Origin: a bacterium
Lineage (GTDB): Bacteria; SZUA-182; DTGQ01
Assembly: GCA_040755755.1 (NCBI GenBank)
Contig: JBFLZW010000036.1
Coordinates: 1 to 64,000, forward strand
Direction of reading: 5' to 3'
DNA: 64,000 nucleotides
Part shown: positions 1 through 64,000 of the stretch, piece after piece
Layout: each line of letters opens with the position of its first letter
Position numbering within the stretch: the first letter of the stretch is position 1
Program-made: the position numbers and the translations under genes
The notes under the pieces: model-generated
Told to the model about the DNA's origin: nothing
The model's input: the letters and a program-made list of their open reading frames with translations, nothing else
Database searches by the model: none

Positions 1-160
1 TGTGATCTGAGCCTTTTTCAGCTCGGCTTACGCTTCTATAATTATCTATTGAACCAGGAATTACCTATCCCTGTATTATTTTATCATGCCTTTGAGGCAA
101 GATTATGAAAATGTGTCCGGTAGTGAGTAGTAGGCATGATAAGTCCTCATATAAAAATCC

Positions 161-186
161 AAAGGCGGAGATTTAACTCCGCCTTT
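161..186 (-). terminator. Intrinsic-type terminator downstream of citrate synthase
   Basis: A perfect 10-bp stem (AAAGGCGGAG / CTCCGCCTTT) with a six-base loop lies about 50 bases beyond the citrate synthase stop codon. Read on the minus strand, the stem is followed by a T-rich stretch. This fits a Rho-independent terminator for the minus-strand gene. The first 160 bases of the window hold no gene that I can see. A GTGTCCGGTAG motif at 113-123 recurs at 11.1-11.3 kb. Confidence 0.65.
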
Positions 187-234
187 CGGGTGAAGTGCGA
201 TTACATCCAAAAGCTTATTTCCCCCTGCCTTATT

Positions 235-1452
235 CTACCGCTCCTTTATGGGTATATACGGCCGGTTATGGTCGCCGATGTACTGCTGGGTGGGACGGAA
301 TATCCGGTTATCCTGTACCTGCTCCAGCCAGTGCGCTGCCCAGCCGACAACTCGGGAGATGGCAAACAGGCAGGTGAAAAGATCAATGGGAATGCCCAGG
401 CATTCATAGACAATGCCGGAATAAAAGTCCACATTCGGGCACAGGTTCTTATGGGACAGTTTCTTATCAACAATCTCTTCCAGTTTCAGAGCGATTTTGT
501 AGAGGGTTTTGACTTCCTCGCCGGGGAAGGCATCGAGCAGTTCGGGAATAAGGCTTTGGAGAACATCTGCCCTCGGATCTTTGGTCTTGTAGACCCGGTG
601 TCCGATACCCATGATTTTGGCCTTGGCGTTGAGTTTTTCATCCACGAAAGATTCCACGTTATCCGGATGTCCGATCGAATAGAGCATTCGGATGACCCGC
701 TCATTGGCACCGCCGTGGAGTGAGCCGCTCAGGGCTCCGACAGCCCCGGAAATTGCAGAGTAAATGCTGGCCTGCGTGGAGCCGATGACTCTGGCCGTAA
801 AGGTCGAGGCATTCATGGTATGCTCCATATGCAGGATCAGGGCCTTATCCAGGACCCGGGCCGCTTCCGGATTCGGCGGGTTTCCGGTCAGCATGTAGAG
901 GAGGTTTTCCGCATGATTGTATTTGGATTGGGGTGGAATCGGCTCTTCCCCGTTGCGATGGCGTTCAAAGGCGGCCAGGATCGTGGGCATTCTGGCAATG
1001 AGTGAAATAGCCCGCCTCAAGTTGTGACGGGAGGAGCACACATCGTCAGCGTAATAGTCCTCGCCCTGGAGAAGAGCGGTAGCCGTCTGGAGGGCGATCA
1101 TGGGATGCATGCCCACGGGAAAATGGGTAATTGCCTCGCGGATCGTATTGGAGATATACCGGGATTTGGTCAGCAGGGTCTTGAACTGGTTGAATTCCCG
1201 CTCCGATGGCAGATGCGAATAGAGGAGCAGGTAGGCGGTTTCCTCAAAACAGCTTTCTTCTGCCAGTTCCCTGATATTGATACCTCGGTACTCCAGAATC
1301 CCCTGCAGGCCATCGACATGGCTGACGGAAGACTTATTGCAGATAACTCCTTCAAGCCCGGGGCGGTAATTGTCCTCCACTTTCGGCTGTTCTCCTTTGG
1401 GCTTCTCGATACTCACCATATTGACATTCCCCTGGTTGTCCATACATTCCAT
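235..1452 (-). CDS. gltA: Citrate synthase
   Basis: This 405-residue protein condenses acetyl-CoA with oxaloacetate to citrate, the entry step of the TCA cycle, in the cytoplasm. The catalytic triad of the family is present: His246 in HGGANERV, His285 in GIGHRVYK and Asp342 in NVDFYSG, spaced much as in other citrate synthases. The N-terminal region has the 'gLeGV' and 'YRGi.i.eLa' signatures of the short bacterial type. The length is typical. The chosen ATG at 1452 has an AAGGAG ribosome-binding site six bases upstream. The gene stands alone, with a plausible promoter upstream and a hairpin terminator downstream. Methylcitrate synthase is a related alternative, but no prp genes are nearby to support it. 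Confidence 0.96.
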   Translation of the reverse strand: MECMDNQGNVNMVSIEKPKGEQPKVEDNYRPGLEGVICNKSSVSHVDGLQGILEYRGINIRELAEESCFEETAYLLLYSHLPSEREFNQFKTLLTKSRYISNTIREAITHFPVGMHPMIALQTATALLQGEDYYADDVCSSRHNLRRAISLIARMPTILAAFERHRNGEEPIPPQSKYNHAENLLYMLTGNPPNPEAARVLDKALILHMEHTMNASTFTARVIGSTQASIYSAISGAVGALSGSLHGGANERVIRMLYSIGHPDNVESFVDEKLNAKAKIMGIGHRVYKTKDPRADVLQSLIPELLDAFPGEEVKTLYKIALKLEEIVDKKLSHKNLCPNVDFYSGIVYECLGIPIDLFTCLFAISRVVGWAAHWLEQVQDNRIFRPTQQYIGDHNRPYIPIKER

Positions 1453-1523
1453 ATACTTCTCCTTTCCTTGCCTTTGCAGCAGTTACGTGGGCAGATAATC
1501 CAGCTTCTTGGCGTGTGGATAAA

Positions 1524-1553
1524 ACTATACCATAAAATCAAAACCAAAATCAA
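1524..1553 (-). promoter_or_regulatory. Putative sigma-70 promoter for gltA
   Basis: On the minus strand TTGATT (1553-1548) and TATAGT (1529-1524) are separated by 18 bases, about 75 bases upstream of the citrate synthase start. The match is good but the surrounding region is AT-rich, so chance occurrence is possible. Confidence 0.4.
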
Positions 1554-1601
1554 AGCCATAACAAGCCGGGACTCTGAGGAAAGAAAAAAAGATGGATTCT
1601 C

Positions 1602-1641
1602 ATGATTTAGCCACCGGCTCACCATCCGGTGGCTAAATCAT
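1602..1641. terminator. 16-bp perfect hairpin between gltA and the 1680-2303 gene
   Basis: A perfect 16-bp inverted repeat (arms 1602-1617 and 1626-1641, eight-base loop) contains the core TTTAGCCACCGG. It lies just downstream of the minus-strand gene that ends at 1680. On that strand a T-rich run (TTTTTTTC) follows about ten bases later, so termination of that gene is the likeliest role. Confidence 0.6.
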
Positions 1642-1679
1642 TGCAGCATTCACCTTGAAATGAAGACAGGAAGTATGTT

Positions 1680-2303
1680 CTAGTAGCCAGTAGAGGAAGG
1701 AGATGTATTCCAGGCAAGGCCTGGTGTGAGCGTATTCGTAAAATTATCTCCGAACACAAAGAAGTTGTAATTCTGGCTGATAGTATAATTCTGTCCATTG
1801 GGAGAATTATAATTGAAGCTCGAAGAGGGAATGGCAGAGTATGGCAGTGTTGCCTTATAATTGAACGGAGAATATGAATAATCAGGGGAAACTCCCCAGG
1901 TGGATACGGTAACCGCATTTCCAGAATAATCATCGGCTAACCGGTGTCCCCATCCCCATCTCCATTGGTATCCGAAACCTGGCCCATTGCAAAATGGATC
2001 GTAGTTTGTCACATATACGGATGGTTGATACAATAACGGCTGATAGGTTGAATCCAGGTCCGTCAGATATAATGAAGGTTCGTAATTTACTACGGTAGTG
2101 TTATTTACCGTGGTGTAATCATTCATCAATGCCGTATAACTGTTGTAACTCCCACCGCCACCGCGTCCATTGTTCCAGCCTGCAAACAGGTCATCATACC
2201 TTCCGCCATGATAACCTGCGGCTTCAAGAAGCATGGGAATAACCAAAACACTTATAACAGTAAAAAGTATACCAGTGATTTTTTTGTCTATAATTTTTGA
2301 CAT
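1680..2303 (-). CDS. Small secreted protein of unknown function
   Basis: I do not recognise this 207-residue protein. It has an N-terminal signal peptide: KK-type basic residues, then a hydrophobic stretch at about residues 11-26 ending near LEAAG. The mature part is rich in Gly, Tyr, Asn and Ser, with a GRGGGG stretch and many YxxS/NY pairs, and looks low-complexity and extracellular. No PEP-CTERM sorting motif or lipobox is present. The ATG at 2303 has a GGGGGG-type purine ribosome-binding site. It stands between the exopolysaccharide operon and gltA on the same strand, so an envelope or matrix role is possible, but this rests only on position. Confidence 0.7.
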   Translation of the reverse strand: MSKIIDKKITGILFTVISVLVIPMLLEAAGYHGGRYDDLFAGWNNGRGGGGSYNSYTALMNDYTTVNNTTVVNYEPSLYLTDLDSTYQPLLYQPSVYVTNYDPFCNGPGFGYQWRWGWGHRLADDYSGNAVTVSTWGVSPDYSYSPFNYKATLPYSAIPSSSFNYNSPNGQNYTISQNYNFFVFGDNFTNTLTPGLAWNTSPSSTGY

Positions 2304-2523
2304 TACGATATCCCCCCTGAAAAATTTTAGGTATTACCAATAGTCATTAAAATATAGATTACCCCAAATAGTAACTTATTATTAAATAAACATCCCCCCT
2401 TCGGTTAACCAGAATTTTAATTCTTATTATAGACGACGGGTTACAGTAATAGTTACGAATTTCTGCTGTTTGAATAGCCGATGGTAAGGGGTATACCCAG
2501 GGACGGGCTTTGGATGAGGGTAA

Positions 2524-3432
2524 TCAGGAGGATTTCCAGCCTTCCAGGACTTCCCTGGGCTCCTCACATATCTGGACCAGGGGCAGGCTCACCTTTCTCT
2601 CCTCCCTGGCCAGGATTTCTCCCAGGGGGGCGAAATGAAAGTCCTGCAGCAGACGGATGAGCTTTTTTTCTGTTGTGTGCAGGTTAAGATAGTGCCGGAA
2701 CTGGTTGACCGGCCCAATGGGCAGACGGGGCTGCCCCGGATCAAGCTCCCAGGGATGAAGGTAGATAACTGCCGGGCGTCTTTCCGTGTGATTCACCTGG
2801 AGCAGAGCGCGATAAATCAGCGAATAGGGCAGGAGGCGAAAGTACCCCCCTCCGGCGATGGGAAAATTCTGTCCCAGAAGGCTGACGGTGGACAGAGGAA
2901 ATTCCCGGATGGATTTATTTTTCGGGGTCCTGATCCGGTAAGGGAAGCGGGGGGAGTCAGGAATGCCGTATCGGTCGTGAAAAATGGGGAAAATGCTGGA
3001 ATCATAGCGAAATCCCTGCTCAATAAGGATATCAAGGGCCCAGAGGGTATCCTGGCGGATGGAAAAGGTAGGGGCCCGGTATCCCCGGATTGCCAGATGA
3101 GTAATCTGCTCCAGAGCCCGCCTGCTGCGCTCAATGTCAGCCCGGAATTCCTCCGGAGTCTGCCGGTAAATATCCATGTGCTTATATCCATGACAGGCGA
3201 TTTCATGCCCTTCCCGATGGATCTCCTCTACCAGTTCGGGATATCGTTCGGCATTCCATCCCAGGATAAAAAAGGTGGCCCGGATACGAAACTTTTGAAA
3301 TATATTCAGGAGCCGATGCACATTGGACCGGAGACGGCTTTCCTGCTTCGACCATTCCTGAAACTGGATAACCGACTCCATGACTTTGGCCTGAAAGTAT
3401 TCTTCCATATCGATTGACAGGGCATTAATCAT
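2524..3432 (-). CDS. Polysaccharide deacetylase, XrtA-cluster type (DUF3473)
   Basis: This 302-residue NodB-fold polysaccharide deacetylase is predicted to remove acetyl groups from the exopolysaccharide made by this cluster. The family motifs are visible: the SIDMEEYF start with the metal-binding Asp, an HGYKH zinc-binding pair, YRAPTFS, and a late LHPWE catalytic-side His. The C-terminal extension is the DUF3473 type found beside XrtA/PEP-CTERM exopolysaccharide genes. I chose the ATG at 3432, preceded by AGGGA, rather than the longer frame starting at 3486, because the protein then begins at the conserved INALSIDMEEYF. It overlaps the stop of the upstream ATPase gene by eight bases, which suggests translational coupling. 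Confidence 0.88.
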   Translation of the reverse strand: MINALSIDMEEYFQAKVMESVIQFQEWSKQESRLRSNVHRLLNIFQKFRIRATFFILGWNAERYPELVEEIHREGHEIACHGYKHMDIYRQTPEEFRADIERSRRALEQITHLAIRGYRAPTFSIRQDTLWALDILIEQGFRYDSSIFPIFHDRYGIPDSPRFPYRIRTPKNKSIREFPLSTVSLLGQNFPIAGGGYFRLLPYSLIYRALLQVNHTERRPAVIYLHPWELDPGQPRLPIGPVNQFRHYLNLHTTEKKLIRLLQDFHFAPLGEILAREERKVSLPLVQICEEPREVLEGWKSS

Positions 3433-4555
3433 GATTATCCCTGGCTTTCGTGAAATCTTCATTGATTTGCCTTTGCACTGCATCAATCATCATGGAGAGA
3501 GAAACGATCTGAGTCAGGATAACGACGTCCTTAAGCTCCGGGTTTTTTATGGAAGATAAATCATCGGGAAAGCAGGGCAGGTTTTGCCCACTCGTGCATG
3601 TTTTCTGCAAGTAGTTCCGGTAGAGGGAATTTACTCCCTGAGAAAGCAGCTCAAGGTCCTGACGCACCGAAGGAAGATGCCCCATCCTGTCTTCGCTTGA
3701 CTTCCACAGCCTGAAGGGGGCGAATTTTTTCTCTCCCCCCTCTTTCCCCTTCACAGGGAGCTCCATGAGGACCTTGTCAACAAGCCAGGTCCTGATGGTG
3801 TGTTTTTGCTCTACATACCCGGCCAAAAGGGCAGCATCACATATAATGTTGATAATCCGGGGGATACCGCCTGAGGCATGGAAGATGCACTTTACAGCTC
3901 CTTTGGAGAAAGGATTTCTGGGGCATCCGGCCACTGCCAGCCGATGCTGAATATATTCTCCGGTTTCTTTCAGACTCAAGGGGAGGATATGAAACCAGAC
4001 GCTGACTCTTTGCCTGAACTGTCGCAGGTGGGGAGAATCCAGAATCTCACGCAGCTCCGGCTGCCCGACGAGAATGATATGGATCAGTTTATCTTTTTCC
4101 GTTTCCAGGTTTGACAAAAGGCGAACTTCCTCCATCGACTGGACCAGCAGCCGCTGGGCTTCATCGATAATCAATACTGCTTTTGATCCAGCCGCATATT
4201 GCTGGAGCAAATAGGCATGAATCATCTCCAAGATATCTACCCTTGCCAGGGAAGCGGAGGGTTTCGGTATCTCATACTCCCGGGCAATCATCCGAAGCAG
4301 TTGCTGAGGGTCGGAGCTTGGATTGGTAATATGGGCAATCCTGGCCCGATCCCGAAACTGGCTGACAATCGCCTTGGTCACCATGGTCTTTCCCGCGCCG
4401 ATTTCGCCGGTTATTACGGAAAATCCCTTTTTTGCCTCCAGAGAGTAATGAAGATATGCTATTGCCCGCTTATGAATTGAGCTGAGATAGAGGTACTGCG
4501 GATCAGGTGTAAGGTTAAAAGGGTTTTCTGCTAACTGGTAAAAATTTTTGTACAT
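3425..4555 (-). CDS. ExeA/GspA-like AAA ATPase of the exopolysaccharide cluster
   Basis: This 376-residue AAA ATPase is of the type found in XrtA exopolysaccharide loci and is related to the ExeA secretion ATPase. It starts with the characteristic MYKNFYQL..NPFNLTPDP segment. Walker A is GEIGAGKT with Lys56, and Walker B is LIIDEAQ with Asp131-Glu132. The C-terminal 100 residues diverge from the ATPase core and probably form a partner-binding tail. It lies between the autokinase and the deacetylase with gaps of a few bases, so it is part of one operon. Its role in polymer assembly or export is inferred from synteny; the biochemical function of this family is not well established. Confidence 0.85.
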   Translation of the reverse strand: MYKNFYQLAENPFNLTPDPQYLYLSSIHKRAIAYLHYSLEAKKGFSVITGEIGAGKTMVTKAIVSQFRDRARIAHITNPSSDPQQLLRMIAREYEIPKPSASLARVDILEMIHAYLLQQYAAGSKAVLIIDEAQRLLVQSMEEVRLLSNLETEKDKLIHIILVGQPELREILDSPHLRQFRQRVSVWFHILPLSLKETGEYIQHRLAVAGCPRNPFSKGAVKCIFHASGGIPRIINIICDAALLAGYVEQKHTIRTWLVDKVLMELPVKGKEGGEKKFAPFRLWKSSEDRMGHLPSVRQDLELLSQGVNSLYRNYLQKTCTSGQNLPCFPDDLSSIKNPELKDVVILTQIVSLSMMIDAVQRQINEDFTKARDNHD

Positions 4556-4571
4556 GACGTATCCTGGTGAT

Positions 4572-5342
4572 CTAATAGTAATAATAATTGGAACTTGGCC
4601 GGTCCGTCCTGTTCAGGACAATGCCCATCAGATTGGCCTTTTTCAGTTTGGCCACGGCTGATTCCAGGGCGACCATTCGGGTTTTACCTGCCCGTGCGAC
4701 CAGCAGCACGCCATCCACCTTCAGTGATAGAATAAGGGCATCGGTAAACTGATTGATCGGCGGCGAGTCAACAATGACAAAGCGGTTCGGGTACCGCTCC
4801 TTGGCTTCCTGGAGGAGCAGGGACATTCTGCGACTGTTAATCAGCTCGGAAGGGTTTTGAGGGATCGGCCCGGCCGGCAGCAGGCTCAGCTTGGGGATTG
4901 CGGTCTTGACCAGGGCCTCGGCTAGATTCACCTCATTCCGGAGAAAGTTTGCCAGTCCGACAAAAACCTGTTCCACGCCGAGCATGCGGTGAACCTGAGG
5001 ATTTCGCATATCGCAGTCGATCAGCAGCGCCGTTTCCTGCAAGCCCTGGGCAATGGATATGGCCAGATTCACCGAGGTGGTGGTCTTCCCCTCCCCTACA
5101 GCGGCACTGGTGACCAGGAACAGCCGCTCGCCGTTTTGCTGGCCGGCGTTCAGGATCATGGTCCGCAGCACCTTGTACTGTTCGAAGGCATCGGTACGGT
5201 CCTGCATCATGGCCTGAATCCGGGGATCAAGCTCATGAAAGTCAGGGGATGGCCTGGATGGTATGTGGCCTATGGCTGATATGGACTCATTTTTTTTCCG
5301 CTCCTGGGCTGCTCGCTCCAGAGCCCGCTCAATAAAGCTCAT
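4572..5342 (-). CDS. BY-kinase (CpsD/CapB-type tyrosine autokinase)
   Basis: This 256-residue cytoplasmic bacterial tyrosine kinase controls polymerisation and export of the exopolysaccharide with the Wzz-type protein encoded just upstream. Walker A is AVGEGKTTT (Lys86), Walker A' is LIDCDMRNP (about residues 108-115), and Walker B is FVIVDSPP. The C-terminus ends in four consecutive tyrosines, the autophosphorylation cluster expected of CpsD-type enzymes. The kinase and membrane activator are separate polypeptides, as in Gram-positive bacteria and many XrtA clusters, not fused as in Wzc. Confidence 0.9.
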   Translation of the reverse strand: MSFIERALERAAQERKKNESISAIGHIPSRPSPDFHELDPRIQAMMQDRTDAFEQYKVLRTMILNAGQQNGERLFLVTSAAVGEGKTTTSVNLAISIAQGLQETALLIDCDMRNPQVHRMLGVEQVFVGLANFLRNEVNLAEALVKTAIPKLSLLPAGPIPQNPSELINSRRMSLLLQEAKERYPNRFVIVDSPPINQFTDALILSLKVDGVLLVARAGKTRMVALESAVAKLKKANLMGIVLNRTDRPSSNYYYY

Positions 5343-5357
5343 AGTGATTTTCCTTTA

Positions 5358-6878
5358 TTATTGAAACACATTTCGCATTAAGGAAAAAAGGATCAATAAC
5401 ACCCAAAAGATAACTATCACCCCGTGGATAACCTGGCAGCGCTTGTGCCGCTGTTTCTCTTCCAGAGTAAATACCAGGGGTATATTAGCCACCACCGGGA
5501 TATGCAGATTATCCTGAATATCGCTCTCGTCCTTGACTGTGCGACAGAGGTACTCAAAGCCCACCAGAGATCCAAGACCTGTGGCCAGAGACAGAATGAT
5601 GCAGATCAGGGTAATCTGCCAGGGATTATAGGCAATAGGCCTCAGGGGGAGGCGGGCCGGGTCGAGAATTTTAAACCGGCTCTGGTGAGCGGTTTTTTCC
5701 ATCTCCCTGACCATGTGAATCTGTGCCAGGCGCTTGAGCAGTGTTTCATAGGCTTCCTCGTTGACCTTGTTATCCCTGGTCAGTCTGGCCAGTTCCTCTT
5801 CCTGGGCTGGAATAGAGCTCACCCGGCCAGCGTAAACGGCAATGTCTTTTTCAAGCTCCTGCCGCCTGGTCTGAAGAAGGTTTATTTCAACCTCGATATT
5901 GTTGACCTCTTCCTTAAGTTTTTGATAGATCGGGTTAATGATCGAGGTTTCCTGAGAAGGGCCATTCACTTCGGGCTTTGGTTTGCTTTTCTGCTGAGCG
6001 GCGGACGCCTTTTCTTTCTCCATCTCTGCTTTCAGCTTGATGACATCAGGATAGTTTTCCGTATATCTGGATGATAACTCAGCCAGTTGAATCCGAAGCT
6101 GCCTGATCCGGTCTTCTCTCTGGACAAAGGCCACGATTGATGGCTGCTCCTCAGCCAATTGTTTTTGCAGGATCGTCCGCTTTTGTTCCAATTCCCTGGC
6201 TTTTAATTTAACCTCGGTGAATTCGTCCTGAAGCTTCTGGAGGTGAGTGAGGTTAATATTTGCCTCTCCCGGCATCTGGCCGATATTTTTTTCCTTGAAT
6301 TCTTTGAGGGCCTTTTCCGAGCTCTCCAGCCTTTCCTTGTATTCTTTGAGCTGCCTGCGGACAAAATTATACTCGACCTGGGCCTGGCTCCCGGTCAGCT
6401 CCAGATTTTCCTCGATGAACATCCTGGCTAAGGTATTGGTAATGTCCCGGACCTGATGCGGCTCTTCCCCCGTATAGGTAATAGTGAAAAGGCCGGTGCC
6501 GATGCTGTCGATGACAATATTATCCCTGATCTGATTGACCATTCTTTCAAGCTCAAGGGAGCTTTCAAGCCCGGAGGGATTTTGACTGCGATGAGCCAGA
6601 CCGAGGCTCGTGATTACCCTGCCGAGCCGGTTATTGCTGAGAATCAGGTTACGGATGGTCTTTATCTGCTCCGGGTCCACGCTGGTCTGCCTGTTCTGGG
6701 CAAGAGGATTTTCAATGGTTTTGACTTCAAGCATGACCGTACATTGAGACCGGTAGCGCCGGGGGAGAAGAAAACTGCCGGCGATCGACAGAAGCAGGCT
6801 CAGCGAGAAACAGCCGAGAAAGACCATTTTATGATACCGAAAAATCTGGAAATAATACTTTAATGTTTCTTTTCCCAT
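5358..6878 (-). CDS. Wzz/GumC-type chain-length determinant protein
   Basis: This 506-residue inner-membrane polysaccharide co-polymerase sets chain length and activates the autokinase. A short cytoplasmic N-terminus is followed by a membrane segment (about residues 18-36), then a long periplasmic part with extended coiled coils (about 165-250 and 310-390). A second membrane helix lies around residues 425-445 after the PxxP-type LDPARLPLRPIAYNP segment, and a third hydrophobic helix at the very end. The gene lies 15 bases upstream of the kinase gene. The length matches XrtA-associated GumC-like proteins. Confidence 0.9.
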   Translation of the reverse strand: MGKETLKYYFQIFRYHKMVFLGCFSLSLLLSIAGSFLLPRRYRSQCTVMLEVKTIENPLAQNRQTSVDPEQIKTIRNLILSNNRLGRVITSLGLAHRSQNPSGLESSLELERMVNQIRDNIVIDSIGTGLFTITYTGEEPHQVRDITNTLARMFIEENLELTGSQAQVEYNFVRRQLKEYKERLESSEKALKEFKEKNIGQMPGEANINLTHLQKLQDEFTEVKLKARELEQKRTILQKQLAEEQPSIVAFVQREDRIRQLRIQLAELSSRYTENYPDVIKLKAEMEKEKASAAQQKSKPKPEVNGPSQETSIINPIYQKLKEEVNNIEVEINLLQTRRQELEKDIAVYAGRVSSIPAQEEELARLTRDNKVNEEAYETLLKRLAQIHMVREMEKTAHQSRFKILDPARLPLRPIAYNPWQITLICIILSLATGLGSLVGFEYLCRTVKDESDIQDNLHIPVVANIPLVFTLEEKQRHKRCQVIHGVIVIFWVLLILFSLMRNVFQ

Positions 6879-6936
6879 GAAATTTTATTCCCCGCCTGTG
6901 CTGATATTCCTTTCGGCGTTATGACTGTCATGCGCT

Positions 6937-7782
6937 TCACAGCAGGGATTCCGGAACAAAGATTGTGTCACCGGGCATTAAGGATACATTCATCTCGGGA
7001 TTCGCTTTCCTCAGCAGAGCTTTGAAATTGACCTGAATGGTAGTAAAAGAATTTTCCCGGCGACGGGAAATCTTGACCCGGTCGATTCTGGCAAATTCGG
7101 TGAATCCTCCAGCCTCCAGAATAGCATCCATAGCGGTCAGCTCTTTCCGGAAATGGATGACCTTGGGATTTTTAACCTCGCCAACCACGGTAATTCTGGC
7201 GTTAAAATTGTCGGGGATAAAAATCGTGTCATCGGTCTTGAGCTCAATATTCTGGCTCAGGTCACCCTCCTTTAACAGTTGGTAGAAGTCCACCTCAACC
7301 GCACGGTCATTCCGGATCAGGGATGCCCTTCCGAGGTCAGCCGTATCCAGGACTCCTCCGATGAGCGATAAAAGCTGCAGGACAGTTGTCCTTCGCTTGA
7401 GGGTCACCATACCCGGCTTTTTGACCTCCCCGAAAACATAAACCTTTAAGCTATTGATATTACTGACAGTTACTGTAACCGTCGGCTGATTGACGAACCG
7501 GGTTAATTGTGTTTGAATACTGTCGGCCATCTCTTGCGGAGTAAAGCCCGCGGCCTGAATATCCCCCAGCAGGGGAAAAGACACCTTTCCATCAGGACGG
7601 ACTACTGCCGTGCGGGTCAGATGCTCATTGTCCCAGACCGAGATGGATAGCTCATCCTCAACCCCGATCAGATACGGCTCCCCATCCGAAGCAGCACAGA
7701 AACCCGTGTAAGCATGCAGGAAGAGAATCATAAATAACCAGATGCCAACCCCGGTCTCCCCAAAAACCCGTACCTTCTTCAT
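6937..7782 (-). CDS. Wza-like polysaccharide export protein (SLBB domains)
   Basis: This 281-residue outer-membrane or periplasmic polysaccharide export protein begins with a signal peptide (hydrophobic residues about 13-30). The polysaccharide-export domain follows (YLIGVEDELSISVWDN through about residue 110), then two SLBB repeats (about 112-190 and 195-275), each with the VFGEVKKPG or VVGEVKNP signature. No clear lipobox Cys follows the signal peptide, so it may be a soluble or non-lipidated Wza relative. It is co-directional with, and close to, the chain-length gene. Confidence 0.9.
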   Translation of the reverse strand: MKKVRVFGETGVGIWLFMILFLHAYTGFCAASDGEPYLIGVEDELSISVWDNEHLTRTAVVRPDGKVSFPLLGDIQAAGFTPQEMADSIQTQLTRFVNQPTVTVTVSNINSLKVYVFGEVKKPGMVTLKRRTTVLQLLSLIGGVLDTADLGRASLIRNDRAVEVDFYQLLKEGDLSQNIELKTDDTIFIPDNFNARITVVGEVKNPKVIHFRKELTAMDAILEAGGFTEFARIDRVKISRRRENSFTTIQVNFKALLRKANPEMNVSLMPGDTIFVPESLL

Positions 7783-7880
7783 GCTTTCCTATCCCTCCTC
7801 TCCTGACCAGGTCTCTCCCTTGCGCCTGGTCAGATAGCATAGCTTCGCCCTCTCAGGGCATATAGGGCAATATCATTACT

Positions 7881-7963
7881 TCTGACTTCTGACTCCTGAC
7901 TTCTGACTCCTGACTCCTGACTTCTGACTCCTGACTCCTCTTCACTGACCACTGACCACTCAC
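7881..7963. repeat. Tandem CTGACTCCTGA / CTGACCACTGAC intergenic repeat
   Basis: Positions 7881-7939 hold six to seven tandem copies of a 9-10-base unit (CTGACTTCTGACTCCTGA type). At 7943-7960 a second unit, CACTGACCACTGACC, follows. The same first unit, in one or both orientations, occurs at 35147-35245, 45016-45054 and 50429-50516. The second type reappears at 63873-63895 and near 10030. These are dispersed intergenic repeats, not a CRISPR array, because units are contiguous with no spacers. Confidence 0.85.
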
Positions 7964-9321
7964 AAAGCTCCTTTTCTAAAGAGAATGATATTGATGGTTT
8001 TTAGAGCAATAAAAAAATCAAGAGCAAGCGACATATGTTTAATGTAAAACAGATCGTAGCCGAGTTTTTCTCCAGTTTCCCGCAGAGTGCCGCAGTAGCG
8101 GTAATTGACCGCTGCCCAGCCGGTGATTCCGGGCTTGACAATGAGCCGTTGTTTGTAATACGGAATGACTCTATCCAGTTTCTGAACAAAAAACGGCCGC
8201 TCCGGACGGGGGCCTACCAGGCTCATCTCTCCCTTGAAGACATTGACCAGTTGAGGAAGCTCATCGATGCGGGTCTGCCGGAGGAACCGGCCGATGCGGG
8301 TAATCCGGTGGTCATTTTTTTTCGTCCAGATCGGGCCGGTCTGTTGTTCTGCATCAGCTCTCATGGTCCGGAACTTATACAATTTGAAAATTTTCTCCCT
8401 TTCTCCCACTCTTTCCTGTCTGAAGAGGATCGGCCCTTCCGAATCAAGTCTGATCAGCAGGGCAGAGAGCAGGATAACCGGAGAAGTGAGGATGAGCAAC
8501 AGGCTCGAAAGAATGATATCCAGGAGCCGTTTGACTATTCGAATCATACCCTGGCTGTGAAAACCGCAGGTAAACAGGAGCCAGCTTGGACGAAGCCGGT
8601 TGATCAGGATCTTGCCGGTGACCCGCTCGTAAAAGTCAGGAGCATCGTAGACTTCAAGACCCTGGAGTTTATAGTCCAGGAATCGCTCTGAGGAAAAGGC
8701 TTCCCTGCGTTCATCCAGGGCAATAACCATAACCTGCGGCCTGTATCGATCCACGATTTGAGGCAAGTCACCGACTTTCCCCAGAACGTCGGTATCACTT
8801 TCCATTTCCAGGGAGGAGAGTTTATCCTCCGATTCCACAATTCCGAGAAAATGGTATTTCCCTGGGGTGTGCTCCCTCAGTGCCTGCGCCAGCTTCCGGC
8901 CATTGAAGGTATTTCCGATAATAAGAACCCTTCGGGGAAAGCTGATCGAGGGAAGAAGTTCCCCGGCGGCCAGTCGCCAGAGAAGAACAAAGAGCAGTGC
9001 CATTCCCCACGGAGGAAGAAATTGCCGCAGCAGTGTGGTATCGAGGCTAACCAGAGAATAGATAACCACAAGAACCATAGGGATCATAAAGGCGCTGATG
9101 ATCCGCTGAGCAAGTACTTTCGGTCTTCGGCATACCCTGACATCAAAGAGATCGCAGATAAAAAAGAACAGCAGGTAACAGGGGACAAGCCAGGGGAAAA
9201 TCCGCACAGCCATCCGGTATCCTCCAAACCAAAATTGCAGAGAGAAAAAGAGAATTGGCAAGTCGCCGATCAAGTATAGAAAACAGTCACTGGATGTATT
9301 TGAAAGCACGTAATTTTTCAT
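7960..9321 (-). CDS. Undecaprenyl-phosphate sugar phosphotransferase, exopolysaccharide initiation
   Basis: This 453-residue polyisoprenyl-phosphate hexose-1-phosphate transferase (WbaP/CpsE type) puts the first sugar of the exopolysaccharide repeat on the lipid carrier at the inner membrane. The N-terminal half has four to five membrane helices (to about residue 115) and a Rossmann-like CoA-binding-type region (RRVLIIGNTFNGRKLA). The C-terminal catalytic domain begins at KRLLDIILSSLLLIL and carries KLYKFRTM, RIDELPQL and MSLVGPRPE. It is the first gene of the minus-strand exopolysaccharide operon. Repeats lie between it and the wza-like gene. Confidence 0.92.
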   Translation of the reverse strand: MKNYVLSNTSSDCFLYLIGDLPILFFSLQFWFGGYRMAVRIFPWLVPCYLLFFFICDLFDVRVCRRPKVLAQRIISAFMIPMVLVVIYSLVSLDTTLLRQFLPPWGMALLFVLLWRLAAGELLPSISFPRRVLIIGNTFNGRKLAQALREHTPGKYHFLGIVESEDKLSSLEMESDTDVLGKVGDLPQIVDRYRPQVMVIALDERREAFSSERFLDYKLQGLEVYDAPDFYERVTGKILINRLRPSWLLFTCGFHSQGMIRIVKRLLDIILSSLLLILTSPVILLSALLIRLDSEGPILFRQERVGEREKIFKLYKFRTMRADAEQQTGPIWTKKNDHRITRIGRFLRQTRIDELPQLVNVFKGEMSLVGPRPERPFFVQKLDRVIPYYKQRLIVKPGITGWAAVNYRYCGTLRETGEKLGYDLFYIKHMSLALDFFIALKTINIILFRKGAL

Positions 9322-9406
9322 GAATCTCTGTTTTTACATTTCTATCAAGCAACTGTTCGGCTTGAATATACTTTTTATTTCAGGCGGTGACTTTCAGGTT
9401 TTATTC

Positions 9407-9436
9407 TTGTCATACCTTTCACCTTTAAGGTACAAT
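9407..9436 (+). promoter_or_regulatory. Putative promoter for the amidase gene
   Basis: TTGTCA (9407-9412) and TACAAT (9431-9436) are separated by 18 bases, about 100 bases upstream of the amidase start. The short palindrome ACCTTTAAGGT (9420-9430) lies between the two boxes and could be an operator. Confidence 0.42.
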
Positions 9437-9533
9437 GAAGCACTCACTTTCACTTACCCCTATAATCGTGAAAAACTGAGGATAACCTTTAATGCAACGT
9501 AAGATTCACACGGTTACGCAGCGGAGGGGAAAA

Positions 9534-10031
9534 ATGAGAAAAATCAGCAGGATAATTGTTCATTGCACCGACAGCGAGTTTGGCGATGCACGGCTGGTAG
9601 ACGATCTGCATACCGGGCGGGGAAATCCCCTGATTTCATTAGCCTGGCCATCGGGAACCGAAGTATACGAGCGGAACCCTTTCCGGAAAATCGGTTATCA
9701 TTATCTGATCCTGAACGGATTTATCAAGCCGGGAGAGTACCAGGCCGAACTGGATGGCTGCATTGAGCCGGGAAGGAGCGAGGAGGAGGAGGGTGCCCAT
9801 TGTTATGGCCAAAACCACGACAGCCTGGGAGTCTGTCTGGTAGGAAAGCGGCTGTTTTCAGCCAGGCAATTGTATTGTGCGCTGCCCGAACTGCTGACCA
9901 GCCTCAGTGAAAGATATGCTCTCTGCTGTCACGATATTTACGCCCACTATGAGTTCAGCCAGGTGAAAAGCTGTCCCAATATTGATATAGAGCTGATTCG
10001 CAAAATTTTCACTGCCTGGCAGGGGAAGTGA
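9534..10031 (+). CDS. N-acetylmuramoyl-L-alanine amidase family protein
   Basis: This 165-residue amidase_2-fold (T7 lysozyme/AmpD-like) protein is predicted to cut the amide between MurNAc and the stem peptide. Likely zinc ligands are His10 (IIVHCTD), His138 (AHYEF) and Cys147 (KSCPNI). A GAHCYGQNHDSLGVCLVG block matches the GxHxxGxNxxSIGI motif. I chose the ATG at 9534, with GGAGGGG a few bases upstream, over the ATG at 9492, which lacks a clear site. There is no signal peptide, so it may act in the cytoplasm on recycled muropeptides or be phage-derived. It is an isolated plus-strand gene among minus-strand ones. Confidence 0.82.
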   Translation: MRKISRIIVHCTDSEFGDARLVDDLHTGRGNPLISLAWPSGTEVYERNPFRKIGYHYLILNGFIKPGEYQAELDGCIEPGRSEEEEGAHCYGQNHDSLGVCLVGKRLFSARQLYCALPELLTSLSERYALCCHDIYAHYEFSQVKSCPNIDIELIRKIFTAWQGK

Positions 10032-10097
10032 TCAGTGGCCAGTAAAAAATTGGAGGCAGATGGCTGATAATGAGAAACCGATACCTGATCACTTCGC

Positions 10098-10907
10098 TTA
10101 CCGTTTCAAATCCCAGTGGGTATAAAGGACTCTGAGAACATCCGCCAGCAGGCGGACTGAATCGCCGGGATCATTCTGTCTGTTTGCCCGTACCCTCTGC
10201 GGGGGACACCATTCTACCGGAACCTCTTTAATTGAAAATCCCATAGCCCAGGCCAGATAGAGCTGCTCGATATCAAAGCTGCGGCCATAAAGCTTCTGGG
10301 CTCTGGCAATACATCTGGCCGCCTCCCGCCTGAAGAGCTTGAACTTGCACTGCCTGCACCGGGTCCCCATGATCGATGTAAACCAGGCCAGTGTCTTGAC
10401 CGCATGCCTCCCCAGCTTCCTTCCTGCAAATGGAGGAAAGGGCTCCTTGATCCCGTCCTTCGGAAAAGCGAGAACCACGTCTATTCCAGCCTGAACATGA
10501 GGCCACATTTTTTCCACCTCAAAGATGGGGACCGACAATTCCTCATCCGTACAGAGGATGTACTTTCCCCGGGTTCGAAGTATACTCCGGGACAGGGAAA
10601 ATCCCTGCCCAAGGGTTTCGATACTTCTCTTGACCCTGCTCGATCTTTGTTCTTTGAACTCATAGACATAACGGCCCGGCTTTTTGATAACCTCCGTAGT
10701 CCGGTCGTAATTGCCTCCATCAACGATCATGATTTCCGAATTGAAAACCTGGTTCTGCAGGTAGTCTTTGACAATGTTCAGAGTATCATCGATCTGGTCC
10801 TGCTCATTAAAGGCGGAAATGATTACCGAGAGAAAAATATCCGGCTTGGGAGAGCTTTTTTCCTCCATGGACTGGATTGGTTCCAGGTACCGTGCTTCTG
10901 CTTTCAT
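10098..10907 (-). CDS. Family 2 glycosyltransferase
   Basis: This 269-residue GT-A-fold glycosyltransferase has the family start SVIISAFNEQDQIDDTL, the nucleotide-binding MIVDGGNYDRT and an acidic CTDEEL at the expected DxD position. Its C-terminal half (RCRQCKFKLFRREAARCI, DIEQLYLAWAMGFSIKEVPVEW) resembles dolichyl-phosphate-mannose synthase-like enzymes. No membrane segment is evident. It is likely to act in exopolysaccharide or other surface glycan synthesis, given the operon at 2.5-9.3 kb. The donor and acceptor sugars cannot be read from sequence. Confidence 0.82.
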   Translation of the reverse strand: MKAEARYLEPIQSMEEKSSPKPDIFLSVIISAFNEQDQIDDTLNIVKDYLQNQVFNSEIMIVDGGNYDRTTEVIKKPGRYVYEFKEQRSSRVKRSIETLGQGFSLSRSILRTRGKYILCTDEELSVPIFEVEKMWPHVQAGIDVVLAFPKDGIKEPFPPFAGRKLGRHAVKTLAWFTSIMGTRCRQCKFKLFRREAARCIARAQKLYGRSFDIEQLYLAWAMGFSIKEVPVEWCPPQRVRANRQNDPGDSVRLLADVLRVLYTHWDLKR

Positions 10908-11143
10908 CTTCCCTCGGTTTTAGGGCCTTTGTTGTGGTTCATGGTTACTATACCAACAAATTTGGTAACTTGCGCCTGATGAATCCATGCCGTCGTGCCA
11001 TCATGCCATATGGATAATCCGCATCTCATAAATATTACGTACTTGTGTCGGCTTTTTTGTATTAGATATTGCATAAAATATGTGTAAAGTAGTTATAGCG
11101 GCAGCAGGAATAAAAGGTGTCCAGGAATTAATGCTTCATCTCT

Positions 11144-11301
11144 CTACCGGACACTTTTGAGGTAGCAACCGCGAATGAACGCGAATGAACGCGAACTGAA
11201 CAAAGAGGACTCGATAATGAAGGCAAATCAAAAGAATTTATTAGCGTCTATTCGTGTGCATTCGCGGTTGATTACAGGAATTGAAAAAAAGTGTCCGGTA
11301 G
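11144..11301. repeat. Nested palindromic element in a gene-poor stretch
   Basis: The outer arms (CTACCGGACACTTTT at 11144-11158 and its exact complement at 11287-11301) enclose inner arms at 11166-11186 and 11250-11270 built from ACGCGAAT/CGCGAATGAA units. The inner arms are nearly complementary. The gene-free stretch 10908-11472 otherwise contains only AT-rich sequence and a GCCGTCGTGCCATCATGCC-like repeat near 10988-11010. Related GTGTCCGGTAG copies lie at 113-123 and beside this element. Confidence 0.8.
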
Positions 11302-11318
11302 CGAATGCTTCATTTCGC

Positions 11319-11348
11319 TTGACATGAATAAACCTCAGTTGGTATAAT
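11319..11348 (+). promoter_or_regulatory. Consensus sigma-70 promoter upstream of a 34-codon ORF
   Basis: A perfect TTGACA (11319-11324) and a perfect TATAAT (11343-11348) are separated by 18 bases. This is one of the best promoter matches in the window. It points to the small open frame at 11473 across a leader of about 120 bases. Confidence 0.7.
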
Positions 11349-11369
11349 ATTCTAAATTTTTTTTCGAAG

Positions 11370-11440
11370 GCCAATGGGATCCTTCTCATACAAGGATTCT
11401 GCCGATAGGATATATATTCGTCTATCGTTATAGCATTATT
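11370..11440 (+). promoter_or_regulatory. Structured 5' leader with two hairpins
   Basis: Between the consensus promoter and the small ORF, GGATCCTT pairs with AAGGATTC across a seven-base loop (one G-T wobble). Further on, CGATAG pairs with CTATCG. No known riboswitch consensus is apparent to me. The region could be simple leader structure or a cis-regulatory RNA. Confidence 0.35.
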
Positions 11441-11472
11441 TTATTAACCACTCATTTATAGGAGGTATAAAG

Positions 11473-11577
11473 ATGTCTACAATCGAAGAAACAGAGTGTC
11501 CCATGTTTTCCTTTCACGCCCTGATTACCATGCCTGCCTGTTTTCCCAACCAAAAATTCGATGATGCATACCAATAA
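11473..11577 (+). CDS. Candidate 34-residue peptide with strong expression signals
   Basis: I do not recognise this peptide. It is 34 residues, starts MSTIEETECPM and contains two cysteines (residues 9 and 23), two further methionines (11 and 20) and an acidic, polar C-terminus (KFDDAYQ). The support is in its signals: an ideal GGAGG ribosome-binding site at 11461-11465, seven bases before the ATG, and a perfect-consensus promoter 125 bases upstream. It could be a secreted or modified peptide precursor, a regulatory leader peptide for the downstream permease gene (315 bases away), or a fortuitous frame. No modifying enzyme is adjacent. Confidence 0.45.
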   Translation: MSTIEETECPMFSFHALITMPACFPNQKFDDAYQ

Positions 11578-11891
11578 AAATACCTAAAATAAAAAATTTT
11601 TTTCCCTGTTATGGGCTTCTCCTTTCTTCCTGATCGGGGTCTGGAGATCGGTTTGACTTGTGCTCATCGAGCAGACTGCCAATCGATCGATACCATTTGT
11701 CCACGGGATACCTATCCAACCGGAATATGTACACTTCCCTGTTTATTTACGAAGAAAGAAGTATTCTTTTTATATTTGCCCATAAGCTAACAGAAGATAG
11801 TTTTTCTCTATAAACAGCGTTTGATTAATTTTCAGGATAGCGTCATCAGTATTTTTTACAAGGTTATGAAAGACACAAGGAGCTTTTCATC

Positions 11892-12989
11892 ATGGTTATA
11901 CTCATGGTATTGATTGGGAGTTTTTTAGCGGGTATTTTACTTCAAATGGTTTCCACGCGGTTTGGAGAGCGCAATTCACCGGGCAGCCGGTGCTTCGAGA
12001 CGTGGCAAAGAGTCAGAGAGATACTGCATCCGGCTGTCGTCCTTTACCTGCTTGTTCATATCGGATTGATCGGCGGGGCTGAAATTGCCCACGAGGGCTT
12101 GGGCAGCCTCACGGTCCCGGCTATCTTCAGTTTCGGATTGGCCCTGCTTCTTTTTATCATTACCCTGCTTGCGCTATCGTGCATCCAGATCACGGACAGG
12201 GAAACACGAATCAGCATTGCCACGCACTTTGGCTCAGTCAGCGTAGGCACTTTTGCCGCAGCGCAAGCATTTCTGCAAAACCGTGGCATTTCCTATGCAC
12301 CGTCCACCTCAGCCTGGCTGGCCCTCATGGAAGTTCCTGCTATTCTTATCGGGGCCTCAATGCTCGGCGGCGGCCTCAAATCATTGAAGGACACTTTCGG
12401 TGACCGGGACATTCTCGTGCTCTTGTGTACCCTGATTCTCGGCTTTCTTCTCGGCCATCGACTGGTCCATCGATTCGATTTTCTTCTTGTCACTCCCTTC
12501 GAGGGAGTATTGGCCTATTTCCTCTTCGACATGGGGCATCAAACCGGGGTCAACCTCGGACATCTGCGCCAAAGCGGCTTACGGCTGATTCCCTTTGGCA
12601 TTCTTATGGCTGTCTGCGGGGGTACCCTTGGAGGGCTCGTGGGCACGCTTTTCGGCCTGGGCATCGGAAATGTGGTTATCGTAAGCACCCTGAGCGCATC
12701 GGCCTCGTATGTAGCTTCAACCGCGGTCATGGGCAAGCTCGTTTCCCCGGAGGCCATAGCTACGACCCTCACGGTATCACTGGGAATTACCCTGCCCTGG
12801 AACATCCTCATAGGGATTCAGCTCTATACGATCCTGGCCCAGTCACTCCATGCCATTCAGGGAAACCCATACCTGATAGGATTACTCTTGACCTGGTATT
12901 TGATTATCGTGATTGGAGGGCTGTTTGCCCTGCCAAGGCTCCGGTCGCTCAGAAGGCTTCGGTGGAATGAAGCCCGGCAGGAAGGGTGA
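11892..12989 (+). CDS. SbtA-like sodium-dependent bicarbonate permease
   Basis: This 365-residue inner-membrane protein has about ten predicted membrane helices. It resembles the SbtA/DUF897 family of sodium-dependent bicarbonate transporters. Two family hallmarks are visible: THFGSVSVGTFAAAQAFL in the first half, and the SASASYVAS...SPEA...SLGITLPWN stretch in the second inverted repeat. The start at 11892 has AAGGAG nine bases upstream. Most SbtA operons carry a PII-like SbtB gene, but none is adjacent here. The 314 bases between the small ORF and this gene hold AT-rich sequence and no clear promoter that I can call. Confidence 0.82.
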   Translation: MVILMVLIGSFLAGILLQMVSTRFGERNSPGSRCFETWQRVREILHPAVVLYLLVHIGLIGGAEIAHEGLGSLTVPAIFSFGLALLLFIITLLALSCIQITDRETRISIATHFGSVSVGTFAAAQAFLQNRGISYAPSTSAWLALMEVPAILIGASMLGGGLKSLKDTFGDRDILVLLCTLILGFLLGHRLVHRFDFLLVTPFEGVLAYFLFDMGHQTGVNLGHLRQSGLRLIPFGILMAVCGGTLGGLVGTLFGLGIGNVVIVSTLSASASYVASTAVMGKLVSPEAIATTLTVSLGITLPWNILIGIQLYTILAQSLHAIQGNPYLIGLLLTWYLIIVIGGLFALPRLRSLRRLRWNEARQEG

Positions 12990-13041
12990 AAGAAGGAGAT
13001 ACGATGCGCTGCCGGGAATTTTCCCGGTTAAGCTTACAGAA

Positions 13042-13068
13042 TCCCGCTGCCTGCATGAGGCAGCGGGA
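13042..13068. terminator. Hairpin between convergent genes
   Basis: An 11-bp perfect stem (TCCCGCTGCCT / AGGCAGCGGGA) with a five-base loop lies between the permease gene and the convergent histidine kinase gene. It has no strong T-run, so it may be a bidirectional but imperfect terminator. Confidence 0.5.
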
Positions 13069-13148
13069 ATGGAATCATCGACCATTGCAGATCATGTCGG
13101 AGATCCCGGCCAAGAGGAACCTTCCACAGCCTCAACAACCCCGAGTAG

Positions 13149-16100
13149 TTACCCAGGAAGACCATGCTTATCAGCCAATACCTGAACAAGGGTTTCCTTC
13201 AAGGTCTCGGACTCCTTCTCCAGGTGGGGCAAAAGGTGTGCGACCTTGGCAAGGTCTCCTTTCTTGGCCGCCGTTTCCATGTCATACGCCGTCTCTTTCA
13301 GGGAGAGTGCACTGAGGTTGGCAGCTATGCCCTTGATCGTGTGGGCCTGAAGATGAACCAGGAATGCATCCCCGCTGGCCAGGGCTTGTTTCAACCTGGC
13401 TATCTGCCGGGGAGCATCTTGAAGAAACCCCTCGATGAGGATCATGGCCAGATCCTCATCGCCCAGAAAACGGCTCATAAAATCTCCCCGATCGAATACC
13501 TGAATTAGCGGCTTTTTCTTTTCTTCATCTTCCCTGATCTGCTCCTGACTTGGTCTGCTCTTTTTCCCCCAGTCTTTAAGCACCTTGGCCAGGGCCTGTG
13601 GATTGACCGGTTTGGAAATGTAGTCGTCCATACCCGCTTCAAGGCATTTCCCCCGATCCCCGGTCATAGCCTGGGCAGTCATGGCGATAATGGGAATATG
13701 GTGATTGAGCACGGCTGATGAGGGATGGCGTATGATGCGGGTAGCTTCATATCCATCCATTTCCGGCATCTGGCAATCCATGAGCACCAGGTCATAGGGA
13801 ATCGACTCAAGGGCTTTGAGTGCCTCCCGGCCATTAGCCACAGCATCGGCCCTGTACCCCAGTTTATTCAGGATAGCCAGGGCTACCTTCTGATTGGTTA
13901 TATTATCCTCAGCCAGCAAGATGCGGATCTTGCGGCGGTTGTTCTCCTCAACGGTGTATTTGGTAACCAGGCTTTCTTCCTTTTGGTTACAAGGTGGATT
14001 CTTTCTCCCCAGAGCCAGGGAAAGAGCATCAAAAAACCGGGATTGTTGAACAGGCTTGGTAAGATAAGCGGCAAACCCGATCTGATCAAGCCTGGCTGCA
14101 TCTCCACGTTTGCCGATCGAAGTCATCATGATCAGGATCGTTTCGCGCAGGAGAGAGTCCTGTTTGATTTTTTTTCCAAGCTCCTCGCCGCTCATCCCCG
14201 GCATTTGCATATCCAGGATAGCCATAGAGAAGGGTTTTCCCTCTTGAGCTGCCAGCCGGAGCTTTTCGAGGGCCGAATAACCGTCAACCGCTTCTTCGCA
14301 CAGGCACTTTCGAGCCCGGAGCAACTCGACCAGAAGGCATCTATTGACTGGATGGTCGTCCACCACGAGAAGACGAAGCCCGCTCAGGTCGGCTATTTCC
14401 CGGTAAGGTTTTGGCTCTGTCTGCTTGTCCAGGACAATGGTAAACCAGAAAGTAGAGCCTTTCCCCTCCTCGCTGACCACACCGATCCGGCCACCCATCA
14501 TCTCGCTGAGGCGCTTGGATATGGATAAGCCAAGCCCTGTTCCCCCATATTGGCGGCTGACTGAGGAATCAGCCTGGGTAAATGGTCTGAAGAGCTTTTC
14601 AATCCGCTCCCTGGCAATGCCTATCCCGGTATCACTGACCTCAAAGCGCAGGGTAGCCTTACGGTCATCCTCCTCATCGAGCTTTACCCGGATGATTATC
14701 TCGCCCTGGTGAGTAAACTTGATGGCATTTCCAGCCAGATTAATCAGAATCTGGCGCAGTCGGCCAGGGTCTCCCCGAAGGAGCGTGGGCACGTGCGGGT
14801 CGATAAGAGAAACAAATTCAAGGCCCTTTTCCTGGACTTTAAAACTCAGTATATCGCTCAGCTCATCCAGGGCAACCACCAGGTCAAAATCGATAATCTC
14901 AAGCTCCAGCCTGCTGGCCTCAATTTTGGAAAAATCGAGAATGTCATTGACGAGGGCCAGCAGCGACTCGGCACTGCTGCGTACGATATCGGCGTACTGG
15001 CGCTGCTCCGGCGAGAGATCCGTATCGAGCAAAAGCCCGGTCATACCGATTACCCCATTCATGGGAGTCCTGATCTCATGGCTCATGTTGGCTAAAAATT
15101 CACTCTTGGCCTTATTGGCTGCTTCAGCCTGGACAGCCAGGTCATTGGCCCGGTCAATCGATTCCTTAAGCAGCCAGTTGGCTGCCTCGGTCTCCTCCTT
15201 GGCCTTTCTGAGCTGCTCTTCAATTATCCTTTGTTCGGTAATATCCTCAGCCGAGCAGACAATGTATTCGACCTGTCCGGCAGCATTCAGTTTCGGTGTT
15301 TTGACAATGGATAACAGGCGTCTTTCCCCACGGCCATTGGTTACCCATTCTTCGGTGCGCATCTGCCTTTTTTCCTGGAACAGGAGGTTATTTCCGGACA
15401 GGCAGGCTTCTGCCTCATCATGAGGAAGCAGGTCATAGATATTCCGATATTCAATATCCCTGATTTCCCGGCCAAGAAAGTCCGCGCGGGCGCGATTGAC
15501 CCTGCCGCAGGTTTTAGCATCCATAAGATACCATATCTGGGTTTCGATATTGTCTAACAGCATCTGGAGTTCCGCTGTCCGCAGATTGACGAGCTCTTCG
15601 GTTTTCCTTGCCTGATGATGAAGAGTTTGAAGATAGAGCATAAGCAGGAAGGTAATAAACAGCCCGGCAGGCAGAATCAGCCAGTGCCCCAGAGAACGGT
15701 GGGCTTTGAGATAAGAAGCTTTGGCTGTGCAGACTACCGACATTTTCCGGTCAGCCACAGGAAAGGTTTCTTCAAAGGATAAGTCCGGCAATGCCCGCTC
15801 TGACTGGAAAGCAGTGGAATACAGAAGGCGTTCCCGGTACGGGGCGGATAAATCAAAAAGAAGGAAATCCATGCCTTCATGAGGTGCGTGGACCAAAGCG
15901 CCTTCCAGACAGTCACTGGGCCGGAACACGCCGACAACAAATCCCAGCAGGGCTTTTCTTCGTTCTTCCAGTTGAGCGACAGGTTTTTTTGGGTCATAAA
16001 CGGGGATAAAGACGAGAAAACCGAATTGATTGCCGGTTTCCTGCACCAGCCTGATTCGGGAGGTGACCGCCGGTTTTCCGGTATCACGCGCTTTTTCCAA

Positions 16101-17558
16101 AGCCTGGCGTGTTACCGGATCTGAGCCAAGATCATAGCCGATCATTCTCTCATTACCCTGGTAAGGCTCAAGATAATAGACCGGAAAGTACTCGTCACGA
16201 AAGGCTGCCGTGACCATCTCTCCCCGATTGTTCTTTTCCCGGAATCGGAAATGAGCAAAACCCTCCTGCTGTGCTTTTAATTCAAAGCGCTCCCGCTCCT
16301 GGCCGGTTATCCGGGGAATCCACTCAAAAGCTTGAATACCCCGGCCCTGGGCAATAACCGGCTTGATGAACCTTTCAAATTCCAGACGCATCACTACACC
16401 TTGAGACCGGTCAAAGAATCTGCGCAAGGCGTCAAGGTCCAGGAGCGCCTGACCAAGTTTCTCCCTGAGCAGGAAAATGCAGGTAGCCGCTTCTTTTTCA
16501 AAATACTCGTGAAGGTCCTTGTGGGCTGTTTTTCCGGCAGAATAGAAGAGGGCAATTGTCAGGATAAGACCGGCCAGGCCGATAAGTCCCGGCTTCCCAA
16601 ACCACAGCCGGTTGGATACAATTTCCTTATTCTTTCGGACAAGACTGCCTTTGGGCAGAAGCGACCAGCCAGAGATCGCCGCCAGCAGGATGAGGCCAAG
16701 CCCCAGCAGCCAAAAGCGCGCCTGCCGGAGCGCCTGCCTGCCCTCACTGGTAATCAGAGGCGGCTGGTGTATCTTGAGGAGCAGGACCGGCTTGCCGTTC
16801 AGGTCAGGATACTCTGAATATATATCCAGGTACTCATGATATTCATTTTCCGGTTTCACCAGGTAGTAGGAGTAGCCATGGAGATTCTGGGGGATAAACT
16901 TCCGCGCTTTTTTCGGGAGCTCATGCAGGGCTGCAATGCTGAAGTCCACGCGATTCTGCCTGCCGATTAAGGTGGCCAATTGCTCGTTGAGAAATCGCCC
17001 CATAACAATAACTCCCCTGGCAGGGCCATGTCCATTACTGTCGAGAACCGGCTGTGAAACAATCAGCATCGGACCAAGGTCAGTCATGAGCAGGCCACTG
17101 CCTGCATCGTCTTGCGGGTGCTTTATGACAGCCATCAGCGGGTGAGAGAGGGAAAGAGGGGAGGTCAGAATAGATTTCCCGGTGATGAATGACCGCAGCT
17201 CCAGGTCATATACCCCCTGGTACCTGATATTTCCCTGGTTATCAGCAAGGCAGACCAGATTGAGATGGCCTCCCTCGTAGGTCGAGGGCATGAAGTTTTC
17301 ATCGATATATTCCTGACCGCCCTCTTCGAGAAAGCTGCAGGTGTCGTCCCATATGGAATAGCCGGTAATAAACTGGCCCAGACTCTCCAACTCGCGCTGC
17401 ATGGCCAGACGACACCGCTCAAGGCTTGCGCACCATTCGGTTGCCTCCATCACCTCAAATTTCGGGAAGACAATTAACCGCTGAATGCCCAGGCTCAGGA
17501 GCAAAAATAAACCAAAAGCTGCGGCAAAGCTCAAAAGTATTTTAGACTTTTCTACCAA
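13149..17558 (-). CDS. Hybrid sensor histidine kinase (CHASE4-CHASE-PAS-HisKA-HATPase-REC-REC-HPt)
   Basis: This 1469-residue membrane sensor kinase has an N-terminal membrane helix, then a CHASE4-like extracytoplasmic domain (about residues 40-215, with YSIWDDTCSF). Two more membrane helices follow near 275-345. A CHASE-like domain (about 350-590) is followed by another helix and a PAS domain (about 660-770). HisKA has the phosphoacceptor His827 in MSHEIRTPMNG, and HATPase_c follows. Two receiver domains carry phosphoacceptors Asp1116 (ILDMQMPG) and Asp1261 (LMDCQMPE). The C-terminal HPt domain carries His1406 (HTIKGIAANL). The start is a TTG at 17558 with AAGG upstream. All phosphorelay residues are present, so it can run a full phosphorelay on its own. 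No partner regulator is adjacent. Confidence 0.93.
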   Translation of the reverse strand: MVEKSKILLSFAAAFGLFLLLSLGIQRLIVFPKFEVMEATEWCASLERCRLAMQRELESLGQFITGYSIWDDTCSFLEEGGQEYIDENFMPSTYEGGHLNLVCLADNQGNIRYQGVYDLELRSFITGKSILTSPLSLSHPLMAVIKHPQDDAGSGLLMTDLGPMLIVSQPVLDSNGHGPARGVIVMGRFLNEQLATLIGRQNRVDFSIAALHELPKKARKFIPQNLHGYSYYLVKPENEYHEYLDIYSEYPDLNGKPVLLLKIHQPPLITSEGRQALRQARFWLLGLGLILLAAISGWSLLPKGSLVRKNKEIVSNRLWFGKPGLIGLAGLILTIALFYSAGKTAHKDLHEYFEKEAATCIFLLREKLGQALLDLDALRRFFDRSQGVVMRLEFERFIKPVIAQGRGIQAFEWIPRITGQERERFELKAQQEGFAHFRFREKNNRGEMVTAAFRDEYFPVYYLEPYQGNERMIGYDLGSDPVTRQALEKARDTGKPAVTSRIRLVQETGNQFGFLVFIPVYDPKKPVAQLEERRKALLGFVVGVFRPSDCLEGALVHAPHEGMDFLLFDLSAPYRERLLYSTAFQSERALPDLSFEETFPVADRKMSVVCTAKASYLKAHRSLGHWLILPAGLFITFLLMLYLQTLHHQARKTEELVNLRTAELQMLLDNIETQIWYLMDAKTCGRVNRARADFLGREIRDIEYRNIYDLLPHDEAEACLSGNNLLFQEKRQMRTEEWVTNGRGERRLLSIVKTPKLNAAGQVEYIVCSAEDITEQRIIEEQLRKAKEETEAANWLLKESIDRANDLAVQAEAANKAKSEFLANMSHEIRTPMNGVIGMTGLLLDTDLSPEQRQYADIVRSSAESLLALVNDILDFSKIEASRLELEIIDFDLVVALDELSDILSFKVQEKGLEFVSLIDPHVPTLLRGDPGRLRQILINLAGNAIKFTHQGEIIIRVKLDEEDDRKATLRFEVSDTGIGIARERIEKLFRPFTQADSSVSRQYGGTGLGLSISKRLSEMMGGRIGVVSEEGKGSTFWFTIVLDKQTEPKPYREIADLSGLRLLVVDDHPVNRCLLVELLRARKCLCEEAVDGYSALEKLRLAAQEGKPFSMAILDMQMPGMSGEELGKKIKQDSLLRETILIMMTSIGKRGDAARLDQIGFAAYLTKPVQQSRFFDALSLALGRKNPPCNQKEESLVTKYTVEENNRRKIRILLAEDNITNQKVALAILNKLGYRADAVANGREALKALESIPYDLVLMDCQMPEMDGYEATRIIRHPSSAVLNHHIPIIAMTAQAMTGDRGKCLEAGMDDYISKPVNPQALAKVLKDWGKKSRPSQEQIREDEEKKKPLIQVFDRGDFMSRFLGDEDLAMILIEGFLQDAPRQIARLKQALASGDAFLVHLQAHTIKGIAANLSALSLKETAYDMETAAKKGDLAKVAHLLPHLEKESETLKETLVQVLADKHGLPG

Positions 17559-17770
17559 AACCGTTTTACCTTTTTAGGAAATAGAATCTCGGATAGACTG
17601 GGGGCTCTATAATTCCATCGACATGGGCCGGGCTTTTCTTCAAGAAGAAAGGGGGGTGGAGGAAATGGAAGGGAAGAGGCTTGAAATTGATTTTTATTTC
17701 TTCTATACTAGTCCAAGTTTGATTTTTCAGGGCATATAAATTGCATGAGTTACATTAAATACTTTCTGAT

Positions 17771-18261
17771 ACTTCGCAAAGGTTAAGCAAATCAAAGCCT
17801 ATATCAAAGAGCACTTTGGTGTAGACTATAGTGTTGAAGCCGTAAGGCAATCGCTCCATAAGCATGGACTGGAATTACTCCGCCCTAAACTTATCCCTGG
17901 CGATCCTCCCAGTGAGGAGGAGCAGAGAGAATTTATTGAAAAATATCACACTATGAAGTCCTCCAGCGAATCCGGAACCGTGACCTTATTTATCGATGGC
18001 ATGCATTTGATTCATCAGCTCATTGCCAGTCTTTGCTGGGGAGATCCCCTTGATCCACCAGTGATGGAAACCAATACTGGTCGCAAGAGACTGAATATCT
18101 TAGGGGCATATAATCCCGACTCTCATTCACTTGTTCATCTTACGGGTGAAGAAAATTGTGATGCCAAGCGGATTATTGAGTTTTATACCCTCATCATCAA
18201 TGCCTATCCCAATGCATCCAAGATCATAATCATCAGAGATAATGCTGCCTATTTACCGTGA
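17771..18261 (+). pseudogene. IS630-family transposase remnant
   Basis: The frame from 17771 to the TGA at 18259 encodes the C-terminal two-thirds of an IS630-type DDE transposase. It carries a winged HTH-like segment (IKEHFGVDYSVEAVRQSLHKHG), the catalytic LFIDGMHLIHQ, GRKRLNILGAYN and an IIIIRDNAAY terminus. The N-terminal HTH is missing (an in-frame stop precedes 17771). Homology appears to continue in another frame after 18262 (KILEDQGQ), so the element is both truncated and frameshifted. It marks the left edge of the defence island. Confidence 0.8.
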
Positions 18262-18351
18262 AAATATTGGAGGACCAAGGGCAAACTCCTCCCTTCCCGT
18301 CAACCTGCCGGTTTACAGGCTGGATTGCAGCCCACGGAGAGTGGGGTTAAC

Positions 18352-18580
18352 TCATTGATTTACCTGTGCTTGTACAGGCCAATAACCATACTTCTTCAGT
18401 GCCTTTATCCACCGAGGGGCATTGCGCTGAACAGCCATTGCCTCAGAGGCCACACATTGGTCTATGTATGGCTCTTTGTGTTTCAATATGGCCCATACCA
18501 CTTCCAAAATCTTATGCCCCACTGCTACTATGGTTCGCTTGTGTCCCCGTCTTATCACAAGCCCTTTGTGTATTCGTTCT
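18352..18580 (-). mobile_element. IS110-family transposase 3' fragment
   Basis: The last 75 or so residues of the chimeric frame match the C-terminus of IS110/IS116-type transposases: RRGHKRTIVAVGHKILEVVWAILKHKEPY and RNAPRWIKALKKYGYWP. Only the 3' end of the element is present, fused in frame to the cmr1 stump. The left boundary near 18580 is estimated from where the Cmr1-like sequence stops. Confidence 0.75.
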
Positions 18581-18834
18581 GCGCCACAGCCGAATAGTTC
18601 GCAGACAACACAATGGTTTCGATCTTCACATTTCGTATCGGTAGGGTCGCAGGCATTGCCGTTCAGACCGCGCACCAACACCTCGAGCCACCAGCGGATG
18701 GAACCAAGCAGGCCGGTGGTAATCAGACGGTCCGATTTTCCATTGAGGTCGCCGGTCCATAAATCCGTCAATGCCCTGAGTCGATAGGTTGTTCCGCCTT
18801 TCGTGAGAGCCATGGTTTCCCTCTCTTCGTTCAT
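18352..18834 (-). pseudogene. Truncated cmr1 (type III-B CRISPR RAMP) fused to IS110 transposase tail
   Basis: The first 83 or so residues resemble the N-terminus of Cmr1, the RAMP subunit of type III-B Cmr complexes: YRLRALTDLWTG, the TGLLGSIRWWLEVLVRGL stretch, ACDPT and CVVCELFGC. Homology then ends abruptly at about 18580 and the frame runs on into an IS110 transposase C-terminus. The remaining cmr genes and any CRISPR array are absent from the window. The ATG at 18834 overlaps the DUF499 ATPase stop as ATGA, so the ancestral cmr1 was translationally coupled to the defence operon. A 160-residue chimera could still be made, but a function is unlikely. Confidence 0.75.
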
Positions 18835-21743
18835 TCCTCCGCAGTCCGCTCGATGTCTGCTTCATCGAGCGGTTCGTCCACGGCATTGCGCAGCCAGGAA
18901 GGATCGAAGCCTACAGCCGAGGAGCCCTCGATGCGGATTCGCACTCTGGCTCCGTCAGATTTGTCGGCCAGGTTCGCGATGGCCGGGAATGCCTTGAAGA
19001 CCTGTTCTCTGGTGGCTTCGAATGTCAGTGCGACCCGCTTCTTCCGACCGGCGGCATCCGTGCCCGTCGTGACAGGTCCAGTACTGGTTGCCACATCAAT
19101 TCCGGCCGGGCCCTCTTGGACGCTCGGTGGAGGAACTGCGCCTGTATCGACGGGGAAAACGCCTGCGGGTTGGGCCGCCGGGGCTTCCGGGACCGCTGCC
19201 GGCATCATGAGGAAGCCGGAATCGAAATCGACTTCGTCATCGGCAATGGAGCGGCCGAGAATCACCTTGTCGCGATTTACCTGGTACCTTCCATCAGGAC
19301 CAAGACCGGGACTGCTTCCACTCGCATAGGCGAAAACGCTTTCCGATACACCGCGAGCGATACCTTTACGCAGGACAGATGCGGATTCCAATCGAGGCGG
19401 CGCAATATCCCGGAAAAACGATTCAAGCACATCGGACGCCTTGATGCCCATGAGCGGCGGCTCACCCTCGCTCAAGCGTTCGCCGAGCCGCACTCGCTCG
19501 GCGATTTTCCGCGGGGTCACCGATCCGTGAATGCGCGGCGTTCCCACGCTGGTGAGAAGCTCCATGATCCGCTCGTGCACGCCAGTTGCCTGAAGCGGTC
19601 GACCGCCCCTTTCCACTTTCTCTATTTCCAGTTCGCCATCCTGAACCCGAGGCAACCACGCGGCCGTGTAAAGCTCCCGGAAGCATGACTCGGCGGCGGC
19701 CTGCTCGGTGCGTTTCCTCTCCTGGAGTTGATCAAGCTGGTCCTTGGTGAGCCGAAGTTGCTGCTTCTTGGCTTCCACAAGGTCGATGGCCAAGAGATAC
19801 CGGACAGCGCGCCGCAGTGCCTCAATCTGTTTCTTCTCGGGTATCGCGAGTCCCAGCCCGTTGCGGAATCGCCGGGGACGATCCCCGTATTTGGTCAGGT
19901 ACTCCTTGGCCTGGCGTTCCTGTTCCGCCTTGCCCTCGGCAGCGAATTCAAGCGGCAGGTAGGCGACGAGAAAGCGTGGGTCCTCATCGGGGATGTCTTG
20001 GCTCTTCGCCGGCCAGACGATGGCTGTGTGGTGTCCGGCCAGGCGGGTATCCAGCATTTCCTTGATCTGGCTTCGGACCGGGCCGAGACCGTGAGCCTGG
20101 GAATCCTCGCGGGCAACGGTCTGCTCCGCGTCCTCGATCAACTTGGTAACATTCGGGTCCTTCTTGAAGCAGTAGCGGACGCCGTCGTAATGCAGGTACA
20201 GGCATGTGTTGCGAAGCTCGGACAAGACTGCGGTGGCCGTGATGTTGTCGAGATCCGGACCGACGCAGGCCGCAAGCAGTTCGTTTTCCGTAACGCCGGG
20301 CGGCAGTGTCTCGTCGCTGCCCGAGCCCTCACGCCTCAATCCGCCAAACGAATACAGAAGGATGGCCGTGGCGATGCGCGTGGCGGGTTTCACACTGGCA
20401 AGCGCGGGGGTCTCGCGCGACATCCGGTCGTCGATGCGTTTTGCCCGGGCGTTCGGACCGTCGATGTCCGCCGTGATGACCGGGTCGTAGTCGTTCTGTA
20501 CCCCAAGCTCTTTGAGCATCTTCACTCGGACATCCACGTCCTTCACCGGCACGTCTCCGGGCCCGAGAAGCGCCTTGGCCCCGCCGTTCTTCTTGAGGGA
20601 ATGCATGCAGGAGGCAAGGAACCGCAGCGCGCCGCGTGTCCTCTGGAAGGCATCCACCGCGGTCCAGCGTTCCCTCATGATGTCGATGAGCGCGGGATGG
20701 AATGGATATGCCGCCCGCATCCGATCACGCAGCAGACGGCCTTCCTCCTCGGCCTGCTGGCGCTCGGAGGGGGTTTCGGCATGGGCCCGCCGCATGCCGG
20801 TCACGACGTCCTGATATGCCGTGGAAACTTCAGTTGCTGAGGAAGCGTCGGGAGCGCCGCCCAACAGACGCCGCTGAAGGATCGGAAGGACCTCATCCCC
20901 CGAGACAGGTTCCCTGAGTTGGTCCACCCGAGATGCGAGCTTGTCGATCTCGGCAAGCAGCCCGACATTGCCCAGGGCCTCCCTGGCGCTCCAGGTGAGG
21001 GAATAGACGAGCGCGGCCTTCTCGCTCCCGGCCACCTCGACGGTCAGGTTCTGGAAGAAATCCTTGGCCTGTCGCTGGAGGGTGGAATCAAGGACGCTGA
21101 CCGCAGCGGAGCGCTCCATGTATTTGAGCACTTCGTCGAGGAGGATCAGAATCGACCGACCGCTTGCCCCCTTGGTAAGCAGATCGCGGATCACATCCCC
21201 GCCCGGGGCCACGCGATCCTTGTCGTGATCGGCCACCAGGGGGAAGGCCTTTTCGGGGTCGATCTGCCAGGCGATCCACCCCCACATGGTCTGAATCGTG
21301 CGGCCGTCATCCAGCGTCTTGCCGTTACGCGCGTCGAACTTCTCGCCGTCGAAAACCGCCACGGCCACATTGCCGGGCCGGGCGAATTCCTTAGCCTCCG
21401 GGATGCCGTCCAGCGCCTCTCGATTTCGCGCGGCATGGAACAGCGAAGCCAGGGTGTGCGACTTTCCACCGCCGAAAGGCACCCGGAGTTTCAATACCCG
21501 GTTGTAACCAGGCTTGCCGGAAAGGGATGCCAGCACTTCGTCCAGGAGCTTTCGCAGATCGGCCGTGAGATATGTCGCCCGGAAGAAAGCCTCCGGGTCC
21601 CGGTTGACCACGGGAACGTTGGGATCATTGGCGGCGATGGCTCCGAGATCGATGGCGAACACCGCCTCGGTCAGCGCACCCGCTTCCACGTCGGGATGGA
21701 GCTTGACCAGGTCGGTCCAGGGACGAAGTGCATGTGTGCTCAC
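18831..21743 (-). CDS. DUF499-type defence ATPase
   Basis: This 970-residue P-loop ATPase is of the DUF499 family, found next to DUF1156 methylases and SNF2-type helicases in anti-phage helicase-methylase-ATPase (Hma, DISARM-like) loci. Walker A is VPFGGGKSHT (Lys94) and a Walker B-like ILILLDE lies near residue 200. The C-terminal region (about 820-950) holds a Pro/Ala-rich linker followed by a small alpha/beta domain. The GTG start at 21743 overlaps the methylase stop (GTGA). It probably supplies the ATP-driven DNA or substrate handling of the system; the exact role is not known to me. Confidence 0.85.
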   Translation of the reverse strand: MSTHALRPWTDLVKLHPDVEAGALTEAVFAIDLGAIAANDPNVPVVNRDPEAFFRATYLTADLRKLLDEVLASLSGKPGYNRVLKLRVPFGGGKSHTLASLFHAARNREALDGIPEAKEFARPGNVAVAVFDGEKFDARNGKTLDDGRTIQTMWGWIAWQIDPEKAFPLVADHDKDRVAPGGDVIRDLLTKGASGRSILILLDEVLKYMERSAAVSVLDSTLQRQAKDFFQNLTVEVAGSEKAALVYSLTWSAREALGNVGLLAEIDKLASRVDQLREPVSGDEVLPILQRRLLGGAPDASSATEVSTAYQDVVTGMRRAHAETPSERQQAEEEGRLLRDRMRAAYPFHPALIDIMRERWTAVDAFQRTRGALRFLASCMHSLKKNGGAKALLGPGDVPVKDVDVRVKMLKELGVQNDYDPVITADIDGPNARAKRIDDRMSRETPALASVKPATRIATAILLYSFGGLRREGSGSDETLPPGVTENELLAACVGPDLDNITATAVLSELRNTCLYLHYDGVRYCFKKDPNVTKLIEDAEQTVAREDSQAHGLGPVRSQIKEMLDTRLAGHHTAIVWPAKSQDIPDEDPRFLVAYLPLEFAAEGKAEQERQAKEYLTKYGDRPRRFRNGLGLAIPEKKQIEALRRAVRYLLAIDLVEAKKQQLRLTKDQLDQLQERKRTEQAAAESCFRELYTAAWLPRVQDGELEIEKVERGGRPLQATGVHERIMELLTSVGTPRIHGSVTPRKIAERVRLGERLSEGEPPLMGIKASDVLESFFRDIAPPRLESASVLRKGIARGVSESVFAYASGSSPGLGPDGRYQVNRDKVILGRSIADDEVDFDSGFLMMPAAVPEAPAAQPAGVFPVDTGAVPPPSVQEGPAGIDVATSTGPVTTGTDAAGRKKRVALTFEATREQVFKAFPAIANLADKSDGARVRIRIEGSSAVGFDPSWLRNAVDEPLDEADIERTAEE

Positions 21744-24727
21744 TTTTTGGCCTCCGAATTTCGAATGAGTTCAAATAGGGTTCCTTCCCTGGCGGCCAGC
21801 CGTTGGTCGATGAGCGCCCGCCAGTTGGCGACGAGTTTCTTGAGCGCAGCCCCTTCCGCCGGCGTGGTCGCCAGTGTGTGTTCCGGTCCGTCGTCCTTCC
21901 TGCCGGCCAGCGCCGTTCCGGCCAGGGTCTGGGCTACCAGTCGCAACCGTTCGCGGTCCGGCCTCGCCTCGTCGAGGAAGTCATTCAGCTTGCGGGGTTC
22001 GTTTTCCACCAGCCAGAGGATGCGGTGCAGAATGTCGATCAGCGGGGCGGACTTGCCGTCATCCTTTGGCATCCCCAGCTTTTCGTCATCACCCCGTTCG
22101 GCGAAATCGCGCAGCCGGTATTTGCCCTTCTTTTTTTCGACCAGCGCGCGGCTTCCGGACGAGAGTCCGTTCTGGCCGTCCAGCTCTACATTCTGGCCGT
22201 AGGTGAAAACGATGGCCTCGCCCGCGTCCATCTCGGCCGCCTTGTAAGCGTAGCGCCAGAGGACGTAAAACCGACTCGGGCCGTCCACCGCTGCGACCCC
22301 GCTGCCGGTAACCCCGAAGATTTTCTCAAGAAGCGTCTCCAGGACGACCCCTTCCACCTCGGCCAGGAACTTCTCGGCCGGGACCTCCTCGCCGTTTGCG
22401 TACTCCACGCGGGCAAATTTGGTGAAGGCGCGTAAGCCCGCGCCCACCGCGGCGATGACCAGGTCCGCGCCCGTGATGCCCATTTTCCAGAGCGAATCAA
22501 CGCGCTCGCGGACGATCTTATCGAGCTCGGACCGTACTTCGTCCTCATAAGAGCCGGTCAATGCACCTTCACGTTTGCGGGCAACCAGAAAGATGCTGGA
22601 CGCGAGCGCCGCCGTGTTTTGCGCGTTCTGACGTACTTTTCGTTCCATATCGACCGGCCAGGCCTCCACAACCACGAACCCCGCCTTCATCAAGGCATTG
22701 ATGAGTGTGGACCAACCGGCAGTTGTTTTATGAGCGTATACGCAAACCAGCGGCATACCAGGACGAAGGACACGGTTGCATTCGACAAAGGCTTCCTCCA
22801 TCATCTTTTCGTATGCCCGGTCGGCGAGTTCCTTCGATCCTTTGTGCCGGTACTTCGCCGCAATGGCTTCGTTCTTCTTCGGCGTCAGTTCAGAAGCGAA
22901 ATGCTCCGAGTGGATGTTTCCAAGAGATCGTTTGTGCCATACAAAGAAATGATCCGCCAAGTTGGAGTAGGACCGGCTGTCGTAATAGGGAGGGTCTGTG
23001 ATAATTGCATCAAAAGCATCCTCCGGCCAAGGCGATTTGAGAGCTGAACCACGGGCCACGATACCGGGGTAACCCGCCACGGCGAATTCATCGAGTGCCG
23101 CGGCAACATAGCCAATGGCGCTTGGCCAACTTCCAGAGGTATCGACAACGGGGTTGGCTTCAGCGAAATCCATAATCATTGGCATTCCAGCCGAATTAAA
23201 TGTGTTCTTAATGAATTCGGGCTGCCAGGTACAGAACGAGGTGCAATAGTCTGCCAGCCGGCCGAGCGCCATGCTGAGGCAGGTTGCCATGGCCGTAGCA
23301 ATATCAGCATCTCCCATCGCGTTGACCAACTCGACATGGGCTTTCCGGATTTGCCCGGCGAAACACGTCATCGCAAGAAGCTGGCGCGGTGAAAGGATGT
23401 CGCGCCAGTGAGTGAAGCCGTAATGCTGAACATCGAAAGATCGGGGATTCGGCTCAAGAGGTTCGGTGGGTACGGTCACCCCGTATGCAGCAGCAGCTTC
23501 TTCTGCACGCTTATGGAGGCTGCTATCATCCAAGGCTTGATGGGGAACGTCAGACGGTGAGAGATATGTCTTTCCGTCACTTCTCGTGCGGGTAGCGACG
23601 ACGGCCATGAGACGATGCCCAAACCGCTTCGCACAACCTTCGGCCTTCACATAGTCGCTATCAGCAACAGTCCCACAAAGCGAACACGTTGCGTCACCTC
23701 CTTTTGAACCTGCCGAAGGGTTAAATCCCAACCCTGCCTCAGACCTTGCTTCAACAACCTCGAAACGAATGTCCTTGTTTTCGCGATCTCCGCAAATCTT
23801 CACGGCTACATACTTAGGATCACTCCTCTTACCGCCACTTTTCTTGCATAACCATGTCTGCCTGACCAGCGGAACAGTTGCCCCGCACGAAGGGTTTTTG
23901 CAGCGGACGGTCCGGGTCCAGAGATAGGCAACTGGCACGAGGTACCCCGGCGGTACACTTTCCCTTTCAGAAGACTGCCACAAATCGGCTTGAACCCGAG
24001 GTTTTTCACCCTTGCTGTCGGGATCGGGGATGAGCGGGTAAAGGTCGCCGATCTCGGCCTTGACCTTCTTGAGTACCCATTCGCCCCAGTAGCGGACCTC
24101 ATCGGCCAAGCCGCCCCAGGTGGTTTCGCCCTTCGCGTTCTTGGGGCCGGTCATACCGCGGACATTCGGGTCGGGCTTTCCGTATTTCTGCGGATAGACC
24201 AAGGTGCAGAGTTGGATGATGTGCGCCACTGGGTTGAGGTCGAGGGCGTAGGCTTCACAACCGAAGCGCAGGGCTTCCAAAGGGATGGCCCCACCACCGG
24301 CGAACATGTCGAGCACCTTGGGACGAGGGGCGCGGCCTTCTTCGATGTCCTCGACGGTGACCTTCTTGCCGGTCTCTTCGGTCAACCGCTCGGCATGGGC
24401 TTCGAGAATATGCCGCTGGGCTTCCTTGATGACGGTAGGGTTGCCTGGATACTTGCAGAGCCGCTCGATGAACTTGGCCGCATTGGCCCTGCCCAGACTC
24501 TGCTTCTTGTTGTCAGGTCCGTTCTCCGGGATGAACCGCGACGCCGGGACAAGCGCGCCGTATACCGCTGCGCGACACGCCACCAGGGGCCGCCGCGCCC
24601 ACCAGAGGTGAAGGGTCGAAATGTGCCCCTTGCGGACGGATTTCTCCCGCGACGCCTCGGCGCTGATGGCCTGTATCGGCAGGAAATCTTCTATGAGTCT
24701 GCGGTCGTTCAATTCAGCGTTCTCCAC
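21740..24727 (-). CDS. DUF1156 DNA methyltransferase
   Basis: This protein of about 995 residues is an amino-methyltransferase with a DUF1156 N-terminus (IEDFLPIQAISAEASREKS, then TLHLWWARRP). The AdoMet motif is DMFAGGGAIPLEALRFG (Asp140) and the catalytic motif IV is DPPYY (Asp578), so N6-adenine or N4-cytosine methylation is expected. Between them lie Cys pairs (CKNPSCG, CSLCG) that may bind zinc. I chose the GTG at 24727, seven bases after GAAGGA, because the longer frame to 24901 only shadows the GIY-YIG-like gene. It overlaps that gene's stop and couples to the DUF499 gene. It probably marks host DNA for the island's self/non-self discrimination. Confidence 0.87.
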   Translation of the reverse strand: MENAELNDRRLIEDFLPIQAISAEASREKSVRKGHISTLHLWWARRPLVACRAAVYGALVPASRFIPENGPDNKKQSLGRANAAKFIERLCKYPGNPTVIKEAQRHILEAHAERLTEETGKKVTVEDIEEGRAPRPKVLDMFAGGGAIPLEALRFGCEAYALDLNPVAHIIQLCTLVYPQKYGKPDPNVRGMTGPKNAKGETTWGGLADEVRYWGEWVLKKVKAEIGDLYPLIPDPDSKGEKPRVQADLWQSSERESVPPGYLVPVAYLWTRTVRCKNPSCGATVPLVRQTWLCKKSGGKRSDPKYVAVKICGDRENKDIRFEVVEARSEAGLGFNPSAGSKGGDATCSLCGTVADSDYVKAEGCAKRFGHRLMAVVATRTRSDGKTYLSPSDVPHQALDDSSLHKRAEEAAAAYGVTVPTEPLEPNPRSFDVQHYGFTHWRDILSPRQLLAMTCFAGQIRKAHVELVNAMGDADIATAMATCLSMALGRLADYCTSFCTWQPEFIKNTFNSAGMPMIMDFAEANPVVDTSGSWPSAIGYVAAALDEFAVAGYPGIVARGSALKSPWPEDAFDAIITDPPYYDSRSYSNLADHFFVWHKRSLGNIHSEHFASELTPKKNEAIAAKYRHKGSKELADRAYEKMMEEAFVECNRVLRPGMPLVCVYAHKTTAGWSTLINALMKAGFVVVEAWPVDMERKVRQNAQNTAALASSIFLVARKREGALTGSYEDEVRSELDKIVRERVDSLWKMGITGADLVIAAVGAGLRAFTKFARVEYANGEEVPAEKFLAEVEGVVLETLLEKIFGVTGSGVAAVDGPSRFYVLWRYAYKAAEMDAGEAIVFTYGQNVELDGQNGLSSGSRALVEKKKGKYRLRDFAERGDDEKLGMPKDDGKSAPLIDILHRILWLVENEPRKLNDFLDEARPDRERLRLVAQTLAGTALAGRKDDGPEHTLATTPAEGAALKKLVANWRALIDQRLAAREGTLFELIRNSEAKK

Positions 24728-25022
24728 AAAGAGGTCCTTCAAGCTGACGGAGCCTGCTTTCAATCTGGATTCGTCCGGTCTGCTGGAGGTTCGGCGTGTA
24801 ATGCGCCGCATAGTAGATCGTGCCTCGGCAGTTCTGTCGCCACTGACCGGCGCGGTCGTGATTGAGCACACGCTCCTGCACATTGTGCGACTCACCAACA
24901 TCTAGGCACGTCCAGGTCTCGCCGTTCTTACACCAGATCACGTACACACCGGCCCTCGTCTCCAGTTGATTCGCTGAAGTAAAGGCCCCTTCGAAGTTGT
25001 AGCCATGTCGCTCAAAGCTCAT
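24714..25022 (-). CDS. GIY-YIG-like small protein
   Basis: This 102-residue protein resembles a minimal GIY-YIG nuclease domain. GVY (residues 25-27) stands for GIY, DVG (41-43) for YIG, Arg51 lies in the helix after DVGES, Glu88 is in the expected metal-binding helix and a GP pair (96-97) sits near the end. The tyrosine of YIG is replaced by Asp, so catalysis is uncertain. A strong GGAGG site precedes the ATG. It overlaps the methylase start by about 14 bases. Within a helicase-methylase island a nuclease or DNA-binding role is plausible. Confidence 0.65.
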   Translation of the reverse strand: MSFERHGYNFEGAFTSANQLETRAGVYVIWCKNGETWTCLDVGESHNVQERVLNHDRAGQWRQNCRGTIYYAAHYTPNLQQTGRIQIESRLRQLEGPLCGER

Positions 25023-25145
25023 AGGTCCCTCCTTTGGCGGAGTGTTCGTTCAAGACCGCCGTCCCGACCGAAGCCACGGTCAGAAAGCTTGCTCTCAATC
25101 TCATTGCCTTTTTGTTCGCGTTCATTCTGTATTCCGCTCCATGAA

Positions 25146-26075
25146 TCACCTGTTCGCGATGGTCTCGTATGTACAAGTGCCGTCCTGCCCAATCCACACG
25201 AGAACGCTTCCGTCCGTTCTGGTCGAGAACATCCGACGGTCATGCTGATTCTGGCCAAGGCTGAACTCACGCTGAGAGTATCTGGAATCAACCTGTGTCT
25301 GACCCGATTGCTCTCCTGGGCGAGCGGTTCTCTCGGAGACGATGTTGAAGTAACGTGTGGGACCCGCGTTATCAAACCACCCGGAACAGAATCCGTTCGG
25401 GTGCCCGTGGTGTGGTGCCACAAGGATATCCACTCCAGGCCTTATGGCATTCCCTGTGATGCTGGAGCGGAACCTGGAATTGATTGCCAGAAGCCACTTC
25501 ATCCCCTCCGCAGTCATGTCGCCGGTCAGGGCAATTGTGCGGCCAGCGTATTTTATGACTGAGACGTAGGAGGAGTTGTTTACATAGTCGGTGTCCGTAC
25601 TTGAAATGGCGGAAATCAGATCCAAGGGAAGCCAGTAGTATTGGAAAGACATGTCTCCGCCCAGGGCTGGCTGAGAAACCACTTGATGATAGTAATCCCA
25701 GGGCCAGAAGAAATTCCGCCTGTAAGATTCCAATGGTCTGTTCTCCCGGTTCGAACTCCCTACGCGTTGCCAGTCCAAATCAGGGCGGTGAATTATGATC
25801 GACGGTTTCAGAAGCGTTCGTAGGTTCTCAATGTCGCTAATGTGGTCGGAGTGGGGATGCGTAATCATGAAATAGGCCAAATCGGCGTTTGCCCAAGGAG
25901 TGAACGCGAGTCTTCCTTGCCCCAGCACAGAGTTTGTCTGGCAGTCGCGTAGTAAACGAACAGGGGAAAAGTCCTCAGAGCTACCGCAGTCCACCAAGAT
26001 GAGATAGCGGTTGGGAGTGATAAAAGCGACACACAACCCTCTACCAACATTGAAGACGGCCATCTGAAGCGTCAT
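25146..26075 (-). CDS. Metallo-beta-lactamase-fold protein, ComEC-tail-like (copy 1)
   Basis: This 309-residue protein has an MBL fold resembling the hydrolase domain of ComEC/Rec2. It has a GRGLCVAF start, an LVDCGSSEDFSP strand, the metal site THPHSDH (His73, His75, Asp77, His78), a late LTGD (about residue 187) and an APHHGHPNG motif. No signal peptide or membrane helix is present, so it is a cytoplasmic metal-dependent hydrolase, perhaps a nuclease or a nucleotide hydrolase. It is clearly paralogous to the next gene upstream. GGAGG precedes the ATG. Confidence 0.78.
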   Translation of the reverse strand: MTLQMAVFNVGRGLCVAFITPNRYLILVDCGSSEDFSPVRLLRDCQTNSVLGQGRLAFTPWANADLAYFMITHPHSDHISDIENLRTLLKPSIIIHRPDLDWQRVGSSNRENRPLESYRRNFFWPWDYYHQVVSQPALGGDMSFQYYWLPLDLISAISSTDTDYVNNSSYVSVIKYAGRTIALTGDMTAEGMKWLLAINSRFRSSITGNAIRPGVDILVAPHHGHPNGFCSGWFDNAGPTRYFNIVSERTARPGEQSGQTQVDSRYSQREFSLGQNQHDRRMFSTRTDGSVLVWIGQDGTCTYETIANR

Positions 26076-26136
26076 CTTGCCCTCCCCCGCAGTCGTGGGT
26101 TGGGATGGTAATCGTTCATGGGTAGCCTGCTTTCAA

Positions 26137-27018
26137 TCACTTTGCAGCCTTCCATCCCCATTTGCCATCATCGGTAATCCAAATGTGGATGTGGCCATGT
26201 GTTTTCGTAGAAACTAAACGCTTTTGCTGCGGGTTGTTTCCACAACAGAAGTTATTATCCGAGTATCTTGTATCGGCCTTCGTTTGCGACTCTTCTTCTC
26301 GCTCACTTTTCCGTCGTTCCGAGGCAATATTCATAATCCTGGTTGCACCAGCCACGTTGAACCACTCGGTGGCAAATCCAGAGGGATGGCCGTGGTGGGG
26401 TGAAAGATAGAAGTCCACGCCCGACTTTATTGCGGAGCATAGACCCTGGCTTTGGCCGAGCAGAGCGGCCATTCCTTCCGACTCAATATCCCCCGGCAAG
26501 GCAAAGCAGTAGTTCCTATACGTTATGACGTTCACATAGGAAGTGTTGTTGACGTAAGCACTATCTGTTGCGCTGATCTCGGAGGCCTTGGCCTCGCCGA
26601 GGCAATAGGAACTTATCGCAAAACCATCGCCCCAATCGGGCTTGTCTGTATCGTTGACCGTGGAGTTGTACTTCGGGGGCATGTAGTTTTCCATGTAATG
26701 CTTCATCGCAGCACTCTGATTACTGCCACCGCTAATGACCTTCTTCCGATCCAAGTCCTTTCGGCGAAGAATCATGTACGGTTTCAACCGGTTGGTTACG
26801 TTCTCGATGTCGGCGATGTGATCAACATGCGGATGGGTGATGATCAGCATCGTCAGTTGGAAGTTCCTGTGGCGAGTCCATTCTTGTGTCGCAAGCCATT
26901 CAATCGGTGAGAAATCATCGGAGCGCCCGCAGTCTATGACGCAAAGGTAGCCGTTCGGGGACCTAACAGCGACACACAAACCGCGACCGACATCAAATAC
27001 CCAAAGGTCCATGCTCAT
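26137..27018 (-). CDS. Metallo-beta-lactamase-fold protein, ComEC-tail-like (copy 2)
   Basis: This 293-residue paralogue of the preceding protein has the same architecture: GRGLCVAV, VIDCGRSDDFSP, THPHVDH (His62, His64, Asp66, His67), LPGDIESEG and SPHHGHPSG. The middle segments (about residues 85-150) differ strongly between copies, suggesting different substrates or pairing as a heterodimer. The ATG at 27018 overlaps the stop of the membrane-protein gene (ATGA). I rejected the longer frame to 27324, which only runs through that gene in another frame. Confidence 0.78.
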   Translation of the reverse strand: MSMDLWVFDVGRGLCVAVRSPNGYLCVIDCGRSDDFSPIEWLATQEWTRHRNFQLTMLIITHPHVDHIADIENVTNRLKPYMILRRKDLDRKKVISGGSNQSAAMKHYMENYMPPKYNSTVNDTDKPDWGDGFAISSYCLGEAKASEISATDSAYVNNTSYVNVITYRNYCFALPGDIESEGMAALLGQSQGLCSAIKSGVDFYLSPHHGHPSGFATEWFNVAGATRIMNIASERRKSEREEESQTKADTRYSDNNFCCGNNPQQKRLVSTKTHGHIHIWITDDGKWGWKAAK

Positions 27019-27749
27019 GCGCCACCCCTTCCTCGAGTGGTCTGATCCGCTCTCTGGGGATTTGTGAGAAAAGACGTCCAAGCCGATTCGGCGTAGCGGA
27101 TAGCGGCGATTCGAGTTGCCCCAGGCAGAACGAAGATGCGACCAACAATTGCTGCCAACCCCAGGCCAAGGCTCAATATGGTGAGGATGAGAAGGGTTTT
27201 GCCTCCGCGCGTATGCCAGAAAAGGCCGGTTACCCCGCCGGAGAGTAAGGAGTTCAATAACAAAAGCCACCAGCTTCCCAAGAGGTTTCGTAGGAAACCA
27301 TATTCGGCGTTGTGCGCAGACCAAAGGCCGTTATGGTCGTGTTGCCGTATGTGCTGCCGAACGAGTCGAAACGCATCTTGGACTTGATGAAGATCATTGG
27401 TCCAACTGGCTTCAGTTGCCCCGTTAATCCCCAATGTGGTTGCGAGGCTACTTCGTAACCGTGACTTTGTCTCTGCAGAGAACGTGGAGTCGGCGTCACC
27501 AAGAACCGTTGCGGACGGCGGACCTCCCCATGAGGCCCATAATCCGTTTTCAATTCGCCGCCCAAGACCACGAACCACAAAAGAAAACGCATAGAGCAGA
27601 GCAAGGAAGATGAGAGCAGCCGCCGAAGTTGTCAGTAATGTCGACGCGAAGGCCTGTACAACCGCCACAACGACCAACACCCACGGTGACGCAATCACCA
27701 GGGCAGGCGCGAATCGAGCTCTCAATTCATAGGCGTCAACAGCTACCAT
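27015..27749 (-). CDS. Predicted four-TM membrane protein of the defence operon
   Basis: I do not recognise this 244-residue protein. Hydrophobic stretches at about residues 17-34 and 36-60, then 155-175 and 182-205, suggest four membrane helices. A polar cytoplasmic loop of about 90 residues lies between the two pairs. The C-terminus is basic (RADQTTRGRGGA). It is translationally coupled to the MBL copy 2 gene by an ATGA overlap and lies 25 bases after the helicase gene. Membrane-spanning partners in defence operons are often effectors that damage the membrane, but that is inference here. Confidence 0.7.
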   Translation of the reverse strand: MVAVDAYELRARFAPALVIASPWVLVVVAVVQAFASTLLTTSAAALIFLALLYAFSFVVRGLGRRIENGLWASWGGPPSATVLGDADSTFSAETKSRLRSSLATTLGINGATEASWTNDLHQVQDAFRLVRQHIRQHDHNGLWSAHNAEYGFLRNLLGSWWLLLLNSLLSGGVTGLFWHTRGGKTLLILTILSLGLGLAAIVGRIFVLPGATRIAAIRYAESAWTSFLTNPQRADQTTRGRGGA

Positions 27750-27774
27750 TGGCTTTCTCTATTTCGTTTCGTCC

Positions 27775-30700
27775 TCATTCGTTCCTCATTGCCGCCTGAT
27801 TCACCGCATCCGCCGGTATTTCATAGAACCTCGCAGCCACGATCTCCCTCTTGGCGTGGTCGAGCTTGGCAACGGGATTGTGGATGCGCACAAGTTCAGG
27901 CGAATCGCCCAGGGGTCCCCAGACCACATAGAGCCAGTAGGTCTCGGCCAGTTGCTGGGCCTTGTACCACTCGTTGGTGGTAAGCCTGATCGGCTGCCCC
28001 CGCAGGCGTCCTTTGACCTCGACTCTCTTGACGAAGACCTCGCCGGTGGCTTCATCGGCGATCTTGTGGGCGCGGATGTCGAACCCCAACTTCAGATGGC
28101 CGACTCGCTCGATTCGGTCTTGGGGGAAGCCCTCCGCGACCAGCGCTTCAATAACCTTGTCCTCCGCAGCGATCTCGCTCTGCCGGCGAATATTCGGATC
28201 GAGTTCGTCGGCCAGATCGGCGAGTTGGGCTTGGGTGTCGGCATCGGGAGCGAGGACAAAGGCCGTCCCCACATGCTTGACCGGCCCGGTTCTGGCAATC
28301 TCAAGCCGTTTTAAACCGTCGAGGCGTTCCTGGCGTGCGCGCTGAAGCTCATCTATATATTTCCTGGCCTCGTCTGCAGGTAGCTTGTACTCCGGTTTCG
28401 AGAAGACCTCCGCGGCAAGCAGCATGGCCCGCTCCTGGGCGCGGTCGATCCGGGCCTTGAACGACTTTTCCAGGTATTCCCGGCAAACCAGCGCGAAATG
28501 CTGCCGTTCGCTCTGACAACGGGCGCGGCACTCGAGCTGGTAGGTCGCTTTAAGAAAATCGGAGGCCCCTTGCGTGGGAGCCGGTTCGATCTTCTGCGGC
28601 GGATGCGGATGCGCCGCAAGGTTGAGGAGGATGTCGCTCGGGATGACCTCGTAATGCCCGCGCTCCTCCCGAACGGCCACAAGCTCGCCATAGAGCGGCA
28701 CGTCGTTTCCCTTCGAATCCTTGCCACGAATCGATATCTCAAAAAGGTGGATACGATAGGGTTCTCTGCACAGAGGATCGACGAAGAAACCGGTCCCGCC
28801 GATCATCCCCGCCAGCCGCTCGTTGAGTTTCTCATCCACCGCCGCATAGAGCGGATGCCCCGGCCCCATCAGTACAGCGTCAACGTGAGCATCCTGTTCA
28901 AGGTGGTGTTTGTGGAAGGTGATCTTTCGGTAGGACGATTCGGCTTTCCCGACCTTCTGGACGGAGCGAAGACGTTCAGAGCGAAGATCTGCAAGGACAT
29001 GCTCAACGCGCCACAACCCGTCGGCCCTCGGCTCGATCCGAAGGCCCACTTCCCGAGCAGCAGCGACGAACTGCGCTTCCACATATCGAGGCATGAGCCG
29101 ACGCTCTTCGACCTCGAGGTTCCGGCGCTGGAATGCTGAAAAATCCACGTGGCTGCGCGCGAGGGCAATGCCCGTGGCTTCCTCGTATTCTTTGAGCTTG
29201 GCCGGATTGATGCGGTCAATCTGATCGAGGTACTCATCGAGCCGCCTGGGATCATAGGCCGCGTCACGGAGCATGTCCGGGAGGTTTACGTCGTTCAGCG
29301 ACAGCACTTCGCCGATTACATCGAAAACACGGCCTTCGAGGGCCTCGTTCATCTGGTCCAGCTTTTCCAGAAGGCGGTGGAGAATCCGGCCTTCAACGAT
29401 GGGCTGGCCGTCTTCGGAGTCCGTGGCCACGAAGTTGAAAGCGTAAACGTCCCGGTCCTGACCGATGCGATGAATACGGCCCAGGCGCTGTTCCAGCCGG
29501 GTCGGGTTCCAGGGCATGTCGTAATTGATCATTAGGTGGCAGAATTGGAGATTGATCCCTTCGCCGGCGGCCTCCGTTGCGATGCATACCTGCGCCCCGG
29601 TTCTGAAAACCTCCTGAGCTCGCTTACGTTCATGGGGGTTCATGCCGCCGTGGATTTCGCAGGTACTGAAACCCCATCGTTCAAGATGATCGCGCACGTA
29701 GCCGAGGGTATCCCGGTGTTCCGTGAAGATCAGGAGCTTTCCCCGGCCATCCTTCAGGTCCATGAACTGCGCCTCGCCGAGGCACTTCTTCAATGCGGCC
29801 AGTTTGGAATCGTTCGCGTTTTCACGAACCCTTCGCGCCTGCTCGACGAGTTCCTTGAGGGCGGAGATTTCCGCGCGCAACTGTTCAAGTTCCAGCGCGG
29901 CCGTGTACTCATCGACCAATTGATCACGTACCGCATCGTCGAGATCGTCTTCATCCTGCTCGGCATCCGGCAGGCGACCCTGCAAAGCGGCCAATCGCTT
30001 GGCGCGCTGGGCCGGAGTAAGCCCCTCAAGCTCCTCCAGGAGATCCTCCTGCTTTTTCAACCGCCGCTTGATCGACTCGTGAATGGCGCATGTGGAGCTC
30101 ACCAACCTGCGTTGCAGGACAGTTCGGGTCAGCGCTGCGGAGGAACGTCTTTGCCCGGTCTGCTGCGGGATAAACTCGTTGATGTAAGCGGTAACGCTCT
30201 TGTAAAGGATGTACTCGTCGTTGTTCAGGCAGAAAGTGACGGTGTTGGTATGCCGGTCCGGGAAGAGCCGTTTTCCATTCGCGTCCTTAAGATCTTCTTT
30301 CAGCCTCCGGAGAGACCACGGCGAATCCTTACCGAGGCGGAAAACGTCTTTGCGGATTGCTGTGGCCTGTTTCCCGAGGCGGTGTGGTTCCGGAAACAGG
30401 TCCGGATCAATGAGCCGAAGGAAATGAGCGAACTTGTCTTCATCCCCATGGTGGGGCGTGGCAGTCAGGAGGAGGACGTGGTCCGCCTGAGATGTGAGAC
30501 GCGACGCCAGATCATAGCGCTTCGTTGTCGCAACCTTGGATTCTCGATTCTGTCCGCCTGAGGCTGTCCTGGCCGAACACTTGTGGGCCTCGTCGATGAT
30601 GACGAGGTCCCACCGCTGTTGCCAGACGCGCTCGCGCACGTCATCTTGCTTGGCGTAGTCAATGGAAGCGATGATCTGTGAAGACCTCTGCCATGGATTG

Positions 30701-31293
30701 GTCAATTGCTGTTGGTCGACAGCGGAAAAGATGATGTCGAAAGGCTCGCCGAACCAGCGGAGCATCTCGTCCTGCCACTGTATGGTGAGCGGGGCGGGGC
30801 ACAGGATAAGAATGCGCTCAATCGCCTCGCGAAGTTTCAGCTCCTTTACCAGAAGCCCGGCCATGATCGTCTTGCCGGCTCCAGGATCATCCGCCAGCAG
30901 AAACCGCAACCTGGGCTGCGGAAGCATCGCTTGGTACACTGCTTCGATCTGATGTGGCAGGGTGCGGATGCCTGAAAGACTTACGGCAAACTGCTGGTCA
31001 TGCGCGTAAGCCAGACGGACTCGGGCCGACTCGATCAGGAGTCGAAGCTTCTCGGCGTCCACAGGAGTTTCTACTTTGGCTTCGTCAGGCTCCTTTCCAA
31101 GGACAGCCACGACCTCTTCCGCGGAGATGACGGCCTCTTCCAATGAGCCGTCGGGAAGACGAACGCGACACTCATAGCCTGCCGAATCATCAGAACCGAG
31201 CGGTCGCGCATCTTCCAGGACCACGGGAACATCGAAATGTCCGGGAAGGGATATCCGCTGCCCTATCTGAGATGTGAGCAGACTGCTACTCAT
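27775..31293 (-). CDS. SNF2-family helicase with C-terminal DUF3883 (DrmD-like)
   Basis: This 1172-residue SF2 translocase of the Snf2 class resembles DISARM DrmD. Walker A is DDPGAGKT (Lys141) with the PGAGKTIMAG variant typical of this group, and DEAH starts at Asp234. LLTATPHHGD, LIFTEHRDTL, ATEAAGEGINLQ and RLGRIHRIGQ complete the motor motifs. A coiled segment splits the motor around residues 400-500. The C-terminus (about 1060-1150) holds a DUF3883 domain with RVEVKG, a possible restriction-fold or DNA-recognition module. The start overlaps the stop of the HTH gene. Confidence 0.88.
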   Translation of the reverse strand: MSSSLLTSQIGQRISLPGHFDVPVVLEDARPLGSDDSAGYECRVRLPDGSLEEAVISAEEVVAVLGKEPDEAKVETPVDAEKLRLLIESARVRLAYAHDQQFAVSLSGIRTLPHQIEAVYQAMLPQPRLRFLLADDPGAGKTIMAGLLVKELKLREAIERILILCPAPLTIQWQDEMLRWFGEPFDIIFSAVDQQQLTNPWQRSSQIIASIDYAKQDDVRERVWQQRWDLVIIDEAHKCSARTASGGQNRESKVATTKRYDLASRLTSQADHVLLLTATPHHGDEDKFAHFLRLIDPDLFPEPHRLGKQATAIRKDVFRLGKDSPWSLRRLKEDLKDANGKRLFPDRHTNTVTFCLNNDEYILYKSVTAYINEFIPQQTGQRRSSAALTRTVLQRRLVSSTCAIHESIKRRLKKQEDLLEELEGLTPAQRAKRLAALQGRLPDAEQDEDDLDDAVRDQLVDEYTAALELEQLRAEISALKELVEQARRVRENANDSKLAALKKCLGEAQFMDLKDGRGKLLIFTEHRDTLGYVRDHLERWGFSTCEIHGGMNPHERKRAQEVFRTGAQVCIATEAAGEGINLQFCHLMINYDMPWNPTRLEQRLGRIHRIGQDRDVYAFNFVATDSEDGQPIVEGRILHRLLEKLDQMNEALEGRVFDVIGEVLSLNDVNLPDMLRDAAYDPRRLDEYLDQIDRINPAKLKEYEEATGIALARSHVDFSAFQRRNLEVEERRLMPRYVEAQFVAAAREVGLRIEPRADGLWRVEHVLADLRSERLRSVQKVGKAESSYRKITFHKHHLEQDAHVDAVLMGPGHPLYAAVDEKLNERLAGMIGGTGFFVDPLCREPYRIHLFEISIRGKDSKGNDVPLYGELVAVREERGHYEVIPSDILLNLAAHPHPPQKIEPAPTQGASDFLKATYQLECRARCQSERQHFALVCREYLEKSFKARIDRAQERAMLLAAEVFSKPEYKLPADEARKYIDELQRARQERLDGLKRLEIARTGPVKHVGTAFVLAPDADTQAQLADLADELDPNIRRQSEIAAEDKVIEALVAEGFPQDRIERVGHLKLGFDIRAHKIADEATGEVFVKRVEVKGRLRGQPIRLTTNEWYKAQQLAETYWLYVVWGPLGDSPELVRIHNPVAKLDHAKREIVAARFYEIPADAVNQAAMRNE

Positions 31294-31564
31294 TCCCGCC
31301 CCTCTTCCGTGAACGTGTCTTTGCTGTTGAGCGATTCGTCTGGGTTTTCGAGGAGGGTCGGCTTTGGACGGAACTTGGAGTCTTCTCTCGCTCGTTGTCT
31401 TGGCGCACCCACTCGTCTATTTCGGATAGCTTGAAACGAAAGAGCCGTCCCACACGGTGAGCAGGGAGCCCCCGTTCATCGATCCATCTATAAACCGAGT
31501 CCTTGGCCACCCCAAGGTGGGCGGCCACATCGTCGACGCCAACCCAGCGTTCTTCAGCGGCCAT
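31286..31564 (-). CDS. Excisionase-type HTH regulator of the defence operon
   Basis: This 92-residue protein has an excisionase/MerR-like helix-turn-helix (HTH_17): WVGVDDVAAHLGVAKDSVYRWI, then GLPAHRVGRLFRFKLSEIDEWV. A basic, low-complexity tail (SKTQTNRSTAKTRSRKRG) may bind DNA. I prefer the ATG at 31564, which has GAGAGG at good spacing, over a GTG at 31594. It is the first gene of the operon, about 55 bases after the predicted transcription start, and overlaps the helicase start by eight bases. An autoregulatory repressor role is likely by analogy with other defence islands. Confidence 0.8.
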   Translation of the reverse strand: MAAEERWVGVDDVAAHLGVAKDSVYRWIDERGLPAHRVGRLFRFKLSEIDEWVRQDNEREKTPSSVQSRPSSKTQTNRSTAKTRSRKRGGNE

Positions 31565-31624
31565 TTCAATCCTCTCGTCAGGTGTCAGAATCACTGCCTA
31601 TGTATGCCAACCAAACCAGACACA

Positions 31625-31653
31625 AGTATACGAAACATGTCCATTCCAGTCAA
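31625..31653 (-). promoter_or_regulatory. Promoter of the defence operon
   Basis: On the minus strand TTGACT (31653-31648) and TATACT (31630-31625) are separated by 17 bases, 60 bases upstream of the HTH regulator start. A GTATAC palindrome overlaps the -10 box. The promoter separates this operon from the gamma-glutamylcyclotransferase-like gene on the same strand. Confidence 0.62.
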
Positions 31654-31721
31654 GGACAAACTGCTGGAATACCGGGAATCTGCTGCGTACATGGCTCCAG
31701 ATGGCACCAGCTACCGGGGCT

Positions 31722-32297
31722 TCAGCGCCAGATTCCGCCGGTTAGCTCCTTGACGCTCCCGGTCCAGCGATCCCCCACCACATAGAGCCAGGCCGGGAGC
31801 ACGGTTCCGTTTATCCAGACGGGTACCAGGACGCGGCGGTAGAGGCAGGGACCGCCGGGGTGAAACCCCTCCAGCCGGTCGATGGCCGGGAGGCGGATCA
31901 CGGGATCGTCGAAGGCAAGAAGCTCCCCGTACATGGGGCCCCAGGCCGCGCCTGTGCCCTTCTTCGGGAGCCGGTCGGGGGTTGGCTCGGGATTGGACAT
32001 GCGGGCCGTCACGTGCGCTTGTGTGGCCACGTCGGCGAGCGGGTTGGTGGTCCCGACGGCAAGGATGTCCTCCTCCGGGACCTCCAGGACCGGAATGCCG
32101 GAGGATGTCTCGAAGAGGCGGCCGCGGACCACGGCGTCCTCCACCGCCAGGACTCCCCGGCAGAAGCGGTCGTGGTTCCAGAAACCGCGCTTCAGGGTGC
32201 CGTAGACGAAGAGTCTCGGCATTCCGTTTGTGTTCGGCTTCAAGGGTTCTGTTGGGTTCATTGCCTGGTTCATGGGGTTCATTGGAGTGTCTGTCAT
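31722..32297 (-). CDS. Gamma-glutamylcyclotransferase-like (GGCT/AIG2) protein
   Basis: This 191-residue frame encodes a GGCT-fold protein: LFVYGTLKRGFWNHD at the nucleotide-like loop, YGELLAFDDP, and RLEGFHPGG with the catalytic-type Glu. A long insertion (about residues 85-115) is unusual for the family. The frame opens with an ATG at 32297 that overlaps the amidotransferase stop. However, the first 25 residues are encoded by a GGGTTCATTG-type tandem repeat, so the true start may be the ATG at 32222, giving MPRLFVYGTL. The likely activity is release of 5-oxoproline from gamma-glutamyl amines. Confidence 0.8.
   Translation of the reverse strand: MTDTPMNPMNQAMNPTEPLKPNTNGMPRLFVYGTLKRGFWNHDRFCRGVLAVEDAVVRGRLFETSSGIPVLEVPEEDILAVGTTNPLADVATQAHVTARMSNPEPTPDRLPKKGTGAAWGPMYGELLAFDDPVIRLPAIDRLEGFHPGGPCLYRRVLVPVWINGTVLPAWLYVVGDRWTGSVKELTGGIWR
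32240..32286. repeat. GGGTTCATTG tandem repeat at the head of the GGCT gene
   Basis: Four degenerate copies of a GGTTCATTGG-like 10-12-base unit (GGGTTCTGTT, GGGTTCATTG, TGGTTCATGG, GGTTCATTGG) occupy this stretch. On the coding strand they read as an MNPMNQAMNP-like peptide. The repeat is probably intergenic and merely open in frame. Confidence 0.65.
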
Positions 32298-32700
32298 GGC
32301 TCCGCGCCCTTTCTCTCCTGGGCGACGAACTCGAAGGGCTCCACCGAGTACGCGGCCAGGTCCTCGCGCCGGAACACCACCAGGCTCATGGGCGGGACCG
32401 CAATCTCACGCCAGCCTTTTTCCTCCGCCAGCACGACGTCGAGGTATGCCGGGTCCGAGGCGTAAAGGACGGCCTTGCGGCGGGGATGCCAGCGCAGTTC
32501 CAGCGGCCTGTTCCCCTTGAGTACGAAAATGGTGCCCGGATCGGTCCGGCAGGCGATGACGGCGGTGATCTGCCCACGGCAGCGCCGGAGGCAGGCTTTG
32601 AACCGCTCGATATCCATGGCCCCGTCCCGGGCTGCGTTCGCGGCCAGGCGGAACAGAATCTCGCTGTCCACCTCGGCGAAGCGCCGCAGCGATTCAGAGA
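32294..32700 (-). pseudogene. Class II glutamine amidotransferase, 5'-truncated
   Basis: About 130 residues match the C-terminal half of a class II (Ntn-type) glutamine amidotransferase of the GlmS/YafJ-like group: EVDSEILFRLAANAARDG, then FVLKGNRPLELRWHPRRKAVLYASDP. The N-terminal half with the essential Cys2 nucleophile is missing. The open frame continues to 32818, but that part is unrelated, basic, AT-rich sequence. The stop overlaps the GGCT gene start, so the two were once an operon. The truncation marks the right edge of the foreign region. Confidence 0.75.
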
Positions 32701-33030
32701 GTGCCAATTTAGCAAAGGTCACCTTTTTTATTAGGACGCACCTAATCCTTTGGAATTTAGACTCAAGCCTCTTAAGTCTAAAGTGGTAGCTAACAGTTTG
32801 TCGAAGAGAAAAACTCAATAGTTGATATCAGCTCCGCTTATGACAGGGTTTGATGCTGATTTATAAGTTTGGTTTCCCACTTTAGTTATTAATGGCGTGA
32901 GTGTACCTCCTTTTTGCAGGGCAAGTGGGTTTTTATTAAATTCTGACACTGAGTACCTTGTTACTCATACCGCAACTGACTCTTATACTTGAGAAGTAAT
33001 TCTAATACATGGATATTCAATATTATCAAT

Positions 33031-33064
33031 GGGGGAGGTGATAATAACCATCACCCCACCCCCC
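33031..33064. other. Hairpin in the 32.8-33.2 kb intergenic stretch
   Basis: The 32819-33209 stretch carries no gene I can support. It is AT-rich. The one feature is a G-run/C-run hairpin (GGTGAT at 33037-33042 with ATCACC at 33050-33055, extended by imperfect GGGGG/CCCCC pairing), which could insulate the dcw promoter from read-through. Confidence 0.4.
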
Positions 33065-33209
33065 TTGAAAACCCTGCCATTTTCTCCCACCCGGCCTTTT
33101 TTCTAAATTAACGGTGTAGTTATAATCCATTGATATATCTATTTTTAATAAGCTTCATTCCATCCCTTCGAACCATAGCTATAACCCAAAAAAGCACCAT
33201 ATTTTTCCC

Positions 33210-33238
33210 TTGACAAAAGCTTGTGAAAGGGGTATTTT
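33210..33238 (+). promoter_or_regulatory. Promoter of the dcw cluster
   Basis: TTGACA (33210-33215) and TATTTT (33233-33238) are separated by exactly 17 bases, immediately upstream of the MraZ boxes. The predicted transcription start falls near 33245. This is the likely main promoter for mraZ and the genes that follow. Confidence 0.7.
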
Positions 33239-33256
33239 GTGAGCAAGTGCAGCAAA

Positions 33257-33282
33257 GTGGGACAATGTGGGAAATGTTGGAG
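33257..33282 (+). promoter_or_regulatory. MraZ operator: three TGGGA-type boxes
   Basis: TGGGA (33258-33262), TGGGA (33268-33272) and a degenerate TGGAG (33278-33282) repeat with a 10-base period. This matches the direct repeats, five-base box plus five-base spacer, bound by MraZ in other bacteria. They lie between the promoter and the mraZ start, as expected for autoregulation of the dcw operon. Confidence 0.75.
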
Positions 33283-33293
33283 ATGAAGAGAAG

Positions 33294-33725
33294 GTGTTCA
33301 TCGGAAGGTACGAACACAGCCTTGACAGCAAGGGAAGAATAAGCGTTCCAGCCAAAATTCGTGACACTCTCCGGGAGGATTACAAGGACGAGCGGCTCAT
33401 TCTGACCTGCTACGAACATTACCTGGTGGCATATCCTGTCCAGGAGTGGCTTCAGATCGGTCAGAAAATCCGTCAGGCCCCGAACATGGAGCAGGGGGTA
33501 AGTGACTTTATGCGGATTCTCTTCTCCAATGCTTCCGAAGTGAGCTTTGACCGTCAGGGAAGGATCCTGATCCCACCTCAGATGCGGGCAAAAGCGGCTA
33601 TCGATAAAGATGTGGTCATGGTCGGGGTGATGAACAAAATTGAAATCTGGGCTCAAGACAAGTGGCTTGAGTATGAGAACACGGTTCAACTGGATCGGGC
33701 ACGGTTGGCCAGCTTCGGTATTTAA
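33294..33725 (+). CDS. mraZ: Transcriptional regulator MraZ
   Basis: This 143-residue MraZ carries two SpoVT-AbrB-like DNA-binding halves, each with the DxxGR signature: SLDSKGRISVPAK and SFDRQGRILIPPQ. It forms a ring-shaped oligomer that binds TGGGA repeats and regulates the dcw operon. I chose the GTG at 33294 (reading FIGRYEHSLDSKGR) because family members start there. A GTG at 33267 would make the second operator box coding. The gene ends eight bases before rsmH. Confidence 0.93.
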   Translation: MFIGRYEHSLDSKGRISVPAKIRDTLREDYKDERLILTCYEHYLVAYPVQEWLQIGQKIRQAPNMEQGVSDFMRILFSNASEVSFDRQGRILIPPQMRAKAAIDKDVVMVGVMNKIEIWAQDKWLEYENTVQLDRARLASFGI

Positions 33726-33732
33726 AAAACAA

Positions 33733-34683
33733 ATGTACATTCACCAGCCCGTGTTGTTAAAGGAAGTTCTCGATTTTCTTCAGTGTGCTGACGGGATGGT
33801 TTACGTCGATGGCACAACAGGTGAAGGAGGGCACGCAGAGCAGATTCTGGAGAGAAGTTCTCCCACCGGCAGGTTGATCGGGATCGATCTTGATGAGCAT
33901 ATCCTGCGCAAGGCAGCCGAGCGGCTTGAGAGATTTGGCTCAAGGGTCCGGCTTATCCGGAATAATTTCAAAAATATCAGAGACATCCTGAACGGCCTTG
34001 GAGTTTCTCGGGTTGACGGAATTCTCCTCGATCTTGGATTTTCCAGTTTCCATCTGGAAAGCCGGGATCGGGGCTTCAGTTTTCAACAAGATGCACCCCT
34101 GGACATGCGCCTTGACCAGAGCAATCCCCTGACCGCAGCGGCGATTGTCAACCGGTCTGGCGAAGCGGAGCTGGCCGATATCATCCGGCAGTACGGCGAA
34201 GAGAGGTGGAGCCGGAGAATCGCCCGGGCGATCGTACTGTATCGGCAAAAAGCTCCCATTTCCACGACCGGGCAACTGGCGGAAATTGTAAGATCAGCCA
34301 TTCCAGCACGGTTTCGCTCCGGGAAAATAGATGCTGCTACCAGAACCTTTCAGGCGCTGCGTATTGCGGTCAACCAGGAGCTTGAGAGACTGGATCAGGC
34401 TATCAGGGATGCTGTTGATTTTCTCAGGCCGGGAGCACGGATATGTGTCATATCTTTCCATTCGCTGGAGGACCGGATTGTCAAGAGGAGCTTTCGAAGT
34501 CTTGCCCGCAGCCAGGAGCCTCCATCCCTGGACAGGATAGGTGGATTGCCGCTGAGTCCGGTGTCCCCGGTGGGGCCGGTGCTCAGGGTATTGACTCAAA
34601 AGCCCATTGTACCCACGGAAGAAGAGATCCGGGCCAATATACGAGCGCGAAGCGCAAAACTCAGAGTGGCTGAAAAATGGTAG
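33733..34683 (+). CDS. rsmH: 16S rRNA (cytosine(1402)-N(4))-methyltransferase RsmH
   Basis: This 316-residue methyltransferase N4-methylates C1402 of 16S rRNA. It starts with HQPVLLKEVLDFL. The AdoMet site is YVDGTTGEGGHAE, followed by LIGIDLDEH and LLDLGFSS. ATRTFQALRIAVN and ICVISFHSLEDRIVK near the end are diagnostic. The start at 33733 (MYIHQPV) is supported by alignment to the family; the frame is open further upstream but overlaps mraZ. Its stop overlaps ftsL. Confidence 0.95.
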   Translation: MYIHQPVLLKEVLDFLQCADGMVYVDGTTGEGGHAEQILERSSPTGRLIGIDLDEHILRKAAERLERFGSRVRLIRNNFKNIRDILNGLGVSRVDGILLDLGFSSFHLESRDRGFSFQQDAPLDMRLDQSNPLTAAAIVNRSGEAELADIIRQYGEERWSRRIARAIVLYRQKAPISTTGQLAEIVRSAIPARFRSGKIDAATRTFQALRIAVNQELERLDQAIRDAVDFLRPGARICVISFHSLEDRIVKRSFRSLARSQEPPSLDRIGGLPLSPVSPVGPVLRVLTQKPIVPTEEEIRANIRARSAKLRVAEKW

Positions 34684-35018
34684 CCGGTAAGGGATTGCAG
34701 AACCAGACTCCCCATCGGGAATTATCGCCCCATGCTCTGCGCAGGCTTGCGGGAAATGTTGTCGTGATTATCCTCATGGTTCTTGTGGGTTTGTTTCTTG
34801 TCTGGCGGCCGATTCAGGCGGCGCGGATAGTCAGGGATATTGAGCGGTTAAATGGACTGAAGGCTGAACTGATTGAAATAAATGCCCGCTTGAAACTGGA
34901 GAGGGCGACCCTGACCCGTCTCGACCGGGTGGAAGAGCTGGCCAGAAGGGAATATGGGTTTATCGATCCGAATAAGAGTCAGATTTTTGATGTTTTCATA
35001 AAGGATTCCACATCCTGA
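34677..35018 (+). CDS. ftsL: Cell division protein FtsL-like
   Basis: This 113-residue bitopic membrane protein has a basic cytoplasmic N-terminus, one membrane helix (about residues 28-46) and a periplasmic leucine-zipper-like coiled coil (about 50-90). It ends with the LARREYGFIDPNKSQ segment typical of FtsL/DivIC. FtsL bridges FtsQ/FtsB and the FtsWI synthase in the divisome. The start overlaps the rsmH stop by seven bases. Sequence conservation in this family is weak, so the call leans on topology and position between rsmH and ftsI. Confidence 0.85.
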   Translation: MVAGKGLQNQTPHRELSPHALRRLAGNVVVIILMVLVGLFLVWRPIQAARIVRDIERLNGLKAELIEINARLKLERATLTRLDRVEELARREYGFIDPNKSQIFDVFIKDSTS

Positions 35019-35034
35019 CCTCCCCTTGCCATCC

Positions 35035-35054
35035 TCTCTCCCCCCAGGGGAGAA
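35035..35054. repeat. TCTCCCC-GGGGAGA hairpin repeat
   Basis: A short palindrome (TCTCCCC / GGGGAGA) is followed by GGTTAGGGTTGGGGG. It resembles a hairpin repeat common between genes in many bacterial genomes. It lies just after ftsL and could attenuate transcription. Confidence 0.5.
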
Positions 35055-35146
35055 GGTTAGGGTTGGGGGATTTGCTTTCGCTGTTATTGCTCATACATTT
35101 GACGGCACCGCAGGTAAAATTCCCCTCCAGGAATTCCTCAGAGTGC

Positions 35147-35245
35147 AATTCAGGAGTCAGGAGTCATAAGTTAAAAGTCAGCAGGCAGGAAGCCGGGAGA
35201 AGAGAGTATTTATTCTGAATTCTGACTCCTGAATTCTGACTCCTG
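35147..35245. repeat. AGGAGTCAG/CTGACTCCT inverted-repeat element
   Basis: The left arm (TTCAGGAGTCAGGAGTCA at about 35149-35166) and the right arm (tandem GAATTCTGACTCCTG at about 35216-35245) are inversely complementary around a core containing AGAGAGTATTTATTCTGA. The same arms and core recur at 50429-50516, and one arm recurs at 45016-45054. It fills the gap between ftsL and ftsI. Confidence 0.8.
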
Positions 35246-35272
35246 TTTATTGAGTTGGAGCACATAAAGAAG

Positions 35273-37114
35273 ATGGCCGCACAGAGAAAAAGGGTGAAAA
35301 AACCGTCCAAGCCCCCTAACACCAGAGGGCGGATTATGGTTCTTCAGGCTGCCCTTATGCTGATCATGGTCCTTTTGGCTGTCCGGCTCTACCAGCTTCA
35401 GATTACTCAACACGATTTTTATGCCCGGAAAGTCCTGCCGAGAGGAAAACATGAACCTGCTCGGTCCGCAAGCTCTCGCCGGGGCGGGATCTACGACCGG
35501 CAGGGCCGTGAATTGGCCGTGAGTATCAGGCTGAGCTCAGTTTACGGCATCCCTGGACAACTGCGGGCAGAAGAGCGGGAAAACATCCGCAGGGTCTGCA
35601 ATATCCTGCAGGTCGAGCCGGGCTCTTTGGAGCATAAACTGGAGTCCCGGCAGCATTTTATCTGGCTCAAGAGAAAGATTACCCCTCAGGTGGCTGATCG
35701 GCTGGAAGAGCTGAATCTTGCCGGGATCGGCTTCCGGGAGGAAAATCAGCGGTATTATCCGGCCAGGGAGCTTGCCGCCCAGGTACTTGGATTTACCGGG
35801 ATGGATAATCATGGGCTTGAAGGAGCTGAGCTTTACTACGATCAGGCGCTTTCCGAAGCCGGGCTGAATGAGGGTGGTGCACTTGCCGCGATATCCGCTC
35901 CGGGAGCGGATATCGGGAATCTGCCCAAACCCGCTGGAGCATGCAACATCCTTTTAACCATCGACAAGGTTATTCAGTATCAGACGGAAAAAGAGCTGAT
36001 TGCGGCCTGCACAGCCGCACAGGCAAAGGCCGGTACAGCCATTGTCATGGAAGTGAAAAGCGGCCATGTACTGGCCATGGCCAACTGGCCGCAGTTCAAT
36101 CCCAACAGCTTTTCAAAATACCCCGTCAGGTTCCGGCGAAACCGCTGTCTTACCGATGCCTTTGAGCCGGGATCGATTTTTAAGATTTTTCTGGCGGCTG
36201 CCGCTCTGGAGACCGGAAGGGTTGGCCCGAATACTGTCATCTTTTGTGAAAACGGGGTCTTTCATATTGGTCGCCGGATGATCCGCGACACCCATAAGCA
36301 CGGGATGCTGACCTTTAGTGAGGTGATCAAGATGTCCAGCAACATCGGCTCGGCCAAGGTCGGCCTGTCACTGGACAGGGAGAAGTTCTATACCACCTTG
36401 AAAGAGCTTGGATTCGGCTCTGAAACCGGCATCCGGCTGCCGGGAGAGGCCAGGGGAATTGTTCCTCCGCTCAGAAAATGGACAGACCTGACAACAGCCA
36501 ATATTTCCTTTGGACATGGCATCCTGGTCACACCATTGCAGATCATCACCGCTGTCTCCTGCCTGGCCAATGAAGGCTGGTGGAGAGAGCCGGCGATTGT
36601 GCAGGGCCTGATGAACGAAGAGGGAGAAGTGTTCGATGTTCCTGACCCCGGTCCGGTCCGCAGAGTGGTTTCCCGGAACACGTGCCGGACTCTGATCGGA
36701 ATGCTCGAAGGGGTAGTCAGGGATGGAACCGGCACGGCTGCTGATATTCCGGGCTACCGGGTAGCGGGAAAAACGGGGACGGCCCAGAAGGTTGACCCAG
36801 TGACCCGGCGTTATTCCCAGGAGCTTTTTAATTCTTCCTTTGTCGGCTTCTTTCCGGCCAATGCACCGCAGATAGCCATTCTGGTGACCATTGACGAGCC
36901 GATGGGGGAACACCTGGCCGGGATCGTGGCAGCGCCGGTATTTCGCAGAATCGCAAAGAGCGTCATCAGCTATTTGAATATTCCTCCGGTTCAGGAAAGA
37001 GGGACTCCTGCAGCGGATTCGCTGTTGCGTCTGGCTGACGGGGCGGCAGGATCATCGCAGAGGGGTGGTGCCGGTATCAATGGCGGTACCGGGACTATGG
37101 AAAAGGGGAGATGA
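35273..37114 (+). CDS. ftsI: Peptidoglycan D,D-transpeptidase FtsI (PBP3)
   Basis: This 613-residue class B penicillin-binding protein cross-links septal peptidoglycan. A basic N-terminus and one membrane helix (about residues 23-42) are followed by the pedestal domain, with SSRRGGIYDRQGRELA at the start. The transpeptidase domain carries all three catalytic motifs: S301 in EPGSIFK, the SSN motif starting at 355, and K500 in AGKTGTAQK. I chose the ATG at 35273 over an upstream in-frame TTG at 35255. The last 40 residues are Gly-rich and variable. A gap of three bases separates it from murE. Confidence 0.95.
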   Translation: MAAQRKRVKKPSKPPNTRGRIMVLQAALMLIMVLLAVRLYQLQITQHDFYARKVLPRGKHEPARSASSRRGGIYDRQGRELAVSIRLSSVYGIPGQLRAEERENIRRVCNILQVEPGSLEHKLESRQHFIWLKRKITPQVADRLEELNLAGIGFREENQRYYPARELAAQVLGFTGMDNHGLEGAELYYDQALSEAGLNEGGALAAISAPGADIGNLPKPAGACNILLTIDKVIQYQTEKELIAACTAAQAKAGTAIVMEVKSGHVLAMANWPQFNPNSFSKYPVRFRRNRCLTDAFEPGSIFKIFLAAAALETGRVGPNTVIFCENGVFHIGRRMIRDTHKHGMLTFSEVIKMSSNIGSAKVGLSLDREKFYTTLKELGFGSETGIRLPGEARGIVPPLRKWTDLTTANISFGHGILVTPLQIITAVSCLANEGWWREPAIVQGLMNEEGEVFDVPDPGPVRRVVSRNTCRTLIGMLEGVVRDGTGTAADIPGYRVAGKTGTAQKVDPVTRRYSQELFNSSFVGFFPANAPQIAILVTIDEPMGEHLAGIVAAPVFRRIAKSVISYLNIPPVQERGTPAADSLLRLADGAAGSSQRGGAGINGGTGTMEKGR

Positions 37115-37117
37115 GGT

Positions 37118-38719
37118 ATGGACCTGTGGCAGCTTTTGACAGCTTTACCTGAGAAAGAGGTCAGGGGAGAATCGGCGAATCCTGCCGTGACCGGAGTTAC
37201 GCAGGATTCCCGGTGCGTTGAGCCCGGGTTTGTGTTCGTGTGCATCAGCGGCTATTGTACGGATGGGCATAACTACATCGAGGATGCAGTCCAGCGGGGA
37301 GCGGTGGCAGTGATTGTAGAGAAAGACCTTGCATGGGCAGAGGCAAAGGCAAAGGAGACCACAGAGACACAAAGACACAGAGATACCCGGAGAAAAGCAC
37401 AGACACCGGATGCGGCAGGCTCTGCGGTCCTGATCAGGGTGAGGAACGGGAGGGAAGCCCTGGCGCTCCTGTCTGCGGCATTCTACCGGCACCCATCGGC
37501 CAGCATGAGAGTCATCGGCATCACCGGCACGAATGGGAAGACCACCACCAGCTTTCTGACGACTTCGATCCTTGAGGCGGCAGGTCATGCGGTCGGCCTG
37601 ACCAACACCCTCATCTGCCGGATCAAAGGCCAGGAGAGGGAGGCGGACAGAACCACTCCCGAATCCGTGGACCTGCAAAGGACCCTCCGGCAGATGGTGG
37701 ATCAGGGCTGCCAGTATGCTGTAGTCGAGGTATCGTCGCACTCGCTGGTTTTAAACCGGGTTCTGGGCTGTGAATTCGATGTCGGGGTGTTGACCAATAT
37801 CACCGGCGATCATCTGGATTTTCACCTGACTTTCGACGAATACCGCAAGGCCAAGCTGAAGCTGTTCACCGGCCTTGCCCAGGGTGAAAAGCGGCCAAAG
37901 GCTGCGGTGCTGAATCTGGATGATCCAAGCTTTGGGATTGTTCGGGAGAGCACAGGGGTAGAGGTACTTTCATACAGCCAGACTGAAAAAGCCTCGATCT
38001 GGGCCGAGCGGATCGATGCCTCGCGGTCAGGGCTGCGCTTTGTGGTCCACACCCCTGCCGGGACTGTGGAAATCCAGAGTCCTCTGATCGGGCTGCACAA
38101 TGTATCCAATATCCTGGCAGCCATCGGCGCGGGAGTGGCGGAAGGGATAAGCCTCGATCACATTCAGGAGGGAATCGGACGGGTTCTTCCGGTGCCGGGG
38201 CGGTTTGAGACCATCGACTGCGGGCAGGACTTCTGGGTGGTGGTGGATTTTGCCCATACGGCCGATGCCCTGCAGAACCTGCTGCAAACAGCAAGGCTGC
38301 TTGAACCCCGCAGAATCATGACCGTTTTTGGCTGCGGCGGCGACCGGGACCAGAGCAAACGCTTTCCCATGGGCCAGGTAGTGGCCAGACTCAGCGACCG
38401 CTTCATTATCACCAATGACAATTCCCGCAGCGAGGACCCTGCGGCCATTGCCCGCACGGTCGAGGAGGGGGTGAAGTCGGTGATCGGCTGTCGGCAGGCC
38501 GGGGCAGCGGAGAAATACGAAGTGATTCTCGACCGTCGCCAGGCTATCGAAAAGGCCCTCCTGTGGGCTGAGGCGGGTGACATGGTCCTCATCGCAGGCA
38601 AGGGACATGAGCAGTATCAAATTATCGGATCGTGCTGTATTCCTTTTGATGACCGGCAGGTAGCCAGGCAGATTCTCACCGGCCTGGTTCAAGCCGCAGA
38701 ACGCGGAGGGGGGAAATGA
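37118..38719 (+). CDS. murE: UDP-MurNAc-tripeptide synthetase MurE
   Basis: This 533-residue ligase adds the third stem amino acid to UDP-MurNAc-L-Ala-D-Glu. The P-loop is GITGTNGKTTTS (about residues 135-146), with TTPES, EVSSHSL and LTNITGDHLDFH downstream. The substrate motif reads DNSRSEDP, close to the DNPR motif of meso-diaminopimelate-adding enzymes but with Pro replaced by Ser. The N-terminal domain carries an extra, highly polar segment at residues 72-98 that is encoded by repeat-like DNA (see the repeat entry). It overlaps murF by four bases. Confidence 0.95.
   Translation: MDLWQLLTALPEKEVRGESANPAVTGVTQDSRCVEPGFVFVCISGYCTDGHNYIEDAVQRGAVAVIVEKDLAWAEAKAKETTETQRHRDTRRKAQTPDAAGSAVLIRVRNGREALALLSAAFYRHPSASMRVIGITGTNGKTTTSFLTTSILEAAGHAVGLTNTLICRIKGQEREADRTTPESVDLQRTLRQMVDQGCQYAVVEVSSHSLVLNRVLGCEFDVGVLTNITGDHLDFHLTFDEYRKAKLKLFTGLAQGEKRPKAAVLNLDDPSFGIVRESTGVEVLSYSQTEKASIWAERIDASRSGLRFVVHTPAGTVEIQSPLIGLHNVSNILAAIGAGVAEGISLDHIQEGIGRVLPVPGRFETIDCGQDFWVVVDFAHTADALQNLLQTARLLEPRRIMTVFGCGGDRDQSKRFPMGQVVARLSDRFIITNDNSRSEDPAAIARTVEEGVKSVIGCRQAGAAEKYEVILDRRQAIEKALLWAEAGDMVLIAGKGHEQYQIIGSCCIPFDDRQVARQILTGLVQAAERGGGK
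37341..37407 (+). repeat. CACAGAGACACA-type repeat embedded in murE
   Basis: The stretch contains AGGCAAAGGCAAAGGAGACC and then ACAGAGACACAAAGACACAGAGA, the pattern of dispersed intergenic repeats. Here it is in frame within murE and encodes a low-complexity segment (KETTETQRHRDTRR) that other MurE proteins should lack. A similar AGGCAAAGACAAAGGCAAA run occurs after mraY at 41210-41228. Confidence 0.6.
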
Positions 38720-40125
38720 TCGAGTTGGCCAGAAAGACTAGTCTGACAATTGATGATATCCTTACAGCTACTGGTGCAGATTTGTGGATGGGCAGTAGAT
38801 CCGCAACATTTTCCGGCGTATCAATCGATTCCCGGACCATCGGGCCGCAGGAGCTCTTCTGGACCCTGAAGGGGGATCGGTTCGACAGCCATGCTTTTGT
38901 CAATGAAGTTATCGGCAGGGGAGCTGCGGGGGCAGTGGTTGGCCCGGAGTTTACCCCGGCAGCGGAGGACTGGCCGCAGGGGAAATTCCTGATCCGGGTA
39001 AAGGACCGGCTTTTGGCCCTGCAGGAGACAGCCCGCCACCTTCGTCAGCAGTATCCGGTGCCGCTTGTGGCCATAACCGGAAGCAATGGCAAGACCACGA
39101 CCAAGGAAATGATCGCCTCGATCATGACCTGCAAGGGAAAGGTATTGAAAACCGAGGGGAACCGCAATAATCTCATTGGCCTGCCTCTGACCCTGTGCGG
39201 CCTTTCGGATGAAGTCAAGGCAGTGGTCCTGGAGCTGGGGATGAATGCCTTTGGAGAGATCCGGAGCCTCACCAGGATCTGCCAGCCCGATGTCGGGCTG
39301 ATCACCAATATCGGTCCGGCCCATATCGAATTTTTCGGCTCACTGGAGAAGATCAGCCAGGCCAAGGGAGAATTATATGACGAGATGAAGCCCGAAGCCG
39401 TGGCCGTCATCAACCTGGATGACCCGTACTGCCTGAAACTGGCCAGCAGGCGCAGCCGGATAATCACCTTCGGTCTCAGAGAGGGCGCAGACCTTCGCGG
39501 AGAGAATATCCGGCAGGAGGAGACTAAAACCTCGTTTGTGCTCCGCACGGGCGCAGAGAAGGTGGATATCACCATCCCCCTGGTCGGGCGGGTCAATGTA
39601 TATAACGCCCTGGCCGCGGCTGCGGCGGCGCGGGCCCTGCGGATTCCCCTTTCGCATATCCGGCGGGGGCTTGAGCAGGTAACGCTGCCACCCATGCGGA
39701 TGATGCGGCTTTCGGGTCCCAATGGCTCGATTATTCTGAACGATGCCTATAATGCCAATCCCGCTTCCATGTGTTCGGCTATCGATACCCTCATCCAGAG
39801 CAAAAAAGGGGAGGGGAGGGCCATCCTGGTGCTGGGGGACATGCTGGAGCTTGGACCGGACGCCGAGCGGTTCCACCGTCAGGTGGGAAGGCTGGTGGCC
39901 CATAATTCGATTGACTTTCTGTTCACCTTCGGTCCGCTGGCCCACTGGATAGCCGAAGAGGCCCTGGCCAGCGGAATGGACAAAAATTGCATTTTCCCGG
40001 ACTTAAACCATAACCAGATTGCTGAAACCTTAAAGACCCTGCTGGCTCCGGGGGACCGAATCCTGATCAAGGGTTCCCGGGGGGCCAGAATGGAGGGGGT
40101 CGCTTCGTTGCTGGTGGATAAATAA
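38716..40125 (+). CDS. murF: UDP-MurNAc-pentapeptide synthetase MurF
   Basis: This 469-residue ligase adds D-Ala-D-Ala to UDP-MurNAc-tripeptide. It has SIDSRTIGPQELFWTLKGDRFDSHAF in the N-terminal domain, the P-loop AITGSNGKTTTKEM and TEGNRNNLIGLPLTL. LELGMNAFGEI, NIGPAHIEFFGS and NDAYNANPASM follow, all diagnostic of MurF. The length is normal. The start overlaps murE and the end lies three bases before mraY, so the three are translated from one transcript. Confidence 0.95.
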   Translation: MIELARKTSLTIDDILTATGADLWMGSRSATFSGVSIDSRTIGPQELFWTLKGDRFDSHAFVNEVIGRGAAGAVVGPEFTPAAEDWPQGKFLIRVKDRLLALQETARHLRQQYPVPLVAITGSNGKTTTKEMIASIMTCKGKVLKTEGNRNNLIGLPLTLCGLSDEVKAVVLELGMNAFGEIRSLTRICQPDVGLITNIGPAHIEFFGSLEKISQAKGELYDEMKPEAVAVINLDDPYCLKLASRRSRIITFGLREGADLRGENIRQEETKTSFVLRTGAEKVDITIPLVGRVNVYNALAAAAAARALRIPLSHIRRGLEQVTLPPMRMMRLSGPNGSIILNDAYNANPASMCSAIDTLIQSKKGEGRAILVLGDMLELGPDAERFHRQVGRLVAHNSIDFLFTFGPLAHWIAEEALASGMDKNCIFPDLNHNQIAETLKTLLAPGDRILIKGSRGARMEGVASLLVDK

Positions 40126-40128
40126 ACT

Positions 40129-41205
40129 ATGCTCTATCATTTGCTGTATCCGCTCCATGAGCGGTATTCCATGCTCAATGTCTTTCGCTATATTACCTTC
40201 AGGACCGCCTATGCCATACTGACCGCCCTGGTGCTCTCCTTTGTCCTGGGACCGCGGCTGATCGAGTGGCTCCGGGAGCTTCGGGTCGGGGAAACAATCC
40301 GTGAGCTGGGGCCGCAGCGGCATCAGGTCAAGGCAGGCACACCGACCATGGGCGGCATCCTGATCCTCCTTGCCCTGATCGTTCCCACCCTCCTCTGGTC
40401 GGATCTGACCAACCGGTATGTCTGGGTGGTTCTCCTGGCTACCATCTCCTTCGGCCTGATCGGTTTTGCGGATGACTATCTGAAGCTGCGCAAAAAGAAG
40501 GGCCTGTCCATGCGGACAAAGTTTGGCCTGCAAATTCTGCTGGCTTCGGTTATCAGCCTGTATTTATATTACTTTCCGGCCAATTCATACACCACCGAGC
40601 TGACGGTGCCCTTTTTGAAGAACTTCCGGCCAAACCTCTACTGGTTCTACCTTCCTTTTGCTGTCGCGGTGATTGTCGGAACCTGCAACGGCGTCAATCT
40701 GACCGACGGACTGGACGGGCTGGCCATCGGCCCCCTCATCATTTCGGCCATGGCCTTTATGGGCATCAGCTATCTGGCCGGGCATGCGACCTTCGCCAAT
40801 TACCTGATGATCATCAATGTCAAGGGAGCAGGCGAGTTGACCATCTTCTGCGGAACAATGGTCGGTGCGGGCCTTGGCTTTCTGTGGTTCAATTCCTATC
40901 CCGCCCAGGTATTCATGGGCGATACCGGCTCTCTGTCGCTGGGTGCGGCCCTGGGAACTGTAGCTCTTATCACCAAGCATGAGCTGCTGCTGACCATTGT
41001 CGGCGGCCTGTTCGTTATTGAAACGGTATCGGTGATTATTCAGGTCTGCTCCTTCCGGCTTCGGGGACGGAGGGTCTTTAATATGGCCCCCATTCACCAC
41101 CACTATGAGCTGAAAGGGTGGGCTGAGCCCAAGGTCATCGTGCGGTTCTGGATCATCTCCATTATCCTGGCCCTGATAAGCCTGAGCACGCTGAAATTGA
41201 GGTAA
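40129..41205 (+). CDS. mraY: Phospho-N-acetylmuramoyl-pentapeptide transferase MraY
   Basis: This 358-residue integral membrane enzyme transfers phospho-MurNAc-pentapeptide to undecaprenyl phosphate, forming lipid I. About ten membrane helices are visible. Key cytoplasmic motifs are [12 protein letters not shown], the GFADDYLK aspartates, [24 protein letters not shown] and the histidine-rich [13 protein letters not shown]. The start at 40129 follows murF by three bases. A long palindrome follows the stop. Confidence 0.96.
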
Positions 41206-41236
41206 GGAAAGGCAAAGACAAAGGCAAAAGAAAATT

Positions 41237-41299
41237 AACCACGAAACACACGAAACACACGAAAGTATTTTTTTCGTGTATTTCGTGTGTTTCGTGGTT
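41237..41299. repeat. 28-bp-arm palindrome (CACGAAACA family) between mraY and murD
   Basis: The left arm 41237-41264 and the right arm 41272-41299 are complementary at 27 of 28 positions around a T-rich seven-base loop. Each arm contains tandem ACACGAAAC units. An AGGCAAAGACAAAGGCAAA run lies directly upstream. The hairpin could act in transcript attenuation or stability; it is a repeat-type element, not a gene. Confidence 0.85.
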
Positions 41300-41325
41300 C
41301 AAATATTTTTTAAAGGAAAATCCAT

Positions 41326-42702
41326 ATGCATATCTCAGAATTCAAGGGGAAGAGGGTCTTAATCGTCGGTATGGCCAAAACGGGAGTGGCCCTGGCAAAG
41401 CTCCTGGCTGAACAGGGGGCTCTGGTCACGATCAACGATATCCGGCCGGAAGCTGAATTCTCCGCTGTTTTGAGTGAATTGCAGGGGCTTTCATATCGGG
41501 CTGAATTCGGGACGCACCGGGTCGAGACGTTCCTTGACCAGGACCTTATCCTGGTCAGTCCGGGAGTGCCAATCCGGCAGCAGGCTTTTGAGGAGGCGAG
41601 ATCGCACAATATTCCCATTTCCAATGATCTGGAGCTGGCCTTTATGCTCACTCGCGCTCCCTTCCTGGCCATTGCCGGAACCAATGGGAAAACCACGACC
41701 ACAACCCTTTTGGGTGATATCTTCACCCGCGCAGGCCGCAACATCATCCTCGGCGGCAATATCGGCACCCCCCTCTCTCCCCTGGTCTGCGAGCAGCCGG
41801 AGGCGGAGTTTATCATTGCCGAGGTGAGCAGCTTTCAACTGGAGGTCATTCACCGCTTCCGTCCGCGGGTGGGAATCATGCTCAATATCACTCCCGACCA
41901 CCTGGACCGCTATGCATCCTGGGACGAATATGTCCAGGCCAAGGCCCGGCTGTTCGCCAATCAGACAGCCGAAGATTTCGCCCTGATCAATGCCAGGGAT
42001 GCAGCCACGCCTCAACTCCTTGCGATGCGCCAGGGATCGGGGAAGCTGCTCTTTTTCCGGACCGATGCCCCGGTTGACGAAGGCGTGATGATCCGGGGAA
42101 CGGATGTCGTGGCCCGGCTCGATGGACGGGAAGAGCACATCTGCTCGCTTGGCCGGATGAAGCTTTCCGGCGGGCACAACCGGGAAAACGTCCTGACCGC
42201 TGCCCTGACTGCCTGGCTCTGCCGGATCGACCAGGCCGCTATCCAGCACAGCATCGATGAGTTTACCGGGCTTTCCCACCGGATTGAATTTGTCGCTGAA
42301 ATCAGGGGAGTGCGGTTCATCGACGATTCCAAAGGGACCAATGTGGATGCCGTGGTCCGGGCCATCGAGAGTATCACCGGGCCGATCTGGCTGATTCTGG
42401 GAGGCAGGGACAAGGAGAATGATTACCATCCCCTGATCCCCCTGGTCAGGGACCGCGTCAGGGGCATTCTGGCTATCGGCGAATCCAGGGAAAAGGTGGA
42501 TCGGTTTTTCCGGCAGATCGTTCCGGTTTATTGTTTCGATTCTTTCAAGGGAGCGGTGCAGCAGGGTTTTTCCCTGGCTGCTCCGGGAGACACGGTGCTG
42601 TTGTCTCCGGCCTGCGCCAGTTTCGATATGTTTCAAAGCTATGCCCATCGCGGGCAGGTTTTCAAACAGCTTGTTCAGGAGCTCAAGGATGCCGAGGGCT
42701 AG
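41326..42702 (+). CDS. murD: UDP-MurNAc-L-Ala:D-glutamate ligase MurD
   Basis: This 458-residue ligase adds D-glutamate to UDP-MurNAc-L-alanine. It has the N-terminal VLIVGMAKTGVALA nucleotide fold, LVSPGVP, the P-loop AIAGTNGKTTTTTLLG, GGNIGTPL, EVSSFQLE, LNITPDHLDRY and FIDDSKGTNVDA. The length and order of motifs are typical. The start at 41326 follows the palindromic repeat with GGAAA upstream. The 3' end overlaps ftsW by 14 bases. Confidence 0.95.
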   Translation: MHISEFKGKRVLIVGMAKTGVALAKLLAEQGALVTINDIRPEAEFSAVLSELQGLSYRAEFGTHRVETFLDQDLILVSPGVPIRQQAFEEARSHNIPISNDLELAFMLTRAPFLAIAGTNGKTTTTTLLGDIFTRAGRNIILGGNIGTPLSPLVCEQPEAEFIIAEVSSFQLEVIHRFRPRVGIMLNITPDHLDRYASWDEYVQAKARLFANQTAEDFALINARDAATPQLLAMRQGSGKLLFFRTDAPVDEGVMIRGTDVVARLDGREEHICSLGRMKLSGGHNRENVLTAALTAWLCRIDQAAIQHSIDEFTGLSHRIEFVAEIRGVRFIDDSKGTNVDAVVRAIESITGPIWLILGGRDKENDYHPLIPLVRDRVRGILAIGESREKVDRFFRQIVPVYCFDSFKGAVQQGFSLAAPGDTVLLSPACASFDMFQSYAHRGQVFKQLVQELKDAEG

Positions 42703-43786
42703 GAACTACGATCAGATTCTCTTTCTAACGGTGGTGATGCTCATCGGCCTGGGGCTGGTCATGGTGTACAGTTCAAGCGCACTGGTGGCCGAGGGTTCCC
42801 GCTACCAGGTGTCGCCCTTTTACTTCCTGAAGAAACAGGCCCTGTATGCCGGGCTGGCCATGCTGGTTCTCTTTTGCACGATGTCTGTTCCCTATGGCTG
42901 GTGGCGTACCTGGACCTATGTGATCCTTCTGTCGTCGCTCATCCTGCTGATGCTGGTCTTCCTTCCCGCTCTGGGAAGACAGTCCGGCGGAGCCATGCGG
43001 TGGCTGAATCTTGCCGGTATCACCTTTCAACCGGCTGAGATTGCCAAATTTGCCCTGATGCTGTATCTGGCGCATTTTCTGACCAAAAAGGCGGAAGCAA
43101 TCGGAAATATGAAGGCCATATTTCTGCCGCTGTGCATTGTCCTTGGCTTTTCGCTTCTCCTGATTGTGAAGCAGCCGGACCTTGGCACCAGTGTGCTGGT
43201 TATGGCCGTAGCCTTTGCCCTGATCTTTGCCGCAGGAGCCAGAAAAAGCCACCTTTTCGGGCTGGGCCTGCTATTTCTGACAGTTCTGGCGGGACGGATT
43301 TACCTGATCGATTATCAATGGCGAAGAATCGTGACCTTCCTGGACCCCTGGAAAGACCCGAAAAAGGGAGGATATCAGATAATTCAATCCTTATGTGCCC
43401 TGGGCACCGGAGGGTGGTTTGGTCTGGGTCTGGGACAGGGAATCCAAAAGCGGGGGTATCTTCCCGAAGCGCATACGGATTTCATTTTTTCCGTTATTGG
43501 CGAGGAGCTTGGCCTGATCGGTGCACTGGCTGTTCTGGTCCTGTTCGGGGTGTTCATCTGGCGGGGATTCAGGATCAGCCGCCAGAGCAAGGACCCCTTT
43601 GCCTGTTACCTGGCCCTGGGAGTCACCTGTCTGATCGGCCTGCAGGCGCTGATTAATGTCGGCGTAGCCGCAGGAGTATTACCAACCAAGGGGCTGCCCC
43701 TGCCATTTGTCAGTTACGGCGGCTCTTCCCTGGTGGTGAATGCTGTAGCTGCGGGAATTTTACTGAATATCTCTCAACATGCGTAA
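42689..43786 (+). CDS. ftsW: Septal peptidoglycan polymerase FtsW
   Basis: This 365-residue SEDS-family lipid II polymerase works with FtsI at the septum. About nine to ten membrane helices are visible. Diagnostic stretches are MVYSSSA, GGAMRWLNLAGITFQPAEIAKFA, VKQPDLGTS, the GYQIIQSLCALGTGGWFGLGLGQGIQKRGYLPEAHTDFIFSVIGEELG loop and PTKGLPLPFVSYGGSS. I chose the ATG at 42689 with AGGAG seven bases upstream. Conventional gene order (ftsW between murD and murG) supports FtsW over RodA. Confidence 0.94.
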   Translation: MPRARNYDQILFLTVVMLIGLGLVMVYSSSALVAEGSRYQVSPFYFLKKQALYAGLAMLVLFCTMSVPYGWWRTWTYVILLSSLILLMLVFLPALGRQSGGAMRWLNLAGITFQPAEIAKFALMLYLAHFLTKKAEAIGNMKAIFLPLCIVLGFSLLLIVKQPDLGTSVLVMAVAFALIFAAGARKSHLFGLGLLFLTVLAGRIYLIDYQWRRIVTFLDPWKDPKKGGYQIIQSLCALGTGGWFGLGLGQGIQKRGYLPEAHTDFIFSVIGEELGLIGALAVLVLFGVFIWRGFRISRQSKDPFACYLALGVTCLIGLQALINVGVAAGVLPTKGLPLPFVSYGGSSLVVNAVAAGILLNISQHA

Positions 43787-43905
43787 GATGCATCGAAAGC
43801 CGAAAAGGCCGGACTCACCTGATCTTCTTTTCGGCATATTGGCTGGAAAAGTTCGATGATGGAAATGAAAAATTTTGATTATAGCGAATTTACGGAAGAA
43901 AAACG

Positions 43906-45048
43906 ATGAACATCATCCTGGCTGGCGGAGGAACAGGCGGGCATCTGTATCCCGGAGTGGCTATTGCCCAGGAGTTTCGGAGGCAGAGGCCGGATTCCCA
44001 GATTCTGTTTTGCATAACCAGGCGAAAGATCGACCAGCAGATTATTTCCGAAGAAGGATGGAGATACAGTACACTGCCGGTCGAAAGTTTCCGGGGTGTT
44101 TCCTGGCGTACCGTGCGGGCTTTGGGGGGTCTTGCCTGGAGCATCCGGCAGGCAGGCCGTCTGGTGCAGAGCTTTCATCCATTGCTGATCATCGGCCTTG
44201 GGGCGTACCCTTCGGTTCCGATGATCGTGGCCGGAAAATGGCACAGGGTTCCGCTCGTCATCCAGGAGCAGAACATTTTTCCCGGAGGAGCGAATAAGAT
44301 GCTGGCCAGATGGGCTGAGCGGGTGTTTATCTCATTTGCGGGTACGGAAAAGTATTTTCCTTCCGTGCCCGACGAGAGAATCATCCTGACCGGAAACCCT
44401 GTCCGCCAGGCAGCAGCCGGGAGTGAGGGTGAGAGTAACAGCAGTTTTCGGTCACTGCTTGGCCTGGAAGAAGGGAAATTCACCCTGCTGATCTTTGGCG
44501 GGAGCAAAGGTGCGCACAGGATCAACGAGGCGGTGCTGGAAGGGCTGGCCGGCCTTCCCAAGGGGCTTGGTGAGAAGCTTCAGATCATCCACCAGACCGG
44601 GCAGGAGGATTTTTACCGTGTGCAGCAGCACTATCAGGAACTTCCGGTCAGGGCAACAGCCCTGCCCTTCATCTACCGGATGATGGAAGCCTATCAGTCG
44701 GCGGACCTGGTAGTCTGCCGGGCCGGGGCCACCACCGTGGCCGAGATCACCCTGATGGGCAAAGCGGCCATCATGATCCCCTATCCGTATGCGGTTAACG
44801 ATCATCAGGCCATGAACGCCGCAGAGCTCCAGAAAGTGGGTGCTGCGGAAATGATTCTGGAACGGGATCTTACGGGTGCCGGTTTGTGGGCCAGGATACA
44901 GACATTGATGGAGCATCCCCAGATGCTGGCCAAAATGCAGGAAGAGTCAAAACGGCTGGGGAAGCCGGAGGCGGCATCGAGGATCGTGCAGGAATGCCTG
45001 AAGGTAGTTGGAGAGAAGTCAGGAGTCAGGAGCCAGGAGCCAGAATAA
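43906..45048 (+). CDS. murG: UDP-GlcNAc:lipid I N-acetylglucosaminyltransferase MurG
   Basis: This 380-residue peripheral membrane GT-B glycosyltransferase makes lipid II from lipid I. It has ILAGGGTGGHLYPGVAIAQE at the start, GAYPSVP, QEQNIFPG, LLIFGGSKGAHRIN, and CRAGATTVAEI before PYPYAVNDHQ. The 3' end runs into a dispersed AGGAGTCAG repeat, so the final dozen residues (EKSGVRSQEPE) are repeat-encoded and probably not functional. A 119-base gap with a GCCGAAAA/TTTTCGGC hairpin separates it from ftsW. Confidence 0.95.
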   Translation: MNIILAGGGTGGHLYPGVAIAQEFRRQRPDSQILFCITRRKIDQQIISEEGWRYSTLPVESFRGVSWRTVRALGGLAWSIRQAGRLVQSFHPLLIIGLGAYPSVPMIVAGKWHRVPLVIQEQNIFPGGANKMLARWAERVFISFAGTEKYFPSVPDERIILTGNPVRQAAAGSEGESNSSFRSLLGLEEGKFTLLIFGGSKGAHRINEAVLEGLAGLPKGLGEKLQIIHQTGQEDFYRVQQHYQELPVRATALPFIYRMMEAYQSADLVVCRAGATTVAEITLMGKAAIMIPYPYAVNDHQAMNAAELQKVGAAEMILERDLTGAGLWARIQTLMEHPQMLAKMQEESKRLGKPEAASRIVQECLKVVGEKSGVRSQEPE

Positions 45049-45054
45049 AAGAGT
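45016..45054. repeat. AGGAGTCAG repeat overlapping the murG 3' end
   Basis: Four tandem units (AAGTCAGGAGTCAGGAGCCAG type) end in a core-like AATAAAAGAGTA. The left arm matches the elements at 35147 and 50429, but no complementary right arm follows. The murG stop codon lies inside it. Confidence 0.75.
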
Positions 45055-45068
45055 AAGGGCAAAGAATT

Positions 45069-46475
45069 ATGCACTGGAAGATCAACCACATACATTTTAT
45101 CGGCATTGGCGGTATCGGCATGAGCGGTCTGGCCGGGTTGCTCCACAACCTGGGCTTTCGGGTGAGCGGATCGGATATTGCCGAATCGGAAAATACCCTG
45201 CACTTGCGCAAGCTCGGCGTCGCCGTGACCATTGGCCATCATCCTGACAATATCGGCTCTGCCGATGTGGTGGTCTATTCTTCAGCCATCCGGCAGGATA
45301 ACCCTGAGCTTCTGGCCGCTCGAAACTCCACTGCTCCGCTTATCCCCAGAGCGGAAATGCTGGCTGAGCTGATGCGCATGAAGTACGGCATTGCCATTGC
45401 CGGAACTCATGGGAAAACCACTACCACCTCGATGATCGCCACGGTGCTGGCCGAGGGCGGCCTTGATCCCACTGCCGTCATCGGCGGCAGGTTGGCCAGT
45501 TTTGGCAGCAATGCCTGGCTGGGGCAGGGGGATTTTCTGGTGGCCGAGGCGGATGAAAGTGACGGCTCCTTTTTGCAATTGAGCCCTGCCATTGCCGTGG
45601 TCACTACCCTGGATGAAGAGCATATGGACTATTACGGCTCACTGGATCGGTTGAAGGCCGCCTTCCTGGATTTCATCAATAAGGTGCCTTTCTACGGAAC
45701 CGCAGTCATCTGCCTGGATCAGGGGAATATTCAGGCCCTGGTGCCTGACATCCGGAAACGGTATATCTCCTATGGTCTGATCAGCCGGACGGACCTTACG
45801 GCTTCAGCCATCGAGGCCGCAGGGCTGCAATCTTCCTTTGAGGTTATCTGGAAGGAACAAAAACTTGGCCGGATGGTGCTGAACGTGCCGGGAATCCATA
45901 ACGTCTATAATTCCCTGGCTGCTACAGCCGTAGGTCTTGACCTTGGACTTTCCTTTGACACTATCCGGGAGGGCCTGGCTGCCTTCCGGGGAGCGGACCG
46001 GCGATTCCAGATCAAGGCCAGGGTGAACAACACCTATGTGGTCGATGATTACGGGCATCATCCTGCGGAGATACAGGCTACTCTGGCCACAGCCAGGAGC
46101 GTTCTGGCCACTGAAGCGGAAGGGGCAGTAACGGGCCGCCGCCTGATCGTGATCTTCCAGCCTCACCGCTACACCAGAACCAGGGATTTGCTGGCGGAGT
46201 TCGCTACTGCCTTTTACCAGTCCGATACCCTGATCATCACGGATATCTATCCGGCTGGAGAAAGGCCGATCGAGGGCATCAATGCCCTGGCAATGGCCGA
46301 AGGGGTCAGACAGAGCGGCCATACGGATGTGCACTACATTCCTGACAAGGATGAGATACCGGCCCTGATCGGACATATGGTCCGGCCCGGAGATATGATT
46401 CTGACCCTGGGTGCCGGAGATATCTGGAAGCTCGATTCCCGGATCGTGGCCCTGGTCGAGGAGAAATTTTCATGA
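45069..46475 (+). CDS. murC: UDP-MurNAc:L-alanine ligase MurC
   Basis: This 468-residue cytoplasmic ligase adds L-alanine to UDP-MurNAc. It has HFIGIGGIGMSGLAG at the N-terminus, SGSDI, the P-loop AIAGTHGKTTTTSMIA, AEADESDGSFL, DEEHMDYYGS and VDDYGHHPAEI, with a late FQPHRYTRT. The length is typical. The stop overlaps the murB start (ATGA), so the pair is translationally coupled. Confidence 0.96.
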   Translation: MHWKINHIHFIGIGGIGMSGLAGLLHNLGFRVSGSDIAESENTLHLRKLGVAVTIGHHPDNIGSADVVVYSSAIRQDNPELLAARNSTAPLIPRAEMLAELMRMKYGIAIAGTHGKTTTTSMIATVLAEGGLDPTAVIGGRLASFGSNAWLGQGDFLVAEADESDGSFLQLSPAIAVVTTLDEEHMDYYGSLDRLKAAFLDFINKVPFYGTAVICLDQGNIQALVPDIRKRYISYGLISRTDLTASAIEAAGLQSSFEVIWKEQKLGRMVLNVPGIHNVYNSLAATAVGLDLGLSFDTIREGLAAFRGADRRFQIKARVNNTYVVDDYGHHPAEIQATLATARSVLATEAEGAVTGRRLIVIFQPHRYTRTRDLLAEFATAFYQSDTLIITDIYPAGERPIEGINALAMAEGVRQSGHTDVHYIPDKDEIPALIGHMVRPGDMILTLGAGDIWKLDSRIVALVEEKFS

Positions 46476-47383
46476 TGAGTCGGAGCTTTGCGGACCGGCT
46501 GACAAGCGCTTTTCCGGGAGAGGTGAAATTTCAGGAACCCATGAAATATCATACCTCGTTCGGTATCGGGGGGCCGGCTGAGTGCCTGGCCACAGTAAAG
46601 AGCCTCGATGAATTGCGCCTGCTCCTTTCCCTGGCCGATGAATACCGGCAGCCGGTCTTTATTCTGGGCAGGGGAACCAATATCCTGGTGCGGGATGGAG
46701 GAATCCGGGGGCTGGTGATCCGCCTGGATGGAGAATTTACCAAGGCCGGAGTGCAGAGACATGAACTTATCGGCGGTGCCGCCTGCCCCCTCTCTTCGCT
46801 GCTTCGGCTGTCGGTTCAGCACAAGTTGTCCGGCCTGGAATTTGCTACTGGTATTCCGGGGGCTTTCGGTGGAGCAGTATGCATGAATGCAGGTTCGGCT
46901 GAAGAAGGGATAGGGTCTCTGGTCAGGGACATCCATCTGGTCTATGCAGATGGATCGACCGGAGTGCTGCCAGCCGGGAGCCTGAATTTCTCCTATCGCC
47001 ACTGCTCCCTGCCGGAGGGGAGTATCATTACTGCTATCGCTCTTCAGCTCAGCCAGGTTGAGCATAAGGAGATCATCCTGGCCAGGATCAAAGAGCGGTA
47101 TACGGAGCGGCTGAAATCCCAGCCCCTGCGGGACCGGTCGGCAGGCTGCATATTCAGGAATCCGCCGGGCGAATCAGCGGGCAGGCTGATTGATCAGGCC
47201 GGGCTGAAAGGGCTTTCGATCGGTGGTGCGCAAATCTCGACCATTCATGCCAATTTTATCATCAACCGGGAGGGAGCTTCCTGTTTCGATGTTGTACGGT
47301 TAATCGATGTGATCCGGGAAAAAGTCTATCAATCCTCTGGTTTTACTTTGGAGACAGAGGTTCTGCTCGTGGGAGAAGGATGA
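46472..47383 (+). CDS. murB: UDP-N-acetylenolpyruvoylglucosamine reductase MurB
   Basis: This 303-residue FAD enzyme reduces UDP-GlcNAc-enolpyruvate to UDP-MurNAc. It is a type II MurB: YHTSFGIGGPAE, ILGRGTNILVRD, GIPGAFGGAVCMNAG with the Tyr-loop absent, and SAGCIFRNPPG carrying the active-site Ser. QISTIHANFIIN lies near the end. Genes on both sides overlap by four bases. Confidence 0.95.
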   Translation: MMSRSFADRLTSAFPGEVKFQEPMKYHTSFGIGGPAECLATVKSLDELRLLLSLADEYRQPVFILGRGTNILVRDGGIRGLVIRLDGEFTKAGVQRHELIGGAACPLSSLLRLSVQHKLSGLEFATGIPGAFGGAVCMNAGSAEEGIGSLVRDIHLVYADGSTGVLPAGSLNFSYRHCSLPEGSIITAIALQLSQVEHKEIILARIKERYTERLKSQPLRDRSAGCIFRNPPGESAGRLIDQAGLKGLSIGGAQISTIHANFIINREGASCFDVVRLIDVIREKVYQSSGFTLETEVLLVGEG

Positions 47384-48381
47384 GAGAATCGAGATCGTGG
47401 AGAATGATGAACCAGACAACTGCTGATAAAGGATTAAGAATAATGCCTAAGAAGAATTTATCTGAGATGAAAATTGCTGTACTCATGGGAGGCACCTCTT
47501 CGGAGCGTGAAGTATCGCTCAGGACAGGGCGTGCCATCGAAAATGCGTTGAGAAGCCAGGGGTTTCAGGTAGTGGGTATCGATGCTGACGGCCAGATTGC
47601 CAATAAACTGACAGCCGAGCGGATTGATCTGGTATTTTTGGCTCTGCACGGAAAGAACGGAGAGGATGGATCGGTTCAGGGGCTTTTAGAGATCATGGGG
47701 ATACCGTACACCGGCTCCAATGTTCTGGCCAGCGCTCTTGCCTTTCATAAGGCCAGGACCAAAGCTGTGTTGAGTTTCCATAATATCCCTACGCCAAGGT
47801 TTGCGGTCTTGAGTCAGGCGGATTTTTTATCTCAGCCGGAAGAAACCGAAAAGCTGGTCTGGAAGTATCCGGTCATCGTCAAACCCTGTGAGGAGGGATC
47901 CACCTTTGGTGTTTCTCTGGTGAGGTCTCCCGCTGACCTGGAAGCTGCCTGCGCCCATGCCTTCCGGTATGGCAGGGAAGCCCTGATCGAGGATTTCATC
48001 GATGGACGGGAAGTTACGGTAGGGATTTTGGGCAATCAGACCCTGCCGGTGGTAGAGGTTATTCCCCTGTCAGGGTTTTATGACTATGAATCCAAGTATA
48101 CGCCGGGGAAAACGGAATACGTCGTGCCTGCCCGGCTTGAGGAAAACCTCTATCAGCAGGTTCAATACTGGGGATTGCAGGCTCATCGGGCGCTTGGGTG
48201 CAGGGGCGTATCGAGGGTGGATATCCGGATCGACCGGCAGGGGAACCCCTTTGTGCTGGAGGTCAATACCATTCCCGGTATGACCGAAACAAGCCTTTTG
48301 CCCAAGGCGGCCAGGGTGGCCGGGATTTCGTTTGAGGAACTGGTGAAAAGGATTCTTGTTTCAGCTTGTGAGCAGGACTGA
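47380..48381 (+). CDS. ddl: D-alanine:D-alanine ligase
   Basis: This ATP-grasp enzyme makes the D-Ala-D-Ala dipeptide used by MurF. It has KIAVLMGGTSSEREVSL, LALHGKNGEDG, IPYTGSNVLASALAFHK, IVKPCEEGSTFGVS, EDFIDGREVTVGIL, SRVDIRID and LEVNTIPGMTETSLLPKAA. The frame opens with an ATG overlapping the murB stop (333 residues). In-frame ATGs at 47443 and 47467 are closer to the usual family start, so the first 20-30 residues may not be translated. Confidence 0.94.
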   Translation: MRESRSWRMMNQTTADKGLRIMPKKNLSEMKIAVLMGGTSSEREVSLRTGRAIENALRSQGFQVVGIDADGQIANKLTAERIDLVFLALHGKNGEDGSVQGLLEIMGIPYTGSNVLASALAFHKARTKAVLSFHNIPTPRFAVLSQADFLSQPEETEKLVWKYPVIVKPCEEGSTFGVSLVRSPADLEAACAHAFRYGREALIEDFIDGREVTVGILGNQTLPVVEVIPLSGFYDYESKYTPGKTEYVVPARLEENLYQQVQYWGLQAHRALGCRGVSRVDIRIDRQGNPFVLEVNTIPGMTETSLLPKAARVAGISFEELVKRILVSACEQD

Positions 48382-48403
48382 TACAAATACACAGGGAAAT
48401 GCC

Positions 48404-49156
48404 ATGAGTACCTGGAAGAAGAGACTGTTTATCGCAACCCTGACAGCCCTGACCTGCTCTCTGGCAGTGTGGGGCGGGTACCGGCTCCTGGACAGGATTC
48501 AAACGTTCCGGGTATCCAGGATTACCCTTGCCGGAGCAGAGCGGTGTGATACGAGGAAGATCGGGGAATTGGCCTTTTCAGCAGCCTATGGCCGGTGTAT
48601 CTTCAAGGTCAACCTGCCGGACCTGTATCAGCAGATCCGGTCCGACGGATGGATCAGGAATTTATCCATTCGCCGGGTTATGCCTTCCACCCTGGAGATT
48701 CAGATCGAGGAGCGGGTGCCTTTTGGTATTCTTCATGCCGATCAGCTCTTTCTGGTGGATAGAGAGGGTGTACTGATTACGGCCATAGGGAACAAAAAGG
48801 CATGGAAGAGCCTGCCGCTTATCAGGGGGCTGGATTTGAAGGGGGCTGGCGCAGGCTGTAAGCCTGACTCTCCCGGGCTGGAGTCAGCCCTGAATGCCCT
48901 TGCTCTGATGCAGGAAATGAGAGCCCCGTGGCTGGCAAAGTTTCGGGAAATATCGGTAAAGAGTCCGGAGAATCTCATTCTCTCCAGCCAGGGGAAAGGC
49001 TGTGAGATCCGGCTTGGGAGCAGTAACCTGCGGGAGAACCTCCAGTATTTGAAGTCCGCCTGGAGCACCATCCAGGCCAGTGTGTCCGGTATTCAATATA
49101 TTGACCTGAGATACAAGAATCAGCTTATTATCAAACCACACAAGCATATTGGTTAA
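48404..49156 (+). CDS. ftsQ: Cell division protein FtsQ
   Basis: This 250-residue bitopic divisome protein has a short basic N-terminus and one membrane helix (about residues 8-26). A periplasmic POTRA domain (FRVSRITLAGAERCDTRKIGELA) and the FtsQ beta domain (STLEIQIEERVPFGI, YIDLRYKNQLIIK) follow. FtsQ recruits FtsL/FtsB. I chose the ATG at 48404, preceded by AGGGA, over an upstream in-frame ATG that overlaps ddl. A 25-base gap with GGAGG precedes ftsA. Confidence 0.9.
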   Translation: MSTWKKRLFIATLTALTCSLAVWGGYRLLDRIQTFRVSRITLAGAERCDTRKIGELAFSAAYGRCIFKVNLPDLYQQIRSDGWIRNLSIRRVMPSTLEIQIEERVPFGILHADQLFLVDREGVLITAIGNKKAWKSLPLIRGLDLKGAGAGCKPDSPGLESALNALALMQEMRAPWLAKFREISVKSPENLILSSQGKGCEIRLGSSNLRENLQYLKSAWSTIQASVSGIQYIDLRYKNQLIIKPHKHIG

Positions 49157-49181
49157 CTCTCCGAAAAAGGAGGTGAGGGAA

Positions 49182-50426
49182 ATGGTTAAGAAAGATAACC
49201 TTATTGTAGGGCTGGATATTGGCACAACCAAGATTTGTACTATTATCGGAGAGGTTGGCAGCCGGGGTGAGATCGATATCATCGGCCTTGGCCTCAGCCC
49301 TTCCCACGGATTGCGCAAGGGAGTGGTCATCGACCTTGAAAGCACGGTCGAATCCATCAAAAGATCGGTCCATGAGGCGCAGGTCATGTCCGGCATTCAG
49401 GTGGATTCAGCCTATGTCGGCATTGCCGGAGGGCATATCAGGGGCATCAACAGCCGGGGGGTGATTGCTATTTTAGGCAAGAACCGGGAGATCACCCAGA
49501 ACGATATCGACCGGGTCATCGATGCTGCCAAGGCTGTAGCTTTGCCCGTGGACCGGGAGGTGATCCATGTCCTGCCGCAGGAGTATATCGTCGATAATCA
49601 GGACAAGATCAAGCAGCCTCTGGGAATGAGCGGGGTCCGGCTGGAGGCGGAAGTCCATATCGTGACCGGAGCCATTACTTCCGCCCAGAATATTATCAAA
49701 AGTGTCAACCGTGCCGGGCTTGAGGTAAAGGATATCATTCTGGAGCAGCTCGCTTCCAGCGAGGCTACCCTGACCCATGATGAAAAGGAACTGGGCGTGG
49801 CGGTGATCGATATTGGAGGAGGGACCACGGATTTAGCCATTTTCGTGGATGGAAGCATCCGGCACACGGCTGTTATTTCACTTGGCGGGGACAACTTTAC
49901 CCACGATATTGCCGTAGGTTTGAGGACCCCTAACCAGGAGGCCGAACAGATAAAAAGAGAGTACGGGTGTGTGATGGCCGCCCTGCTGGATGGGGAGGAA
50001 ACGATCGATGTGCCCACAGTCGGAAGGCGAAGGCCCCGGACCGTATCGCGTCAGGTACTGGCGGAAATTATGGAACCCAGGGCTGAGGAGATTTTCGGAC
50101 TGGTTGACCGGGAGATCAAGAGCAGCGGCTATGGTGATCTGATTCCGGCAGGAGTGGTCATTACCGGCGGCTCGTCGCTCATGGCCGGGATGGTGGAAAT
50201 TTCCGAACAGATTTTTGACTTACCCGTGCGGATAGGCATCCCAACCGGCTTTGGCGGGCTGGCGGATGTGGTCAGAAGTCCTGAATACTCCACCGGGGTG
50301 GGCCTGATTCTCTATGGATGGAAGAGCGGTCAAAAAAAGGTTAATTTCAAGACTCAACAGAGCGATAGTCACCTTTTCCAAAACATTCTCAAGCGGATGA
50401 AAGACTGGATGAAGGATTTCTTTTAA
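49182..50426 (+). CDS. ftsA: Cell division protein FtsA
   Basis: This 414-residue actin-like ATPase tethers FtsZ to the membrane. It has [16 protein letters not shown] (phosphate 1), [11 protein letters not shown] in the 1C domain, [15 protein letters not shown] (phosphate 2) and [12 protein letters not shown] (adenosine). The C-terminal amphipathic helix ([17 protein letters not shown]) is the membrane-targeting sequence. The ATG at 49182 has GGAGG and GAGGGA upstream. A palindromic repeat element fills the gap before ftsZ. Confidence 0.96.
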
Positions 50427-50428
50427 AA

Positions 50429-50516
<88 letters not shown>

Positions 50517-50541
50517 AATGCTTATAAAGGAGGGCATGGTG

Positions 50542-51810
50542 ATGCCAATAGATCTTGAAGAGAATTACGAATGTTCAGCGAATATCAAGGTAATCGGGGT
50601 GGGAGGAGGCGGAAGCAACGCTGTCAACCGGATGATTAACTCCAAAATGCAGGGTGTGGAGTTTTACGTGGTAAATACCGACTTACAGGCACTCAGAAAT
50701 TCTCCGGCGGTAAACCGGCTGCAACTGGGCGCCAGGCTGACCCGGGGATTGGGGGCCGGAGCAAATCCGGAAATCGGCCGCAAGGCTGCCCAGGAGGATG
50801 AGGAAAAGATTCTGGAAGTTGTCCAGGGAGCGGATATGCTTTTTATCACCGCCGGTATGGGAGGCGGCACCGGGACCGGTGCAGCTCCGGTGATTTCCAA
50901 TATTGCCAAAAAGGCCGGTATTCTGACCGTGGCTGTGGTGACCAAGCCTTTTATCTTCGAGGGGAAAAGAAGGATGATGCAGGCCGAAAAAGGGCTTGAG
51001 GAGCTGAAGGCAGCCGTTGACTCTCTGGTCACGATCCCCAATCAGCGGCTTTTGAACATCATCGAACCTCAGACCTCGATGAGGAGTGCCTTCAGCATGG
51101 CGGATGAAATTCTGCACCAGGCAGTGCAGGGAATTTCGGATCTGATTACCAAGCATGGAGAGATTAACCTGGATTTTGCCGATGTTAAGACCATCATGTC
51201 GGAAAAAGGAACCGCTCTGATGGGCACCGGCATTGCCAGAGGAGAAAAGCGGGCTTTAGAGGCGACCAAGAAGGCCATATCGAGTCCTCTGCTGGAGGAT
51301 AACTCTCTCGAAGGTGCCCGTGGGGTTCTCCTGAACATCACCGGCGGAAGCGACCTGACCCTGTGGGAAGTGAACGAGGCATCGTCAGCTATTTCCGAGC
51401 TGGTTCACGAGGATGCCAATATCATTTTCGGTTCCGTGCATGACGAAGGAATGGTGGATGAGGTCCGGGTAACCGTGATCGCCACCGGATTCGACCACCG
51501 GGAAGAGAGCGTGCAGAAACTGGAAAACGTGGTAACGCAGGCAGCCAGGCTGAAGCCGGAAAGCTACAATCCCCGAAACCGGGATGTCCCGACCTACCTG
51601 CGGACCCAGGACAAGGTCCAGGAGAAATTCCAGGAGAAAAGGGCAGGGAAAAGAGAAGGCCTTGAAAGCCTGTCCTCTTCATCGGGTCCTCGTTTTGCCC
51701 GGGGCCGGTCGATAGTCAGTTCGGAGAATCTGGGCCTTCTGGACAATCCGGATAGGGATGAAGACGAGCATCTGAACGTGCCGACTTTCCTCCGGCGTCA
51801 GATTGACTGA
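50542..51810 (+). CDS. ftsZ: Cell division protein FtsZ
   Basis: This 422-residue tubulin-like GTPase forms the Z ring. It has [17 protein letters not shown] at the N-terminus, the tubulin signature [15 protein letters not shown], and NADEI-like [11 protein letters not shown]. The synergy-loop segment is [15 protein letters not shown] linker of about 70 polar residues leads to the conserved C-terminal peptide ([10 protein letters not shown]) that binds FtsA. I chose the ATG at 50542 with AAAGGAGG eight bases upstream over ATGs at 50518 and 50536. Confidence 0.96.
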
Positions 51811-51857
51811 GAAGAAAGAAAAATCAACGGATTAAGGGCTAAAAAGGGCAGGTTTTT

Positions 51858-51885
51858 CCGGATCAGGAGTACCGGATCAGGAGTA
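51858..51885 (+). repeat. 14-base tandem direct repeat after ftsZ
   Basis: CCGGATCAGGAGTA occurs twice in direct tandem (51858-51871 and 51872-51885). The AGGAGT part resembles the larger dispersed repeat family. Confidence 0.7.
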
Positions 51886-51898
51886 GATGTGACCTTGA

Positions 51899-52726
51899 AT
51901 GTTTTCGATCGGGTGCTATAATCAGGCAGATCGGGAATCGGTTCTCGACCGTCTGGATCCCTGGACGAAACTGGTCATTCTGTTCGGGTTTTTCGGGGTT
52001 GTGTTTTTCTACCCTTCGCCAGGGATCTTATTGTGTACCGGCATATCCCTCGTGCTTTCGGCCAAAGTAGGAAAGATATCAATCGGTTACCTGATCCACC
52101 GGTTGAAATTCCTGCTCTGGTTTTTCATCTTCGGCAACCTTTTTTACTTCTTCTTCACCCCTGGCCGGATTCTCTACCAGATTCCGGGGCTGGGGCTCAC
52201 CGTGACACAGGAAGGAGTGAGGAAGGGGTTAACCCTGATCGCTCAGCTCTGCCTGATGGCCACTGCCTCCTTCCTGCTCCTTGGGACCACTTCCACGGTC
52301 AAACTGATAAAATGTGTTCAGTGCATCTTTTACCCTCTCTACCGGCTGGGTATTGCAGTCCCTGACATTACCCTGATGATGGTCATGAGCTTGCGGTTTA
52401 TCCCGGTGCTGCTCTCGGAAGGAAAGCGGATCACCCAGATTCAGATGAGCCGGGCAGGATATGCCGGGGAAGAGGGATTGATCGGCTATGCCAAAAACCT
52501 TGTCCCCCTGATCAGCCCCATATTTTTGTCCACTGTCCGCAAAGCCCAGATTCTGGCCCTGGCCATAGAGCAGCGGGGCTATACCGGAGAGGTGAGCAGG
52601 CAGCACTTCTACTTTCCCCGGCTGCACAGACGGGATGTGGCAGCCCTGGTGCTCGCGGGGCTGTTCCTGGCCGGGCTGATTCTCAGGCAGCAGCAGGCAG
52701 GGTACATCGTGCGGCCAGGGTGGTGA
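51899..52726 (+). CDS. EcfT/CbiQ-like transporter membrane protein
   Basis: This 275-residue membrane protein has about five to six helices. The two cytoplasmic Ala/Ser-Arg-Gly coupling motifs of EcfT/CbiQ are present as QMSRAGYAG and EQRGYTG, through which the T subunit contacts its ATPases. It also has the LDRLDPWTKL N-terminus common in the family. No ATPase or substrate-binding (S) gene lies alongside, so it may work with ATPases encoded elsewhere. The ribosome-binding site is weak. Confidence 0.82.
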   Translation: MFSIGCYNQADRESVLDRLDPWTKLVILFGFFGVVFFYPSPGILLCTGISLVLSAKVGKISIGYLIHRLKFLLWFFIFGNLFYFFFTPGRILYQIPGLGLTVTQEGVRKGLTLIAQLCLMATASFLLLGTTSTVKLIKCVQCIFYPLYRLGIAVPDITLMMVMSLRFIPVLLSEGKRITQIQMSRAGYAGEEGLIGYAKNLVPLISPIFLSTVRKAQILALAIEQRGYTGEVSRQHFYFPRLHRRDVAALVLAGLFLAGLILRQQQAGYIVRPGW

Positions 52727-53132
52727 GCACAAGCCACAATCTGAAGATACGTAAATGTCACCCTATGAAATAAATGTCATCTGTGCATATCATTAAAAAA
52801 CAGTGTCTTTCTGCCAGATATGAAAAAAATTTCCTGGTTCCTTCCATCGTGAGTTACTCTAAAACATAACCTGCCCAATTAATATTTAACAAGAACAATA
52901 TATTAGCAATGTATTATATCTGGCCAGTTCGCGGCATCAATCTTGCTTAAAATTTTATTACTCAAACTCCGTAACCTCAAGAGAAATCCCCCCATAGAAG
53001 GACCTTATTCTATGATAAGGAACTTTGCTGCTTTCTGTTACTTTTTATTTATCACCTTATTATTTATCACTTTTTATCTATAACGTTTTTTAACATTTTT
53101 ACTAATTTACGGCCAGAGGGAGGAAAAGGTTC
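52727..53132. other. AT-rich intergenic region upstream of exported-protein genes
   Basis: This 405-base stretch contains no gene I can support. It holds two AAATGTCA direct repeats near 52755-52790, a CCTTAT/ATAAGG hairpin near 53003-53020 and a TTTATTTATCAC duplication near 53045-53080. A GGGAGG ribosome-binding site precedes the next gene. A promoter for the exported-protein operon is likely to be here, but I cannot pick one confidently. Confidence 0.5.
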
Positions 53133-55625
53133 ATGAGAGGAAAATTTACTGTTATTTTTATATCACTCCTGGCAGCTTTCCATCTTATGGGTACTGCTGT
53201 CGTGGGAAAAACTATCAGGGTGGCGAAAAGCGGAGGAGATTACACCACCATCCAGGCGGCCATCAATAACGCCGCATCTGGAGACACCATCGAGGTCGGT
53301 CCGGGGGTATTCACGGAAAACATCGTAATCAACAAAAATGTAATCCTGACCGGTGCAGGGGCAACTACCTGGGTTCCGCAGCCTCCTTCCACCAGTATCG
53401 AGCTGCTCAGACCAGAATTGATTTACAAGTATCCGATAAAGATCGGCTGGCCTGACCCCCCGCCGGAAGTCATAAATCCCGGTCTGCTGGAAATCCCGAA
53501 TATACAGCCGGCATACCAGCCGATTGTCAGGGGGAGAGATGCTGTTTCACTGGCCCTGGCAACTCCGGCCATAACGATAACTTCCCCAGGGCTGATCCTG
53601 CAACCAACATCTACTGTTCAAACTCTCGCCAGGGAGATCGACTATCCCGGCCCGACCGCCAGCCTGACCATTAAGATACCCTCGTATGGATCACTGTATA
53701 CCGGCCCGCAGATCGTCAAGCCCGGATCGATCTTACCCCTGCTGAACGGGAGCGTTATTCAGGGAAAGGGATCGGGGCATGTAGTGACATATAACGGTGT
53801 TTCAGGCGGCCAGATCAGCGGGTTTACCATTACCAACAGCGGCACGGGACATGCCGGTATTATCCTGTACTCCAGTTCCAACGTGACTATTGCCTGCAAT
53901 CGGCTGGTCAATAATAAGGATGGGATCGTGACATCCAATTCCTCTGCCATTATCCGGAATAATGTTTTCGATGAAAATGGCTATGAGGATAATTCGACCT
54001 GCGATTACGGCATCTGCTGCCTCAAGTCAACCCTGTCCATTACCAATAACCTGCTCATCAACCAGGAAGTCGGGATTTATGTGGCCTGGGAGGAATCGGG
54101 CGGCACAGCGATTGTCAATAATACCATCACCGGCAATCGGTATGATGGGGTCTGGTGCTACCGCTCCGCGCCGGTTATCAAGAATAATATCATCACCCAG
54201 AACGGCTATGGCATCTGCGCCATCTATAGCGCCGCTCCGGTCATTTCCTATAATGATGTCTGGGGAAATGGGCAGAACTACAATCAGCAGACCGGCGGGG
54301 TAGCCGCTCCGGGACCAGGAGATATTTCCTCAGATCCTTTGTTTATCAATTCCGATGAGGGTAACTATCACCTGGGTCTTCTCTCCCCCTGCCTCGATGC
54401 GGGTGATCCGAATCCCATTTACAATGATCCGGATGGAAGCAGAAACGATATGGGCCTCTATGGCGGATTCGGAGGCTCGCTGGGAACTCCGGCAGGCGAG
54501 GAAAGCGGCTTTGTTTTTACCGATATCGGCAACATCCCGACCGCTGCGATTCCCCAGGCTCAGTCTGATCCTTCCTGTGGTCTGGCCAAGGTCAGTCAAT
54601 CCCTGGCTGACAAACTGCGGATTCACCAGTGGGTGGATTGCCCCTTTGGCGGCCAGCTCAGGTTCTTCGGCCAGTTCGGCCCGCTGGATACTGTCGATTT
54701 CTACCAGATATTGGCCGCCCGATGGATAAATACCAGCACCGCGCCCGCTGCCGGTGATTACGTACCGCTCAATGATCCGCTGGCCAAGGTGAAGACTACC
54801 CTCGATGGGGGAAAGGTCAAGTACGACGTCGTTACTCTGGGTCCGCTCGAGCGGGGTGGTATATCCTCGCTGTATGAATTGAACAAGGGAGCTTACTGGT
54901 CACAGTCCGATCTTCGCATGATCTGGAACAGCGCTGCCGTGCCGAACGGGAAATACAGCCTGAAGATCCGGGCCTTCAGGTGGAATGCCGCAAAGACTGG
55001 ACTGATCGAGGTCACTCCGGGCTCCCCCGATCCCCAGGCTATCGACCCTACTGACATGGATCACCTGACCATCATCGTCAACAACAGCCAGGTGAAAGCC
55101 GAGATTCACTGGGTTAAGTATGATCATGGCAATCCTAACTACGATCCTGCCACCGATGGCAACATTCCGGAATGTGCCGTCATTCACCTCAATAATGACC
55201 GTGAAAACCTGCGGTTTGTCATTACCGCCTCGCATCCTGAAGGATATCTGGACTATTTCAGCCTGGATTGCCTGTGGGGCAAGAATAAACCGGGCGGGGT
55301 AATCGAGTATGAGACATATGCAACTGCCACCGCCTCATCCCCCCATACCTGGTATGGAGTTACCCAGACGGAATTCTCCCTGCCCGGCGACTGGAGCCAA
55401 TGGCACAATTGCGCCTATCAGTTCCGGCTGTACGCCCGGTCCCGCGCCACCGACGGATATACCTACCTCTATGGAAGGGAGTTCAACGACCATTATACCA
55501 TTGAAATCGGCACCGGTTCTTCTTCCTGTTCTTCTTCGGGAGTCCCCGGTGATATCAACAACGATGGCCGGGTGACGATTGATGAGTTGACCAGGGTCAT
55601 CAACGCCTTTCTGGGCAGGAGATAA
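53133..55625 (+). CDS. Exported right-handed beta-helix protein with C-terminal half dockerin
   Basis: This 830-residue exported protein has a signal peptide (residues 1-25). A pectate-lyase/NosD-like beta-helix starts with TIQAAINNAASGDTIEVGPG, and its repeats resume at about residues 210-400 with many NNxI/IxxN turns. A stretch of about 150 Pro-rich residues interrupts the helix (about 75-210). The C-terminal half (about 450-790) is not recognised. It ends with one Ca-binding dockerin repeat (GDINNDGRVTIDELTRVINAFLG), where normal dockerins have two. It is probably displayed outside the cell and may dock onto the cohesin protein of the next gene. Confidence 0.8.
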   Translation: MRGKFTVIFISLLAAFHLMGTAVVGKTIRVAKSGGDYTTIQAAINNAASGDTIEVGPGVFTENIVINKNVILTGAGATTWVPQPPSTSIELLRPELIYKYPIKIGWPDPPPEVINPGLLEIPNIQPAYQPIVRGRDAVSLALATPAITITSPGLILQPTSTVQTLAREIDYPGPTASLTIKIPSYGSLYTGPQIVKPGSILPLLNGSVIQGKGSGHVVTYNGVSGGQISGFTITNSGTGHAGIILYSSSNVTIACNRLVNNKDGIVTSNSSAIIRNNVFDENGYEDNSTCDYGICCLKSTLSITNNLLINQEVGIYVAWEESGGTAIVNNTITGNRYDGVWCYRSAPVIKNNIITQNGYGICAIYSAAPVISYNDVWGNGQNYNQQTGGVAAPGPGDISSDPLFINSDEGNYHLGLLSPCLDAGDPNPIYNDPDGSRNDMGLYGGFGGSLGTPAGEESGFVFTDIGNIPTAAIPQAQSDPSCGLAKVSQSLADKLRIHQWVDCPFGGQLRFFGQFGPLDTVDFYQILAARWINTSTAPAAGDYVPLNDPLAKVKTTLDGGKVKYDVVTLGPLERGGISSLYELNKGAYWSQSDLRMIWNSAAVPNGKYSLKIRAFRWNAAKTGLIEVTPGSPDPQAIDPTDMDHLTIIVNNSQVKAEIHWVKYDHGNPNYDPATDGNIPECAVIHLNNDRENLRFVITASHPEGYLDYFSLDCLWGKNKPGGVIEYETYATATASSPHTWYGVTQTEFSLPGDWSQWHNCAYQFRLYARSRATDGYTYLYGREFNDHYTIEIGTGSSSCSSSGVPGDINNDGRVTIDELTRVINAFLGRR

Positions 55626-55642
55626 GGAAGGAGAAAAACCGT

Positions 55643-57217
55643 ATGAATAAAAAAATATGTCTTGTTCTGATGATAACGCTGGCAGCCTGCTGCTGGCCGG
55701 GGAGTTATCTCATGTCCGCATCGGCGCAGACAAGAGCGGTGAGCATCAATCTGGCCAATGCTTCCGGGGCTCCCGGCTCCCTTATCACGCTACCAGTGTC
55801 TTTGCAGGCCAATGGAAATCAGGTGGGCGCTTTGTCCGTTGATATCGGCTTTAATTCGCAGATGCTTCTCAATCCCACGGCCAGGCTCAATCCGGCCATT
55901 GCCGAGGGGACTTCGAGTAATAAAACCCTGATCAGCAGCACCCCGTCAACGGGTGTTGTACGGATGGCCGTCATTCCCAACTTTTCCGGCACCAGCGGAG
56001 TGGGCTCGTCAACCGGAACAATTCCGGACGGTCAGGTGGCCACCATTACCTTCTCGCTCGCCGCATCCGCTGCACCAGGGGCGAAATTGACGCTGACCAA
56101 TTCTCCTTCTTCCTCCACACCGGCAGGAGCAGCGTTGTCCACCACCGGCCAGGGCGGTGAGATAACCGTCAGTGCAGGTACGCCGACATGGCAGGAAATT
56201 TGCGATGGGAGGGACAATAACGGCAATGGCCAGATCGATGAGGGCCTGACTCAGACCTGTGCCACTGCCTGTGGCAGGGGCCATGAAGTTTGCCAGAATG
56301 GACGCTGGGTCAACTGCAATGCACCTTTGCCTCAGACCGAAGTCTGCGACGGGAAGGACAATGATTGTGACAACCAGATAGACGAAGGAGTGATGAATAC
56401 CTATTACCCGGACCGCGACGGCGATGGGTACGGTCAGTCCGCCGGAAGCAGGCAGGCCTGCTCTCCTCCTTCCGGCTATGTCGCCAACAGTCTCGACTGC
56501 GACGATGCGGACAGCACTGTCCATCCACGGGCTCCGGAAATCCCCTGCAATGGCAAGGATGATGATTGCCAGGGAGGGGATGATACAGTCCATTGCGAAT
56601 CAATACCGGCAGGCGGCTGCACGGAAGACGATTCAGGAGCCATAGATATCCAGGGAGCTTCGGGAAGGCCGGGAGAGGAAGTTACCATTGCAGTCAGAGT
56701 CAAGTACGCGCCTGGTTCAATCTCCGCCTTTGGCTTCGATGTCCTCTTCGATGAAAGCGTTCTGGAATACTCAGGCTATGCGAGAGGAGACCTGACAACC
56801 TCCTTCGACCTGTTTGAAGTTAATCTGATCGACTCAGGCAGAGTGCGGATAGGCGGCCTGACTGACAGCAGCCTCCCGCAGGGGGCAAACGGGTCTTTGG
56901 TCCTGCTGAAATTTATTGTGATCAGCGATCCGGAAGAGGAATGCTATCCCCTGGAACTGGATGACCTGTTAGATGACGTTGCACACTACTTCTCTGCAAG
57001 CCGGGGATGCTTCTGCATCGGGTTAAGCTGCACCGGTGATCAGAACGGCGATGGGAAAATCACTCCCCAGGATGCCCTGGTAGTCTTCAGGTGCTACCTT
57101 GGAATAGGTGAATGCCCTCCGTGCACTGATGTCGATGGGAACGGGCAGACTACCCCGTCCGATGCGCTGTGCCTGTTCAAGGCATACCTTGGACAGCCTT
57201 CCTGCCTGGATGATTAG
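55643..57217 (+). CDS. Exported cohesin-MopE repeat-cohesin-dockerin protein
   Basis: This 524-residue exported protein has a signal peptide (1-28) and a first cohesin-like domain (about 33-172). A Cys-rich MopE-type region follows (about 184-310) with EICDGRDNNGNGQIDEG, EVCDGKDNDCDNQIDEG and PDRDGDGYG. A second cohesin-like domain spans about 325-440. It ends with two dockerin-type repeats (GDQNGDGKITPQDALVVFRCYLG and DVDGNGQTTPSDALCLFKAYLG). Carrying both partners of the cohesin/dockerin pair suggests self-assembly or scaffold function. It lies 17 bases after the beta-helix gene, in one operon. Confidence 0.82.
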   Translation: MNKKICLVLMITLAACCWPGSYLMSASAQTRAVSINLANASGAPGSLITLPVSLQANGNQVGALSVDIGFNSQMLLNPTARLNPAIAEGTSSNKTLISSTPSTGVVRMAVIPNFSGTSGVGSSTGTIPDGQVATITFSLAASAAPGAKLTLTNSPSSSTPAGAALSTTGQGGEITVSAGTPTWQEICDGRDNNGNGQIDEGLTQTCATACGRGHEVCQNGRWVNCNAPLPQTEVCDGKDNDCDNQIDEGVMNTYYPDRDGDGYGQSAGSRQACSPPSGYVANSLDCDDADSTVHPRAPEIPCNGKDDDCQGGDDTVHCESIPAGGCTEDDSGAIDIQGASGRPGEEVTIAVRVKYAPGSISAFGFDVLFDESVLEYSGYARGDLTTSFDLFEVNLIDSGRVRIGGLTDSSLPQGANGSLVLLKFIVISDPEEECYPLELDDLLDDVAHYFSASRGCFCIGLSCTGDQNGDGKITPQDALVVFRCYLGIGECPPCTDVDGNGQTTPSDALCLFKAYLGQPSCLDD

Positions 57218-57287
57218 ACGTGGGTGGTGAAACTATAAGCCCGGCTGAAGGGGAACACCTTCAGCCGGGCTTTGATGCTTTTGGGGT
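57081..57287 (+). repeat. 207-bp direct repeat, left copy
   Basis: This segment covers the last dockerin repeat of the cohesin gene, its stop codon and its terminator. A copy of the same length with about 12 mismatches lies at 62136-62342. Identity is complete from codon GAT-GAT-TAG through the terminator, and the differences lie in the coding part. Confidence 0.92.
57238..57271 (+). terminator. Rho-independent terminator of the cohesin gene
   Basis: A perfect 14-bp G/C-rich stem (AGCCCGGCTGAAGG and its complement) with a six-base loop is followed by TTGATGCTTTT. It lies 20 bases after the cohesin-dockerin stop codon. Confidence 0.85.
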
Positions 57288-57346
57288 ATCCCGCGTAACG
57301 TCATTGCATTCAGGGTGGAGAAGAGTATTTTTGTGATTAAAATTTA

Positions 57347-57375
57347 TTGTATCGACCGTTGTTATTATATATAAT
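57347..57375 (+). promoter_or_regulatory. Promoter of the KaiC-cassette operon
   Basis: TTGTAT (57347-57352) and TATAAT (57370-57375) are separated by 17 bases in an AT-rich region, about 38 bases upstream of the first cassette gene. The strong terminator upstream isolates this unit. Confidence 0.6.
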
Positions 57376-57412
57376 ATTATTTTTACGGTAAGGTTAGTGG
57401 GAAGGTCTGTCT

Positions 57413-58225
57413 ATGAAACCTATGAAACATACCGATGGCTTATTTAATAATTGTAAAATTACTATAGAAGAATGGCAAAACGAACTGGAAGGTGACAACA
57501 TAGGGAAAAAGATCGTCAAGAACTTCAAAGAAGAGACTAACCTGGACAGGAAGGGATTTTTAAGCTTTTATGCACGGGTCTGTAAAATGTACCCCGATAG
57601 GGCTTCACGAAACTTAAATGCACAAACCATTATAGAATATTGTGCTGACCATAAATATGCAAATCCTTCCCCAAAGCCTCTCACCCTGAGAGGTCCCAAG
57701 ATCGACCCAAGTAATGACGAAAAGCTTTACAGGCTTGAATCAGCTCGCAAGTTTTTCAAACAGTTTACAGAAAAGGGTCATGTGCCCTATAACAGATATA
57801 CGTGGTTTCTCAGTAAGATTAAGGAGAAGCAACTCGATAAGGATGACTTAAAAGGCAAGTTCATTGGCAATGAACGGGGAATTGTATGGTGCACGTGGGA
57901 AAAATCGGCTATAGAGGCAGAAAAGCAGGGGGATACTCTCGATGATCTGCGGGATAGATTAGGGCTTTCTCACCTGAATGGGGGTGAGGAACTAATCCGA
58001 GTGATATATGATTGGAAAGTGATCGACGGGCTGAAAAGTGGACTGAGAGTGCCCACTGTTTTAGATGCCGGCAGTACCCCATATTTCAAACCAGGTGGCT
58101 GGACAATGAGCCTGACGAGGAAGAAGGAGGGGTTGCCGGAGATGGTTCATGAAAAAATTCCGATGGATAGTGTAGATATAGACTATAAAGGCAAGTTGAC
58201 CAAGTCTGCTCCCAGGAGATTTTAA
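57413..58225 (+). CDS. Unknown protein, first gene of the KaiC/solute-binding cassette
   Basis: I do not recognise this 270-residue protein. It is hydrophilic and Lys-rich, has no signal peptide or membrane helix and no obvious nucleotide-binding motif. The N-terminal third looks helical and charged. The middle contains an IVWCTWEKSAIEAEKQGDTL segment, and the C-terminal third holds several conserved-looking Gly/Trp positions (YFKPGGWTMSL). The start has GGAAGG upstream. It is followed one base later by the next gene, so the two are co-translated. The sequence is AT-richer than the flanking genes, which suggests transfer. Confidence 0.7.
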   Translation: MKPMKHTDGLFNNCKITIEEWQNELEGDNIGKKIVKNFKEETNLDRKGFLSFYARVCKMYPDRASRNLNAQTIIEYCADHKYANPSPKPLTLRGPKIDPSNDEKLYRLESARKFFKQFTEKGHVPYNRYTWFLSKIKEKQLDKDDLKGKFIGNERGIVWCTWEKSAIEAEKQGDTLDDLRDRLGLSHLNGGEELIRVIYDWKVIDGLKSGLRVPTVLDAGSTPYFKPGGWTMSLTRKKEGLPEMVHEKIPMDSVDIDYKGKLTKSAPRRF

Positions 58226-58226
58226 G

Positions 58227-59303
58227 ATGGCAGCAAGATCCAAAACCAAGGAAGGAAATGCGGGGAGAATGTCTTCAAGAGGCGAAGTAACATTTACAAA
58301 GCTCGTATCATACACCGATGAGAAGTTGAAAGAGTATTTCCATGATCGGCTGACTGAGAAAGAGCTTAACCCCTCTTTAAATATAAACCACGATGAAGTA
58401 CCGGAGGATTTCCTTATCGGGTTCTATCAAAGTGGGGATGAAACGAGCAAAGCCAGATGTAAAGAAATTGTAAAAGAGCTTTTGCAAGAGCTTTTGATTG
58501 ATGAAATCAATAATAGGAATATTGATAACTGTTACCTTTCGCGCTTACTCTATCTCTGCGATATATTTGTAGTAGAAGAGGCCATGAAAATAGTATTAGC
58601 ATTGGCTCAGGAAGGAAGATTCATTAATCAGCATGGCTGCTATGGAGATATCCATGAACAGCTATTAAAGAACTTAATATTCATGCAAGGCACCAGAACA
58701 GAAGACATCAATCTTTTCTTGACTCCGTTTTGGTTATCATATATCGAGAACCCTTTGTATACCGGTGCTGCCTTTTTTGGCTTATGTAAAAGTAACTGCG
58801 ATAAGGCAATAGAAAAGCTGCCGGTGTTGGTAAAGGCAGCCAGCGAATCGCCTGAAAAGTATGACCTTAAATTTATGCTAGACTTTTTTATCTTTTTTAT
58901 CGATGAGTGTGGTGGGGGAGAGCCAATTTTGCCCAGGATAGGGGAGAGTTTGAGATATGCAAGCCTCGATATTAAAGAGAAAATCCTGGCAATTGTAAAG
59001 GAGCTCAAATACTCTCCACAAGCTATTAAAGAATTTGAAAGAAAAATGGATTGCATTGACCACTTTGTGAATAAGATAATAAAACGCTATAAAGTTAAGA
59101 AAATAGATAAAGATAATAAGATGATTATCAAAAATTCAGGCATTAGACAGGTTGCTTTCAGCTACTGTATTAGTGAACTTACTGATGATGATCCCACGTC
59201 AGAGCAAATATTTTCCCGCCACCGCAGTGAAATTGCGGACCAGTTAAAACAGAACAAAATTACTCTCTCACCAAAGAATGTATGCTCAAGAAGCATTCGA
59301 TAA
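58227..59303 (+). CDS. Unknown helical protein, second gene of the cassette
   Basis: I do not recognise this 358-residue protein. It is predicted mostly alpha-helical, with repeated amphipathic helices (LKNLIFMQG, LPVLVKAASESPEKY, VKELKYSPQAIKEFERK) in a HEAT-like or TPR-like rhythm. Such repeats often form scaffolds. It has no signal peptide. The C-terminus is basic. The start lies one base after the preceding stop codon. The gene ends just before, or within, the start of the giant ATPase gene. AT-rich codon use matches its two partners. Confidence 0.7.
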   Translation: MAARSKTKEGNAGRMSSRGEVTFTKLVSYTDEKLKEYFHDRLTEKELNPSLNINHDEVPEDFLIGFYQSGDETSKARCKEIVKELLQELLIDEINNRNIDNCYLSRLLYLCDIFVVEEAMKIVLALAQEGRFINQHGCYGDIHEQLLKNLIFMQGTRTEDINLFLTPFWLSYIENPLYTGAAFFGLCKSNCDKAIEKLPVLVKAASESPEKYDLKFMLDFFIFFIDECGGGEPILPRIGESLRYASLDIKEKILAIVKELKYSPQAIKEFERKMDCIDHFVNKIIKRYKVKKIDKDNKMIIKNSGIRQVAFSYCISELTDDDPTSEQIFSRHRSEIADQLKQNKITLSPKNVCSRSIR

Positions 59304-59313
59304 GAGTATAAAA

Positions 59314-62127
59314 ATGGAAACAAGACATTTAGATCATTCCCTTTTTAAAATTGATAGCTGGGCTAAAATATTAAGAGGTTCCAGGTTATTTCCCAATAAT
59401 AAGGGATATAACCTTCTGATCAAGGGACTTCCAGGTACAGGCAAAACATCATTAGGTCTTTCAATCCTTCATAAAGTTTGCGAGGAAAGGAGAGCTAAAG
59501 CGAGATTGGTTACCTTTGTAGAGCCTCTTAATCAAATTCTGGAGTTAATCGGGTTATTCCCCTGGAACTTCCGGAAGAGGCTCGACATTGTTGAGACTAC
59601 CCTCAGCAATCTCGACATCCTGGGCTTCCTGGAAGATGAAGCCCTCGGAACAGAGATACAATATCTCATGATAGATGGAATCAGCATATTGAAGTATCAA
59701 ACGCGGGGATTAAAACCTCGGACAAAAAAATTGATAGACTGCCTGAAAGAGAGAAAGCTTTCGACAATATTGATTTCAGAAGAAGCGGTACCTGGCGAGG
59801 ATAGATTTTTTGAATACCTGGTAGATGGAATTATAAACTTGACAGTAAAAGGGGCTGATAGACAGCGGTTCCTTGAAATAAGCAAGATGAGATATAGTAA
59901 TTATGCTCCAGGGAAACATGGCTTTGACTTTCGAAAAAGTCTGCCGCCTCATGATAATAAGATTGATATCCAGATATACCCCTCAATTAAATGTTACCTT
60001 GAAGATGAAGCGGTTGATCAAGATTATAAATCGATATCATCCAGTATCGAGGGTTTTGACCGGTTAATAACAGGATCATCAAAAGTCCCTTTTGATCCGG
60101 GAGACGTTGTCCTGGTTATGGGCGAGCCGAGCTCAGGGAAGACCTTGTTCAGCCTGGAATTTATAAATGGTATTCAAAAAGGAGAGAATAACCAGGAAAT
60201 TGGAGTTTGGATCTCCCTTGAGGAAGACCTGGAGGGGTTTAAAAAGTATACTAAACTCTTTTCTGAAAATAAAAAACTCTCCTTCACCCAATTATTGGAA
60301 AATGACAGGTTCAAGTTTATCTATTTTGATCCCTCCCGTTTCCGGCTCGATGAATTCAGTAGTGCTATAATGGTGGTATTACAAAATTATAAGGTTACCC
60401 GGCTGGTCATTGATTCCCTTTCTATCCTGGAAAGGAAATTTCAAACCTCAAACGAGTGGGTGGAATATCTTTCAAGCTTACTGAGGACCATAAAAAAACG
60501 AAAGCCTGTCTCTCTGTTAACCTATGGGATTTCTAAATATTTTCAAACCTTGGGTAATCTGGAAATTTCTCATAACCCTGATGTGGATATCATTATCCAT
60601 CTCAGAAACTATGATATGAATAATAACCTTGTCAAGGCCCTGGAAGTCATCAAATCCAGAGGAAAAGAATATAACTCACTCTTGCAAAGTGTTGAGATCA
60701 CCAGAGAAAACGGGTTGATTTTAAAGGAACAGGGATGGGCAAGAGTCGGTCTTTTAGCTGGAAAACCAGAAAATATCTCTGAAGCCCGCCTATTCTTTAA
60801 ATATTTCTACCAAAATTATTCTACTCAATGGATTGACAAGGTAATATTTGACAGTTTTGCCAATAGATATTCAAAAAATGAGACCTTCAAGATGGTAGGA
60901 AGAACCCATCCCTCACCAGACCATTGGAGTTTCCAGGGGTACGGAGGGCCTGGCCATTCCAATACAAAGGTAGTATGCCTGAAGAAATATATTATGGACA
61001 GGTTAAGAGATACAAAGAAGGTCTTTGTGGATGTTCCGAAAGATGTTCTGGGAGACAATATCATTGCCAGGCAACTCAGGAGTGATTCTCTTTGGAAGGA
61101 TAACATAGGTGGAAAGAACAACAGCCAGATGATCCCTATCTATGCGGACCTTGGAGTGCTCTGCTATCAGCCTGAATACAGTACCTGTTTATTTGGGGTA
61201 AATGGATATCCTGATACATGGAATGATTTACTGGATTGGACCGACAGGTGGCGGGATCATGGGGTTCTGAAGGGGAAAATAGAAGGCAGTAAAGAACCAA
61301 GTCAAGGTATTACCTATCTTTTCGTAATGCCAAGTCTGGCAACAGATCTGGGCAACTTCATGGGCTTTTTTCTGGAGATCCTTGGTGCTCATGGAGGAAG
61401 TCTCTTTCCCTGTAAGGAAGAGGAGAACTGGTCATATAGTACCCATAATAAGAAAGACAACAACGAATTTTTTATCGAACACTTCAGACAGGGCATTGAA
61501 AACGATGCATTTCTGGAAACATTATTTTTTTTGCGAGATCTGGTCAAGAAGAAAGTCTGTCCTGACCCAAGACAGGGGGCACATTACCACTGCGCAATCT
61601 TTTCCCGGAGATGGTATAGTAAAATCGATCAGTATCCTGAGGGTGATGAAAAACGACCGGGTTTCGAAAAAGCCATACGATTCTCCATTGCTCCGTTACC
61701 CAAAGTGAAGAAAGATAAGGGCAGTGTTTCCGCATTAGAAATTTATTGCGCCGGAATTATCAAAGGCGCCCTTGCTCCTGAAACCGGATGGATGTTTATC
61801 AAGGAACTGGTCAGTTTTGAAGCGGATACCAAGCGGATTAATGATAGACGTGGCATTCCTATTGATAGAAAGCTGTGCCTTTCGACAAAAGAAAAGCCCG
61901 AACGGGAGGAGGATTTCAGTAAGGTAATACGCAAGATATTAGGGATTGAGGGTGGAAGGCCTTCAATAATAAGAAATACCGATATTCCTTACTACTACGA
62001 TATTGAAAACCTTATCGCTCCGGAAATCGAGAATATCTTTGATAAAGATGATTCCGCATTAAAAGAAATTCAGCTTAAAATACTCAACAAAGTCATAGGG
62101 TATTTTGCTCCATCGTCCAGCCATTAG
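59314..62127 (+). CDS. Two KaiC/RecA-type ATPase domains fused to a solute-binding-protein-like domain
   Basis: This protein of about 937 residues has two RecA-fold domains of KaiC type and a large C-terminal domain. Domain 1 has Walker A GLPGTGKTS (Lys44 from this start) and Walker B YLMIDG. Domain 2 has GEPSSGKTL (Lys276), a SLEEDLEG catalytic-Glu pair and RLVIDSLS. From about residue 490 the sequence resembles family 1 extracellular solute-binding proteins: ADLGVLCYQPEYSTCLFGVNGYPDTWNDLLDWTDRW, then LVKKKVCPDPRQG. There is no signal peptide, so the binding domain should face the cytoplasm. The frame is open back to 59278, but the ATG at 59314 has an AAGAG site and avoids overlap. Confidence 0.75.
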   Translation: METRHLDHSLFKIDSWAKILRGSRLFPNNKGYNLLIKGLPGTGKTSLGLSILHKVCEERRAKARLVTFVEPLNQILELIGLFPWNFRKRLDIVETTLSNLDILGFLEDEALGTEIQYLMIDGISILKYQTRGLKPRTKKLIDCLKERKLSTILISEEAVPGEDRFFEYLVDGIINLTVKGADRQRFLEISKMRYSNYAPGKHGFDFRKSLPPHDNKIDIQIYPSIKCYLEDEAVDQDYKSISSSIEGFDRLITGSSKVPFDPGDVVLVMGEPSSGKTLFSLEFINGIQKGENNQEIGVWISLEEDLEGFKKYTKLFSENKKLSFTQLLENDRFKFIYFDPSRFRLDEFSSAIMVVLQNYKVTRLVIDSLSILERKFQTSNEWVEYLSSLLRTIKKRKPVSLLTYGISKYFQTLGNLEISHNPDVDIIIHLRNYDMNNNLVKALEVIKSRGKEYNSLLQSVEITRENGLILKEQGWARVGLLAGKPENISEARLFFKYFYQNYSTQWIDKVIFDSFANRYSKNETFKMVGRTHPSPDHWSFQGYGGPGHSNTKVVCLKKYIMDRLRDTKKVFVDVPKDVLGDNIIARQLRSDSLWKDNIGGKNNSQMIPIYADLGVLCYQPEYSTCLFGVNGYPDTWNDLLDWTDRWRDHGVLKGKIEGSKEPSQGITYLFVMPSLATDLGNFMGFFLEILGAHGGSLFPCKEEENWSYSTHNKKDNNEFFIEHFRQGIENDAFLETLFFLRDLVKKKVCPDPRQGAHYHCAIFSRRWYSKIDQYPEGDEKRPGFEKAIRFSIAPLPKVKKDKGSVSALEIYCAGIIKGALAPETGWMFIKELVSFEADTKRINDRRGIPIDRKLCLSTKEKPEREEDFSKVIRKILGIEGGRPSIIRNTDIPYYYDIENLIAPEIENIFDKDDSALKEIQLKILNKVIGYFAPSSSH

Positions 62128-62137
62128 GTTTCTGATA

Positions 62138-62272
62138 GTCTTTCGGTGCTATCTTGGAATCAGTGAATGCCCTCCGTGCACTGATGTCGATGGGAACGGT
62201 CAGACTACTCCATCCGATGCGCTGTGCCTGTTCAAGGCATATCTCGGGCAGCCGTCCTGCCTGGATGATTAG
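62138..62272 (+). pseudogene. Orphan dockerin-repeat 3' end of a second cohesin gene
   Basis: In frame this encodes VFRCYLGISECPPCTDV through to CLDD and a stop, the same peptide as the end of the intact cohesin gene except for one Gly-to-Ser change. Nearly all base differences are synonymous, so both copies evolved under selection as real genes before this one lost its 5' part to the cassette. No start or upstream domains remain. Confidence 0.8.
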
Positions 62273-62292
62273 ACGTGGGTGGTGAAACTATA

Positions 62293-62326
62293 AGCCCGGC
62301 TGAAGGGGAACACCTTCAGCCGGGCT
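62293..62326 (+). terminator. Terminator copy after the KaiC cassette
   Basis: This is an exact copy of the 14-bp terminator hairpin at 57238-57271. It now ends transcription of the KaiC cassette. Confidence 0.82.
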
Positions 62327-62413
62327 TTGATGCTTTTGGGGTTGACCTTGGTGCCTTCCCTGGCGGATAATAGAGTGCATACATAAACGTCAATCGAACC
62401 TCTCGAGGTAATC

Positions 62414-62656
62414 ATGCAGAAAAAATTAACTCTTCGGCTTGACGAGCCCCTCATCCAACGCGCAAGATTCTCTGCTGAGAAGGTTGGCAAGTCAGTCCCT
62501 CAACTGGTCGCCGATTACTTTGCGCTTCTCGATAAAGACTCTCCGGTGGAAGAATCTCAGCTTACTCCTCTCGTCCGCTCACTGCAAGGAGCCTTGAAAG
62601 GAGCCCAGGTTGATGAGCATGATTATAAGCGGCACTTTGAGGATAAATACCGGTGA
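62414..62656 (+). CDS. DUF6364-like antitoxin, orphan
   Basis: This 80-residue protein resembles DUF6364-type ribbon-helix-helix antitoxins: an N-terminal strand (KKLTLRLDEPLIQRA), then a helix with VGKSVPQLVADYF. The charged C-terminus would wrap the toxin. The usual partner is a PIN-domain toxin directly downstream. Here the TGA stop overlaps the GTG of mltA instead, and no toxin is present. Confidence 0.7.
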   Translation: MQKKLTLRLDEPLIQRARFSAEKVGKSVPQLVADYFALLDKDSPVEESQLTPLVRSLQGALKGAQVDEHDYKRHFEDKYR

Positions 62657-63873
62657 GAGTGCTTGCGGGCAGGCAGCAGTATCGGTTTCTCCTCCTTATC
62701 CTTTTTGCTCTGCTTTCTCAGGCTGGCTGTGCTCTCTTTCCTAAAAAGATGCTTCCTCCTGAAAAAGCGAAGCCCCCCGTCATATTGACCGGGAATCTGC
62801 CGATTGCCGAGCTCCACAATCGGCTTCAGCTCAATACAGCTATCGAAAGACAACTGCACGTATTGAACACCCGGCATCTTTCCGGAAAGCTGCGCCAATT
62901 CGCCGGGCAGACAGTTCCTCAAGACCTTATCGTCAAGTCTCTTCTCAGATTTCAGGAACTGGTGAACAACTATTCGGGTGAAGAGCTCAACCGCCATTTG
63001 CTGAGGGAGTTCGATATTTACCAAAGCACCGGCGGCCCAAACGGCAGGGTTTTATTCACCGGCTACTATACGCCGTGCTATCAGGCATCCCGGCACCGCG
63101 AGGGTGCATTCCAATATCCATTATACAGCCTCCCGGCCAATTACCAGATTCTCGATCTGTCACCCCTCAGAACCAAATGGAAGAATACCACCATTACCGT
63201 CTATGTTGACGGCAATGGGCAGGTCCGCCTGCCCCCTTCACGCCGTGAGATTGAGGAACACAAGGTCTATGACGGGCAAAACCTGGAGATAGCCTGGCTC
63301 AGCGATCCCCTCGACGCTTTTCTGGCCCAGGTTCAAGGCTCGCTGATCGTGGAATATCCTGACGGGCAGCGGCAGTTCCTGAATTATGCCGGCAAGAATG
63401 GCTATGAGTATACGTCTCTTGGCAAAGAGCTCTATCAGGACGGCCACCTGAAACTGGAAGAAATAAGTATCGCTTCCATCAGGAAATGGTTCAGGGACCA
63501 CCCGGCCAGCCTGAATGAATATCTGAACCGAAACGATTCCTATGTCTATTTTGTACCGCAGGAGGATGGCCCCTATGGAGCAGGAGGAGCGGTAGTTACC
63601 GAATGGGCCAGCATCGCCACCGACAAACGCATCTTTCCTGCCGGAGGAATCGCCCTGATCGACACCCGGATTCCCATGCTGGATGGTCAGGGCAACCTGA
63701 CCGGATGGAGGAAGCATACCCGCTTCGTGATCGATCAGGACACGGGAGGAGCTATCATCGGCCCCGGCAGGGTCGATATCTACATGGGAGCGGGTGAACA
63801 GGCAGGGTGTCTGGCCGGATACCAGAAACAGGAAGGCAGCCTCTACTACCTGCTGCTTCGAGCAGGTAAATGA
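62653..63873 (+). CDS. mltA: Membrane-bound lytic murein transglycosylase A
   Basis: This 406-residue outer-membrane lipoprotein cleaves glycan strands to 1,6-anhydro products. A signal peptide ends in the lipobox LSQAGC (Cys26). The MltA domain has FTGYYTP, and the C-terminal 3D domain carries the conserved aspartates in IDTRIP, DQDTGGAI and RVDIYMG. The start codon is a GTG overlapping the antitoxin stop. The first residues (MRVL) resemble those of PIN toxins, so the native mltA start may have been replaced. No promoter is evident nearby. Confidence 0.9.
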   Translation: MRVLAGRQQYRFLLLILFALLSQAGCALFPKKMLPPEKAKPPVILTGNLPIAELHNRLQLNTAIERQLHVLNTRHLSGKLRQFAGQTVPQDLIVKSLLRFQELVNNYSGEELNRHLLREFDIYQSTGGPNGRVLFTGYYTPCYQASRHREGAFQYPLYSLPANYQILDLSPLRTKWKNTTITVYVDGNGQVRLPPSRREIEEHKVYDGQNLEIAWLSDPLDAFLAQVQGSLIVEYPDGQRQFLNYAGKNGYEYTSLGKELYQDGHLKLEEISIASIRKWFRDHPASLNEYLNRNDSYVYFVPQEDGPYGAGGAVVTEWASIATDKRIFPAGGIALIDTRIPMLDGQGNLTGWRKHTRFVIDQDTGGAIIGPGRVDIYMGAGEQAGCLAGYQKQEGSLYYLLLRAGK

Positions 63874-63895
63874 AGTGGTCAGTGATCACTCATGA
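63873..63895. repeat. AGTGGTCAGTGATCACT palindromic repeat
   Basis: This short repeat overlaps the mltA stop region and matches the CACTGACCACTGACC unit at 7943-7960 in reverse complement. The last 100 bases of the window (63896-64000) show no gene I can support. Confidence 0.55.
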
Positions 63896-64000
63896 ATTTT
63901 ATCTCTCAATCTTATAATTCAAGACCTGACCCTGACTTAGTTCAATTTACTATCAAGAGATTTCTGGGCAGAGGCAATGCACGGCAGCCGGTCTTCGAGG

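Follow-up and report, generated by a model that had tools for sequence, protein, structure and literature searches.

Which kind of system is encoded by the compact, AT-rich gene cassette that lies towards the end of the window, i.e. the 64,000 nucleotides of contig JBFLZW010000036.1 analysed here? Its third and largest gene encodes a fusion of two KaiC domains with a solute-binding protein (SBP) domain, which we refer to as KKS. Because the fusion recurs in three other bacterial phyla, once in the same gene order, the KKS cassette appears to be a genuine intracellular sensing system that has not been described so far.

Gene layout and insertion site

The cassette comprises three packed genes on the + strand (57413-62127; Table 1), which form one transcription-sized unit. 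ORF2 starts 2 bp downstream of ORF1 and has a good ribosome site (AGGAG), while the ORF3 start given in the ORF list falls within ORF2, with 26 bp in common; an alternative in-frame ATG of ORF3 is located at position 59314, directly past the ORF2 stop. The GC content of the cassette (0.38-0.43) is lower than that of the flanking dockerin, MltA and fts genes (0.53-0.56), and the same applies to GC3 (0.41-0.46 vs 0.61-0.64). These data confirm the compact three-gene unit and the AT-richness relative to the neighbours that a preliminary description had reported. The promoter and terminator also ascribed to the cassette are not borne out: promoter-like matches (16) were not in excess of those in shuffled sequences (11.5 +/- 4.2), and the terminator hairpin is that of the dockerin gene, identical at both ends of the cassette.

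Table 1 Features of the cassette and its flanks, in positions of the window.
Feature	Position	Strand	Content
Upstream repeat copy	57077-57287	+	Last 45 codons of the cohesin/dockerin gene (55643-57217) and terminator hairpin (57237-57272)
ORF1	57413-58225	+	270 aa
ORF2	58227-59303	+	358 aa
ORF3	59278-62127	+	949 aa; KKS (KaiC-KaiC-SBP fusion)
Downstream repeat copy	62132-62342	+	Remnant dockerin 3' end (45 codons, 2 amino-acid changes) and identical terminator (62292-62327)

The direct repeats between which the cassette had been placed do exist, with a length of 211 bp and 94% identity, but they represent a duplicated gene 3' end and not the ends of a transposon. Only these two full copies are present in the 5.26-Mb genome. 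All of the 13 differences between the copies fall into the coding part, 10 of them at third codon positions and with only two amino-acid changes as a result, whereas the non-coding part is identical at 70 of 70 bases. From the location of these differences we infer that the downstream copy once belonged to a dockerin gene that was functional and had diverged slightly. The simplest explanation is homologous recombination, which either introduced this gene end or left it in place. The ORF list, Pfam and a repeat search revealed neither a transposase or integrase nor terminal inverted repeats with a short target duplication in the cassette. A mobile element with terminal repeats was rejected, because the flanks are a duplicated gene end and no recombinase is encoded.

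The matching site of genome G001, the only genome of the same genus in the comparison, carries a single dockerin 3' end and no cassette. The gene order there is beta-helix gene, dockerin gene, BON-type gene and MltA, and the BON-type gene, identified by eye, is unrelated to the cassette. Since the cassette is missing and another gene occupies this position in G001, the cargo of the site is variable, and the cassette was inserted there or is otherwise a gain of this lineage; relative to the sister species it counts as an insertion.

The fusion protein and its resemblance to known systems

The presence of a KaiC-KaiC-SBP fusion, as initially described, was substantiated by several comparisons. 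ORF3 matched the Pfam KaiC family in two stretches (E 1e-41), and a solved KaiC aligned over its full length to residues 42-471 (E 1e-21). The first KaiC domain harbors a Walker A motif (GLPGTGKT at residue 50) and a single E in place of the EE pair, and the second harbors both a Walker A motif (GEPSSGKT at residue 282) and the EE pair (residues 315-316). ORF3 resembles circadian KaiC in its two tandem KaiC domains, the Walker A motif in both of them and the EE pair in domain 2; it differs in the residues aligned to S431/T432 of KaiC CII, which are N and P, and in the attached SBP domain. The protein also missed the cut-offs of the NCBIfam KaiC equivalogs (104 bits vs 408 and 55 vs 546), and neither kaiA nor kaiB was found among the cassette ORFs or the Pfam-scanned neighbours. 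A circadian clock was rejected, because the phosphosites are absent and no kai partners are located alongside.

The SBP domain comprises about the C-terminal 450 residues of ORF3 (about residues 500-949). Taken alone, this region matched SBP_bac_1 weakly (E 0.02), whereas a profile of five relatives aligned with an ordinary lipoprotein SBP over 309 columns (E 7e-15) and retrieved ordinary SBPs from genomes. The domain belongs to the type-1, sugar-type SBP families. Several of the ordinary SBPs (G308, encoded with permeases, as well as L042 and L044-L048) were set aside as transport proteins that lend support to the homology only.

Solute-binding domains of type 1 are mainly known from transport, in which they act as partners outside the cytoplasm. 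KKS shares a homologous SBP region with those of ABC transporters (SBP_bac_1/SBP_bac_8), but is fused to ATPases, carries no signal peptide or lipobox and has no permease genes nearby. A role in ABC transport was rejected on the grounds of the missing signal peptide and permease. ORF3 has, in contrast to ordinary SBPs, neither an N-terminal signal peptide nor a transmembrane segment. The SBP domain of ORF3 is therefore most likely cytosolic. It could also serve solely as a protein-binding scaffold.

KaiC-like ATPases have been proposed as signalling hubs in archaea (Makarova, Galperin and Koonin 2017, cited in PMC5847659). As far as these hubs are characterized by that citation, the likeness to KKS lies in the linkage of a KaiC ATPase to sensor and output modules, whereas KKS differs in being bacterial, in a cytosolic SBP domain as putative sensor and in its ORF1/ORF2 or HD-winged helix partners. 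KKS matches this pattern of KaiC ATPase, sensor and output modules by domain architecture only. NTP-dependent conflict systems, among them STAND and MoxR-vWA systems (eLife 2020, PMC7159879; eLife 2021, PMC8195603), are similar in their combination of an exchangeable NTPase, a repeat protein and a variable partner, and in MinD/ParA-like domains, but neither of the two papers mentions KaiC or solute-binding domains.

ORF1 and ORF2 had been described as unrecognised, and indeed neither of them matched any of the library models, among them those of Pfam, NCBIfam and PADLOC, nor did we find a recognisable enzyme motif in either protein. PADLOC reported only generic P-loop segments for the cassette proteins, and a full-text literature search retrieved no paper on KaiC fused to a solute-binding domain. 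The initial statement that the combination corresponds to no described system therefore held for the libraries and literature searched, and we provisionally regard the KKS fusion with ORF1 and ORF2 as new to them, the mBio 2017 paper on KaiC hubs excepted. We class the cassette as a variant of KaiC-type signalling ATPases, which is neither a clock nor a transporter nor a known defence system.

Relatives of the cassette proteins in other genomes

Relatives of KKS were sought in 84,980 species genomes. The scan relied on only two conserved patterns, both of them short, so that the counts given here are lower bounds. At least four relatives were identified, three of which are complete; together with ORF3, full KKS proteins form a small set (n=4), all from MAGs or draft genomes. 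The fourth relative, from Dive96_bin10.231, which belongs to the same class as the window, comprises the SBP domain only and is located at a contig end. In Myxococcota MO_167.B37, a KKS protein of 1044 aa is collinear with ORF3 from end to end (233 bits, E 1e-67) and is preceded by genes for a 323-aa and a 271-aa protein, in the same three-gene order as in the cassette. The 323-aa protein combines two N-terminal 4Fe-4S motifs with an ORF1-like C-terminus, the similarity of which to ORF1 is weak (BLASTP 0.002, profile 0.04); similarity between ORF2 and the 271-aa middle protein was not detectable.

The relatives in Poribacteria NC_groundwater_1808 and Aminicenantes LacPavin MAG_46_26 are single proteins of 2119 aa and 2027 aa with a shared HD-KaiC-KaiC-SBP layout, and the C-terminal part of the former is collinear with ORF3 (223 bits, E 1e-63). 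Both contain an HD domain, a putative winged helix recognised by eye, two KaiC domains and an SBP domain with a large insertion. The HD domain showed weak matches to HD-CE and Cas3-HD, and the HD residues are present. In these one-gene forms, the HD domain and the putative winged helix take the place of the two partner genes. The motifs WSFxGxxGxGHSN, PxYxDxGxL and SPExGW are conserved among the KKS lineages. A separate search of 195 genomes of the phylum gave no match and is uninformative, because it was run without a positive control.

The partner proteins recur on their own as well. ORF1 consists of a variable N-terminus and a conserved C-terminal domain (about residues 149-253), which is common to proteins of genomes G157 and G359 and, weakly, to the ORF1 counterpart of Myxococcota. 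In G157, homologues of ORF1 and ORF2 adjoin each other (pairwise E 5e-11 and 3e-6) and are followed by a 1037-aa ATPase with a variant KGGVGR motif and TPRs (NF047398, E 7e-34). Because the pair adjoins a different ATPase there, ORF1 and ORF2 represent a module that is exchangeable between NTPases. The co-occurrence check proposed earlier thus had a positive outcome: an ORF1-like protein, a second protein and KKS occur together in Myxococcota, and ORF1 and ORF2 occur with another NTPase in G157, and since the gene set recurs in this way, it does not apply that the homologues never co-occur.

When 386 genomes were searched with a profile of the C-terminal domain of ORF1, one further member was retrieved, from G359 (E 1e-6; hhalign 1e-6). 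The gene of this homologue is followed by that of an 808-aa TPR protein, and a CRISPR array with more than 50 repeats and cas1 is located at a distance of no more than about 4 kb; similarity of its neighbours to ORF2 was not detectable. Matches to the ORF1 profile in G082, G088 and G044 were rejected as weak (E 0.02-0.04). Three scans of viral contigs as well as searches of plasmids and phages gave no match to ORF1, ORF2 or the SBP domain. The structure model of ORF1 was unusable (pLDDT 34), and that of ORF2, which predicts an all-helical, solenoid-like protein, is of low confidence (pLDDT 53) and had no significant match in the PDB according to Foldseek.

The SBP profile also retrieved a 745-aa protein of G137 with a single KaiC domain (5e-23), SBP_bac_1 (6e-29) and a C-terminal AraC-type DNA-binding domain (HTH_18, 2e-24). 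Its SBP domain is distantly related to that of KKS (pairwise E 6e-4), and the protein may have arisen by a separate fusion event instead of being closely related to KKS. With its domain composition, it provides evidence, independent of KKS, that KaiC-SBP units can serve as cytosolic sensors with an attached output domain. The best plasmid match to this protein (H1) covered 74% of it, in two pieces.

Proposed function and alternative explanations

We propose that the cassette was acquired by horizontal transfer and that it encodes a system for sensing and signalling inside the cell, in which the SBP domain would act as sensor, the KaiC domains as ATP switch and ORF1/ORF2, or HD and winged helix, as output, and we give this model an even chance of being correct. 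It is based on the domain content, the recurrence, the module exchange, the missing export signals, the lost KaiC phosphosites and the insertion. The two KaiC/RecA-like domains of ORF3 would form an ATP-dependent ring, as in other KaiC proteins, and the type-1 SBP domain would have been recruited from binding proteins of sugar-type ABC transporters. Its lobes would close on an intracellular small solute, which is probably carbohydrate-like if the SBP family is any guide. Closure may shift the ATP-loaded KaiC ring to another nucleotide state, which would in turn activate or release the ORF1-ORF2 pair, with ORF2 as a putative helical scaffold in the output module. In the one-gene versions, the N-terminal HD hydrolase-like domain and the putative winged helix would provide the output. 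SBP domains occur within ATPases of four or more lineages, and the distant KaiC-SBP-AraC protein of G137 adds a fifth genome, which suggests that such domains can act inside the cell as ligand sensors that drive KaiC switches. An anti-phage output would make the cassette an undescribed defence family, and any other output would make it a bacterial signalling hub of a new kind. In both cases, ORF1 and ORF2 represent two unnamed families that are common to otherwise unrelated NTPase systems, and their role becomes testable.

The preliminary description had favoured defence or signalling. The recurring gene set and the unmatched families agree with it, whereas the defence context is thin. A defence role is possible on circumstantial evidence: in phage defence or conflict, KKS would sense a solute or protein derived from infection, and ORF1-ORF2 or the HD domain would be an effector of growth arrest or killing. 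This would fit the low-GC insertion at a site where G001 has a different gene, the sporadic spread over distant phyla, the weak HD-CE/Cas3-HD similarity and the proximity of the G359 homologue to a CRISPR array and cas1. It would also fit the ORF1-ORF2 pair beside a KGGVGR-ATPase-TPR gene; the KGGVGR motif class has been discussed in connection with conflict systems. An Hma system is encoded in the same window at a distance of 26 kb, but the whole mra/mur/fts cluster separates it from the cassette. Moreover, PADLOC returned nothing but generic P-loops, phages, plasmids and viral contigs gave no match, and inspection by eye revealed no recognisable defence genes around the Myxococcota, Poribacteria and Aminicenantes loci. 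We therefore consider this role rather unlikely. Equally tentative is the wider proposal that the cassette stands for a bacterial conflict or immune system of a new class, in which a domesticated cytosolic SBP sensor would sit on a KaiC-KaiC ring with interchangeable outputs and in which the ORF1-ORF2 pair would also operate with KGGVGR ATPases.

Alternatively, the cassette could be a nutrient-responsive regulator of carbohydrate use, which would respond to an oligosaccharide inside the cell by adjusting the metabolism of polysaccharides or of the cell wall. The origin of the SBP domain from sugar-type families is in line with this idea, as are the beta-helix proteins, cohesin/dockerin proteins and lytic transglycosylase that Pfam identified among the window neighbours; however, these are old syntenic genes, which are also present in G001 without the cassette. 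The KaiC-SBP-AraC gene of G137 has an amylo-alpha-1,6-glucosidase family gene in its neighbourhood, and this protein points to solute-responsive regulation equally with defence. Since no sugar-catabolic genes are found in the cassette or adjoining KKS in the other three lineages, and since HD and KGGVGR-TPR partners are atypical of sugar regulators, we consider such a regulator improbable. It is very improbable that the cassette is a remnant or by-product, i.e. an ordinary KaiC protein that gained an SBP gene by chance. An AT-rich insertion adjoining a broken duplicate gene end might be read in this manner, but none of the three reading frames is interrupted, four lineages share the collinear fusion with its conserved motifs, and the three-gene order recurs in Myxococcota.

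Direct repeat flanking the cassette

The 211-bp direct repeat that flanks the three-gene cassette comprises the 3' end of a dockerin gene and its terminator. A comparison of the two copies (window 62132-62342 vs 57077-57287) revealed about 9% divergence in the coding part and complete identity of the 70 adjoining non-coding bases, and because of this uneven divergence the sequences suggest that recombination took place at the terminator.

Hma defence system in the window

The Hma-type system was recognized by its HmaC ATPase (E 5e-112), HmaB methylase (E 8e-136) and HmaA helicase (E 3e-185), and is separated from the cassette by the mra/mur/fts cluster. It is accompanied by an HTH gene, a gene with a PADLOC PDC-M48B match and a RAMP/Cmr1-Csm3-like gene, the latter being an unusual partner.

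Related loci and other KaiC proteins

In both single-chain proteins, the solute-binding domain (SBP) is interrupted by a large insertion. The KaiC-SBP-AraC protein is a transcription factor with the solute-binding domain as its apparent sensor. The ordinary double-KaiC gene is followed by a response-regulator-like gene.

Upstream of the ORF1-ORF2 homologues in G157 lie a likely IS transposase and a gene weakly resembling C25 peptidases, and the apparent topoisomerase III-RecQ fusion gene directly precedes the Myxococcota cassette. In G359, where a TPR gene comes after an ORF1 homologue, the CRISPR array is located about 1 kb from this TPR gene and is adjoined by cas1.

Features in the window and at loci (L) of other genomes (G) or contigs.
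Feature	Location	Remark
Hma-type defence system	window 18352-31594	HmaC, HmaB, HmaA matches
mra/mur/fts cell-division and wall cluster	window 33640-51810	apparently complete; read by eye
Second, ordinary double-KaiC protein	L017:1105-3069	window's own genome, contig C1
ORF1-ORF2 homologues, then KGGVGR ATPase-TPR gene	L028:7215-12404	G157
HD-wHTH-KaiC-KaiC-SBP single-chain protein	L029:6023-12382	Poribacteria; 2000-residue
Apparent topoisomerase III-RecQ fusion	L035:2185-6306	1373 aa; read by eye
HD-wHTH-KaiC-KaiC-SBP single-chain protein	L037:6248-12331	Aminicenantes; 2000-residue
KaiC-SBP-AraC protein	L049:7120-9357	G137; 745 aa
CRISPR array	L060:1430-5000	G359; >50 repeats, 61-bp period
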